NCBI GenBank assembly: GCA_963205315.1
Contig: CAUJIO010000067.1
Span: 1 to 46,248, forward strand
DNA length: 46,248 nt
Reading direction: 5' to 3'
From: Pseudomonadota bacterium
Lineage (GTDB): Bacteria; Pseudomonadota; Alphaproteobacteria; Rhizobiales; Aestuariivirgaceae
Shown here: piece by piece, positions 1-46,248 of the stretch
How the letters are laid out: each line of letters starts with the position of its first letter
Position numbering within the stretch: position 1 is the stretch's first letter
Translations under genes and position numbers: made by a program
Notes under the pieces: generated by a model
Databases searched by the model: none
What the model saw: the letters and a program-made list of their open reading frames with translations, nothing else
What the model was told of the DNA's origin: nothing

Positions 1-776
1 TCACGCCAGACAGATCGTGGAACACGAGCAAACTCCTCCATGATCCGATAGTAGTCGTAGCTTCTCTCGGGGTTGACGATATGACCTTGGAGGTCGCGCA
101 TAATGTTTGATAGGTCGAACGCATCAAAGTCCTGCACGAAAGCACGCAACTTTTCGATCGATCCAGGCTCCGGCATGGCCTTTTCAGATAGGAACGCGAC
201 CATAATGTCGGGCTCCTCGACGACCACGCCAGCCTCCCGAAGTTGTGGCAGAACTGATTCTCGGTACTCGAAATACAGACGTATGTCGTCTGGCACGCGT
301 AACTTGTCCACGATGCCAAGGTAGTCATGCGCGGCCACAATATGAATGAAGCCCGCTGTGGCCGACACGTGGAATTTGGTTCCGCGGCATTCCTCAGGCA
401 GCGACCGTCCGGGGAGGAATACGACGATCTTTATGATATCCTTGAGGTCGGCCCCTTTCATCGCAATTTTATGGCCCTGCCCGTTCGTGAGACGGATCTC
501 CTCGTTCTCGGCCAAGTACCGCAATGATGCCTTGATCTGATCCGTCGCCTTCCGGAGCACCTTCCCTCGGAACCATCGACGCTCTGCTTCCGGGTCCGAC
601 GTCTCCTCTGTTCGTTCCTTGAGCTGGAAAACAAAGGCCAACGAGCCGATTTTGACTATCCCGTCTGCCAACTCGACCTGCTGCTTTGGACGAGGGAAGA
701 ACCGCGTCTCAGAGAAGGTAAATTCCCTCCAGAACGTGGTAGCGTTGAGCTGGGCGGTGAATTCTTCGAGCGTCAT
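1..776 (-). CDS. hypothetical protein, PD-(D/E)XK nuclease-like candidate (partial, 3' end off the window)
   Basis: An uninterrupted reading frame begins at an ATG at 776 and continues for at least 258 codons off the left edge, so the C-terminus is unseen. The protein starts MTLEEFTAQLN. Around residues 35-55 it has E-L-A-D, about nine residues, then F-V-F-Q-L-K-E-R. That spacing resembles the acidic and (E/Q)xK strands of the PD-(D/E)XK nuclease fold. A helix with W-F and K-V follows, as in many restriction-like proteins. No family is recognised with certainty and nuclease activity is inference only. No clear ribosome-binding site is seen. It lies beside the tRNA-Arg gene and the candidate element, is AT-richer than the core genes, and is probably accessory or island DNA. 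Confidence 0.65.
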   Translation of the reverse strand, partial: MTLEEFTAQLNATTFWREFTFSETRFFPRPKQQVELADGIVKIGSLAFVFQLKERTEETSDPEAERRWFRGKVLRKATDQIKASLRYLAENEEIRLTNGQGHKIAMKGADLKDIIKIVVFLPGRSLPEECRGTKFHVSATAGFIHIVAAHDYLGIVDKLRVPDDIRLYFEYRESVLPQLREAGVVVEEPDIMVAFLSEKAMPEPGSIEKLRAFVQDFDAFDLSNIMRDLQGHIVNPERSYDYYRIMEEFARVPRSVWR

Positions 777-887
777 GCGTTATACAAAATGCCGCCCTAG
801 GCGATCGTTGAAGAGAACGTATGGCTATTTGAATTGGTGCCGGCGGAACGGATTGGCCCAGGCCTTCCGCTTGCATAACCGAGGCGA

Positions 888-964
888 TGGCCTCCCGGAA
901 GGGATTCGAACCCCTGACCCCAGGTTTAGGAAACCTGTGCTCTATCCTGCTGAGCTACCGGGAC
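888..964 (-). tRNA. tRNA-Arg (anticodon CCT)
   Basis: The minus strand folds as a full cloverleaf: acceptor GTCCCGG, D stem GCTC/GAGC, anticodon stem CAGGT/ACCTG around loop TTCCTAA (anticodon CCT, reading AGG), T stem AGGGG/CCCTT around TTCGAAT, and an encoded CCA at 890-888. The first acceptor pair is a G-G mismatch (G1 against G72); the other six acceptor pairs are intact. The T stem holds one G-U pair. The 5' half, from the anticodon stem outward, is duplicated at 2228-2273, so the gene looks like the reconstructed product of an integration event. It may or may not still be charged normally. Confidence 0.93.
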
Positions 965-967
965 GTG
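922..967. repeat. 46-bp direct repeat, copy A (attachment-site candidate inside tRNA-Arg)
   Basis: This segment covers the anticodon stem-loop through the 5' end of the tRNA plus three upstream bases. It is identical over all 46 bp to 2228-2273. The bases on both outer sides differ at once, giving sharp ends as expected of an att core. Its right side leads into the candidate element and its left side continues into the intact tRNA 3' half. Confidence 0.85.
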
Positions 968-1168
968 TTTATTTTCAATGGGTTGCGAATGCACTCCACT
1001 GACATTTTGCTCTTGGAAGAGCACAGGTGCTTTTTAGCGAAGGTAGCGTAGGGCGCAAGATAGCATTTTGAAGGGCGTGGATGAACTGAAAAGGGGGCGC
1101 TAGCGGTAGTTCGGCTTTCATCTTAGACAACAATCTGTTAGTGATTGCCCTAGCGGCAGGAGTAAGAC

Positions 1169-1657
1169 ATGAGTGGCGTAACGACCTTAACTTTCGGACA
1201 GCTACTTTTGATTGCTCTTGGCCCAGCGGCTCTAACTGCTTGTGTGGCACTTTTTGCGCCATTCCTGTTGGAGAAAAGGAAACAGGAAGCTGAGCGAAAA
1301 AGGAAGCGGGCGGACAAACTCGAAGAGTTCATAGATGTACTTTATCAGCACGAACATTGGCTGGACGAAAAGAAAAGTGTCCGAGTGTTCGGAGAGAAAA
1401 CCGTATTGGGGGTCACTCCCCTCTCAAAGATTCAAGCAATCGCCAGCATCTATTTTAGCCAATTCAAGGCTGGCGTAGAGAACGTTGCAAAGCACGCTCA
1501 AGGATACGAGTTGTGGATGTTAGAAGCAGGTAAGAAGCGTTTGAGTGGCGAGGCGGATTATACGGCAGGATTCTCAGGAGCATACGCGCCGTATCACTCC
1601 AGCCTATCTGAACTTCTTAAATCAATCCGAGAGCACGCACAAAAGGAGTTTAAGTAG
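1169..1657 (+). CDS. hypothetical membrane-anchored protein, 162 aa
   Basis: No family is recognised. Residues about 8-34 form one strong hydrophobic segment (LLLIALGPAALTACVALFAP). A very basic, probably coiled-coil stretch follows (residues about 35-50, rich in R, K and E), then a soluble C-terminal part of about 110 residues. The likely topology is a single N-terminal anchor with a cytoplasmic domain. The start is supported by AGGAG eight bases before ATG. It is the only convincing gene inside the candidate tRNA-Arg element, so it may be its cargo. Small anchored proteins of this shape occur in phage-defence and toxin modules, but nothing here proves such a role. Confidence 0.7.
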   Translation: MSGVTTLTFGQLLLIALGPAALTACVALFAPFLLEKRKQEAERKRKRADKLEEFIDVLYQHEHWLDEKKSVRVFGEKTVLGVTPLSKIQAIASIYFSQFKAGVENVAKHAQGYELWMLEAGKKRLSGEADYTAGFSGAYAPYHSSLSELLKSIREHAQKEFK

Positions 1658-2118
1658 CTTGTATTCAACGTGCTCTTTTGAGAGGGCAAGGACTTTCACC
1701 TTGCATAGGCAATAGTCGGACTATCCACCGAGACACTGCACAGTCCGAGTTGCCTCGTATCAGGATTTACTCCTTTCACTTTCCTCTGCGCGACGAGTTT
1801 CCATCCCGTCTTTTTCCTCCAACAGTAGTGTTTATCTTTCTAGAATGAATGAGGGTTATAAAGCCTCCACTACCTTGCGGGTCATATTCCGCCACCTCTC
1901 AAAAGAACACGCTATGTGATGTGCTTGTGGGGAGCGTTCGGATTCACATGAAGGGCGCAACCTCCAACTTTCCTCGACTTATTGTACTTGCGAGGTTCAT
2001 CGCTTCGATGTCCTGTAAATCCCATTCCCCCAAAAACACACCACGTATCCTAGTAAAACATTCCTAGAAATTTGTGCAACAACATCCTGTGCATTTGCTC
2101 TTTTTTGCTCCGAAATGA
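1658..2118. other. gene-poor, AT-rich stretch of the candidate element
   Basis: No convincing gene is seen. An open frame at 1849-2067 has no ribosome-binding site and an implausible composition. A 7-bp inverted repeat (TCGGACT near 1716 and AGTCCGA near 1747) could fold as a hairpin. The stretch is probably non-coding or decayed DNA. Confidence 0.5.
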
Positions 2119-2217
2119 CGTGCGCTAGCATGTTACCGTATGCGCTGTATGTGCACCGACTTTCTAACATTTCAAGAACTTAGGGTGCGGTATGCGCTGC
2201 ATGTAACCGTATGCGCA
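2119..2217. repeat. iterated arm-like repeats beside attachment copy B
   Basis: Two well-matched units of about 20 bp occur at 2138-2158 (GTATGCGCTGTATGTGCACC) and 2190-2209 (GTATGCGCTGCATGTAACCG). A more diverged unit lies at 2119-2138 and a truncated one at 2209-2216. The octamer GTATGCGC occurs three times (2138, 2190, 2209). Iterated short repeats within about 100 bp of an att core are what arm-type binding sites of tyrosine integrases look like. The assignment is inferred from position and pattern. Confidence 0.55.
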
Positions 2218-2227
2218 GGTGCTTGGA

Positions 2228-2273
2228 AGGTTTAGGAAACCTGTGCTCTATCCTGCTGAGCTACCGGGACGTG
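2228..2273. repeat. 46-bp direct repeat, copy B (truncated tRNA-Arg 5' half)
   Basis: Identical to 922-967. On the minus strand it reads as tRNA-Arg from its 5' end through the anticodon loop and most of the anticodon stem, then stops matching a tRNA, so it is a non-functional fragment. It lies immediately downstream of the carD terminator and probably marks the ancestral chromosomal position of the tRNA 5' end. Confidence 0.85.
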
Positions 2274-2282
2274 CGCTTGCGC

Positions 2283-2312
2283 CTTATAGATCGGAAGCGG
2301 CGGAAAAGGAAA
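2283..2312 (-). promoter_or_regulatory. possible ancestral tRNA-Arg promoter at copy B
   Basis: On the minus strand a TATAAG box (2288-2283) lies 12 bases upstream of the first tRNA base in copy B, a spacing that suits a tRNA promoter. The -35 side is poor (TTTCCT about 18 bases upstream) and overlaps the carD terminator. If active it would now transcribe only a tRNA fragment. Confidence 0.3.
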
Positions 2313-2337
2313 GGCCCGGCGCGCGGGCCGGGCCTTT
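2310..2337 (-). terminator. rho-independent terminator after carD
   Basis: A perfect 11-bp G+C-rich stem (AAAGGCCCGGC / GCCGGGCCTTT) with a short loop is followed on the minus strand by TTTCCTTTT. It begins 23 bases past the carD stop codon. Confidence 0.8.
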
Positions 2338-2359
2338 GGATATCGTCTGGCGGAGTGGC

Positions 2360-3259
2360 TTATGCGGCTTCCTCGGCCGGGAGGTCGTCCTCGGCCTTGT
2401 CGCCGGCGGCGGGTGCGCGCTTGGCGTTCTTGGCGAGGTAGTCCTCGAGCTCCTTGATCGCCTGATCGTCATCGATCTTCTTCACCGCGGCGATTTCGCG
2501 TGCCATGCGGTCCAGCGCCTGCTCGAAGAGCTGGCGTTCGGAATAGGACTGCTCGGGCTGACGCTCTGACCGGTAAAGATCGCGCACGACCTCGGCCACG
2601 GCCATGATGTCACCGGAGTTGATCTTGGCATCGTATTCCTGGGCACGCCTGGACCACATCGTACGCTTGATGCGGGCGCGGCCCTTCAGCGTCTTCAGGG
2701 CGCCTTCGATCTGGGTCTTGTCGGAGAGACGGCGCATGCCCTTCTGCTCGGCGCGGCCGGTCGGAACCTTGAGGCGCAGCTTTTCCTTCTCGAAGTCCAC
2801 GATGTAGAGTTCGAGCTTGGCGCCTGCGATTTCCTGTTCCTCGATCTGGATGATCTTGCCGACGCCGTGGGCGGGATAGACCACCAGTTCGCCGACCTTG
2901 AACACCAGCTTCTTGGCGGCGGGCGTGCCGACGACGGGGCCGGACATGGCCGGCCTGGCGGCTGGCGGCGGCATGACCATGCGCTGCGGCGCCACCGGCG
3001 CGGCGGCCTTTGCTTCAGGCGCGGGCTTGGCAGCCTCCGGCTTGGAGGAAACGGGCTTGGCGGAAACGGGCTTGGCGGCAGCAACCGGCTTGGCGGCGGC
3101 CGGCTTGGCCTGCGCCTTCGATACGGTCTTGGCGGACGGCTTGGCGGCCACAGCAGGCTTCGCCTTGGCAACGCTGGCTGTCTTTTTCGGAACCGACTTG
3201 GTCTTGGCCTTTGCTGCGGGCTTCTTGGTGGCTGCTGTCTTCGTCTTGGCTTTTGTCAT
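2360..3259 (-). CDS. carD: CarD family transcriptional regulator with long Lys/Ala/Pro-rich N-terminal tail
   Basis: CarD/CdnL proteins bind the RNA polymerase beta subunit and stabilise open promoter complexes, especially at rRNA and housekeeping promoters. Residues about 118-280 are the CarD domain: an RNAP-interaction part (KVGELVVYPAHGVGKI) followed by the helical DNA-binding part (MWSRRAQEYDAKINSGD). Residues 1-115 form a low-complexity tail of repeated AKP/AAK units resembling histone H1-like tails. The C-terminus is short and acidic. The start at 3259 is chosen because GAAGGA lies just upstream and the domain architecture fits; an in-frame extension to 3325 is judged untranslated. It is the last gene of a minus-strand run (helicase, S4 protein, fdxA, carD). 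Confidence 0.92.
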   Translation of the reverse strand: MTKAKTKTAATKKPAAKAKTKSVPKKTASVAKAKPAVAAKPSAKTVSKAQAKPAAAKPVAAAKPVSAKPVSSKPEAAKPAPEAKAAAPVAPQRMVMPPPAARPAMSGPVVGTPAAKKLVFKVGELVVYPAHGVGKIIQIEEQEIAGAKLELYIVDFEKEKLRLKVPTGRAEQKGMRRLSDKTQIEGALKTLKGRARIKRTMWSRRAQEYDAKINSGDIMAVAEVVRDLYRSERQPEQSYSERQLFEQALDRMAREIAAVKKIDDDQAIKELEDYLAKNAKRAPAAGDKAEDDLPAEEAA

Positions 3260-3693
3260 TTGTGTCCTTCGCCTTTGCCCAATCTGTTGGAATATGCACT
3301 CCGAATGCGGCAAATAGGGGACCACTGACGCACCAACTCCCCAGCGCGCCTTTTCGACCCACCCTTTGCTGTTCCGCCTCTTGCAGAGAACCCACCGGAA
3401 GGGCGCCCTCGAGCCCCGTTTCGCAGATCGTGGATTTTGTGCCGGCGTTCGCGCGAAAAAAATCCGAGCTTTGCGGCCCGGGTTTCATCATCCAATTCGG
3501 TTTACGTATTCATCGTCACTTAAATATCACAAGTTTAGGCATTTTTAAAGTCCGACATGTCCGTGCACGGTCGAATCTTGCGCCGCACACGGACAAATCC
3601 AGTGGAAAAGGTTAATTCAAATTAGCTAAATGCATGGCCCTTTTGCGCAGGCCGCATAGGGAGCGTTCAGCATGACGCGAAACGGGACTTGCC
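3260..3693. other. 434-bp gap between fdxA and carD
   Basis: No gene is seen on either strand. The stretch 3500-3640 is clearly AT-richer than its neighbours and is a natural place for the carD promoter, but no box pair was good enough to call. A leader or small RNA cannot be excluded. Confidence 0.5.
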
Positions 3694-4032
3694 TCAGTCG
3701 CCTTCGCCCGGATTGGGGGAGAAATACTTGGCCAGTTTGCCTTCAACGCCGTCGAATTCCTTAGCGTCGCCGGGCGCTTCCTTCTTGGCGGTGATGTTGG
3801 GCCACTTGGATGCGTATTCCGTGTTCAGCGCCAGCCAGGAGTCAAGGCCGGGCTCGGTGTCCGGCTTGATGGCGTCGGCGGGGCATTCCGGTTCGCAGAC
3901 GCCGCAGTCGATGCATTCGTCCGGATGGATGACCAGCATGTTCTCGCCCTCGTAGAAACAGTCCACGGGGCAGACTTCGACGCAATCCATATACTTGCAC
4001 TTGATGCAATTGTCGGTGACGATGTAGGTCAT
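3694..4032 (-). CDS. fdxA: 7Fe ferredoxin FdxA
   Basis: A small cytoplasmic electron carrier with one 3Fe-4S and one 4Fe-4S cluster. The first ligand set is [14 protein letters not shown], whose pattern suits the 3Fe-4S/4Fe-4S Azotobacter-type ferredoxins. The second is [12 protein letters not shown]. At 112 residues it has the usual length with the C-terminal extension typical of alphaproteobacterial FdxA. It follows the S4 protein gene on the same strand and precedes carD, an order common in Hyphomicrobiales. Its redox partner is not shown here. Confidence 0.95.
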
Positions 4033-4099
4033 TGCAGCTCAACCGTTCTTTAAACCGAACGGTGGTCTAGCAATTTCCGGTCCCGCTTGCATCCCCTTT

Positions 4100-4429
4100 T
4101 TACGGGGGAGAGCCCTCCGGATCGGGCATGCCGGGACCGGATGCGGATGTTTCGCGATAGAGCAGCACGGCGGCGCTGGCCTGGCCACGGCGCGGGGCGA
4201 GATCCCTGACTTCAAGAACGCGGACGCGGGTATTGAGGACGATCGTCAGCATGTCGCCCGGTTTGACGTCATGGCCGGGTTTCGTCACCTTGCTGCGATT
4301 GATGCGGACATGACCCGCCTCGACCAGGCTGGCGGCGGCCTCACGGGTCCTGACGACGCGGGCGAACCACAGCCACTTGTCGATGCGCTGGCGGGTCTCA
4401 CCCGCCGGTCTGGTGTCACTTGCCGGCAA
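4100..4429 (-). CDS. S4-domain RNA-binding protein (Hsp15/HslR-like)
   Basis: A 109-residue protein with an S4 RNA-binding domain at residues about 14-60 (RIDKWLWFARVVRTREAA, then GHVRINRSKVTKPGHDVKPGD). This matches the HslR/Hsp15 family, which binds stalled 50S subunits carrying nascent peptidyl-tRNA and helps recycle them. The start overlaps the helicase stop by 14 bp, indicating translational coupling. The C-terminus is Gly/Pro-rich and probably disordered. Confidence 0.88.
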   Translation of the reverse strand: MPASDTRPAGETRQRIDKWLWFARVVRTREAAASLVEAGHVRINRSKVTKPGHDVKPGDMLTIVLNTRVRVLEVRDLAPRRGQASAAVLLYRETSASGPGMPDPEGSPP

Positions 4430-7400
4430 GCTTTTCCTTCAGCGCACCGAGAATGGCAAAAGGAGAATCGGGGTCCATCGGCTTTTCGGGGCGCGGCTTG
4501 CGCTCCTCAAAACGCGGCTTGTCGAAGGACTTCTTCTCGAAGCGGGACTTATTGTCACGCTGGGGGCCACGGTGGCTGTCGCGGTCCTGGCCCTCGCCGC
4601 GGGGCTTGCGGTCTTCGCGGGGGCGATTGCCGCCGGGCTGCTGACCTTCGGGCCGGGCCTCGCTCCGCGGCCGGCTGTCGCGGCGGGGGCGGAAGTCGCG
4701 CTTCTCATTCTGTCTCTCGCCGGCGGGCTTGGCATCGGCGGGACTGGCTTCCGCGGCACCCTCGCCGGTTTCGGCAGGCGTGTCTCCCGCTGCCGCAGCG
4801 CGGCGCGGGGGTCCCCGGCGGTGATGCTCGCGGGCGCGCTCCGGGCGATGGCGGAAGGGACCGGTGTCTTTCGGCCACCAGACTTCGATCTCCACCTCTT
4901 CCATCGGGACTTCGGGAGCAGGCGGGGGTGCCGTGACCTCCGAGGCCGTTTCTGCAGGTGCCTCGGCTGGGGTTTCAGCAGGTGCTTCAGCCGCAGGGGT
5001 TTCAGGCAATGCCGGGGCTTCGGCAGATGTGGCGACCGACGTTGGTTCGACTTCTGCGGCTTCGGCAACCGGCCTGGATGCCGCTTCTGCCACCGGCGGA
5101 ACGTCGGTTGGCGCGGACGCTGCAGCTGCTTCGGGTGCGGCGGCCGGGGCCGGTGTGGCCAGCGGGCGCTTCACCAGTTTCTTCTGCATGCGGAAGTCGA
5201 GGCTCCTGATGATCCCCAGGAAATCCTCGCCAGAGCAGCCCACCAGCGACATCATGTCGGCCACCACCATGAATCCGCCGCCTTCCACCGAGCCCGCCGG
5301 GCGCGGCTCATCGGGGAAGCGCGGGCGCCAGAAGACGCGGTCGCGGATCATGTCGGCCAGGCGTTCCAGCATGTCGATGCGGACGACGCGGCTGCCGCAG
5401 ATGCGGTAGCCGCAGACACCGTAGAAACCCTTGGGCGTCGTGCGATCAAAGGGCGCGGACGTCAGGCCCTGGCCGGGAGCTTGCGGCAGGTTTGCAGGAT
5501 CGACTTTGCCGTCCTTCTGCATCTGCAGCGCCCAGAGCAGGAGACGGAGTTCGGTGGGGGCCGGCTTCAGCAGTGCCGGAACATACAGGTTGAAGGCGCC
5601 GAAGCGGGCGCCGAAATTCCTGAGCTTGGCGCGGTCGTCCTGCGACAGGGCTTTGACTTCCTCGTTCACCTCGTTGCGCGGCAGAACGCCCAAGGTTTCG
5701 ACGAGGCGGAAGGCGATGCCGCGGGCAATCCCTTCGAGGCCTTCGCCTTCTTCCAGCTTGATCAACGGTTCGAGGACAGCCCCAATATGGCGGTCGATGA
5801 ATTTCTGCAGGCGGGCCTGAACCTCTTCGCGGTCGCTGCCGGAAGGCTGGTCACCGGCCAGAACAGTGACGCGGGGCTTCAAGAGACTGGCGCCGGGTTC
5901 GAGTTTGCCGACCGCGGAATGGTTCCAGATGATCTGGCCGTCGCGGGTGAGCTTGAGGGCGGTGTCGGAGGAGGCGGCAACGGCCTTGGCCCTCGCGGTG
6001 ATCTCGGCGGCTACCGCCGACAGGGCTGCCGCTTTCAGCGCGCGGGCCTCAGCACCTTCCGCCGTTCCATCCGGCACGAACACAAAACCGTTGATCCGGC
6101 CCACATATTCGCCCTCGACATGGATGGCGCCGTCTTCCTCAACACTCGACATCAATTCTTCCTTCTGGGCCAGGCGCTTCATCAGCACGCTGGTACGGCG
6201 ATCGATAAAACGCTGTGTCAGCCTCTCATGCAAGGCATCCGACAACTTGTCCTCTATCTCTCTCGCGTAGGATTGCCAATAGAGAGGTGCTTTGAGCCAG
6301 TCGGCACGGTTAGCGACAAAGGTCCAGGTGCGGATGTGGCTGATGCGGTTCGACAGGGTATCGAGGTCGCCTTGCGTGTTTTCGCAGAATTTCAGCTGAC
6401 GGACGAACCAGTCCTCGTCGATGAAGCCCGTGCCGGTCTGCAGGTAGTGATAGATCTTTGAAACGATCGAGGCATGCTCGGAATTCGAGATGTTGCGATA
6501 GTCGGGGATCTGGCAGACCTCCCACAGGCGTTCGACGTCGGAGCACGTGGCGGCAAGATCGCGGGTCTCCGGGTCGCGGGCCAGGGATTCAAGTGCCAGC
6601 AGATCGGCATTGGGTTGGGCGCGGGTAAGGCCTTGCACATGCGGCAATGCGTTCAGCGACATTCTCAGCCGCTCGAGCGAGGCGAAATCGAGATCGCGGT
6701 TCCGCCATTGCAACATGCGGACGCTGTCGAAGTTGTGGCTTTCGAGACGCTCGACGGTTTCCTGATCGAAGGGATCGGCCTCGCCGGTGACACCGAAAGT
6801 CCCGTCATTCATGTAGCGGCCGGCGCGGCCCGCAACCTGGCCCAGTTCGGACGGATTCAGCTGGCGGTACTGGAAGCCGTCGAACTTGCGGGTCGAGGCG
6901 AAGGCGACATGGTCGACATCCATGTTCAGGCCCATGCCGATGGCGTCGGTCGCGACGATATAGTCGACATCGCCGGACTGATAGAGAGCGATCTGGGCAT
7001 TGCGGGTGCGGGGGCTCAAGGCACCCAGCACGACGGCGGCGCCGCCACTCTGACGGCGGATCAATTCGGCGGTGGCGTAGACCATGTCAGCCGAGAAAGC
7101 GACGACGGCCGAGCGGCGGGGCAGGCGGGTGATCTTCTTCTGTCCGGCATATAGCAATTGCGAGAAGCGGGGCCGCGACACGAAATTGGTCTTCGGCAGC
7201 ATGCTTTCGAGGATCGGCCGCATGGTGGCCGCACCCAGCAGCATGGTCTCGTCGCGGCCACGGCGATTGAGCACCCTGTCGGTGAAGATGTGGCCGCGTT
7301 CGAAATCGGCGCAGAGTTGCACCTCGTCGATGGCGAGGAACGGCACTTCGATGTCGGAGGGCATGGCCTCGACGGTGCAGATCCAATAGCGGGCGTTGAC

Positions 7401-7607
7401 CGGAATGATCTTTTCTTCGCCGGTGACCAGCGCCACATTTGGATCGCCGGCCCTCAGTCTCACCCTGTCGTAGATCTCGCGCGCCAGCAGCCGCAAGGGC
7501 AAGCCAATCATGCCGCCGCCATGGCCCAGCATGCGCTCCACGGCGAGGTGGGTCTTGCCCGTATTGGTGGGACCCAGCACGGCGGTGACATTTTTTGCAG
7601 ACGGCAT
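4416..7607 (-). CDS. Suv3-like DEAD/DEAH-type RNA helicase with disordered C-terminal extension
   Basis: Superfamily 2 ATP-dependent helicase related to mitochondrial Suv3, the degradosome helicase. Walker A is GPTNTGKT near residues 12-19. The DEAD-box equivalent is DEVQ (AIDEVQL) near residue 94. Motif VI is present in GQVAGRAGRYMNDG, and Suv3-type C-terminal helical domains follow. Residues from about 815 to 1020 are a long Ala/Pro/Glu-rich then Arg-rich stretch of low complexity, ending in a short ordered-looking motif, PDSPFAILGALKEKLAGK. The Arg-rich part probably binds RNA. The likely role is RNA turnover or ribosome-associated RNA remodelling, inferred from the family. It is the first gene of the run leading to carD. 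Confidence 0.9.
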   Translation of the reverse strand: MPSAKNVTAVLGPTNTGKTHLAVERMLGHGGGMIGLPLRLLAREIYDRVRLRAGDPNVALVTGEEKIIPVNARYWICTVEAMPSDIEVPFLAIDEVQLCADFERGHIFTDRVLNRRGRDETMLLGAATMRPILESMLPKTNFVSRPRFSQLLYAGQKKITRLPRRSAVVAFSADMVYATAELIRRQSGGAAVVLGALSPRTRNAQIALYQSGDVDYIVATDAIGMGLNMDVDHVAFASTRKFDGFQYRQLNPSELGQVAGRAGRYMNDGTFGVTGEADPFDQETVERLESHNFDSVRMLQWRNRDLDFASLERLRMSLNALPHVQGLTRAQPNADLLALESLARDPETRDLAATCSDVERLWEVCQIPDYRNISNSEHASIVSKIYHYLQTGTGFIDEDWFVRQLKFCENTQGDLDTLSNRISHIRTWTFVANRADWLKAPLYWQSYAREIEDKLSDALHERLTQRFIDRRTSVLMKRLAQKEELMSSVEEDGAIHVEGEYVGRINGFVFVPDGTAEGAEARALKAAALSAVAAEITARAKAVAASSDTALKLTRDGQIIWNHSAVGKLEPGASLLKPRVTVLAGDQPSGSDREEVQARLQKFIDRHIGAVLEPLIKLEEGEGLEGIARGIAFRLVETLGVLPRNEVNEEVKALSQDDRAKLRNFGARFGAFNLYVPALLKPAPTELRLLLWALQMQKDGKVDPANLPQAPGQGLTSAPFDRTTPKGFYGVCGYRICGSRVVRIDMLERLADMIRDRVFWRPRFPDEPRPAGSVEGGGFMVVADMMSLVGCSGEDFLGIIRSLDFRMQKKLVKRPLATPAPAAAPEAAAASAPTDVPPVAEAASRPVAEAAEVEPTSVATSAEAPALPETPAAEAPAETPAEAPAETASEVTAPPPAPEVPMEEVEIEVWWPKDTGPFRHRPERAREHHRRGPPRRAAAAGDTPAETGEGAAEASPADAKPAGERQNEKRDFRPRRDSRPRSEARPEGQQPGGNRPREDRKPRGEGQDRDSHRGPQRDNKSRFEKKSFDKPRFEERKPRPEKPMDPDSPFAILGALKEKLAGK

Positions 7608-8134
7608 GAAAGAGCGGGGCGTCGAAAAACCTTTTGTTTCAATTGGGGCTGCGGGGCTGTCCGGTCAAGTTCTTTCGCCCCGTTCTGAGCCGCCGCGTTA
7701 GGAAATGGATTCAATCAGGAACGAAGTGAGCCCGAATCGCTGACTCGGCGCGATTCAGGATTTGTTCCCCAGCAATCGTGCGGTCTGGCCTTCAGGACAA
7801 CAGAAGGTGACCGTCATATGGTGATGGTCTGGCGGCCTTGCCGTTAACCTGTGATGGCAAGATGTTGTGGAAGTGTTGCGACGGCCAAGCCGACGGGGCC
7901 GCCGATCTTAACGAAGCGTTCCCCTTCCGGAACAGAGCAGGCCCGAATCGGCGAACCTGAGATTTTCCGGTTTTGTTCTCACAAGATGTGGGGGCAGGCT
8001 GCGGGTCGCACCACAAGCCGGGTTACAAGAGGCCGCCGTCCAGACGGAATTCGACTTCAAGGTGTTAACTGATCCGTGCCAAAATGGGACATGCGGGATT
8101 CTCATCGTTCCTGTCAGAAAGCAGACTCATTGGC
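7608..8134. other. 527-bp gap upstream of helicase and rpmB
   Basis: No convincing gene is seen. A weak minus-strand promoter for the helicase is possible: TTGACC (7668-7663), 17-bp spacer, CAATTG (7645-7640). An inverted repeat GAATCG/CGATTC occurs around 7734-7757. Short frames on both strands lack good starts. Confidence 0.45.
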
Positions 8135-8163
8135 TTGACCGCTGTGTGGTCTGCCACTATAGA
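8135..8163 (+). promoter_or_regulatory. sigma-70-type promoter of rpmB
   Basis: TTGACC (8135-8140), an exact 17-bp spacer, and TATAGA (8158-8163). The expected transcription start is near 8170, leaving a leader of about 50 bases before rpmB. Confidence 0.75.
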
Positions 8164-8222
8164 ACCGGCAACTGAGCCGGGGACCCTCGTTTCCGGCGGC
8201 AATCATTTGTGAGGTTATCACC

Positions 8223-8522
8223 ATGGCTCGCCGTTGTGAGTTGACGGGTAAGAATGCACAGGTTGGCAACAAGGTCAGCCATGCCAACAACAAGACGCGT
8301 ACCCGGTTCATGCCGAACCTGTGCGATGTCAGCCTGATGAGCGATGCGATGGGCCTGACCTATCGCCTGCGCATTTCGGCGATCGCGCTGAAGTCGGTTG
8401 AGCATGCCGGCGGTCTCGATGCGTTCCTGCTGAAGCAGAACAATGAGAGCCTGTCGGACAAGGCGCTGAAGCTGAAGCGTTCGATCGCCAAGAAGGTCGA
8501 AGCCCAGAAGGCCGCCGCCTGA
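8223..8522 (+). CDS. rpmB: 50S ribosomal protein L28
   Basis: Structural protein of the large ribosomal subunit. The start [20 protein letters not shown] and the block [12 protein letters not shown] are diagnostic for L28. At 99 residues it has the usual alphaproteobacterial length, longer than the enterobacterial form. GAGG lies about nine bases before ATG. It is transcribed alone between a strong promoter and a strong terminator. Confidence 0.98.
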
Positions 8523-8549
8523 CCGGGCACGGCGTTCTCCGAATTTGCA

Positions 8550-8580
8550 AAGCCGCTCCTTCCGGGGCGGCTTTTGTTTT
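8550..8580 (+). terminator. rho-independent terminator after rpmB
   Basis: A 10-bp stem (AAGCCGCTCC / GGGGCGGCTT, one G-T-type pair) with loop TTCC is followed by TTGTTTT. It lies 27 bases past the rpmB stop codon. Confidence 0.85.
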
Positions 8581-8591
8581 AAGGTCAGGCG

Positions 8592-9239
8592 ATGACCGCG
8601 AATGAAAAGCCAACGCCTCGTCCCGCTTCCGCGCCGCGCGATGGCTCGCCGCGCGTGCATGGAACGGCGCAATTGCGCAATGCGACTCTCGGGCGCTTCA
8701 CCGAACTGAAGGAACGCGTGCAGTTCTGCGATTCCACGCTTGGGGACTATTCCTATATCGAGCGGCATTCCGAGGTGATCTATAGCCGCATCGGGAAATT
8801 CTGCGCGATTGCTGCTGATGTGCGGATCAATGCGCTGCGCCATCCGATGGAGCGCATCAGCCAGCACAAGATGACCTATCGGCCCAATGAATATTTCGTT
8901 GGCGCCAAGCTCGACAAGACCTTCCGGGAAAGCCGTATTCAAGACGCCGTCGAGATCGGGCATGACGTGTGGATCGGCCATGGCGCCATCATTCTGCCGG
9001 GGGTGAAAATCGGTCACGGCGCGGTGGTGGCGGCAGGCGCGGTGGTCACGAAGGATGTCGCACCACATGCGGTGGCGGGCGGTATGCCCGCGGCATTCAT
9101 CAAGTGGCGGTTTGCGCCGGACATCAGTGCACGGATCATTTCACTCGGCTGGTGGGATTGGGAGCACGAGCGCCTGGCCAGAGCCGTGGATGACATGCGG
9201 GCTTTGAGCGTCGAGGCGTTTCTTGAGAAGTACGAATGA
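8592..9239 (+). CDS. hexapeptide-repeat acetyltransferase, phosphonate-metabolism type
   Basis: A left-handed beta-helix transferase of 215 residues. The repeats run from about residue 20 to 175, with the hallmark turn IGHDVWIGHGAIILPGVKIG and the block GAVVTKDVAPHAVAGGMPA. The segments GDYSYIERHSEVIYSRIGKF and WWDWEHERL match the transferase family usually found in phosphonate (phn) operons, whose substrate is not settled. No phn gene lies nearby, so it is an orphan member. AGGTCAGG precedes the ATG. It is convergent with the phytase-like gene. Confidence 0.85.
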   Translation: MTANEKPTPRPASAPRDGSPRVHGTAQLRNATLGRFTELKERVQFCDSTLGDYSYIERHSEVIYSRIGKFCAIAADVRINALRHPMERISQHKMTYRPNEYFVGAKLDKTFRESRIQDAVEIGHDVWIGHGAIILPGVKIGHGAVVAAGAVVTKDVAPHAVAGGMPAAFIKWRFAPDISARIISLGWWDWEHERLARAVDDMRALSVEAFLEKYE

Positions 9240-9251
9240 AGGATGCTTCGG

Positions 9252-10268
9252 CTACGGCTTGTAGGCGAACTGCAACAGCACTGTGCTCTGGATGTAGGTG
9301 TTGAAATTGTTGTCGGACAACAGGGTCACGCGGGTTTCGCCATCACGCTCGCAAAGTGCGATGCCTTCCATGTTGTCGATTGCGTAGATTGGCACACTGG
9401 CTTCGAGCAGGAGTTCGGGCTTCACCAGAGTTCCGGACTTGACGGATTTGGGATCGAAGCGCCGGATGGCCATGCCGGGCAGCGACGTCTTGGTGAGGCT
9501 GCGTTCCATCGTCAAGACGCTTCCATCCGGCAACACGGCGAGATCGGTGACGTTGTAAGTGCTGTAGCGCTCGATGGCGAACGCCGTGGTGCGGGTGCCG
9601 TTCCAGATCCAGGCGAGGCTGTTGCCATCGGCATTGCGCTGCCGCTCGGCGATGGCAATGAGATCGCCAGAGGGCAATTGGCCCAGTGACTCGATTTCGC
9701 CATTCCACGGACCTTCGTCAATCGCGTGCGGATAGGGGATTGGAACAAAAGGTGCAGAGAGGTTTTTGGCGGCGAGATCGTAGGTGCCGATACGCACCCG
9801 GCGTTCAAAGGCGACGGCGATCTGGCCCGACTGCAGCCTGGTGACCGCCTCGGCATCGGTCCAGACTTCGTTCTTCTGTATCTTGCCCGCGCTGTCGCGG
9901 ATCGGCAGCAGCGAGTGGGCATTCAGCCCCGTCAGTGTGGCGCCGTCATAGGTCAGCGTCGCGGTGAACCAGCGGCCCTGGTCGCTGATGGCCAACAGAT
10001 CTTCGCAATTGTTGCTGAGGACCAGGCCCGAGAGGCCGCCGAAACCGTCCGACGGACTGGTGAGCGTCAGCCCGCCGCGCCAGGTGAAGGCCCCGAACCC
10101 GATCGTCGAGGTGAAATTGTTGAACGTGGTGATTGGTGACGCTTCGACATAGAGCGGTCCAGTCTGGGCGGGAGTTCGCGTGCCCGAGAGATGCAGCAGT
10201 GCCAGTGCCGCCACGGCTGGCAGCCCGATTTTCCACCACTTGCCCCGGACAGGCGGTTTGCCGGTCAC
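9252..10268 (-). CDS. esterase-like / phytase-family beta-propeller protein
   Basis: A 338-residue exported or membrane-anchored protein. Residues about 13-34 are a hydrophobic signal segment ending near a short Thr/Pro stretch. The rest matches the esterase-like activity of phytase family (PF13449-type): [34 protein letters not shown], and DNMEGIALC near the end. These proteins are predicted propellers and few have a proven substrate. Its start overlaps the cobT stop by four bases, so it is co-translated with the cobaltochelatase genes, an association of unknown meaning. Confidence 0.8.
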
Positions 10269-12154
10269 GCCGTGGCGCGCTTCTTCGCTGGCTTGGCGGG
10301 TTGGCGGACCTGCTTCTTCTCTTTCTCGGCAAAGAGTTCGGCAAGCTTCTCGGTCATCGCGCCGCCCAGTTCCTCGGCATCGACGATTGTGACGGCGCGC
10401 TTGTAGTAGCGCGTCACGTCATGCCCAATGCCGATGGCGATCAGCTCGACCGGTGAGCGATTCTCGATGTCGACGATGATCTGACGCAGATGTTTCTCGA
10501 GATAGTTGCCGGAGTTGACCGACAGTGTCGAGTCATCGACCGGCGCACCATCCGAAATGACCATGAGTATGCGGCGCTGTTCCTGCCTGGCCAACAAACG
10601 GTTGTGCGCCCAGATCAGCGCCTCGCCGTCGATGTTCTCCTTCAGAAGGCCTTCGCGCATCATCAGGCCAAGATTGCGCCTGGCGCGGCGCCACGGCATG
10701 TCGGCCGACTTGTAGATGATGTGGCGGAGATCGTTGAGGCGGCCGGGGTTGACGGGCTTGTTTGTCGCCAGCCACTTCTCGCGCGACTGCCCGCCCTTCC
10801 AGGCCCGCGTGGTGAAGCCCAGGATCTCGACCTTGACACCGCAGCGTTCGAGCGTACGGGCGAGAATATCGGCGCAAGTTGCCGCGACTGTGATGGGGCG
10901 GCCACGCATCGAGCCGGAATTGTCGAGCAGCAACGTCACCACGGTATCGCGGAATTCCGTGTCCTGCTCCATCTTGAAGGAGAGCGGATGCATCGGATCG
11001 ATGACGACGCGCGTCAGCCGCGAGGCATCGAGCACGCCTTCCTCGAGGTCGAAATCCCACGAACGGTTCTGCTGGGCCATGAGACGGCGCTGCAAGCGGT
11101 TGGCAAGCCTGGCGACCACGCCCTGGAGATTGGAGAGCTGCTTGTCGAGATAGTTGCGGAGCCTCGTCAGCTCTTCGGCATCGCAGAGTTCCTCGGCCGA
11201 AATCTCTTCGTCGAACTGGTTGGTGAAGACCTTGTAGAAGTCCTCGTTCGACAACGAAGAGAAGGGCAGCTGCGGGCGCCAGGGTTCTTCGCCTTCGGAT
11301 TCCTCTTCGCCGGCTTCGTCGTCAGGCTGTTCCTCGACGTCCATCTGGCGGGCATCCATTTCGGCGGAGTCGGATTCGCCTTCGGCGTCCTGCATCTCCT
11401 CCATGGATTGCTGCGAGCTTTCCTGCTCCTGGCCTTCCGGGGTTTCCTGGCGTTCGCCGGAATCTTCTTCCGGCTCGTTGTCCTCGTCGCTCTCGTCCGC
11501 CTGGTCGGGATCGTCACCCAGCTCGTCGGCCATGTCGAGGGCCGCGATGATGTCGCGCGACATACGGGCGAAGGCGGCCTGATCGTGGATGTTTTCAGTC
11601 AGGTGCGCGAGCTGATCGGCAGCCTTCTCCTCGATCCACGACCGCCAGAGATCGACCATGGTGCGCGCGCCTTCGGGCGGCGGCGAACCGGTGAGCTTTT
11701 CGCGCACCATCAGGGCAACGGCCTCATCGAGCGGCGCATCCTGACGGTCGGTGTAGCGGGCGACATCTTTCTTGGCGTAGCGGTCGTCGAGCATCGCCGC
11801 GAGGTTGTTCTTCATGCCGGGCATGGCATTGGCGCCCAAGGCTTCGACGCGCGCCTCTTCCACCGCTTCGAACACTGCCCGCGCGTTCTTGCCCTGCGGC
11901 TGATAGTGCGCGTGCACCTTGTCATTGTGGTTGGCGACGCGCAGCGCAAATGCATCCGACAAGCCGCGGACGATGGCGACGTCGGAGGCCTTCAGTTCAT
12001 TGGCGATCTGCGGCAGCCTGGCGCGATTGCCGGAGAGAGCCGGTTGCTCGTTGCCGAAGACGACGGAGAGCTCCGGGTCTTCGGCAATGGTCTTCATCGC
12101 GACGGTGAGGACGCGCTTGAAGCCGGTCGACGGCGACTCCTTGTCAGTGGCCAC
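10265..12154 (-). CDS. cobT: cobaltochelatase subunit CobT
   Basis: With CobN and CobS it inserts cobalt into hydrogenobyrinic acid a,c-diamide in aerobic cobalamin synthesis; CobT is the VWA-domain partner of the CobS AAA ring. Features in order: an N-terminal helical part, a highly acidic linker at about residues 210-300, and a C-terminal VWA domain with the MIDAS motif [10 protein letters not shown] near residue 410. It starts with GTG at 12154, ten bases after the cobS stop. Length (629) is normal. No cobN is in the window. CobST-like pairs also occur without cobalamin synthesis, so cobalt use is inferred from the family. Confidence 0.95.
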
Positions 12155-12164
12155 CGTCTGTCAC

Positions 12165-13154
12165 TCAGGCAATGGCGATGTGGGCGGAAGATTCAGGCAG
12201 TTCCTCGCCGAAGCACCGCTGATAGAACTCGGCGACAATCGAGCGTTCCAGTTCATCGCACTTGTTGAGGAACGTGACGCGGAAGGCGAAGCCGACATCG
12301 CCGAAGATCTCGGCGTTCTGTGCCCAGGTGAGCACGGTGCGCGGGCTCATGACGGTGGACAGATCGCCCTGCATGAAGGCATTGCGCGTCAGATCGGCGA
12401 CACGGACCATATTGGAGATGATCTTGCGGCCCTTGTCGTTTTCGTAGGACTTCGACTTTGCCAGAACGATGCCGACTTCCTGCGCATGCGGCAGATAGTT
12501 GAGCGCCGTGACAATCGACCAACGGTCCATCTGCGCCTGATTGATCTGCTGGGTGCCGTGATAGAGGCCCGTGGTATCTCCGAGGCCGATGGTGTTGGCG
12601 GTGGAGAACAGGCGGAAGGCGGCATGCGGGCGGATGACCTTGGACTGGTCGAGCAGCGTCAGCTTGCCGGAGGATTCGAGAATGCGCTGGATGACGAACA
12701 TCACGTCCGGGCGGCCGGCATCATATTCGTCGAATACGAGCGCCACATTGTGCTGATAGGCCCAGGGCAGGATGCCTTCGCGGAATTCGGTGACCTGCTT
12801 GCCATCCTGCAGGACGATGGCATCCTTGCCGATCAGGTCGATGCGGCTGATGTGGCTGTCGAGATTGATGCGGATGCAAGGCCAGTTGAGGCGGGCGGCG
12901 ACCTGCTCGATGTGGGTCGACTTGCCGGTGCCGTGATAGCCGGTCACCATGACGCGGCGGTTGTAGGCAAACCCCGCGAGGATGGCCAAGGTGGTCTCGC
13001 GGTTGAACAGGTAGTCCGGGTCGAGATCCGGCACGTGCTCCGAGGTCTTGGAATAGGCGGGGACATCGAGGTTCGAATCGAAGCCGAAGAGCTGCTTCAC
13101 CGACACCTTGATGTCGGGCATGCCGTTCGTTTCCGCAGTGGCCTTTGCATTCAT
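12165..13154 (-). CDS. cobS: cobaltochelatase subunit CobS (AAA+ ATPase)
   Basis: ATPase subunit of the aerobic cobaltochelatase. Walker A is [13 protein letters not shown] near residues 74-82, and Walker B is [10 protein letters not shown] near residue 140. The N-terminal segment ([20 protein letters not shown]) is the conserved CobS-specific region. At 329 residues the length is standard. It lies 80 bp downstream of the J-domain gene on the same strand and ten bases ahead of cobT, so the three probably form an operon. Confidence 0.96.
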
Positions 13155-13234
13155 GTTATGAATTCTTCATGTTCCGGGGTTCGTCGGGGCGGGTTTTAGA
13201 CGGTCACGGCAGCCGGGGCAAGGCTCGCAAATGA

Positions 13235-13840
13235 CTAGCAGAACCCACTTGAACGCAGGTGGTCATAGGCCTGGATCACGGCTTTCAGCGTGTCTTCGTT
13301 GGCCCTGCTGCCGCCATTGGCATCCGGGTGAAGGCGTTTCACCAGCGTCTTGTACTGGGTTTTGACCTGATCCGGGGTGGCGCTGTCGTCCAGGCCCAGT
13401 GTTTGCAAGGCTTTCAGCTCGGTGGAGCGAAGCATGCGGCCCGAGGTATGGCGGCCTGGTTGCTTTTCCGCTGTGGAGTTGAGGCCAAAGGGATCCGAGC
13501 GCATCTGGGCAGCCTTGCGGCGCACGCTGGACGCTGTTGCCTGGGCATTCTGTCCGAGCTTCCAGGTGGGACGATGGCCGAGCCGTGCGTCCTTCTGGAA
13601 ATCCTGCATCTCGTCGTCCTTCATGCCGGCGAAATAGTTGTAGGTCTTGTTGTACTCCTGCACGTGTGCGGTGCAGTAGTTGAAGAACTTGCCTTCATGG
13701 CCACGGCCCATCGGCGCCTTGTGGCGTCCGGGGCGGGGACAATCTGGCCAATCGCATTGCGGAACCGTATCGGCAGCCTTCTTCTCGGCCCCGGGTTTCG
13801 TCACGCGGATCTTGTCGAAGTATTTTGAATCGAGTTTCAT
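13235..13840 (-). CDS. J-domain (DnaJ-like) protein with N-terminal Cys/His motif
   Basis: A 201-residue co-chaperone. The J domain is C-terminal (residues about 140-200) and carries the essential HPD in VKRLHPDANGGSR. The N-terminal part has C-x4-C and later Y-C-x2-H around residues 29-60, with a conserved aromatic stretch (YNKTYNYFAGM), possibly metal binding. This architecture is common in alphaproteobacteria beside cobS and bolA. It probably stimulates DnaK on an unknown client. It is divergent from bolA. Confidence 0.88.
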   Translation of the reverse strand: MKLDSKYFDKIRVTKPGAEKKAADTVPQCDWPDCPRPGRHKAPMGRGHEGKFFNYCTAHVQEYNKTYNYFAGMKDDEMQDFQKDARLGHRPTWKLGQNAQATASSVRRKAAQMRSDPFGLNSTAEKQPGRHTSGRMLRSTELKALQTLGLDDSATPDQVKTQYKTLVKRLHPDANGGSRANEDTLKAVIQAYDHLRSSGFC

Positions 13841-13901
13841 CGCGGGTGATTATGGTGGTAGTGGCCTCTGCAAGCAAGCCTTGCCATGAATGAGAGACAA
13901 G

Positions 13902-14186
13902 ATGACACCTGAGAGCGAATTAGGCCCGGTCGGCCAAACAATCTCCGCAAAGCTCCGGCAAAATCTCGCGCCGGCGGCGCTGGACGTGATCGATGAGTCG
14001 TACCAGCACGCTGGGCATTCAGGATCACGGCCCGATGGCGAAAGCCATTTCCGCATCAAGATCGTGGCCGAGGCCTTTCGTGGGAAATCGCGCGTCGAGC
14101 AGCATCGCATGGTGAATGCGGTGCTGGCGGAAGAACTGCGCGAACGGGTGCATGCACTGGCGATTCAATCCTCGGCGCCGGCGTGA
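13902..14186 (+). CDS. bolA: BolA family protein
   Basis: Small stress-morphogene protein that pairs with monothiol glutaredoxins to bind Fe-S clusters. The BolA fold is clear: SHFRIKIVAEAFRGKSRVEQHRMVNAVL with the invariant H near the C-terminal helix. Start at 13902 is preferred because GAGAGACAAG lies directly upstream; an ATG at 13890 in the same frame has no such site. Its 3' end overlaps the FAD-reductase gene end by 22 bp, tail to tail. A glutaredoxin gene exists in the window at 33.5 kb but is a dithiol type. Confidence 0.93.
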   Translation: MTPESELGPVGQTISAKLRQNLAPAALDVIDESYQHAGHSGSRPDGESHFRIKIVAEAFRGKSRVEQHRMVNAVLAEELRERVHALAIQSSAPA

Positions 14187-15268
14187 GGCGTGTCGCGGGG
14201 CTTTTCACCGCGGCGATGGAAATAGACGGTGTTGGCGAACCAGCGCATCGGCGGCGTGCCGATGATGAGGTCATAGAGCCAGTTCGGCGGACCGAAATCC
14301 ATGACGGTGCGCAACGCCAGCTTTTTTGCAAAGCCGGGGAGTTCCCGACGCAGTACAAGCTCGGGCGGCGGGCCGTTGCGCGTCAGGTGATCGGCGATGA
14401 GCTGTCCCGCACGGCGGCCATAGCGGAAGGCGAGGCGAATGCCACCTCCCGTCAAGGGCGAGACATGGCCTGCGGCATCACCAATCAGCAGCACCTTCTC
14501 GGCGGCGAAGGGATCGACAGGTCCGCCGCAGGGAATGAGGCCGGAACGGCGCTCCTTCACATCGGCGGATGAAAATCCGAAGAGGTGCTCGGTGTGCGAG
14601 AGGAATGCCCGCAGATCGGGCTTGACGCTGTCGTTGGTGGCAAGCCCGACCTGAAAGAAGCCGGGCGCCGGGGCCACCCAGGCGAGATAGCCGCGCGCCA
14701 GCCTGGTGTCGAGGAAGCAATGCAGGAGATCCGGATCGGCCTGCGGAAGTGCATGGTATTCCACTTCAAGACCGGTGAGGAAGCGGCTGTTGCGGCCAAG
14801 GCCGAAGAGCTTGGCCACGGTGGAGCGCGCGCCATCGGCGCCCACCAGATAGCGGGTCTGCAGATCGAACTGCGGCAAGTCGAGGCCGCCTTCCCCACGG
14901 CTTGCCTGTTCGAACTTCCGTCCACAGATGATTTCGGCGCCGGCGAGTCGCGCCTGATCGGCAAACCAGCGGATGAGACCCGCCGTATCGGTGGTGAGAA
15001 AGAAATAATCGCGGGATGACAGGTCGATGTGCCGCAATGACGGCGCGTAGAGCCTGACGCCATGGATGGCGCGCGAAAATTGTGGCGGCGTATCCACCTC
15101 GTCAGCTGCTTCCTTCACCAGAATTCCGGTGGTGTGGATGCGGGCACCGGGCTCATCCTTGGCTTCGATGACCACCGTCTTCAGCCCCCTGAGGGCGGCG
15201 GTGCGGGCGCAGATCAGGCCGGCGAAACTGGCGCCGACGATGACAAGATCAACCTGCCGCCTGGCCAT
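14165..15268 (-). CDS. FAD-dependent oxidoreductase, geranylgeranyl-reductase-like
   Basis: A 367-residue flavoprotein of the PHBH fold. Residues 6-20 form the dinucleotide-binding motif (LVIVGASFAGLICARTAA), residue 40 region supplies the ribose-binding acid, and the second FAD motif is LLIGDAAGHVSPLTGGGIRLA. The latter is the pattern of geranylgeranyl reductases and related monooxygenases. The substrate cannot be assigned. The GXSXXG-like position reads GASFAG instead of GAGPAG, a modest change. The gene overlaps the CorC-like gene by 20 bp and closes the aroK-aroB-corC run. Confidence 0.82.
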   Translation of the reverse strand: MARRQVDLVIVGASFAGLICARTAALRGLKTVVIEAKDEPGARIHTTGILVKEAADEVDTPPQFSRAIHGVRLYAPSLRHIDLSSRDYFFLTTDTAGLIRWFADQARLAGAEIICGRKFEQASRGEGGLDLPQFDLQTRYLVGADGARSTVAKLFGLGRNSRFLTGLEVEYHALPQADPDLLHCFLDTRLARGYLAWVAPAPGFFQVGLATNDSVKPDLRAFLSHTEHLFGFSSADVKERRSGLIPCGGPVDPFAAEKVLLIGDAAGHVSPLTGGGIRLAFRYGRRAGQLIADHLTRNGPPPELVLRRELPGFAKKLALRTVMDFGPPNWLYDLIIGTPPMRWFANTVYFHRRGEKPRDTPHAGAED

Positions 15269-16529
15269 CGGCTTCGCGTTTCAGCGGCGTCATGCGCAGG
15301 GCGGTCACCTGATGCTTGCGCTTCTTCAGGATTTCAAAGCGGAAGCCGTGGAAGCTGAAAGCCTGGCCGACATCCGGAATCATGCGAGCCTCGTGAATGA
15401 CCAGGCCGGCGATGGTGTTCGCTTCCTCATCGGGCAATTCCCAGTCGAATGCGCGGTTGAGATCGCGGATCGGCACGCTGCCATCGACGAGATAGGACCC
15501 ATCGGGCTTCGGCCGCGCGCCGATGCCCACGGCGTCGTGCTCGTCCTTGATGTCGCCAACGATCTCTTCGATGATGTCTTCGAGGGTGACCAGCCCCTGC
15601 ACCTCGCCGTATTCATCGACGACGATGGCGAAGTGGCTCTTGCGCCTGAGAAATGCGTTGAGCTGATCGGGAATGGCGCGGGTATCGGGCACGAACCACG
15701 GTGGAGTCAGGATATCTTCAATATCGACCTTGGCCGCGTCACCATTGTATTTTTGCAGGGCGGCGAAGAGATTCTTGGCATGAAGGACACCGATGATATT
15801 GTCGGGCGTATCCTTCCACACCGGAATACGGGTGTGACCGCTCTTCAGCACCTTGGCAACAATGTCCTTGGGGTCTTCGTCGCCGTCGATCATGGTCATC
15901 TTGGTGCGGTGAACCATGATGTCGGAGACCTCAAGCTCCTGCATGGCGAGAATGCCGCCCAGCATATCGCGGTCGTTTTTCACTACCGATCCTTCCTTGT
16001 GATGAAGGTCGATGGTTTCGCGCAATTCCTCATGCACGGTCGGCTGGTCGGCCGAGCGCCTGAGTCCCAGGGCATTGCGGGCGAGCAGATCGAGCAGGGC
16101 GGCGAGCGGCCCGGCCAGATGGCTGGTCAAAGCGGTGAATCGGGCCAGGAGCACCGCCACGCGTTCGGGATGAATTCTCGCATAGGCGCGCGGCATGGCG
16201 CTGCCGAACAGTGCGAAGAGCAAGACGATGGCGGCGCAGATGCCGGCGCCGGCGAGCGGCGTTGTCATCGCGCCTGCAATTGCGAACGCGCCGAGCATGC
16301 CGGCCAGCATGACAACAATCAGCTTTGAGATACGCAGGGCCGCATGAACGCGGTCTTCCTGAGACAAGAGTTCGAGCACCCGTGCCGCCCGCGTTACTCC
16401 CTTGCGCTCGAGTTCCACGAGCCTGCTGCGGGTCACATCGGTCAGTGCGGCGGCGGCAGCTGAGAGAGCAGACGAGAACAGCAGCAACAACAGGACCGCT
16501 GCCAGCGCCCATCCATGACTCCAGATCAT
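15249..16529 (-). CDS. CNNM/CorC-HlyC family CBS-domain membrane protein
   Basis: A 426-residue inner-membrane protein. Residues 1-~150 are a transmembrane DUF21/CNNM region. Two CBS motifs follow at about residues 195-315 (MVHRTKMTMIDGDEDPKD; HFAIVVDEYGEVQGLVTLEDI), and a C-terminal CorC_HlyC domain lies at about 335-420. CNNM/CorC proteins are linked to magnesium or cobalt efflux and some bind ATP through the CBS pair; the older hemolysin label is not supported. It starts in the ATGA overlap with aroB. Confidence 0.92.
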   Translation of the reverse strand: MIWSHGWALAAVLLLLLFSSALSAAAAALTDVTRSRLVELERKGVTRAARVLELLSQEDRVHAALRISKLIVVMLAGMLGAFAIAGAMTTPLAGAGICAAIVLLFALFGSAMPRAYARIHPERVAVLLARFTALTSHLAGPLAALLDLLARNALGLRRSADQPTVHEELRETIDLHHKEGSVVKNDRDMLGGILAMQELEVSDIMVHRTKMTMIDGDEDPKDIVAKVLKSGHTRIPVWKDTPDNIIGVLHAKNLFAALQKYNGDAAKVDIEDILTPPWFVPDTRAIPDQLNAFLRRKSHFAIVVDEYGEVQGLVTLEDIIEEIVGDIKDEHDAVGIGARPKPDGSYLVDGSVPIRDLNRAFDWELPDEEANTIAGLVIHEARMIPDVGQAFSFHGFRFEILKKRKHQVTALRMTPLKREADGQAAG

Positions 16530-17668
16530 CGCTGTCTCAAGTCCTCGGTGAGAAAATCGAGCACGTCATGGTCAGGAACATCCTTCGCGATGAAAGCTTC
16601 ACCGACACCCTTGACCAGAATGAAGGTCAGCTTGCCACCCTGCGCTTTCTTGTCCTGCCGCATCATGTCGAGGAGTGTGGCGGCTGGCGGCAGATCACCG
16701 GGGATCTGCGAGACGTGGGTGGGCAGGCCGACGCCCTTCAGGTGCAGCGCCACGCGCTCGGACGTTCCAGGAGCGCAGAGTTTCAGGCGCTCCGAAAAGC
16801 GGAAGGCCTGCACCATGCCGATCGAAACGCCTTCGCCATGCAGCAGGCGCTGCGAATAGTTGGTGGCGGATTCGAGCGCATGGCCAAAGGTGTGGCCAAG
16901 GTTGAGAAGAGCCCGCACGCCGGTTTCAGTCTCGTCTTCAGCCACGATGCGGGCCTTGGCTTCGCATGAGCGCTTGATGGCGTGAATGCGGGCCTGCGCA
17001 TCGCCGCGCATGATGGTTGGGGCCGCGGCCTCCAGCCATTCGAAGAATCCATTGTCGCCGAGCAATCCATATTTTGCCACCTCGGCATAGCCGGAAGCCA
17101 GTTCGCGCTTTGGCAGCGTATTCAGCAGCGAGATGTCGGTGATGACGGCGAGCGGTTGATGGAAGGCACCGATGAGGTTCTTGCCGTGCGGTGAATTGAT
17201 GCCGGTCTTGCCGCCAACCGAGGAGTCGACCTGAGACAGCAGCGTCGTCGGGATCTGGATGAAGTCGACACCCCGCCGCAGAATCGCTGCCGCAAATCCC
17301 GCAAGGTCGCCAATGACACCGCCACCGAAGGCGATGATGCGGTCGCGCCGTTCGATGCCTGCGGCCAGCAGCCGGTCGCAGAGTTCGGCCAGATGCTGAT
17401 AGCTCTTGGTGGCCTCGCCCGGCGGCATAACGATCGCGGTGGACCGGATGCCATGTGCGGCCAAGGCGCGCTCGAGCGTGGCGAGATGGGCCGCAGCGAC
17501 ATTTGAATCCGTGACGATGGCGGTCATCGGCCGCCGCAGCAAGGGCGCCACGATGCCGCCGGCGCGCGCCAGCAGGCCTTCGCCAATGGAAATGTCGTAG
17601 CTGCGGTCGCCCAGCGAGACGGGCACGCTTTCGCTTCGGGCCGCGTGGTCGGTATCAGTCATGGTCAA
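16526..17668 (-). CDS. aroB: 3-dehydroquinate synthase
   Basis: Second step of the shikimate pathway: DAHP to 3-dehydroquinate, NAD- and metal-dependent, cytoplasmic. Signature blocks are GGGVIGDLAGFAAAILRRGV and TTLLSQVDSSVGGKTGIN, with metal-binding HTFGHALE. Length of 380 is normal. It overlaps aroK by 14 bp upstream and the CorC-like gene by 4 bp downstream, so all four genes of this run are translationally coupled. Confidence 0.97.
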   Translation of the reverse strand: MTMTDTDHAARSESVPVSLGDRSYDISIGEGLLARAGGIVAPLLRRPMTAIVTDSNVAAAHLATLERALAAHGIRSTAIVMPPGEATKSYQHLAELCDRLLAAGIERRDRIIAFGGGVIGDLAGFAAAILRRGVDFIQIPTTLLSQVDSSVGGKTGINSPHGKNLIGAFHQPLAVITDISLLNTLPKRELASGYAEVAKYGLLGDNGFFEWLEAAAPTIMRGDAQARIHAIKRSCEAKARIVAEDETETGVRALLNLGHTFGHALESATNYSQRLLHGEGVSIGMVQAFRFSERLKLCAPGTSERVALHLKGVGLPTHVSQIPGDLPPAATLLDMMRQDKKAQGGKLTFILVKGVGEAFIAKDVPDHDVLDFLTEDLRQR

Positions 17669-18242
17669 GAGTTTCCCAGCCGCTCCATTGCGCCAAGGCG
17701 CGGATCACATCATTCACCATCTGGCCATGTTGCACGTCGCGGCTTTCGACGGTCACATCGGCCAGCGCGTAGACCGGGTAGCGCTTGTCGATGAGATTGC
17801 GCATCACGGCTTCCGGATCATCGGTCTTGAGCAACGGCCGGTCCTGGCGTTTCATCACACGCTTCATCAGCAGGGGCAACGGGGCCTTGAGCCACACGGA
17901 AATGCCATGGTCCTGAATGCGGGCGCGGGTTTCGTCATTCATGTAGGCGCCGCCGCCGGTCGCCAACACCTGCGCGCCATTGCCGATGAGGCGCTGGATG
18001 ACGCGGCGTTCGCCTTCGCGGAAATAGGCCTCGCCATGATCGGCGAAGATTTCAGCAATGGATTTTCCGGCCGCCGTCTCGATCTCGTGATCCGCATCGA
18101 CGAAAGGAATGCCGAGCTTTTCGGCCAGCCGGCGGCCGACGCTGGTCTTCCCGGCACCCATGAGTCCGACCAGCACGATGGGGTGCGTCCCCAGTCGTTG
18201 CCGCACTGCCTCGGCCTCTCTTGCAATTGAACGGCGCGCCAT
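17655..18242 (-). CDS. aroK: shikimate kinase
   Basis: Phosphorylates shikimate at O3 with ATP. Walker A is GLMGAGKTSVGRRLA, the shikimate-binding acid sits in DADHEIE, and ATGGGAYMN is the substrate-binding GGG motif. The lid contains RQDRPLL. An N-terminal extension of about 20 residues precedes the kinase core, as usual in Hyphomicrobiales. It is the first gene of the run aroK-aroB-CorC-FAD reductase, divergent from the small membrane peptide and xer genes. Confidence 0.96.
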   Translation of the reverse strand: MARRSIAREAEAVRQRLGTHPIVLVGLMGAGKTSVGRRLAEKLGIPFVDADHEIETAAGKSIAEIFADHGEAYFREGERRVIQRLIGNGAQVLATGGGAYMNDETRARIQDHGISVWLKAPLPLLMKRVMKRQDRPLLKTDDPEAVMRNLIDKRYPVYALADVTVESRDVQHGQMVNDVIRALAQWSGWETLDHD

Positions 18243-18268
18243 TCACCAATCCCTGAACTTGGGCTCGG

Positions 18269-18297
18269 TTTCTATCGTGCATGGATTGCAACCGCAA
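18269..18297 (-). promoter_or_regulatory. possible aroK promoter
   Basis: On the minus strand TTGCGG (18297-18292), a 17-bp spacer and TAGAAA (18274-18269) lie about 27 bases before the aroK start. The match is moderate and the call rests on position and spacing. Confidence 0.3.
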
Positions 18298-18350
18298 AGG
18301 CTTTCCGAAGCAGGACTTAACCGCTACACTTCAACACCAATGGTGATGGA

Positions 18351-18494
18351 ATGCCTGATACAGTCAAATTCGTCCTGACGCTCGCGGTGATCGGCGGACT
18401 GATCTATGGCGGAGCGTGGGCATTGGCGCATTATCCGCCAGAGCAGACAGAGATCGTGAAGCCGATTTCCAGTGAAAAACTCCGCCAGAAGTGA
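18351..18494 (+). CDS. small single-pass membrane protein, 47 aa
   Basis: ATG at 18351 opens a 47-codon frame beginning MPDTVKFVLTLAVIGGLIYG. Residues 5-25 are a clear hydrophobic helix, followed by AHYPPEQTEIVKPI and a basic end (KLRQK). GGTGATGGA precedes the start. Its stop lies 23 bp inside the Xer recombinase gene, whose GTG start is at 18472, so the two are coupled. Position between aroK and xer and the well-formed composition argue for a real gene. Similar short proteins are remembered from this locus in other Hyphomicrobiales, which would need a search to confirm. Function unknown. Confidence 0.72.
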   Translation: MPDTVKFVLTLAVIGGLIYGGAWALAHYPPEQTEIVKPISSEKLRQK

Positions 18495-19422
18495 GGGAGG
18501 CCCGGCCTCCCGCAACCACCGACTGATCGAGCGCTTTCTCGAAATGATGGCGGCCGAGAGAGGAGCTTCCGCCAACACGCTCGCTGCCTACCGCCGTGAT
18601 CTCGAGGCCTATGCGGGAGGCATTGCCGATCTCAAGTCGTGCGGCCCGGACGATATCAAGGCGCATCTGGAAGAACTGGAGGCCGGCGGCATGGCGCGGA
18701 GTTCGGCGGCGCGCAAGCTGTCGGCGATCCGGCAATTCCACCGCTTTCTGCACGGCGATGGGTTGTCGGGCGATAATCCGGCCACGGCCATCGAGAGTCC
18801 GCGCGCCGCCCGGCCATTGCCGAAGATGATTTCCGAGGCTGAGGTGTCGCAGCTGATTGCAACGGCACGGGCGCGGATTGAAACGGCGGAGGGCAAGGCC
18901 CTTGCCAAGGCGTGGCGCATGCTGTGCCTGCTGGAATTGCTGTATGCCACCGGGCTCCGCGTGTCGGAGCTTGTCGGCCTGACCGTTCAGGCGGTGAATG
19001 CCGAGCGGGATTTCATTCTGGTGAAGGGAAAGGGCGGTCGCGAGCGCCTGGTGCCGGTTTCAGCAGGGGCGCGCAAGGCAGTGCGCGATTATCTGTCCTT
19101 CATGGCCAAGCAACCGCGCGGAGCTGCGAAGTGGCTGTTTCCATCGTCCGGAGCAGATGGCCATCTGACGCGGCAGCATTGCGCGCTGGAACTGAAGGCG
19201 CTGGCCCGCGAAGCCGGACTTGATGCCGCCAAGATTTCACCGCATGTGCTGCGCCATGGTTTTGCCAGTCACCTGCTGGAAGGGGGGGCCGATCTTCGCG
19301 CGGTGCAGCAGATGCTCGGTCATGCGGACATTTCCACAACCCAGATCTATACGCATGTGCAACCGGAACGGCTGCGCGAAGTGGTCGAAAGCCACCACCC
19401 CCTCTCGACCAAGAAAAGTTGA
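18472..19422 (+). CDS. xerD: tyrosine recombinase XerC/XerD family
   Basis: Site-specific recombinase that resolves chromosome dimers at dif. The N-terminal SAM-like DNA-binding domain is at about residues 15-105 and the catalytic domain at about 120-310. Catalytic residues are visible: Arg in TGLRVSELVGL, His and Arg in HVLRHGFASHLLEGG, His in MLGHADIS, and the nucleophile Tyr in TQIYTHV. Length 316 is standard. The annotated start is GTG. XerD is favoured over XerC by the aroK/accA neighbourhood, which is typical in this order. It is not an element integrase: it sits in core DNA with housekeeping neighbours. Confidence 0.9.
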   Translation: MKNSARSEGGPASRNHRLIERFLEMMAAERGASANTLAAYRRDLEAYAGGIADLKSCGPDDIKAHLEELEAGGMARSSAARKLSAIRQFHRFLHGDGLSGDNPATAIESPRAARPLPKMISEAEVSQLIATARARIETAEGKALAKAWRMLCLLELLYATGLRVSELVGLTVQAVNAERDFILVKGKGGRERLVPVSAGARKAVRDYLSFMAKQPRGAAKWLFPSSGADGHLTRQHCALELKALAREAGLDAAKISPHVLRHGFASHLLEGGADLRAVQQMLGHADISTTQIYTHVQPERLREVVESHHPLSTKKS

Positions 19423-19475
19423 CTTTCGCGGCCTGGACAGCCAGTTTCCGCCCAACCCATGACGCTTGAGGCCCA

Positions 19476-20429
19476 ATGCCGACATATCTCGATTTTGAAG
19501 CTCCGGTCGCCGAACTCGAAGGCAAGATTGCCGAACTGCGCACGCTTGCCCAGGGCGACAAGACCGTGTCGATTGCCGATGAGGTCAAGGGCCTGGAAAA
19601 GAAGGCGGCCAAGCTCCTGTCCGATCTCTACGTCAATCTCGATCCGTGGCAGAAGGCGCAGGTGGCGCGGCATCCGGAGCGGCCGCATGCGGTGGACTAT
19701 ATCGAGAGCCTGATCAGCGAGTTCACGCCGATGGCGGGGGACCGCAAGTTCGCCGAGGATTTTGCGGTGATCGGCGGCCTGGGACGATTCCGGGATGAGC
19801 CTGTCATGGTCATCGGCCAGGAAAAGGGCAACGACACGACATCGCGCATCAAGCGCAATTTCGGCATGGCGCGGCCCGAGGGTTATCGCAAGGCGGTGCG
19901 GCTGATGGAAATGGCCGAGCGCTTCGGCTTGCCGGTGATCAGCTTCGTCGATACCGCCGGAGCCTATCCGGGCATCGATGCGGAAGAACGCGGCCAGGCG
20001 GAAGCCATCGCGAGGTCAACCGATTGCTGCCTGTCGCTGGGCGTTCCGACAATCTCGATCATCATTGGCGAAGGCGGTTCGGGTGGTGCAATCGCCATTG
20101 CCACGACCAATGTGGTGCTGATGCTGGAACATGCGATCTACAGCGTGATTTCGCCGGAGGGTGCCGCCTCGATCCTGTGGCGCGACGCGGCCCGCGCCAA
20201 GGATGCGGCGGCGGCCATGAAGATCACGGCGCAGGACCTCAAAAAGCTCGGCATCATCGACGAGATCGTGCCGGAACCCAAGGGTGGCGCACATCGCGGA
20301 CGGCCAGAGGCAATCGCTGCGGCGGGTGAGGCGATCGCCCGGGCGCTCAAAGCCTATGACGGTGTGTCCGGAGATGTGCTGCGCACGCAGCGGCGCGAGA
20401 AGTTCCTGTCGATCGGCCGAGGGCTATAG
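19476..20429 (+). CDS. accA: acetyl-CoA carboxylase carboxyltransferase subunit alpha
   Basis: Alpha subunit of the carboxyltransferase that makes malonyl-CoA for fatty-acid synthesis, acting with AccD. Characteristic blocks are [19 protein letters not shown] at the N-terminus, [30 protein letters not shown], and [11 protein letters not shown]. Length 317 is normal. GAGG lies five bases before ATG. The 180 bp after it up to the pilin gene hold no gene. Confidence 0.97.
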
Positions 20430-20609
20430 GACCAGGTACCCTGGCGCTGCCGATTGCCGCCATGATCATTCATGGCCTACGGCCGTTGCGTCGGGGCGGA
20501 ATGTGTTCCAGCCAGATCCGCGACGGGGCCAACGATCAAAGCGGTTCACTGAACACAGACGAGAATCTGCGTCTGACAGATAACCAATTCGGCTTGCTCG
20601 CCCGACGCG

Positions 20610-20798
20610 CTAGCCGCCGTTGACGGTGTCGAAATATCCCTGAACGCGTGTATAGAGCGAGGCAATGCCCGAGGTTGTGTTGCCCAATACCGGCAACAAG
20701 GCCACTCCAAGAATCGAGGCGATTAGCGCGTATTCAATCGCTGTCGTTCCATTGTCCTTCTTCAGGAGATCTCGAAGTCGTCGGAGGAGAGTGCTCAC
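20610..20798 (-). CDS. Flp-type (type IVb) pilin, copy 1
   Basis: A 62-residue pilin precursor. The processing motif is G|TTAIEYALIAS with Glu at +5 and Tyr at +6, followed by a hydrophobic helix (ILGVALLPVLG) and a short polar tail. Start is GTG at 20798 with GGAG about nine bases upstream; the upstream in-frame extension does not look like pilin. Such pilins need TadV-type peptidase and the Tad secretion ATPase, none of which is in the window. It lies 121 bp from a second pilin on the same strand. Confidence 0.85.
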   Translation of the reverse strand: MSTLLRRLRDLLKKDNGTTAIEYALIASILGVALLPVLGNTTSGIASLYTRVQGYFDTVNGG

Positions 20799-20919
20799 TG
20801 GTGTCGCTCCATGGTGCTGCCTGCACGGCGGCGAGATGCCATGTATTGAACACGTCCCGGCTGAAGAGGGTGTTAACCTGTTACCTAAAATAGTAGCTTC
20901 GGTGGTGACCGAAGCCAGT

Positions 20920-21105
20920 CTACATGCCGTTGAAATACCCGCTGACACTGGAGAATTTGGTCGTCATTCCCGAGGCAACGTAAAGAAAGCTGGGGATCAG
21001 CGCGAGAAACATTGCCGCGGCAATGACCACGTATTCAACTGCCACAGCACCGCGGTCGCAGTGGAAAAAGGCACTGATTGATTTACGAAATGCCTTCATT
21101 TTCAT
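20920..21105 (-). CDS. Flp-type (type IVb) pilin, copy 2
   Basis: A 61-residue pilin precursor with processing motif G|AVAVEYVVIAAAM, Glu at +5, and a hydrophobic helix running to FLYVASG. ATG at 21105 follows GGGGAC and is preferred to a GTG at 21117. It diverges in sequence from copy 1, so the pair is not a fresh duplication. It is divergent from the multicopper oxidase gene. Confidence 0.85.
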   Translation of the reverse strand: MKMKAFRKSISAFFHCDRGAVAVEYVVIAAAMFLALIPSFLYVASGMTTKFSSVSGYFNGM

Positions 21106-21260
21106 GGGTCCCCGCACACTGTTTGTTGACTCTGCAATTACCGGTAGCAGTCAGTTCCTAATTTTTAGTTCACCAGATCCTGAAGTTGTGCCTCAATTTG
21201 TCCCTTTGCGCGGTGTCTTGTGAGTCCCACATAAGTGAAAACCGCAGCAGGGATTGAATC

Positions 21261-22709
21261 ATGCAATTTTCCAGACGCACCGTCATCGCTGGCCTTACCG
21301 GCGCCGCGGTCTTGCCATTCGCCGCCTCCTCGCCCGTGGTGGCACAAGTGCCGCACCAGTTGCGTGTGGCGAAGCGCACGCTGGAAGTGAATGGCAAGGC
21401 GGCCAGTGTCTATGGTCTCACCGGACCAGATGGAAAGCCGGGGTTGAACCTGCTGCTGCAGGATCCGTTCAAGGTCAACCTGCGCAATGACAGCGACGCG
21501 GAAACATTGATCCACTGGCACGGACTTACGCCACCCATCGAGCAAGATGGTGTGCCAATGCTGTCGCAGGATCCCCTGAAGCCCGGGCAATTCTACGATT
21601 ACGATTTCGTAAACCGCCGTGCCGGCACTCACTGGATGCATTCGCACGTGGGTTTGCAGGAGCAGCAATTGCTCGCGGCTCCGCTGATCGTCCGTGAAAC
21701 CGCCGAAGCGCTGTTCGACACGCAAGAGCATGTCGTGCTGCTGCATGACTTCACCTTCCGCGATCCACAAGAGATCCTGGCGGAACTCACGGGTGGCGGC
21801 GGCGCGCATGCCGGTCACGCGATGACGCCGGGCGATACGAACATGGCCACCATGGACCATTCCAAGATGGGTGGCATGGGGGGCGCCGGGATGGCCGGCA
21901 TGCTGAACGATGTCGCCTATGATGCCTATCTCGCCAATGACCGGACGCTGGACGATCCGGAAGTGGTTGCCGTCGAAAAGGGCGGCGTGCTGCGGTTGCG
22001 CATCATCAATGGCGCCGCGGCCAGCAACATGTGGATCGATCTTGGCGGACTGGAGGGCGAGCTGATTGCGGTCGATGGCAACGCCATCGTTCCGGTGGCG
22101 GACAAGATTTTTCCGCTGGCCATCGCCCAGCGCGCCGATCTTCGCATCCGCATTCCGAAAGATGGTGGCGCTTTCCCGGTTCTTTTCCGTCCAGAAGGTA
22201 CTGCCCGGCAGACGGGGATCATCCTCGCTACGGCCGGTGCTGGTGTGGCGCGCGTTTCTGGCGAGGGCGATGTCGCTCCCGCCGTTGATCTGGTTCAGGA
22301 GCTGAAATATCGCTCGGTCGCCAAGCTGCCGAATGAACCCGTGACGCGGACCGAAATGCTGATGCTCACCGGTGGCGGCGCCGACTATGTGTGGGGATTG
22401 AACGGAAAATCCGGCATGCATGACACGATCTTCAGCGTGCGCGAAGGCGAACGCATTGCGGTGATGATGCACAACATGACAGGGATGTCGCACCCGATGC
22501 ATCTGCACGGTCATTATTTCAAGGTCGTGGCAATCGGCAATACGGTGATCGATGGTGCATTGCGCGACGTGGTGCTGGTGCCACCGATGCAGACCGTGAC
22601 GGTGATGTTCGATGCTGACAATCCCGGCACCTGGGCATTCCATTGCCACCATGCCTACCACATGAACTCCGGCATGATGGGTACGATTGCGTATACCAGC
22701 GCGGCATAG
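21261..22709 (+). CDS. Tat-exported multicopper oxidase
   Basis: Periplasmic copper oxidase of 482 residues. The signal peptide has a twin-arginine motif (SRRTVIAG) and cleaves near AVLPFAASSPVVAQ. Copper ligands are all present: HWHG near residue 85, HWMHSH near 122, HPMHLHGH near 410, and HCHHAYHMNSGMM near 460 for the T1 site. A Gly/Met/His-rich loop at about residues 185-215 resembles the copper-binding insert of CueO/CopA. The likely role is cuprous oxidation and copper tolerance, though laccase-type activity is possible. No copper regulator or transporter is adjacent. AGGGA precedes the ATG. Confidence 0.9.
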   Translation: MQFSRRTVIAGLTGAAVLPFAASSPVVAQVPHQLRVAKRTLEVNGKAASVYGLTGPDGKPGLNLLLQDPFKVNLRNDSDAETLIHWHGLTPPIEQDGVPMLSQDPLKPGQFYDYDFVNRRAGTHWMHSHVGLQEQQLLAAPLIVRETAEALFDTQEHVVLLHDFTFRDPQEILAELTGGGGAHAGHAMTPGDTNMATMDHSKMGGMGGAGMAGMLNDVAYDAYLANDRTLDDPEVVAVEKGGVLRLRIINGAAASNMWIDLGGLEGELIAVDGNAIVPVADKIFPLAIAQRADLRIRIPKDGGAFPVLFRPEGTARQTGIILATAGAGVARVSGEGDVAPAVDLVQELKYRSVAKLPNEPVTRTEMLMLTGGGADYVWGLNGKSGMHDTIFSVREGERIAVMMHNMTGMSHPMHLHGHYFKVVAIGNTVIDGALRDVVLVPPMQTVTVMFDADNPGTWAFHCHHAYHMNSGMMGTIAYTSAA

Positions 22710-22942
22710 CCATTGGCGGCCGGCCCGCAGAGCGGAGGCTCTGACGAGCCAATCAAGAACAAAGTTCGAGTGTATAAGTTTTAATAATCAATTGAGTAAG
22801 TAAAATTGCACGTAAAGCAATTGTTATCTACGTAGATTGACTAATCTTTCGCCTTTCACTTCGCATTTTCCGCGCCTGTTGACATAGTTCTTCACACAAG
22901 GGCCGTAGCTCATGCTGACGGCCGCAACGTTGTGAGGACGAC

Positions 22943-24985
22943 ATGAACGCGATCAGGAATGCGCTTCTCGGCTCTCTGTTGGTCATGGGCGCATGGTCGA
23001 GCCTTCCTGCGATGGCTCAGACGGCGGACAAGGGGCGAAATCCCGAAGTGATCAGGCCCGCCTTCCCGGAGATCGCGTTGGCGGCAAAGGAAGCGGCAGG
23101 ACAGAAGGCCATCGACATGCTGGGCGCGCGGCTGCCTGCAGTTGCCGCCTGGTACGGCAAGTCGCCCCAGGAATTCCGCGACCTCCTTCTGCGCGACAAG
23201 ACCCAGCGCATCGATCGCAAGGGCCGCCTGTTCTTTGTCGACGAAATGACAGTGCCGCTCGGCGTGGCGCCAGCACCTACCGCACCGCAAGGTGTTCTCG
23301 ATGGCAAACTGCAGCCGCTCGACCAGACATTCCTGCTGCACAGCAAACCGGGCGCCAACAAGACTATCGTCCTCAACTTCAAAGGGGCCGCCGTAACCGG
23401 GACCGTATGGAACTCGACCTCCTCGATCATCAACGCCCCGGCATTCGACATCGACGGAAATGCCGCAGCCTTCTCCACGACCGAGCTCGAGCGCATTCAG
23501 TACATCTGGCAGCGCGTGGCGGAGGATTACGCGCCGTTCGACGTCGATGTCACAACCGAACTGGTGGCGCAGGACAAGATCACCCGTTCCAGCAGCAGTG
23601 ACGCCGTCTACGGAACTGTGGCGCTGATCACCGCGAAGTCGTCCGGCATCTATTCCTGCAGTTGCGGTGGCGTGGCCTATGTCGGCGTCTACAACAGCAC
23701 CGGCGATTACTACAAGCCGGCACTGGTGTTCTATGATGCCCTGGGTGGCGGCAACGAGAAATATGTGGCTGAAGCGATCTCGCATGAAGTCGGCCACAAC
23801 ATCGGCCTGTCGCATGATGGCACGTCGACGGTCGGCTATTACAGCGGACACGGCAGTGGCGCCACCGGTTGGGCCCCGATTATGGGCGTCGGTTACTATC
23901 AGGCGCTCACCCAGTTCAGCAAAGGCGAGTATGCCGGCGCCAACAACAAGGAAGACGACTTTGCCGTCGCGCAATCCTACGGCCTGCCGTTGCGCGCGGA
24001 CGATGTCGGAAGCACCATCGCCACTGCATCAGCGCTCAGCGGCAGCACTGCCAACGGCGTTACTTCGGCCGCCGTTCAAGGTGTGATCGAAGGAGCTGCC
24101 GATGCGGATGTGTTCGCAGTCTCCGCCGGCGCCGGAACACTGAATCTTACTCTGACACCCTCCGTCCGGGCGCCGAACGCGGACCTGCAATTGACCCTTC
24201 TAAACAGCGCGGGGAACACACTCACCACGCAGAATCCAGTCGACCTGCTCAACGCGGCGTTGACCTATCAGATCGTATCGCCAGGCACCTACTACGTGAT
24301 GGTGAAGGGCAGCGGCAAGGGCGATCCCCTTGGCACCGGCTATACGGCGTATGGCAGTGCCGGTTACTACAATCTGGCAGCAAGCTTTGCCGCAACGGGC
24401 GGCACTGCGCCGGTTGCCAGCTTTACGGCATCTTCCACCTCCGGCATTGCGCCGCTTCAGATCCAGTTCGACGCGTCAGCATCGACCGACAGCGATGGAA
24501 GCATCAGCCTCTATAATTGGGATTTCGGCGACGGCACGACCTCCACCGGTGCCTCGACTTTCAAGGTCTTCAACACCGCCGGAGCCTTCAATGTTCAGCT
24601 GCGTGTCACTGACAACGACGGGCTGAGTTCGTCAACATCCGGCACCATCACCACGACGAATGCGGTTGTCGTTCCGCCGCTGAAGGTCGACAGCATTGTC
24701 CTCAACCTGAAACTGATGAAGAACGGAAGTGCCAGCGTCACCGGCAACGTCAAGGTGGTGAACGCAAGCGGCGTGGCGGTGCCGGGTGCAAGTGTTTCGG
24801 CGGCCTGGAGCGGCGTTGTTTCCGGAAGTGCGTCGGCGGTCACCGACAGCCGCGGCCGGGTCAAGTTCACATCACCCTCCACCAAGAACCTCGGCTGCTT
24901 TGCACTCACTGTGAATGGCGTGACATTGAGCGGATATGTCTATGATGCAGCGACGTCCACCCAGTCCAGTCAGGTTTGCCGATAG
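22943..24985 (+). CDS. secreted metzincin-type zinc protease with PPC and PKD domains
   Basis: A 680-residue secreted protein. A Sec signal peptide occupies residues 1-25 (MNAIRNALLGSLLVMGAWSS...AMAQ). The zinc-binding metzincin motif HEVGHNIGLSHDG is at residues 281-293 and a Met-turn (PIMGVGY) near 314. A bacterial pre-peptidase C-terminal (PPC) domain follows at about 350-490, a PKD domain at about 490-575 (YNWDFGDGTT), and a last beta-domain at about 580-680 with two Cys. The substrate is unknown. It lies behind an unusually AT-rich 230-bp intergenic stretch next to the oxidase and pilin genes, which suggests local acquisition. Confidence 0.9.
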   Translation: MNAIRNALLGSLLVMGAWSSLPAMAQTADKGRNPEVIRPAFPEIALAAKEAAGQKAIDMLGARLPAVAAWYGKSPQEFRDLLLRDKTQRIDRKGRLFFVDEMTVPLGVAPAPTAPQGVLDGKLQPLDQTFLLHSKPGANKTIVLNFKGAAVTGTVWNSTSSIINAPAFDIDGNAAAFSTTELERIQYIWQRVAEDYAPFDVDVTTELVAQDKITRSSSSDAVYGTVALITAKSSGIYSCSCGGVAYVGVYNSTGDYYKPALVFYDALGGGNEKYVAEAISHEVGHNIGLSHDGTSTVGYYSGHGSGATGWAPIMGVGYYQALTQFSKGEYAGANNKEDDFAVAQSYGLPLRADDVGSTIATASALSGSTANGVTSAAVQGVIEGAADADVFAVSAGAGTLNLTLTPSVRAPNADLQLTLLNSAGNTLTTQNPVDLLNAALTYQIVSPGTYYVMVKGSGKGDPLGTGYTAYGSAGYYNLAASFAATGGTAPVASFTASSTSGIAPLQIQFDASASTDSDGSISLYNWDFGDGTTSTGASTFKVFNTAGAFNVQLRVTDNDGLSSSTSGTITTTNAVVVPPLKVDSIVLNLKLMKNGSASVTGNVKVVNASGVAVPGASVSAAWSGVVSGSASAVTDSRGRVKFTSPSTKNLGCFALTVNGVTLSGYVYDAATSTQSSQVCR

Positions 24986-25009
24986 CCGGCACCTGAAATC
25001 ACCAAAAGG

Positions 25010-25040
25010 CAAAGGGCGGAATTCTCACTTCCGCCCTTTG
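25010..25040. terminator. bidirectional terminator between protease and secA
   Basis: A perfect 12-bp stem (CAAAGGGCGGAA / TTCCGCCCTTTG) with a 7-base loop sits between two convergent genes, 25 bases past the protease stop and 29 past the secA stop. T-rich tails are short on both sides. Confidence 0.7.
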
Positions 25041-25068
25041 GTGTTTCGTAGCCTGGATGCTCAACTCA

Positions 25069-27822
25069 TCAGGCGAACGCCCCATGGCAGTGCTTGTACT
25101 TCTTGCCTGAGCCACAGGGGCAGGGCTCGTTGCGGGCGACCTTGCCCCAGGTGGCGGGATCTTTGGGGTCGATCGCGGCGGCCTGCTGCTGATCGTCCTG
25201 CTCCATATCGATGAGGACCATGCCTTCACCCACATCATCCTCGCCGGTGAAGGCGTCGATGTGATGGGCTTGCATGTCGGGCAGTTCATCCTCGTCGGGC
25301 AAATCGTCGCCGAATTCGTCCGGCTGATCGTTGGGCCCACGCAGCTGCACTTCAACGCGCATCACCTGGGCGGTGACATTCTCGCGCAGCTTGTTCACCA
25401 TCGCCTCGAAGAGATTGTAGCCTTCGGTCTTGTATTCATTCAGCGGGTCGCGCTGACCGTAACCACGCAGATGGATGACCTGACGCAGCTGCTCGACGGT
25501 GATGATGTGGTCGCGCCACAACTGGTCCATGGTGCGCAGCAGGAAGGTCTTCTCGACCTGGGCCATGATCTCCGGGCCATACTTCTCACGCTTTGAAGCA
25601 TAGAGATCATCGGCCGCCTTTGTGATGCGTTCACGGATTTCCTCGTCCGCGATGCCCTCTTCCTTCGCCCAGTCTTCCACCGGGAAGTCAATGCCGATGG
25701 ACTCGCGGAGATGCTCGCGCAGGCCGGCGGCATCCCACTGCTCGGCATAAGCGTTCTCAGGCATGTGCTTGGTGACCAGATCGTCGATCACGTGGTGGCG
25801 CATGTCGGTGATGGTTTCGGCCACCTCCTCGCCCTTCATGATGCCGATGCGCTGTTCGAAGATCACCTTGCGCTGATCGTTCATGACGTTGTCGAACTTC
25901 AGCAGGTTCTTGCGGATGTCGAAGTTGCGGGCTTCGACCTTCTGCTGCGCCTTTTCCAATGCCTTGTTGATCCAGGGATGGACGATGGCCTCGCCCTCCT
26001 TGAGACCCAGGGTCTGCAACATCTTGTCCATGCGGTCGGAACCGAAGATCCGCATCAGATCGTCTTCGAGCGACAGATAGAACAGCGAGCGTCCAGGGTC
26101 GCCCTGGCGGCCGGAGCGGCCACGCAGCTGGTTGTCGATGCGGCGGCTCTCATGGCGTTCGGTGCCGATGACGAAGAGGCCGCCGGCGGCCAGAACCTTC
26201 TGCTTGTCGGCTTCGATCTCGGCCTTGATGGCTTCGATCCTGGCGTAGCGTTCGGGCCCTGCGGCGACGTCGGCGAGTTCGTTGGCGATGCGCATTTCGA
26301 GGTTGCCGCCCAATTTGATGTCGGTGCCGCGGCCGGCCATGTTGGTGGCGATGGTGACAGCGCCGGCGACGCCTGCCTGAGCGACGATTGCGGCTTCCTG
26401 CTCGTGGAAGCGGGCATTCAGAACGGCATGCGGAATGTTGCGGGCCTTCAGAAGCGCATCCAGCACTTCTGACTTCTCGATCGACGTGGTGCCGACGAGC
26501 ACCGGCTGGCCACGGCCGCGGGCTTCCTCGATGACCTCAACGATGGCTTCGTATTTCTCGCGCGCGGTGCGGAAGACCTGATCGTCCTCGTCCTTGCGGG
26601 CGACCGGGACATTGGTGGGAATGTCGAGAACATCGAGCTTGTAGATGTCCATGAATTCCTCGGCCTCGGTCAGAGCCGTGCCGGTCATGCCGGCAAGCTT
26701 CTCGTACAGGCGGAAGTAATTCTGGAAGGTGATCGAGGCGAGCGTCACGTTTTCGGGTTGAATGGCCACGTGTTCCTTGGCCTCGAGCGCCTGATGAAGG
26801 CCTTCGGAATAACGCCGGCCAGGCATCATGCGGCCGGTGAACTCGTCAATGATGACAACCTGGTTGTCCTTGACGATGTAATCCTTGTCGCGCTGGAACA
26901 GCTTGTGGGCGCGCAGCGCCTGCTGCACATGGTGGACGATGGTGACGTTCTCGGCGTCGTAGAGATTGGTGCCGCGCAGCAGGCCGGCGCCGCCCAGCAC
27001 CTGTTCGAGATGCTCGTTGCCCTTTTCGGTGAGCGTGCAGGAGCGTTGCTTCTCGTCGAGATCGTAATCCTCGGCGGTGAGCGCGGGGATGTACTGGTTG
27101 ACGGCGTTATAGAGATCAGACTTGTCGTCGACAGGACCTGAAATGATGAGCGGCGTTCTCGCCTCGTCGATGAGGATCGAGTCGACTTCGTCGACGATGG
27201 CGAAGTGATGGCCACGCTGCACCATCTCCTCGAGATGGTATTTCATGTTATCGCGCAGATAGTCGAAGCCCAGTTCGTTGTTGGTGGCATAGGTGACGTC
27301 GCAGGCGTAGGCGTCGCGGCGCTCCTGGTCGCTGAGACCGTGGACAATGACGCCTGTGGTGAGGCCAAGGAAGCCATAGACCTGTCCCATCCAGCTGGCG
27401 TCGCGGCGGGCGAGGTAGTCGTTCACGGTAACGACATGGACTCCCTTGCCGGTCAGGGCGTTGAGGTAGACCGCGAGCGTTGCCACCAGCGTCTTGCCTT
27501 CGCCGGTCTTCATTTCGGAGATGCGGCCTTCGTGCTGCACCATGCCACCAATCAACTGCACGTCGAAGTGGCGCTGGCCCAGGGCGCGGCGGGCGGCCTC
27601 ACGCACGGTTGCGAAGGCGGGAACGAGCAGGTCGTCAAGGCTGGTGCCGGCGGCATACTGTTCCTTGAACATCGCCGTCCGGCCACGCAGCGCCTCGTCG
27701 GAAAGAGCCTGCAATTCAGGCTCCATGGCGTTGATCTTGGCTACGATGGGACGGTACTTGGCGACCTTGCGGTCGTTGTTCGTGCCGAAAATCTTTGCGG
27801 CGATACCGCGCAATCCGAGCAT
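25069..27822 (-). CDS. secA: preprotein translocase ATPase SecA
   Basis: Motor of the Sec export pathway, cycling between cytoplasm and SecYEG. Walker A is [18 protein letters not shown], the DEAD-type motif is [20 protein letters not shown], and the [10 protein letters not shown] block is intact. The C-terminal zinc motif [14 protein letters not shown], used for SecB and lipid binding, ends the protein. Start at 27822 is chosen ([13 protein letters not shown]) because AAGGA lies nine bases upstream and it matches family N-termini. Predicted length is 917 residues. Confidence 0.98.
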
Positions 27823-28148
27823 CTGATTCGTTCCTTCAGGGAGGGGGAAAACCCCGGCGTCGTGGCGCTTTCTAGTCAAGTTGCGGCGCGGGGGCAATCA
27901 GCCGCGGAAAGATAAATCGTGAAATGGGATCAAGATCACGCGATTTCAATGTGTTGCTTATACGCAACAGGCCTTTCAATGTCGCGCCAGACCCTTGCAA
28001 CCCTCGGATAACAAGACCATTGTGCGGCGCAGTTCGCGGCTCGCCCCGGTGGTGCAGCGAGGCTTATTGTTGCCTTCTTTGAAGGCCAAACAGCGTCGAT
28101 CGGAACGGGGCGTTCCAGTCGCGGAGACCTTGTAATACGGTGGAACCT
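27823..28148. other. 326-bp divergent region between secA and the foldase gene
   Basis: No gene is seen. It holds the secA promoter candidate and two hairpins: AAATCGTGA / TCACGCGATTT (27914-27946, two-base bulge) and TGTTGC / GCAACA (27952-27969). No T-run follows either, so they may be leader structures or operators rather than terminators. Confidence 0.45.
27869..27897 (-). promoter_or_regulatory. possible secA promoter
   Basis: On the minus strand TTGCCC (27897-27892), a 17-bp spacer and TAGAAA (27874-27869) lie about 47 bases before the secA start. Each box matches the sigma-70 consensus at four of six positions. Confidence 0.4.
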
Positions 28149-29117
28149 ATGTCGTTGTCTCGCACTTTCCTGAAATATTCCGCAGTTGCCGCCGTGCTTG
28201 GACTGAGCCTCGCCGGTCCCGTCCTGGCGCAGGACGCCATCAAGGACGACAAGGTCATTGCCATCGTCAACGGCCACGAGATCAAGGTCTCGGAAGTGCA
28301 GATGGCGACCGATGATATCATTGGCCAGTTGCCCGACCTGCCGCCGAAGCTGAGGTTTCCCTTCGTCGTCGAATATCTGATCGAGCGCCATCTGCTGGCG
28401 CAATACGCCGTGAAAGAGGGCATTGGCGACACGGAAGAGTACAAGCGCCGCCTGGCCCTTTACCAGGCCAAGGCGCTGCGCGACGCCTATTTCTTCCAGA
28501 AGATCCGCCCCATGGTCACGGAAGAGGAAATGAAGGCGGTTTACGACGAGGAGTCGGCCAAGCTGCAGCAGACCGAACGGGTTCGTGCGCGCCATATCCT
28601 CGTCGGCACCGAACAAGAGGCCAAGGATATCCTCGCCCGCCTGCAGAAGGGCGAGAAGTTCGAAGATCTGGCCAAGCAGTTCAGCCTCGACGGATCCAAG
28701 GACTATGGTGGCGATCTCGGCTACTTCACCCAGCCTGAGATGGTGCCGGAGTTTTCCAAGGCGACCTTTGCGCTCAAGGTCGGCGAGACCTCGCAGCCGG
28801 TGAAGACCGATTTCGGCTGGCACATCATCCGGCTGGAAGACCGCAAGCAGGGCGCTGCCCAGCCTTTCGATCAGGTGAAATCGGCGATCCGCAACGTGCT
28901 GTTGCGGAAGAAGGTTTCGGAGACCATGGAGAAGATCCGCAGTGCCTCCAAGGTCGAGATCGTCGACGAGGACCTGAAGAAATATGCCGAGGACGCCGCC
29001 AAGGCTGCCAAGGCGTTTCAGGAAAAGCAGCAGAAGTCCCTGGACCAGACCGGGGCTGGCGGCGATGCGCTGATTGAATCGACCGGCGGCAAGGGCGACC
29101 TGCAGATCCAGCAATAA
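28149..29117 (+). CDS. exported peptidyl-prolyl isomerase, parvulin/SurA type
   Basis: Periplasmic folding helper of 322 residues. A Sec signal peptide spans residues 1-28 (SAVAAVLGLSLAGPVLAQ). A SurA-like N-terminal helical domain follows. The parvulin domain lies at about residues 128-235, with VRARHILVGTEQEA, the YGGDLGYF block and TDFGWHIIRLED. The Lys/Gln-rich C-terminus is probably flexible. ATG at 28149 is preferred to an upstream GTG at 28140 because GGTGGAA lies just before it. Position between secA and argJ is typical of Hyphomicrobiales. Confidence 0.92.
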   Translation: MSLSRTFLKYSAVAAVLGLSLAGPVLAQDAIKDDKVIAIVNGHEIKVSEVQMATDDIIGQLPDLPPKLRFPFVVEYLIERHLLAQYAVKEGIGDTEEYKRRLALYQAKALRDAYFFQKIRPMVTEEEMKAVYDEESAKLQQTERVRARHILVGTEQEAKDILARLQKGEKFEDLAKQFSLDGSKDYGGDLGYFTQPEMVPEFSKATFALKVGETSQPVKTDFGWHIIRLEDRKQGAAQPFDQVKSAIRNVLLRKKVSETMEKIRSASKVEIVDEDLKKYAEDAAKAAKAFQEKQQKSLDQTGAGGDALIESTGGKGDLQIQQ

Positions 29118-29153
29118 TCTTCACATTGAGGACGACTCGGAGGGGGGCTGTTC

Positions 29154-30392
29154 ATGGCACATCAGGTCTCGCCGCTGGCACCAGCGGCGTTCCCGGAGCT
29201 TCCGCCTATCGCCGGCGTCAGGCTGGCTGCGGCAGAAACCGGCATTCGCTACAAGAACCGTCCGGACGTGCTGATGGCACTTCTCGACCCCGGCACCACG
29301 GTTGCCGGCTGTTTCACCATGTCGAAGTCGCGTTCGGCTCCCGTTGACTGGTGCGCCGCCAATCTCGGCGGTGGGTCGGCGCGGGCGGTCATCATCAATG
29401 CCGGCAATGCCAATGCCTTCACCGGCAAGGCCGGCGTTGCGACGGTGACGGCAGTGGCCAAAGCGGCGGCGCACCAGCTGAAGTGCAAGGCCGGGGAGAT
29501 TTTCCAGGCCTCGACCGGGGTCATCGGCGAGCCGCTCAATCCGGACTTCATCACCGGCGCGCTTGGCCAGCTGGCGGCAGAGGCCGATCCCGACCGCTGG
29601 AGTGCTGCGGCGCATGCCATCATGACCACCGACACGTTCCCCAAGGCCTGCACGGTGAAGGCCAAGCTCGGGGGCAAGACGGTGACGATCAACGGCATCG
29701 CCAAGGGATCGGGCATGATTGCGCCGGACATGGCGACGATGCTGGTGTTCATCTTCACCGATGCTGCGCTGCCGGCAAAGATCCTGCAGAAACTGCTGAC
29801 GCGCGCCGTGAATCCAAGCTTCAACTGCATCACGGTCGATGGCGATACCTCGACGTCGGATACGGTGCTGATGTTTGCGACCGGCGCGGCGGGTGGTGCG
29901 CTCACCGGCTTGCGCTCGGCGGATGATGCGCGGCTCAAGGGTTTCTCGAAGGCGCTCGACACCCTGTGCATGGACCTGGCGCATCAGGTGGCGAGGGATG
30001 GTGAAGGCGCTGAGAAATTTATCGAGATCGCCATCACCGGTGCCGAGAATGACAAGGCGGCGCATCGCATCGCGATGTCGGTCGCCAATTCGCCGCTGGT
30101 GAAGACGGCGATCGCCGGCGAGGACGCCAACTGGGGCCGCGTCGTCATGGCGATCGGCAAGGCGGGCGAGAAAGCCATCCGTGACAAGCTGAAGATCAAG
30201 ATCGGCGGCATCACGGTGGCAAAGAACGGCATGCGTGATCCCTCCTACAAGGAATCCGATATCATGCCGCACATGAAGGGCCGGCACATCGTGATCGAAA
30301 CGGATGTCGGTGTCGGCAAGGGCAAGTCGCGCGTCTGGACTTGCGATCTCACGCACCGCTACATCGATATCAACGGGTCTTATCGTAGCTAG
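29154..30392 (+). CDS. argJ: bifunctional glutamate N-acetyltransferase / amino-acid acetyltransferase
   Basis: Transfers the acetyl group from N-acetylornithine to glutamate in the cyclic arginine pathway, and in bifunctional forms also uses acetyl-CoA. The autoprocessing site is the Ala-Thr bond in [16 protein letters not shown], which splits the chain into alpha and beta parts. The ending [15 protein letters not shown] is typical. Length 412 is normal. A strong GGAGGGG site precedes ATG. Whether it is mono- or bifunctional cannot be read from sequence. Confidence 0.96.
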
Positions 30393-30420
30393 AGTGTTGT
30401 GAAACGACATTCTCCACATG

Positions 30421-30495
30421 CGTCATGGCCGGGCTTGTCCCGGCCACCTTTCAAACACGCTGAACGAGTTGGCCGGGACAAGCCCGGCCATGACG
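30421..30495. repeat. REP-like palindromic repeat
   Basis: A perfect 26-bp inverted repeat (arms 30421-30446 and 30470-30495; core GGCCGGGCTTGTCCCGGCC) flanks a 23-base loop in the argJ-mutT gap. Elements with this CATGGCCGGGCTTGTCCCGG core recur in intergenic DNA of several Hyphomicrobiales genomes, from general memory. It could stabilise or attenuate the upstream mRNA. Confidence 0.85.
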
Positions 30496-30514
30496 GTATT
30501 GGGGCGGGCGCGCG

Positions 30515-30913
30515 ATGAAGATCGTCCTCGTCGCCGCCGTGGCGCTGATCGATGCCGACGGCCGCGTGCTGATCTCGCAGCGGCCGATGGACAAGCAGCT
30601 TGGCGGCTTGTGGGAATTTCCGGGCGGCAAGGTTGAACCCGGCGAGCGGCCGGAGGTGGCCCTGATCCGTGAACTGAAGGAGGAGCTTGGCATTGATGTC
30701 GCCGAGTCCTGCCTCGCGCCGCTGACGTTCGCGAGCCACGCCTACGAGACGTTTCATCTGCTGATGCCGCTCTATGTCTGCCGCCGCTGGAAGGGGCAGG
30801 TCACGGGTGCCGAAGGGCAGGCCATTGCCTGGGTGAAACCGCTGAAGCTCAGGGACTATCCGATGCCGCCAGCGGACGTGCCGCTGATCCCGCATCTGAT
30901 CGATCTGCTGTAG
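30515..30913 (+). CDS. mutT: 8-oxo-dGTP diphosphatase (MutT-type Nudix hydrolase)
   Basis: Cleans oxidised dGTP from the nucleotide pool. The complete Nudix box GGKVEPGERPEVALIRELKE, then ELGI, is at residues about 36-58, with all catalytic Glu in place. At 132 residues it has standard MutT length and N-terminus (KIVLVAAVALIDADGRVLIS). The gene follows argJ with a REP-like element between. Related Nudix enzymes with other substrates are a minor alternative. Confidence 0.92.
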   Translation: MKIVLVAAVALIDADGRVLISQRPMDKQLGGLWEFPGGKVEPGERPEVALIRELKEELGIDVAESCLAPLTFASHAYETFHLLMPLYVCRRWKGQVTGAEGQAIAWVKPLKLRDYPMPPADVPLIPHLIDLL

Positions 30914-30947
30914 CCGCCCGGTTTTCTCCGGCGACGGGCTCGGACAA

Positions 30948-31781
30948 TTACAGTTTCTTTTCTTCCACTTTCAGTGCGTCGGCCAGCCTCGCCTTGGCGG
31001 AGCCGGGCTTGAGCGGCTGCTGCTGGCTGTCATGTGGCGACCAGCCGGTGGCCCAGGCGACTTCGATGGTGGCGCGGATGCGGCCATCGGCATCGGCGAA
31101 ATTCGAATGATATGCATTCACCGCAGCACCCAGCAATGTGCGGGTGACTGGCCTGCGCGAGCGGTCGGTCAGCGGGTTGGAGTAGCCGAGAGCGCGGATT
31201 TCGTGAATGAGCGCGATGGCATCGGCGTAGCGGACGATGGTGCGGTCAAGATCGGCCACGGGCAGCGCCAATCCGGCCCGCTGCAGCAAACCACCCAGTT
31301 CGCGCATGTCGATCATCGGTGCGACGCGGGGGCTAACGCCGCCCGTCACCAAGGCCTCCGCCGCCAGCCAGGACTGGCGCAACTCGCTCAGTGTATCGCC
31401 CGCGAAGAGGCAGGCGAGGAACAGGCCGTCCGGCTTCAAGGCCCGGCGCATCTGGATCAGTGCCCCCGGTACATCGTTGAAGCCCTGCAAGTCGAGCAGG
31501 CTGAAGACGGCGTCGAATTGACCGTCAAGCAGATCAAGATCATCACCGGGAGACGGCGTCTTGCAGACGACATCAGTCACCTGCCCAGACTCGCGCAGCC
31601 GTTCCGAGATGTATTGCGGCTCAGCGGCAATCAGCAGGACATGCTCGAAGCGTCGGTTGACGACGCCCAGCCGCTCCAGCAGTTCTTCAGCGACCGTTCG
31701 CGTCAGGATGTTGGCGTCCGGCTGTTGCCTGCGCCGCCGCCGTTCCGCCATCAAGGCGCGGTCGAACAGAGGTGAAGTCAC
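30948..31781 (-). CDS. methyltransferase-fold protein, NDUFAF5-like, with degenerate SAM motif
   Basis: A 277-residue protein matching the bacterial NDUFAF5/BioC-like group by its ends: PLFDRALMAERRRRR at the start, then NDVPGALIQMRRALKPDGLF, AGDTLSELRQSWL and SPRVAPMIDMRELGGLLQRAG. In this family motif I should read like LDIGCGxG. Here it is VLLIAAEPQYISERL, with no glycine pair, so SAM binding may be weak or lost. It starts five bases after the phosphatase gene ends. The neighbourhood with comF and grxC is usual for the order. Confidence 0.8.
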   Translation of the reverse strand: MTSPLFDRALMAERRRRRQQPDANILTRTVAEELLERLGVVNRRFEHVLLIAAEPQYISERLRESGQVTDVVCKTPSPGDDLDLLDGQFDAVFSLLDLQGFNDVPGALIQMRRALKPDGLFLACLFAGDTLSELRQSWLAAEALVTGGVSPRVAPMIDMRELGGLLQRAGLALPVADLDRTIVRYADAIALIHEIRALGYSNPLTDRSRRPVTRTLLGAAVNAYHSNFADADGRIRATIEVAWATGWSPHDSQQQPLKPGSAKARLADALKVEEKKL

Positions 31782-31786
31782 CTCGG

Positions 31787-32611
31787 TCAGCCAACCAGTT
31801 CAGACTTGATCAGCGTCCAGGTCTCAAGGTCCGGTGCCGAAATGATGCCGCCGTCGTGGCGGGTCGCGTCATAGGGGCTGCCATCGAGCAGTGCGGAGTA
31901 GCCACCAGCTTCGGAATGGATCAGCACGCCGGCCGCATGGTCCCACGGCATCAGCTTGTAATGCAGGGTGAAGTTGACGAGGCCGTCGGCGATCATGCGG
32001 TATTCATAGGCCGCACAGCGGTAGTTGAAGCAGGCCTTGGTCTTGGCGAGATTTGCCACGGTCCTGGAGCGCATCGGCTCAGGCATCAGGTACCAGGAGC
32101 TCAGACCCGTCATTTCCGACAAGGCGGCGGGCGGTGCGACTTTCAGGTCGCGTGCCTGGCCAGCCGAATTCTCGGCCCAGGCGCCGGTTCCCTTGAGGCC
32201 CTTGTGCCAATCCTTGCCGACGGGATCATAGATCAGGCCCGCCAGTGGCTGTCCCTTCGAGACGATGCCGGCCATGACGCCGAACAGCGGCAGACCCCAG
32301 GCGAAGTTCGAGGTGCCGTCGACCGGATCGACGATGATGGCGAGATCTGCGTCCTTGATCTTGTCGAGGAGCGCGTAATCGCGGGCCACCGATTCCTCAC
32401 CGACGAAAAGAGCATTGGGGAACGCCTTGGCGCAGGCATCGCGCATGCGCCACTCGGCCTGCTCGTCGGCATCGGTCACCAGATCGAGGGCGCCAGTCTT
32501 CTCGCGGATGCCATCGTTGCCCAGATCGCGGAAGCGCGGCATGATCTCGGTTTCGGCGGCTTCAGCCATGATGGCGGACAGGCGGTCAAGATCGGCTCGG
32601 GTGAAGGACAT
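31787..32611 (-). CDS. inositol-monophosphatase family phosphatase
   Basis: Mg-dependent phosphatase of 274 residues. Metal-binding motifs are present: the Glu in FVGEESVARD, DPVDGTSNFAWG, and the late WDHAAGVLIHSEAGG. In Hyphomicrobiales such proteins act on inositol phosphate, histidinol phosphate or 3'-phosphoadenosine phosphate; sequence alone does not decide. Start at 32611 (MSFTRADLDRLS) is chosen because GGAG lies eight bases upstream; the upstream open frame runs into the divergent comF region. Confidence 0.9.
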   Translation of the reverse strand: MSFTRADLDRLSAIMAEAAETEIMPRFRDLGNDGIREKTGALDLVTDADEQAEWRMRDACAKAFPNALFVGEESVARDYALLDKIKDADLAIIVDPVDGTSNFAWGLPLFGVMAGIVSKGQPLAGLIYDPVGKDWHKGLKGTGAWAENSAGQARDLKVAPPAALSEMTGLSSWYLMPEPMRSRTVANLAKTKACFNYRCAAYEYRMIADGLVNFTLHYKLMPWDHAAGVLIHSEAGGYSALLDGSPYDATRHDGGIISAPDLETWTLIKSELVG

Positions 32612-32699
32612 GAGGACTCCAAACGGATGATTTGTGCCGCTGTTAGACCAATCTCCGCTGCGAATCCACGTTTGCGCAATTCTCTGATAGCGTAGCGGC

Positions 32700-33461
32700 A
32701 TGCAGCTTTCGCTCGTCCACTGGCCCAGGCGCGCCTGGCGCGGATTTGTCGATCTGGTGACGCCCAGCCAGTGCCTTGGCTGCGGAGGGCCAGTGGGAGA
32801 ACCCGCCAGCCTGTGCATCGCCTGCTGGGGGAAGTTGCAGCATCTGGATGAGCCGGTCTGCGACATGCTGGGAACGCCATTCGCCTATGATCAGGGGCCG
32901 GGGTCTTTGAGTGCCGCTGCCCTCGCCAATCCACCGGAGTGGGACCGGTCGCGGGCCGCCGTAGCGTTTGACGATGCGTCGCGCGGGCTGGTGCATGCGC
33001 TGAAATATGAGGACCGGCAGGAGGCGGGGCAACTGATGGCGCGGCTGATGGCGCGGGCGGGCCGTTTGCTGATCGCCGAGGCGGACGTGCTTGTGCCGGT
33101 GCCGCTCTATCGCTGGCGGCTGTGGCAGCGGCGCTTCAACCAGTCGGCGTTTCTGGCCCAGCACATTGCAGGGATGACGCGGAAGCCCTGGCGGGCGGAT
33201 GTTCTCTACCGGCGGCGGCGGACCAAATCGCAGGTCGGGCTCGACCCCGCCGCCCGGCGCAAGAATGTGAAAGGGGCTTTCGTGGTGGCGCCGAAGGCGG
33301 TTGCGGCGATTGCCGGAAAAACCGTGCTGCTGATCGATGATGTGCGGACCACGGGGGCGACGGCGGAGGCCTGCGCGATGGCACTTAAGGCGGCGGGTGC
33401 TGCGCGTGTCACGCTGGTCAGCTTTGCGCTTGTCCAGGCCCCGGCGAAGTTACATATTTAA
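32700..33461 (+). CDS. comF: ComF family phosphoribosyltransferase-like protein
   Basis: A 253-residue protein with an N-terminal zinc-binding cluster (CLGCGGPVGEPASLCIACW, residues about 21-40) and a C-terminal PRTase domain whose PRPP-binding loop is VLLIDDVRTTGATAEA near residue 210. ComF proteins assist natural transformation in some bacteria and are widespread in non-competent ones. It heads a tight plus-strand operon with grxC, the nitrilase-family gene and DUF1178. Confidence 0.92.
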   Translation: MQLSLVHWPRRAWRGFVDLVTPSQCLGCGGPVGEPASLCIACWGKLQHLDEPVCDMLGTPFAYDQGPGSLSAAALANPPEWDRSRAAVAFDDASRGLVHALKYEDRQEAGQLMARLMARAGRLLIAEADVLVPVPLYRWRLWQRRFNQSAFLAQHIAGMTRKPWRADVLYRRRRTKSQVGLDPAARRKNVKGAFVVAPKAVAAIAGKTVLLIDDVRTTGATAEACAMALKAAGAARVTLVSFALVQAPAKLHI

Positions 33462-33468
33462 TAGCATC

Positions 33469-33735
33469 ATGACCACACAGCCAAAAATCACTGTCTACAC
33501 GACACCGTGGTGCCCCTACTGCCATTCAGCCAAGGCGTTGTTGAAGAAGAAGGGTGTCGCGTTCGAAGAGATCGACGTGCAGGATCCGGCTTTGCGCCAG
33601 CAGATGATGCTGAAGTCCCAGGGCCGCCGCACGGTGCCGCAGATTTTCATTGGCGACCGCCACGTCGGCGGCTCCGATGATCTTCATGAGCTGGACCGGC
33701 GTGGCGGGCTCGACGCGCTGCTGCAGCCCGCGTGA
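33469..33735 (+). CDS. grxC: glutaredoxin 3
   Basis: Glutathione-dependent thiol reductase of 88 residues with the dithiol active site CPYC at residues 14-17 (TTPWCPYCHSAK), the cis-Pro motif RTVPQIFI and the glutathione-binding GGSDDLHEL. Start at 33469 fits the family. It begins seven bases after comF and its stop overlaps the next start in a GTGA. Confidence 0.96.
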   Translation: MTTQPKITVYTTPWCPYCHSAKALLKKKGVAFEEIDVQDPALRQQMMLKSQGRRTVPQIFIGDRHVGGSDDLHELDRRGGLDALLQPA

Positions 33736-34589
33736 GAGTTCGCGCCGCAGCAATCCAGATGCGCACGGGCCGCGACATGGCCCGCAATCTGGCAGAGGCG
33801 GGTGAACTGATCCGCGCTGCCGCGGCAGATGGAGCGGTGTTTGTCTCAACGCCCGAGATGACCAACATCCTGGAGCCGGACCGGCCCCGGCTGAGGTCGC
33901 TGGCGCGGCGTGAGCCGGAAGATATGAGCGTTGCAGGCTTTGCGGCACTGTCCCGGGAGTTGGGAATCTGGCTCAACATCGGTTCGCTCGCACTGAAAGG
34001 TGAGGGCGAAAAACTCTTGAACCGGTCGCTGCTTTTCCGGCCTGATGGCTCGATCGCGGCGCGCTATGACAAGATCCATCTTTTCGATGTCGATCTGCCG
34101 ACGGGAGAGTCCTTGCGCGAGTCGCACGCCTATCAGGGTGGCGATTGCGCGGTCTTGGCGGAGACACCGTTTGGCAGACTTGGCCTGACGATTTGCTACG
34201 ACATGCGGTTTCCTCATCTCTACCACGCGCTGGCGCAAGCCGGGGCCGACATCTTCACCGTACCCTCGGCCTTCACTGTGCCGACAGGGCAGGCGCACTG
34301 GCATGTTCTGTTGCAGGCGCGGGCCATCGAGACGGGAAGCTTCGTGATCGCCGCGGCGCAAGGTGGCCGCCACGAATCCGGACGCGAGACCTATGGGCAC
34401 TCGCTCATCGTCGCGCCGTGGGGCGATGTGCTGGCAGAGGGTGGAACCGAGCCTGGTGTCTTGATGGCCGATCTCGATCCGGGAGCAGTGGCCGAGGCGA
34501 GGCGGCGCATACCTGCGCTGATGCATGCCAGACGGTATGAGGTTGAAAACTTGAATCCTGCGAGCAGCATTGCTACGTCTCAACCATGA
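33732..34589 (+). CDS. carbon-nitrogen hydrolase, nitrilase (Nit) family
   Basis: Amidase of 285 residues. The catalytic triad is visible: Glu in STPEMTN near residue 42, Lys in RYDKIHLFDVD near 116, and Cys in LTICYDMRFPHLY near 155. It most resembles the Nit1/Nit2 group, whose members remove deaminated glutathione or omega-amides; a neighbouring glutaredoxin gene suits a thiol-metabolite repair role, as inference. GTG start overlaps grxC by four bases. Confidence 0.9.
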   Translation: MRVRAAAIQMRTGRDMARNLAEAGELIRAAAADGAVFVSTPEMTNILEPDRPRLRSLARREPEDMSVAGFAALSRELGIWLNIGSLALKGEGEKLLNRSLLFRPDGSIAARYDKIHLFDVDLPTGESLRESHAYQGGDCAVLAETPFGRLGLTICYDMRFPHLYHALAQAGADIFTVPSAFTVPTGQAHWHVLLQARAIETGSFVIAAAQGGRHESGRETYGHSLIVAPWGDVLAEGGTEPGVLMADLDPGAVAEARRRIPALMHARRYEVENLNPASSIATSQP

Positions 34590-35029
34590 TCCGCTATGAT
34601 CTCATCTGCGACAAGGGCCACACGTTCGATGGCTGGTTCCGCGACAGCGCCGCCTATGATGCGCAGGCGGAGCGAGGACTCGTATCCTGCACCACCTGCG
34701 GCTCGGTGAAGATCGAGAAGCAGTTGATGGCGCCGGGCATTCCGGCAAAGGCCAATACAAAGTCCGAGTTACCGAAGACGATGGTGGCCGGACCTGTCGA
34801 TCCGCGGCTGGCGGCGATGATGCAGATGGTGCGCGACATGCGCAAACACGTCGAAGAAAATGCGGACTATGTCGGCGACAAGTTTGCCGAGGAAGCCCGC
34901 AAGATTCACTACGAGGAAGCCGAGCAGCGCGGCATCTATGGCGAGGCGACGGCCGAAGACGCCAAGGCGCTGATCGAGGAAGGCATTGCGGTGCATCCGC
35001 TGCCGCGGTTGCCGGAAGACGGCAACTGA
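34586..35029 (+). CDS. DUF1178 family protein
   Basis: A 147-residue conserved protein of unknown function. Cys-x-x-x-x-H (CDKGHTFDGWF) and CTTCG near residues 8-37 suggest a small zinc ribbon. A central helix (MMQMVRDMRKHVEENADYVG) and the motif FAEEARKIHYEEAEQRGIYG are typical of the family. It overlaps the nitrilase gene by four bases and ends the comF operon. Confidence 0.93.
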   Translation: MIRYDLICDKGHTFDGWFRDSAAYDAQAERGLVSCTTCGSVKIEKQLMAPGIPAKANTKSELPKTMVAGPVDPRLAAMMQMVRDMRKHVEENADYVGDKFAEEARKIHYEEAEQRGIYGEATAEDAKALIEEGIAVHPLPRLPEDGN

Positions 35030-35036
35030 GCGGTCC

Positions 35037-35777
35037 TCAACCCCGCCCGATGTAGGGCATCTTGGTGGCCATCACGGTGACGAACTGGGCGTTGGCTTCC
35101 AAAGGCAGCGAAGCCATGTAGAGTACCGTGCGGGCGACGTTCTCGACGTCCATCGTCGGTTCCGGCGCGGTGGTGCCGTTGGCTTGCGGCATGCCGGTCT
35201 TCATCTTCTCGGTCATCTCCGTTCCGGCATTGCCGATGTCGATCTGGCAGACGGCAATGTCATACTTGCGGCCATCGAGGGAGCCGGACTTGGTGAGGCC
35301 CGTCACCGCGTGCTTGGTCGAGGTATAGGGTGCGGAATTGGGGCGCGGCGCGTGGGCCGAGATCGACCCATTGTTGATGATCCTGCCGCCCATCGGCGAT
35401 TGCGCCTTCATCATGCGGAAGGCCTCCTGCATGCAGTAGAACACGCCCGAGACATTGACGTTGACGACGTTCTGCCACATCTCGATCGACAGATCTTCAA
35501 GCAGGATGGTGCCGGGTGCGCCGGTGCCGGCATTGTTGAAGACGACGTCGACGCGGCCGAACTTCGCCTTCGCCGCTGCAAACAGCGCCTTGACCGATGC
35601 GGGGTCCGACACATCCGAAGGAACGGCCAGTGCCTTGGGGCCAATCCGCTTGGCTACCGCCTCAAGCGCATCGGCACGGCGGCCCGCGAGGACGACGCCA
35701 TAGCCCTCGCGCCCGAAGGCCAGCGCCACTGCCTTGCCGATGCCGGAACCGGCGCCTGTGACCACTGCAACTTTCAT
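35037..35777 (-). CDS. short-chain dehydrogenase/reductase
   Basis: A 246-residue NAD(P)-dependent SDR. The cofactor motif [16 protein letters not shown] is at residues 7-22, FNNAG near 83, and the catalytic Ser and YTSTK in about 135-155. The substrate is not evident. Start at 35777 follows directly after the aldolase gene (five-base gap), and the cluster suggests a sugar or sugar-acid dehydrogenase. The longer upstream frame lies inside the aldolase gene and is rejected. Confidence 0.88.
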
Positions 35778-35782
35778 GTCCG

Positions 35783-36415
35783 TCAATTCCTCTTCAATGC
35801 ATTCCATGCCGCAACAAACGCGGCCGCCGATGTGCCCACATCTTCGGCGTTCTTGCCGGGCTTGTAAATATTCGAGCCGATGCCGAAGCCTGCGCAGCCT
35901 GCATCGGCCCATGCCTGCATGTTGCCGGGCGTCACGCCGCCGACCGCATAGATGCCCGCATGTTTCGGCAGCACGGCCTTCCACGCCTTCACGGTGACCG
36001 GGTTTGCGGCCTCGGCCGGGAAGAGCTTCAGATGCTTTGCCCCCGCGCGGAGTGCGGTGAAGGCCTCGGTCGGTGTGAAGACACCGGGCAGCGGTACGAG
36101 ACCGTGTGCCACGGTGCGGGCGATGACCGCCGGATTGCAATCGGGAGAGACGGAGATGGTGCCGCCGGACGCCTTGAGGTTATCGACGCTTGCCGTGTCG
36201 AGAACGGTCCCGGCGCCGACAATCATGCGGCCTTTGAAGTGATCGGCAAGGGCCGCAATCGACACGAAGGGGTCGGGTGAATTCAACGGCACCTCGACGA
36301 TGCGCACACCCGCTGCGAAGAGCGCGTCGCCGATTCCCAGCACCTCGGACGGCTTCACGCCGCGCAGGATTGCGACGATGCCGCAGGCGTTTGCCGCTTC
36401 TTCGAATGTCATCAT
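35783..36415 (-). CDS. dgoA: 2-dehydro-3-deoxy-6-phosphogalactonate aldolase
   Basis: Class I aldolase that splits KDPGal to pyruvate and glyceraldehyde-3-phosphate in the De Ley-Doudoroff pathway. The Schiff-base Lys sits in [10 protein letters not shown], with the catalytic Glu in [10 protein letters not shown] and the phosphate-binding [10 protein letters not shown]. At 210 residues it is standard. The KDPGal rather than KDPG assignment rests on the adjacent kinase. It overlaps dgoK by four bases (ATGA). Confidence 0.93.
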
Positions 36416-37305
36416 ATCAACCCTGCCTGTCTGGCGATGATGGTGAGGCCTTTGACGATCGCCTCCGGATCGCCATAACGCACGTTCAATCCCGCAAGGC
36501 CGATTGCCTTCACATAGCGGCCGCCGATGCCGGGCGAAGCCAGCACGACATATTCGGCATCGCGCGGATTGTCGCGGATGGCGTGCGCCACTTCGGTGCC
36601 GATCACCTGGCCCGAGAGATAGGAGGCAATCGACTCCGGTGCCAATTCGCCAAAGAGCCCCAGTGAACGGGCCGAGAAGATGCGGTGCAGGAAGCCGGCA
36701 GGATCGGCGAGCGCACCTCTTACTCCCTGCGCGAAGGCCTGTTCGTCATCGGGTCCATCCTTCATCAGGCGGCCCAATATCGTGTGAGCCTTCAATGCGG
36801 CGAAGACCTCGCCCGTGACATAGGTGGCATAGCGGACAATCCGGTCGCCATCCGTGGTGATCCACTTCGAATGCGTACCGGGGGTCACGAAGTGATTGGC
36901 GCCTTGTCCCAGCGAGCCGAAGACCTGCACCTCTTCGCTCCGCATCACATCCGGCATGCCATCCGGGCTGCGATAGCTGAGGCCGGTCGCAAAGGCGATG
37001 CGGCGGCCGGATGCTGTGGTGTGGTGATGCAAAGCCCGGGCGAGATCGGCGGCGCTGGCCGGGCAGGCCACATAGGGCAGCTCGATCCAGCCCTGGCGCG
37101 AGGTGATCATGCCCGCCGCCATCACCGGCAGGTTCGTGTCCCAGGTGCCGATGTGGGACTCGAGGGCCGCTTCGAAATTGCCATCCGTCACCGACAGGAT
37201 TCCATGCGGCGCCGAGAGCGTGTCCAGCACTTGACCATCGCCCGCCACCTTATAGGCGCGGAACGATGTGGTTCCCCAGTCGAGGGCGATGAAGGCGGGG
37301 GCCAT
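36412..37305 (-). CDS. dgoK: 2-dehydro-3-deoxygalactonokinase
   Basis: ATP-dependent kinase of the ASKHA fold that phosphorylates 2-keto-3-deoxygalactonate. The phosphate loop LDWGTTSFRAYKV begins at residue 8 and the second nucleotide loop includes LGQGANHFVTPGTHSKWI. The C-terminal part with VLASPGIGGRYVKAIGL is family-typical. Length 297 is normal. It lies four bases from the AraD1 gene upstream and overlaps dgoA downstream, giving the substrate for the aldolase. Confidence 0.93.
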   Translation of the reverse strand: MAPAFIALDWGTTSFRAYKVAGDGQVLDTLSAPHGILSVTDGNFEAALESHIGTWDTNLPVMAAGMITSRQGWIELPYVACPASAADLARALHHHTTASGRRIAFATGLSYRSPDGMPDVMRSEEVQVFGSLGQGANHFVTPGTHSKWITTDGDRIVRYATYVTGEVFAALKAHTILGRLMKDGPDDEQAFAQGVRGALADPAGFLHRIFSARSLGLFGELAPESIASYLSGQVIGTEVAHAIRDNPRDAEYVVLASPGIGGRYVKAIGLAGLNVRYGDPEAIVKGLTIIARQAGLI

Positions 37306-37309
37306 CGGG

Positions 37310-38308
37310 TCAGATGATCTTGACGCCGTCAGGCTTGTAGCCGGGCTTCATGTCTTTCAGCGGATTGCGCAAGGGCGCGCCGAAGGCGGCAGCACTGATT
37401 TCGAAGACGTCGCCATCCTCGGGCTTGATGCCGTCGGCGATCGACAGCGTCGCGGTGCCGAAATAGTGGATGTGGAGATCACCCGGACGGCGGAAGCCAT
37501 CGTACTTGAAGTGATGATATTCGAGGTTGGCCAGCGTGTGGCTCATGTTGGCCTCGCCGGTCAGGAAGGGCTTCTCCCAGATCGTCTGACCCTTTCTCAC
37601 GATGCGGCTCATGCCCTCGATCGAGTCCGGGATCTTGCCCATCACCATTTCGGGGCCGATGGAGGAGTGACGCAGCTTGGAATGCGCGAGATACAGATAG
37701 TTCTGCCGCTCGGTGACGTGGTCGGAATATTCATTGCCGAGGGCGAAGCCAAGGCGCACCGGGCGGCCCTTTGCATCGATCATGTATAGGCCTGCAAGCT
37801 CCGGTTCCTCGCCGCCATCGAGCGCGAAGGACGGCTTGGGCAAGGGCTGGCCGGGACCGACCAGCCAGGATCCGTCGCCCTTGTAGAACCATTCCGGCTG
37901 CACGCCGGCCTCGCCCTTGGCTTTCGGCTTGCCGCCTTCAAGGCCCATCTTGAACATCTTGAGACTGTCGGTCAGTTCTTCCGAGGCGCCCGAAAGTTTC
38001 TTGTGCATGCCGTCACGCGCCGAGGCCGAACCCAGATGGGTGAGGCCCGTGCCAGTGATGATGCAATGGGCGGGGTCGGGATGATCGACGGGGGTCAGCA
38101 CGCGCTTTTCCTTCAGCGCTGCAGCGTAATCCTCGGTGGCGGTTCCGGCGAGGCTCGATGCCATGGCGGCCAGCTTCTTGCCTTCTGCCAGCGCGAGACG
38201 CGCGAGATCGAGCGTGGTGGCGGCCTTCTTCAGCACGATGATGCTGGCGCCGACGACCAGGCCGACACGGCGCTTGCCCTTCTGGTCGATAAACTGGACG
38301 AGATTCAT
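37310..38308 (-). CDS. AraD1/GguC family protein (fumarylacetoacetase fold)
   Basis: A 332-residue protein of the FAH-fold group annotated AraD1 or GguC, found in sugar-acid operons of rhizobia and relatives. Recognised by the N-terminus MNLVQFIDQKGKRRVGLV, the block GTGLTHLGSASARDGMHKK, GFALGNEYSDHVTER and YLYLAHSKLRHSSIGPE. Family members are thought to act as 2-keto-3-deoxy sugar-acid dehydratases or hydratases; the exact substrate here is inference. It is the first gene of the downstream tight run and lies just after a GntR-type operator. Confidence 0.85.
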   Translation of the reverse strand: MNLVQFIDQKGKRRVGLVVGASIIVLKKAATTLDLARLALAEGKKLAAMASSLAGTATEDYAAALKEKRVLTPVDHPDPAHCIITGTGLTHLGSASARDGMHKKLSGASEELTDSLKMFKMGLEGGKPKAKGEAGVQPEWFYKGDGSWLVGPGQPLPKPSFALDGGEEPELAGLYMIDAKGRPVRLGFALGNEYSDHVTERQNYLYLAHSKLRHSSIGPEMVMGKIPDSIEGMSRIVRKGQTIWEKPFLTGEANMSHTLANLEYHHFKYDGFRRPGDLHIHYFGTATLSIADGIKPEDGDVFEISAAAFGAPLRNPLKDMKPGYKPDGVKII

Positions 38309-38332
38309 GGCGGTTGCTCCCAGGTGAGAATT

Positions 38333-38349
38333 TATTTGTATGACAAATA
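38333..38349. promoter_or_regulatory. GntR (FadR subfamily) operator candidate
   Basis: A perfect palindrome TATTTGT-ATG-ACAAATA. Its centre, TTGTATGACAA, fits the FadR-type consensus TNGTNNNACNA exactly. It lies 25-41 bases upstream of the AraD1 start in a 51-bp gap within the sugar-acid cluster, where a repressor would control AraD1-dgoK-dgoA-SDR. No regulator gene is in the window. Confidence 0.7.
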
Positions 38350-38359
38350 GCGCGTCCAG

Positions 38360-39262
38360 CTATCCGGCGAAAGCATGTTTTTCAAAGCCTGTCGTGCCCG
38401 GATCGAAGCAGAACAGGCCGCCCTGCAAAGGCAAGCGAATGTCCTCGACATGCAGGCGGGACGTGGTGACGTAGAGTGTATCCAGCTTCGCTCCACCGAA
38501 ACAGACATTGGTGACGCGCTTCGCCGGCATCGGCACCACGCGGTCGATGCGGCCTTTCGGATCGATGCGCAGCACGCAGGAGCCCTCCCAGCGGGCGCTC
38601 CAGATGAAACCCCCGGCATCAACGGTCGCGCCATCCGGATAGCCGTAGTCCTTCGTATCGCTGAGCACGCGGCGGTTGGAGATGGTTCCGGCATCGAGGT
38701 CGAAATCATAGGCCCAGATGACCTGCGCCATCGAGTCGGTGAAATAGAAAGTGCGGTTGTCGGGCGACCAGCAGGGGCCGTTGGAGACGCCGATGTCATG
38801 CGCCATCGCCGTCACGCTGTGATCGGCATCGACGCGGAACAATGTGCCGCTCGAAGCGGTGATCGGCAGGTCATCGCCCAGCGGGCCAACATTGTTCATC
38901 ATTGTGCCGAACCAGAAGCGGCCTCTGGCATCGCAGGCGCCATCATTGCCGCGGTTGCCGGGCTTGTCTGGCTCCAGCGCGCGGATGGGAGTGAGGGCAC
39001 CGGTTTGCGGTTCAAAGACGTTGATGCCTTTGAAGCTGCCGACGATGAGCGAGCCGTCCTTGCGCATGGCCATGGACGTGACCATCTCGTTGAACTGCCA
39101 TTTGCGATAATTTCCGCTGGCCACGTGAAGGCGGTGGATGGCCGAGGGCACAATGGCATCGAGCCACCACAGGGTTTGGGACGCGACATCCCAGAAGCAG
39201 CCTTCGCCCAGTTTGTCGCCTGAGTCGACGAGGCAGGTGACAGGGATTTCGGTGATCTGCAT
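38360..39262 (-). CDS. SMP-30/gluconolactonase family sugar lactonase
   Basis: Six-bladed propeller lactonase of 300 residues. Metal ligands are visible: Glu in LGEGCFWDVASQTLWWLD near residue 19, Asn in SNGPCWSPDN, and Asp in FYFTDSMAQVIWAYDF near 175-205. It opens a sugar lactone to the acid that the dgo enzymes would then degrade. It starts three bases after the proline-racemase-family gene ends. The particular lactone (galactono-, arabino- or similar) is not decided by sequence. Confidence 0.93.
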   Translation of the reverse strand: MQITEIPVTCLVDSGDKLGEGCFWDVASQTLWWLDAIVPSAIHRLHVASGNYRKWQFNEMVTSMAMRKDGSLIVGSFKGINVFEPQTGALTPIRALEPDKPGNRGNDGACDARGRFWFGTMMNNVGPLGDDLPITASSGTLFRVDADHSVTAMAHDIGVSNGPCWSPDNRTFYFTDSMAQVIWAYDFDLDAGTISNRRVLSDTKDYGYPDGATVDAGGFIWSARWEGSCVLRIDPKGRIDRVVPMPAKRVTNVCFGGAKLDTLYVTTSRLHVEDIRLPLQGGLFCFDPGTTGFEKHAFAG

Positions 39263-39265
39263 CGG

Positions 39266-40297
39266 TCAGGAATCCAGTGGCCAGGTGTCGGCGATCTTGT
39301 AGCCATCGGGCCAGGGATCAGACGGATCAAGCATCAATGTCGATTGCCCGGTAATCCAGGCGCGGCCGGTGATGGTGGGGATGATGGCGGCGTGGTTGCC
39401 GACGGTCGTGAGCCCGGCGATCTCGCCGATGAAGCGGCTCTCGATGATCGAACGGCCGATGTATTTCTCACCTTGCTTCATCAGGCCCCTGGCATGCAGC
39501 ACGGCCATCAGCGCCGAGCAGCCGGTGCCGGTCGGCGAACGGTCGATCTTGCCCGGCTTGACGACGCAGGCATTGCGGCTGGAGAGGCAGCCGTCGACCG
39601 TTTCGAGTTCGCCGGTGAGGAAGGCAAAGGAGAAGTGCCGCCAGTCCGGCAGATCGGGATGGGTGAAGCCCAGCTGCTCATTGCCGGCCTTGACGATCTT
39701 GCGGCCAATGACAGCGAGATCGCGCGCCTCATCGGGCCGGATGTCAAAGCCCAGGGATTTGGCATTGGCCATGACGAAGCTGTCACCGCCGTAGGCCGTA
39801 TCAACGTTGATGGTGCCGAGGCCCTCGACCTCGAGCGGCACGCCAAGCCGGTCGGCAAAGGCCGGCACGTTCTTGAGGGTGATCGACTGCGCCTTGCCAT
39901 CACGGCACTGGGCTACGACTTCGACCAGTCCGGCGGGGGCTTCCAGCACCAGCCGGGTTTCGGGCTCGGTCATCGGCAGAATGCCGCTGTCGAGCAGGAC
40001 GGTGGACACGCAGATACAGTTGGAGCCCGACATGGGCGGCGTGTCTTCCGGCTCCATGATGATGAAGCCCATGTTGGCGCGCGGGTCTTTTGGCGGCACC
40101 AGCAGGTTGACATGACGGAAGACCCCGCCGCGCGGTTCGTTGAGGACAAGGGCACGGAGCTTGCCGTCTTCGGCGATGAATCGCGACTGGTCCCAGACAG
40201 TCGCCCCCGGTGGTGGCGCTACTCCGCCGACAATGACGTCGCCCACTTCGCCTTCGGCATGGCAGGCGATGATCTGAATGGTCTTGCTCGTCCGCAT
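39266..40297 (-). CDS. proline racemase family protein with Ser/Thr at the active-site Cys positions
   Basis: A 343-residue enzyme of the proline racemase / hydroxyproline epimerase / 3-hydroxyproline dehydratase superfamily. The first catalytic site, usually MCGH, reads [13 protein letters not shown] (Cys to Ser). The second, usually SPCGTG, reads [11 protein letters not shown] (Cys to Thr). Loss of both Cys argues against two-base racemisation and towards a dehydratase or another lyase, such as trans-3-hydroxyproline dehydratase; this is inference. Start at 40297 ([17 protein letters not shown]) has GGAG eight bases upstream. It heads the cluster with SMP-30. Confidence 0.85.
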
Positions 40298-40371
40298 CAA
40301 ATTCACTCCGATTCGAGCCACCTTACCAAAGTTTCATTGGCAGGCGACTTGAACTTGCCGCAATCACGCCC

Positions 40372-40409
40372 ATCTCGCCAAAAGCGGCACCGGGCCCCTC
40401 TGGCGAGAT
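40372..40409 (+). promoter_or_regulatory. leader hairpin upstream of the terC-like gene
   Basis: A perfect 9-bp inverted repeat (ATCTCGCCA / TGGCGAGAT) encloses a 20-base loop containing a second C/G-rich pairing. It ends 27-54 bases before the possible starts of the TerC-like gene. No manganese-riboswitch (yybP-ykoY) core is seen, so its role is unknown. Confidence 0.4.
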
Positions 40410-40436
40410 CAGTTCTCGCGATGTCGGAGCCGCTTG

Positions 40437-41474
40437 ATGGCAACATTCAAGAAGGGTCCGGCAATGGAATTGGTCCAGGCGGCGCTATATTCGAATTTTC
40501 TAGGCACTCCCTCGTATTTCTGGCTGATCTTCGTGTCGATCGTGATCGGCCTCCTGGTTCTCGATCTCGGCTTCCTGCACAAGGGCAATAAGGAGATCGA
40601 GGCCAAGGAGAGCTTCATTCTCTATGCCGGTTACATGGCCATCGCCTTTGCCTTCGGCGGCTGGGTGTGGTGGGCCAAAGGCGCACAGCCGGGCCTCGAG
40701 TTCTTCACCGGCTATCTGATCGAGCAATCGCTGGCGATGGACAACATCTTCATCATCGCCACGGTCTTCGCCTTTCTCGGCATTCCGCGCAATTACCAGC
40801 ACCGGGTGCTGTTCTGGGGCATCCTCGGCGTCATCGTGTTCCGTGCCATCCTCATCGGGCTCGGCGCGGCGTTGGTGATGTCGTTCTCGTGGATCCTCTT
40901 CGTCTTCGGCGCATTCCTGGTGTTTACCGGGCTCAAGATGTTCAAGACCTCGCATGACAAACCGAGCCTCGAGGACAACTGGATGCTGCGGCTCATCAAG
41001 CGGCATTTCCGCGTCACCGACCGGCTGCACGGCGAGAAATTCACCGTGAAGCAGGTCGATCCCAAGACCGGCAAGCTGGCGACCTTCATCACGCCACTGT
41101 TTGTCGCCCTCATCATCGTCGAATTCGTCGACCTGATCTTCGCGGTTGACTCCGTGCCGGCGATTTTCGCGGTGACGCAGGATCCCTTCATCGTCTATAC
41201 GTCCAATATCTTTGCCATCCTCGGATTGCGGGCGCTCTACTTCGCGCTGGCGGCCGCGATGCACCGGTTCAAGTACCTGCAATATTCTCTGGCGGTCATC
41301 CTCGTGCTGGTGGGCATCAAGATCTTCCTCGTGCCGATGGGCATCAAGATCGATACCGCGTTGTCGCTGGCGGTGACCATCTCCGTGCTCGCCGGAGGCA
41401 TTCTCTACTCGCTCTGGAAGACCCGCAACGACATGCCCGAACCTCTACCAGTGGCGAAGCGCCAGGAGAGCTGA
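40437..41474 (+). CDS. TerC family integral membrane protein
   Basis: A polytopic protein with about eight transmembrane helices. TerC signatures are both present: FFTGYLIEQSLAMDNIFII (residues about 75-105) and EFVDLIFAVDSVPAIFAVT (about 225-245). Family members take part in tellurite resistance or, in several bacteria, in manganese export and in loading exported metalloproteins. Two starts are possible: ATG at 40437 and ATG at 40464; the latter has AAGAAGG eight bases upstream and would give 336 residues. It is divergent from the proline-racemase-family gene. Confidence 0.9.
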   Translation: MATFKKGPAMELVQAALYSNFLGTPSYFWLIFVSIVIGLLVLDLGFLHKGNKEIEAKESFILYAGYMAIAFAFGGWVWWAKGAQPGLEFFTGYLIEQSLAMDNIFIIATVFAFLGIPRNYQHRVLFWGILGVIVFRAILIGLGAALVMSFSWILFVFGAFLVFTGLKMFKTSHDKPSLEDNWMLRLIKRHFRVTDRLHGEKFTVKQVDPKTGKLATFITPLFVALIIVEFVDLIFAVDSVPAIFAVTQDPFIVYTSNIFAILGLRALYFALAAAMHRFKYLQYSLAVILVLVGIKIFLVPMGIKIDTALSLAVTISVLAGGILYSLWKTRNDMPEPLPVAKRQES

Positions 41475-41479
41475 GTCAC

Positions 41480-41515
41480 TTGCCTCCCTGATAAAATCAG
41501 TTATCAGGGAGGCAA
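41480..41515. terminator. 14-bp perfect hairpin between terC-like and UPF0114 genes
   Basis: Arms 41480-41493 and 41502-41515 (TTGCCTCCCTGATA / TATCAGGGAGGCAA) with an 8-base loop. There is no T-run on the plus side, so termination may be inefficient. It lies between two genes on the same strand. Confidence 0.5.
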
Positions 41516-41534
41516 TCCGTCATCAGGTCAGGCC

Positions 41535-42053
41535 ATGAAAAAGCTCGAACATTTCGTTGAATCCATCATCCTCGCCTCCCGCTGGCTGCTGGTGGTGTTC
41601 TATCTCGGCCTTACGGCCGCCCTGGCGCTCTATTGCATCGCCTTCAGCAAGAAGCTTTACGACTTTGCAGCCAAGGTCTTCGTGCTGGAGGAGACGGATA
41701 CGATTCTCAAGATGCTCGGGCTGATCGATGCCGCCCTGGTAGCCAGCCTCATCGTCATGGTGATCATTTCGGGTTACGAAAATTTCGTCAGCCGCTTCGA
41801 CAATGCCGGTGGCGAGATCAACTGGCTCGGCAAGATCGACGCGGGCTCGCTGAAGATCAAGGTGGCCTCGACGATCGTGGCGATCTCATCGATCCATCTG
41901 CTGCAGATCTTCCTCAATTCCTCGCAGTACACCGACAACAAGCTGATGTGGCTGACGATCATGCACATGGCCTTCGTCGTCTCGGCACTGTTCCTGGCCT
42001 ATATCGACCGGGTGATGGCCCAGACGAAGAAGGACAAGGGGGACGATCACTGA
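41535..42053 (+). CDS. UPF0114 / YqhA-like membrane protein (TIGR00645 family)
   Basis: A 172-residue membrane protein with three or four hydrophobic helices. The family block LIVMVIISGYENFVSRFDNA and the following GKIDAGSLKIKVASTIVAIS are diagnostic. Function is unknown. It lies 60 bp after the TerC-like gene and ends seven bases before the convergent NhaD gene. Likely inner-membrane location is predicted from hydrophobicity. Confidence 0.9.
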   Translation: MKKLEHFVESIILASRWLLVVFYLGLTAALALYCIAFSKKLYDFAAKVFVLEETDTILKMLGLIDAALVASLIVMVIISGYENFVSRFDNAGGEINWLGKIDAGSLKIKVASTIVAISSIHLLQIFLNSSQYTDNKLMWLTIMHMAFVVSALFLAYIDRVMAQTKKDKGDDH

Positions 42054-42060
42054 CACCATG

Positions 42061-43359
42061 TCAGAACAGGCGGGCGTTGATCCACATGTGGAACAGGATC
42101 GACGCCACATATCCGAGGCCCACCGCCCATGACCACCTGAGATGGCTCATGAACGTATAAATTCCCCTGGCCTGGCCCATGAGCGCGACGCCGGCCGCCG
42201 AACCGATCGACAGCAACGAGCCGCCGACGCCGCAGGTCAGGGTGATCAGTAGCCACTGGCCGTCGCTCATCTGCGGGTCCATGGTGAGGACCGCAAACAT
42301 CAGCGGGATGTTGTCGACGATGGCGGATAGCGCGCCGATGACGATATTGGCGGCCGTGGGTCCAAGTCCGACATAGAGGAATTCGGACGACAGCGTGAGA
42401 TAGCCAAGGACACCCAGTCCGCCCACAGCGAAGATGATGCCGAAGAAGAACAGCAATGTATCCCATTCGACGCGTTGCACCTGGGAAAAGCTGTCGAGGA
42501 TCATGTCGTGGTCGTTGCGCTTGTGGCCCCTGCGTTGCAGGAAGAACGCCCACATCTGTAAATATCCCAGACCGAGCATCATGCCGAGAGCGGGCGGCAG
42601 ATGCAGAAAGTTCTTGAAGCAGACGGCGGTAACGATGGTGGCGGCGAAGAGTACAACGACACCGCGGGCACCCGGCTTCAGATGAACGCGGTCGGTTCGC
42701 GGATCGGGCTTCGCCGACGGCACGCCGAACTGCATGATGAGGGCCGGGACCAGCCAGTTGACCAGTGACGGCAGGAACAGAACGAAGAACTCGAAGAATC
42801 CGAGCTTGCCCTTCTGCCAGACCATCAATGTCGTGATATCGCCGAAGGGTGAGAACGCCCCACCTGCATTGGCGGCGACCACGATGTTGACGCAGCCCAG
42901 AGCCACGAACCGTGCTGACTGCGAGCCAACAGCCATGACCACGGCGCCCATGATCAAGGCCGTGGTGAGATTGTCGAGGATCGCCGAAAGGGGAAAGGCC
43001 AAAGCTCCCGTGATCCAGAAGAGCTGGCGGTAGCCGAGGCCCAAGTTCACCAGTCTGGCGCGCAGCACGTCAAAGACGCGGCGCTCCTCCAGCGTGTTCA
43101 CATAGGTAATGGCGACCAGCAGGAAGAGGAACAGCTCGCCATATTCCTCGATGATGTGGACGGCCTGCTCATGGGCGGCATCCGGCTGCCCCGCCTGCAT
43201 GTAGACGATGCCGATCATCGCCCAGATCAATCCGCCGGCCAGCATGACAGGCTTCGACTTTCGCATGTGCGTCGTCTCTTCGAAGATCACCATCACGTAG
43301 GCGGCGATGAAGATGATGAGCGACAGATAGCCGGACCAATGGGCGGTGAGGTTCAACAT
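42061..43359 (-). CDS. nhaD: Na+/H+ antiporter NhaD
   Basis: A 432-residue ion-transporter-family membrane protein with about 12 helices. The conserved AILDNLTTALIMGAVVMAVG and FSPFGDITTLMVWQKGKLG segments carry the polar residues expected for Na/H exchange, and AIVDNIPLMFAVLTM is the matching second-half motif. It is the last gene of a minus-strand run starting with the glutamine-synthetase-family gene. The likely role is sodium and pH homeostasis. Confidence 0.94.
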   Translation of the reverse strand: MLNLTAHWSGYLSLIIFIAAYVMVIFEETTHMRKSKPVMLAGGLIWAMIGIVYMQAGQPDAAHEQAVHIIEEYGELFLFLLVAITYVNTLEERRVFDVLRARLVNLGLGYRQLFWITGALAFPLSAILDNLTTALIMGAVVMAVGSQSARFVALGCVNIVVAANAGGAFSPFGDITTLMVWQKGKLGFFEFFVLFLPSLVNWLVPALIMQFGVPSAKPDPRTDRVHLKPGARGVVVLFAATIVTAVCFKNFLHLPPALGMMLGLGYLQMWAFFLQRRGHKRNDHDMILDSFSQVQRVEWDTLLFFFGIIFAVGGLGVLGYLTLSSEFLYVGLGPTAANIVIGALSAIVDNIPLMFAVLTMDPQMSDGQWLLITLTCGVGGSLLSIGSAAGVALMGQARGIYTFMSHLRWSWAVGLGYVASILFHMWINARLF

Positions 43360-43373
43360 GACGGAAGGTTTCC

Positions 43374-44330
43374 TTACGGAATCGAAACGGTTTCGCCGGG
43401 ATCAGGCACGAGGAACCGCGCCGCGTCAATGCCGCGTTCGGCCATCGCCAGCCGCAGTGCCATGGCGGGGGCGTCAATGGCTTCGTCGGTCAGTTGCACC
43501 GTGCTGTGATGGATGGCGATGCTGGTGGAGCTTTCAAGATGCAGGTGGGCGTCCGCGGCCTCATCCGGATTCATATGCTGGGGTCTCATGAACCAGCGTG
43601 GCTCATAGGCGCCGATGGGCAGAAGCGAGAGCCTGGCAGGGCCGAAGGTGGAGCGAATGTCCGTGAATGTCTGGCCGTTGCCGAAACCTGTGTCGGCGGC
43701 AAAATAGATGAGGCCGCCCGGCGCTTCCACAGCGAAGGCACCCCAGAGCGCAGTGTTGGCGCCCCAGAGATTTCGTTTCGACCAGTGCCAGGCGGGAGTG
43801 AGATGGATCTTCACCGCACCGCTCAAGATGTTGCCACCCCATGTCAGTTCGTCGATAACAAGGTTCCTGGAAGCCCTGCCGATCCAGCGGGCATTGCCGA
43901 GCGGAGTCACGACGTGCGCCTGATGATGGCGGGCGATGGCCGCAAGTGCGGGCAAGTCCATGTGATCGTAGTGATTGTGGCTGAGCAGGATGACATCGAT
44001 GGGCGGCAGCGATGCGGCATCAAGGGCGGCAGGCCTCACGCGCTTTGGTCCCGCCCATTGGAACGGGCTGGCGCGAAGCGAAAGGAACGGGTCGGTCAGG
44101 ATATTCATGCCGGCGGTCTGGATCAGCACGGTGGAGTGGCCGATCCATGTGGCCAGCATGGCGTTGCCCTCGACCCGTTGCGGCGGGCGGGGATATGGCG
44201 GGCCGTCGATCCAGGCCGGCCAGCGGGACCGCCTGCTGGTGAATTGCCATTTCATCACATCGAAGAAGCCGGCCTCGCCGCGATGACCCTCAATGTGAAA
44301 GCGGCCGTTCTTCTGGGCGATGCGCAGCAT
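43374..44330 (-). CDS. metallo-beta-lactamase-fold hydrolase, NAPE-PLD type
   Basis: A 318-residue cytoplasmic-looking metal hydrolase. The zinc motif HNHYDHMDL is intact, an N-terminal TWIGHSTVLIQ strand and TDPFLSLRASPFQWAGPKR match the N-acylphosphatidylethanolamine phospholipase D group, and later ligands occur in FAADTGFG and the C-terminal SSTSIAIHHSTVQL. In bacteria the substrate is rarely known. The start ATG directly follows the DUF4239 stop (TGA ATG), so the two are coupled. Confidence 0.9.
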   Translation of the reverse strand: MLRIAQKNGRFHIEGHRGEAGFFDVMKWQFTSRRSRWPAWIDGPPYPRPPQRVEGNAMLATWIGHSTVLIQTAGMNILTDPFLSLRASPFQWAGPKRVRPAALDAASLPPIDVILLSHNHYDHMDLPALAAIARHHQAHVVTPLGNARWIGRASRNLVIDELTWGGNILSGAVKIHLTPAWHWSKRNLWGANTALWGAFAVEAPGGLIYFAADTGFGNGQTFTDIRSTFGPARLSLLPIGAYEPRWFMRPQHMNPDEAADAHLHLESSTSIAIHHSTVQLTDEAIDAPAMALRLAMAERGIDAARFLVPDPGETVSIP

Positions 44331-45107
44331 TCAGCCTGGGGCTCCTGCGGCAGCGAGGATCGCCTGCGGGGTCAGCGCCTGATAGCCGACGAAGGGCCGG
44401 TCATGCGAGACGATGACGAAGAGCGCAATCGAAATTGCCAGCGAGATGGCAGCCAGAGCCACGGTACGTGGCAGGGGGAACCGGCCGTGACCCAGAGCCA
44501 TCATCACCAGCAACAACAGGCCGAGCATGGAAACAAGAAACCATTGCCCGCCGCTGACGACGTCCTGGGCCATCGACAGGCGCTGCTGGCGGGCGGCGGA
44601 GAGCTGGTCAAGGGCGGTGACCATCCGCTGCTGCAGCAGACGATTCATATCTCCTTCCGAGAATCCATGAATGACTGCGGTGTAGATATCCTTGAGGTCT
44701 TTTTCGGCATCGAGCGGGCCCGTGCCGCCGCGCATGTCCGGCCATTCTGCGGCGACTGCCGCGCCATAGCCCGCGATGATGCGGGCGAAACTGTCGCGGG
44801 AGGGGCCGGTCATCGATTCCATGTAAGTCTGGATCACCCGCAGGCTGCGCGCTTCGGAATTTATCGTCTCGCGCGCCCGGTCCTCCATCTGCCAGATCGA
44901 GTTGGCGAGAAAGGTGACGGAGAGCACGAAGAGCGTGCCGCACAGGGTCATCACCACGGGCGAGAGATCGGCGAGATTTTCGCTCAGGCGCCTCATCGGC
45001 CTCAGCCTCAAGGCAAGATGCAGCCCGGCCGCGAGCAGGCCGGTGGCGCCGAGGATGGTGAAGAATATTGCCGCCGGAGGCAGCTCATACATGAAGTCCG
45101 GCGGCAT
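44331..45107 (-). CDS. DUF4239 (bestrophin-like) membrane protein
   Basis: A 258-residue protein with two N-terminal helices (about residues 10-33 and 46-70), a soluble central part, and two C-terminal helices (about 190-212 and 217-237). The pattern, including VVMTLCGTLFVLSVTFLANSIW and NSEARSLRVIQTYMESM, is that of DUF4239, which shares topology with bestrophin-like channels. Function is not known. It lies 17 bases after the glutamine-synthetase-family gene and abuts the hydrolase gene. Confidence 0.87.
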   Translation of the reverse strand: MPPDFMYELPPAAIFFTILGATGLLAAGLHLALRLRPMRRLSENLADLSPVVMTLCGTLFVLSVTFLANSIWQMEDRARETINSEARSLRVIQTYMESMTGPSRDSFARIIAGYGAAVAAEWPDMRGGTGPLDAEKDLKDIYTAVIHGFSEGDMNRLLQQRMVTALDQLSAARQQRLSMAQDVVSGGQWFLVSMLGLLLLVMMALGHGRFPLPRTVALAAISLAISIALFVIVSHDRPFVGYQALTPQAILAAAGAPG

Positions 45108-45124
45108 GGCGTCTTGTCAGCTCC

Positions 45125-46248
45125 TCAGACGGTTCGCAGGTACCATTCGAAGTCCCGGGAGGTGGGCTCCGAATAGAAGCGGTCGGCCTCGACTTCCTTC
45201 AAGGTGCAATATGTATCGACAAATTCCTTGCCGAAGTATTCCTTGAGGATCGAAGCGCGCCAGAAGGCGTCGATGGCATCGTGCCAGTTGCCGGGGATGT
45301 ACTTGGCGCGGCGTTCGTAACCGTTGCCACTGACCGGGTTGCCGGGATCGGACTTCTCGAGAATGCCGTGATGCATGCCGGCAAGGATTGCCGCCATGAC
45401 GAGGTAAGGATTGGCATCGGCACCCGACGGGCGGTGCTCGATGTGGCAGGCCTTGGCCGCACCCGCCGGAATGCGCAAGGATACGGTGCGATTGTTGATG
45501 CCCCAGGAGGCCGAAACCGGCGCATAGGAATTGCGGCGGAAGCGGCGGTAGGAGTTGGCGTTGGGGGCAAAGATCAGCATCGATTCCGCCATTGCCGCCT
45601 TGAGGCCGCCGAGGCAATGCATGAGCAGCTCATTCTGCGTCGGATCTTCCGCGGCAAACAGGTTGTTGCCCTCTTCGTCGGCCAGCGACACATGGATGTG
45701 CATGCCGGAGCCGGTCCATTCCGAATAGGGCTTGGCCATGAAGGTGGCGGCCAGTCCATGCTTCTCGGCGCAGGCCTTGATCAGGCGCTTCAGCATCACG
45801 CCTTCGTCGCAGGCATCGAGAACATCGGCACGATGGCGCAGCACGATCTCCATCTGGCCCGGCGCATATTCCGAGATCAGGGTCTTGGCGGGCAGGTCCT
45901 GAATCTCGCACCAGGCGTAGAGATCCTTGAAGAACGGCGCGAAATCATCCGTGTCCTGAAGATAGTAAGCCTGATAGTGCTGCGGCTTGTGTTCATTGAT
46001 CAGCGACGTCGGCGGTACTGGCTTTCCGGCCATCGCGGAGGCGCGGTCCATGAGGAAGAACTCGAGTTCGACGGCGCCGACCGGCGTCATGTTCAGTTCC
46101 TTCTTGAACCGTGTGACGACGCTCTCCAGCGCATTGCGGGGATCGGCATAATGCGGCGTGCCGTCGAGATCATGGACGGCGGCAGTATATTGTGCCGTCT
46201 TCTCCATCCACGGCACGCGCACGAAGGTGCCGGGGATCGGCCACATCA
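45125..46248 (-). CDS. glutamine synthetase family protein (gamma-glutamylpolyamine synthetase-like), 5' end off the window
   Basis: The last 374 residues of a GS-fold ligase. Catalytic blocks are present: VGAVELEFFLMD for metal-binding Glu, ISEYAPGQMEIVLRH, GSGMHIHVSL, NANSYRRFRRNSYAP and EHRPSGADANPYLVMAA. The AP(G)Q and RPSGADANPYL variants resemble PuuA-type enzymes, which ligate glutamate to putrescine or related amines, more than GlnA, which keeps a NSYKRL loop and an adenylylation Tyr. About 75 N-terminal residues are missing at the right edge. A Met codon at 46246 is internal, not a start. Confidence 0.9.
   Translation of the reverse strand, partial: MWPIPGTFVRVPWMEKTAQYTAAVHDLDGTPHYADPRNALESVVTRFKKELNMTPVGAVELEFFLMDRASAMAGKPVPPTSLINEHKPQHYQAYYLQDTDDFAPFFKDLYAWCEIQDLPAKTLISEYAPGQMEIVLRHRADVLDACDEGVMLKRLIKACAEKHGLAATFMAKPYSEWTGSGMHIHVSLADEEGNNLFAAEDPTQNELLMHCLGGLKAAMAESMLIFAPNANSYRRFRRNSYAPVSASWGINNRTVSLRIPAGAAKACHIEHRPSGADANPYLVMAAILAGMHHGILEKSDPGNPVSGNGYERRAKYIPGNWHDAIDAFWRASILKEYFGKEFVDTYCTLKEVEADRFYSEPTSRDFEWYLRTV

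What the first reader, a model, noticed from the sequence alone, without database searches (positions are those of the whole stretch)
888..2273. tRNA-Arg duplicated by its 5' half around a 1.3-kb insert
A perfect 46-bp direct repeat has one copy inside an intact tRNA-Arg(CCT) and a second as a truncated 5' half beside carD. Most tRNA-targeting elements duplicate the 3' half and restore the 3' end. Here the shared part runs from the anticodon stem to the 5' end and three bases beyond, so the insert would have to supply the tRNA 5' half and promoter. This is the reverse of the usual arrangement. The direct repeat and its ends are seen; the integration model is inference.
Basis: partly seen in the sequence, partly recalled or inferred. 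Interest (0 to 1): 0.7.

Follow-up and report, generated by a model that had tools for sequence, protein, structure and literature searches.

The report
Small insertion duplicating tRNA-Arg's front half
A 1.3-kb piece of foreign DNA appears to have entered a tRNA-arginine gene from its front end, leaving the old front half stranded beside the carD gene; insertions of this front-end type are an already described minority kind, and this one shows no integrase of its own.

Summary
Window 922-967 and 2228-2273 are identical over 46 of 46 bases. The first lies in an intact tRNA-Arg(CCT); the second is tRNA positions 1-43 plus three upstream bases, beside carD.

Relatives give the empty site: in 16 of 30 carD loci examined, all from one genus, an intact tRNA-Arg(CCT) lies directly beyond carD. 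The carD-side half is therefore native. The insert (968-2227) is in 1 of 37 genus genomes, this one.

The insert begins with TCAATGGGTTGCG ten bases beyond the tRNA 5' end. In phage contigs the same motif sits just beyond tRNA 3' ends (21 of 34 hits by eye; 1 hit for a reversed-motif control). A distant relative of the insert's ORF lies beside that motif at a tRNA-Arg 3' end.

Best reading: a small element without an integrase, or its remnant, entered at the anticodon loop and supplied a new 5' half. This arrangement is uncommon but known: 159 of 3919 islands in Islander, 9 of 88 in S. meliloti. Main rival: a larger element carrying a whole spare tRNA, as seen at this same gene in relative G015.

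The parts
888..964 (-). intact tRNA-Arg(CCT); 5' half presumably supplied by the insert; first base G and its acceptor partner (standard number 72) G, a mismatch
922..967 (-). direct repeat copy 1: tRNA positions 1-43 plus 3 upstream bases
926..932 (-). anticodon loop TTCCTAA, presumed 7-bp strand-exchange region (seen as the only shared stretch in the G015 element, inferred here)
   Evidence: inference
968..2227 (.). insert of 1260 bp, G+C 0.476 against 0.617 for window 2274-46248; in 1 of 37 genus genomes
975..987 (+). TCAATGGGTTGCG, attachment-site arm motif 10 nt beyond the tRNA 5' end
   Evidence: role inferred
1169..1657 (+). ORF of 162 aa, function unknown (possible membrane anchor, by eye); distant relatives beside a tRNA-Arg(TCT) in G038 and, in G357, about 2.8 kb from an integrase gene
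2138..2216 (+). three copies of GTATGCGC (2138, 2190, 2209), candidate integrase arm sites at the other end of the insert
   Evidence: role inferred
2228..2273 (-). direct repeat copy 2: native 5' half of the tRNA, displaced, still beside carD
2282..2289 (-). CTATAAGG, -10-like box upstream of the native 5' half, also at that place in relative G030
2313..2329 (-). terminator-like hairpin beyond carD
2360..3259 (-). carD-like gene, native neighbour (name from the finding and recalled; not tested against a family library)
3..776 (-). incomplete ORF left of the tRNA 3' end, accessory gene, 50% identical to a hypothetical protein on a Rhizobium plasmid; absent from the 36 other genus genomes

Best explanation
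A small integrative element, now without a recognisable integrase, integrated by tyrosine-recombinase strand exchange at the anticodon loop of tRNA-Arg(CCT). [quoted passage not shown] Integration therefore left the native 5' half, with its promoter, next to carD and joined the element's 5' half to the native 3' half. Shown: the repeat, the empty site in relatives, the insert's absence from the other genus genomes held, and the motif at the insert end. Inferred: the recombination event, the motif's role, an integrase acting in trans or since lost, and which half came from where. Not shown: that the restored tRNA is transcribed.
For: Perfect 46-bp repeat that covers the anticodon loop. In 16 of 30 carD loci, all from one genus, an intact tRNA-Arg(CCT) on the same strand lies 88-150 bp from the end of the CarD core, against 1396 bp here. 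The carD-side fragment and carD align to G030 in a single BLAST match. The insert is in 1 of 37 genus genomes and has lower G+C. TCAATGGGTT reads outward just beyond tRNA 3' ends in phage contigs: 34 stretches against 1 for the reversed motif, 21 of the 34 within 2-8 nt of a CCA end (counted by eye). Here it starts 46 nt from the middle of the anticodon on the 5' side; at the tRNA-Arg 3' end of G038 it starts 48 nt away. G038 carries a relative of the insert ORF beside that motif. Comparable 5'-side cases elsewhere: a viral contig with integrase, tRNA 5' half and motif, and a Bradyrhizobium locus with a decayed 5' half about 450 bp away. No displaced 3' half was found in this genome.
Against: No integrase in the insert: no integrase match in Pfam for 7 ORFs, no significant match in 46 stop-to-stop frames. 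No sigma-70-like promoter by the simple scan, although that scan also misses the native one. The left flank is itself private to this genome, so the true left end of the foreign DNA is unknown. The intact tRNA has G opposite G at its first pair, which needs a mutation or a second event. In phage contigs the relaxed 5'-side pattern is not enriched over a reversed control (12 against 15 stretches). Motif-to-anticodon distance is not constant among 3'-side cases (longer in the two tRNA-Ser rows, shorter in the tRNA-Gly row).
Confidence: 0.62

Rival explanations
1. Whole-tRNA replacement (as in tRNA-dependent lysogeny): a larger element, running from 2227 leftward past the contig end, cut the native tRNA at the anticodon loop without rebuilding it and carries its own complete tRNA-Arg(CCT). 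The 46-bp repeat is then just tRNA against tRNA fragment.
For: This is seen at the same tRNA in relative G015: native 5' half 57802-57840 and native 3' half 42495-42539, sharing only the 7-bp loop, about 15.3 kb apart, with an integrase-like gene and a complete tRNA inside. The left flank 1-887 is absent from the other 36 genomes and its gene is of an accessory type.
Against: No displaced native 3' half in the genome by three searches, though it is a draft in 112 contigs. The arm motif abuts the tRNA 5' end, where a promoter would be expected. The two 5' halves are identical over 46 nt, whereas in G015 fragment and element tRNA differ at 2 of 39 positions.
Confidence: 0.2
2. Two events: an ordinary 3'-side island (left flank, bringing the 3' half with G72) and, separately, the 5'-side insert.
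For: G1 with G72 in the intact tRNA, where relatives of that tRNA type have G1-C72 or C1-G72; accessory left flank.
Against: No displaced 3' half found, down to an 18-base pattern with up to 2 mismatches. A single C72G mutation explains the mismatch as well.
Confidence: 0.1
3. Partial duplication of the tRNA by ordinary recombination, transposition or misassembly, with no site-specific integration.
For: No integrase found in the insert; the contig ends 887 bp away.
Against: The repeat ends in the anticodon stem, a usual integrase boundary. The insert is foreign to the other genus genomes held and ends in the arm motif.
Confidence: 0.08

Closest known systems
tDNA islands with a 5' fragment (Islander; S. 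meliloti phage-related sequences)
   Same: intact tRNA plus displaced 5' part in the same orientation with foreign DNA between
   Different: those counted by Islander are at least 2 kb and carry an integrase; this insert is 1.26 kb with none found
archaeal pTN3-type integration
   Same: attachment site is the tRNA 5' half (41 bp shared), tRNA separated from its original promoter
   Different: there the integrase gene itself is split and its promoter drives the tRNA; no integrase here
tRNA-dependent lysogeny (phage Fionnbharth and others, PMC10865867)
   Same: disruption of a tRNA at a short core by an element that bears a tRNA; fits relative G015
   Different: there the two sites share about 10 bp and the phage brings a whole tRNA; here 46 bp are shared and no native 3' half is found
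ordinary 3'-half tRNA islands
   Same: same outward motif TCAATGGGTT at a similar distance from the anticodon
   Different: mirror image: the motif and the insert lie beyond the 5' end

Membership tests
tDNA island with 5' fragment | intact tRNA and displaced 5' fragment, same orientation, fragment upstream | tested here: met
tDNA island with 5' fragment | uninterrupted site in relatives | tested here: met
   16 of 30 carD loci
tDNA island with 5' fragment | fragment reaches an accepted crossover region (anticodon loop) | tested here: met
   the cut position itself is inferred from G015
tDNA island with 5' fragment | integrase gene on board | tested here: not met
   7 insert ORFs without an integrase match in Pfam and no significant match in 46 frames against 5 integrases; described as an integrase-less derivative that works like this class, not as an autonomous island
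tDNA island with 5' fragment | excision and circular form | not testable with these tools
   no reads available
tRNA-dependent lysogeny | native tRNA split and not rebuilt, native 3' half at the far end | tested here: not met
   no 3' half in this draft genome; met in relative G015
tRNA-dependent lysogeny | short common core (about 10 bp) | tested here: inconclusive
   the 46-bp identity could be core or plain tRNA homology
pTN3-type suicidal integration | integrase gene split by the attachment site | tested here: not met
   no integrase found in the insert

The most novel reading that the evidence does not exclude
The insert belongs to a scattered set of very small, integrase-less elements that mirror the ordinary 3'-side islands: they keep the same arm motif but carry the tRNA 5' half, are moved by integrases of other elements, and repeatedly replace a tRNA's promoter and 5' half.
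Probability: 0.18. Interest if true: 0.55.

Novelty: new member of a known kind. Interest (0 to 1): 0.33.

Why it matters
It is a clean, relative-supported case of the minority 5'-side integration, in which a tRNA gene is cut off from its native promoter. The sister genome G015 shows the whole-tRNA replacement strategy at the very same gene, so one attachment site can be used to compare the two solutions. The shared motif suggests that one integrase type can use either half of the tRNA, which is testable.

Tried and rejected
Plain chance repeat: rejected.

Finding the element elsewhere by its ORF: none in genome contigs, viral contigs (with the G038 relative as query), plasmids or phages. Relatives at 35-36% identity in 2 genomes besides its own, of 397 of the order. 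Three weak hits besides its own in 385 of the class, not used.

Function of the insert ORF and of the left ORF: nothing convincing in Pfam, PHROGs or PADLOC.

Finding the native left neighbour: the epimerase/aminotransferase block next to the tRNA in G030 lies in this genome on contig C102 beside a kinase-like gene, with no tRNA match there, so it gave no far junction. In one search I translated the aminotransferase query out of frame; that row is void, the epimerase row stands.

A general 5'-side class by motif: a loose pattern gave 10 viral hits, none with a tRNA. A strict pattern gave 17 genome loci; ARAGORN called a tRNA at 16 of 17, L123 being masked. By my own rough estimate tens of such hits could arise by chance, so the count is no evidence. 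The gaps cluster at 9-13 nt in 14 of 17, or 13 of 16 after dropping L120, a near copy of L125. I searched 15 of these 17 loci, with 4 to 40 kb held for each, for a displaced 5' half and found one in two (G432, G424); G431 holds several tRNA copies. An integrase was found by phmmer in G424 (4 kb from the motif), G425 (280 bp) and viral L136. That screen used 5 integrases as queries and is not sensitive: in L177 it found none, but Pfam shows one there, about 5.6 kb away on the 3' side of the tRNA, so other loci may hold unseen ones. The relaxed viral pattern is not enriched over its control: 12 against 15 stretches, both sets with many near copies; tRNA-associated distinct cases are about 3 (L136, L171, L177) against 1.

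A trans-acting element in this genome: of 5 places with TCAATGGGTTR, only the window and a tRNA-Ser(CGA) locus are near a tRNA, and at the latter the motif points the other way.

Papers opened but not used for a claim: PMC9897764 and PMC8074189 (passages).

Full report
Observation. The intact tRNA-Arg(CCT) is at 888-964 on the minus strand, the only tRNA called in the window. The 46-bp direct repeat is exact: 922-967 and 2228-2273. Counted along the tRNA it is positions 1-43 plus three bases upstream. Position 43 is the fourth base of the 3' strand of the anticodon stem, so the whole anticodon loop (TTCCTAA, positions 33-39) is inside the repeat. In the whole-genome BLAST search the only full-length near-identical match is this tRNA and the only other near-identical match is this fragment (5 of 9 matches of this genome listed, the rest weaker than E about 0.009).

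Which copy is native. I collected the carD region from relatives (which returned 30 loci of 58 matching genomes; all 30 are of the window's genus, the window included) and measured the distance from the tRNA 5' end to the end of the conserved CarD core. In 16 of the 30, an intact tRNA-Arg(CCT) lies 88-150 bp away on the same strand. In the window it is 1396 bp away and in G015 272 bp. Of the other 12, 11 have no such tRNA in the stretch held and one (G017) has it 873 bp away. The window's carD-side fragment, its flank and carD align to the uninterrupted tRNA-carD junction of G030 in one BLAST match, 78% identical, including a CTATAAGG box. The half beside carD is therefore the native 5' half with its native upstream region.

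The insert. 968-2227 was found in 1 of 37 genus genomes, the window's own. Its G+C is 0.476 against 0.617 for 2274-46248. It holds one credible ORF, 1169-1657 (162 aa), without a convincing family match. Six further small frames have no Pfam match, and 46 stop-to-stop frames have no significant match to five integrases. In 397 genomes of the order, two besides the window's own hold a relative of the ORF at 35-36% identity. In G357 it lies about 2.8 kb from a tyrosine-integrase gene. In G038 it starts 70-120 bp, depending on the start codon, beyond the 3' end of a tRNA-Arg(TCT).

The end of the insert. Both G038 and the window show TCAATGGGTTRCG between the tRNA and this ORF, beyond the tRNA 3' end in G038 and beyond the 5' end in the window. 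A scan of viral contigs for the motif 10-35 nt after the T-loop consensus gave 34 stretches, and the reversed motif gave 1. Reading the 34 by eye, 21 have the motif 2-8 nt after a CCA end, 6 are at a tRNA end at another distance, and 7 have no tRNA; some are near copies of each other. I take the motif to be an arm of attachment sites used by a group of tyrosine integrases; that role is inferred. It starts 46 nt from the middle of the anticodon in the window and 48 nt in G038. In one search the tRNA-Pro and tRNA-Arg rows are close to this, the two tRNA-Ser rows longer, the tRNA-Gly row shorter. At the other end of the insert GTATGCGC occurs three times within 100 bases of the fragment, as arm sites often do (recalled).

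Other cases. A strict pattern for the motif beyond a tRNA 5' end gave 17 loci in genome contigs. The count alone is compatible with chance. The distances cluster at 9-13 nt in 14 of 17 (P about 2e-4 after allowing for the choice of range, on 16 loci). A few loci are telling singly. In viral contig L136 an integrase gene is followed by the 5' half of a tRNA (Val-like by eye) and then the motif. In Bradyrhizobium erythrophlei (G432) a decayed 5' half lies about 450 bp from the intact tRNA. A Micavibrio locus (G424) has displaced 5' halves, an integrase with an arm-binding domain and repeated GGCGAC words near both ends, but part of the record reads N. In the other loci searched I found no displaced half. 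My integrase screen was insensitive. In phage contigs a relaxed pattern showed no enrichment over its control.

The rival at the same gene. In relative G015 a segment of about 15.3 kb (C43:42540-57801) separates the native 5' half (57802-57840) from the native 3' half (42495-42539). The two halves share only the 7-bp loop, and the segment carries its own complete tRNA-Arg(CCT), with its 5' end about 100 bp from the native 5' half. Next to the 3' half lies an integrase-like gene whose Pfam integrase and arm-binding scores are just under the curated cut-offs (26.2 of 27.1 and 26.5 of 27 bits; used as a query it also matches the Micavibrio integrase). That is the arrangement described as tRNA-dependent lysogeny (PMC10865867; I saw the abstract, passages and the Discussion), whose authors ask how common it is outside actinobacteriophages. 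The window could be the same, with its far end off the contig: the left flank 1-887 is also private to this genome among the 37, and its gene is 50% identical to one on a Rhizobium conjugative plasmid. Against this, no native 3' half exists in the assembly by three searches, the motif sits at the tRNA 5' end, and the halves match over 46 nt, whereas those of G015 differ at 2 of 39.

An unexplained detail. The intact tRNA has G opposite G at its first acceptor pair (1-72 in standard numbering). Relatives of the same tRNA type have G1-C72, or C1-G72 in G015, G031 and G035. This may be a simple C72G change, a step between the two paired forms, or the result of halves from two sources. No sigma-70-like promoter was found around it, though the scan is crude. 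tRNA-Arg(UCU) can usually read AGG too (recalled, and not looked for here), so the gene may tolerate weak expression.

Known or new. Islander counts 159 of 3919 islands with a 5' fragment (PMC4383910; parts 1 and 2 of 3 of the text read). In S. [quoted passage not shown] passages). In archaea pTN3-like integrases use the 5' half, and the review says this is seldom met in bacteria (PMC8371274, passages; PMC5495485, passages). Williams 2002 is known to me only through that review. So this is a further case of a known minority arrangement, in a very small form without a recognisable integrase. Interest 0.33.

Noticed in passing
L064 (G015 C43:38000-57999) 4541-19802; L043: About 15.3-kb element with an integrase-like gene that splits tRNA-Arg(CCT) at the 7-bp anticodon loop and carries a complete replacement tRNA: looks like tRNA-dependent integration outside the actinobacteria.
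   Followed up: partly
L007-L012, L015, L018-L020, L024 against L005, L006, L016, L017: Two quite different tRNA-Arg(CCT) sequences (about 78-82% identical) occupy the same place beside carD in different species of one genus.
   Followed up: no
window 888-964; L042, L043, L045: First acceptor pair of tRNA-Arg(CCT) is G-C, C-G or, in the window, mismatched G-G among close relatives.
   Followed up: partly
L154 1409-1511: The TCAATGGGTT motif lies 2-3 nt after a tRNA-Ser(CGA) 3' end in the same genome, but pointing toward the tRNA.
   Followed up: no
window 3-776: Incomplete unknown gene, 50% identical to a Rhizobium beringeri plasmid protein near a restriction endonuclease and Ku genes; 33-35% identical proteins on Vibrio and Synechocystis plasmids.
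   Followed up: partly
L142 2900-7700: Bradyrhizobium sp. LTSP885 shows three copies of a tRNA-Arg(TCG)-like sequence in about 4.7 kb, one with a broken 5' half.
   Followed up: no
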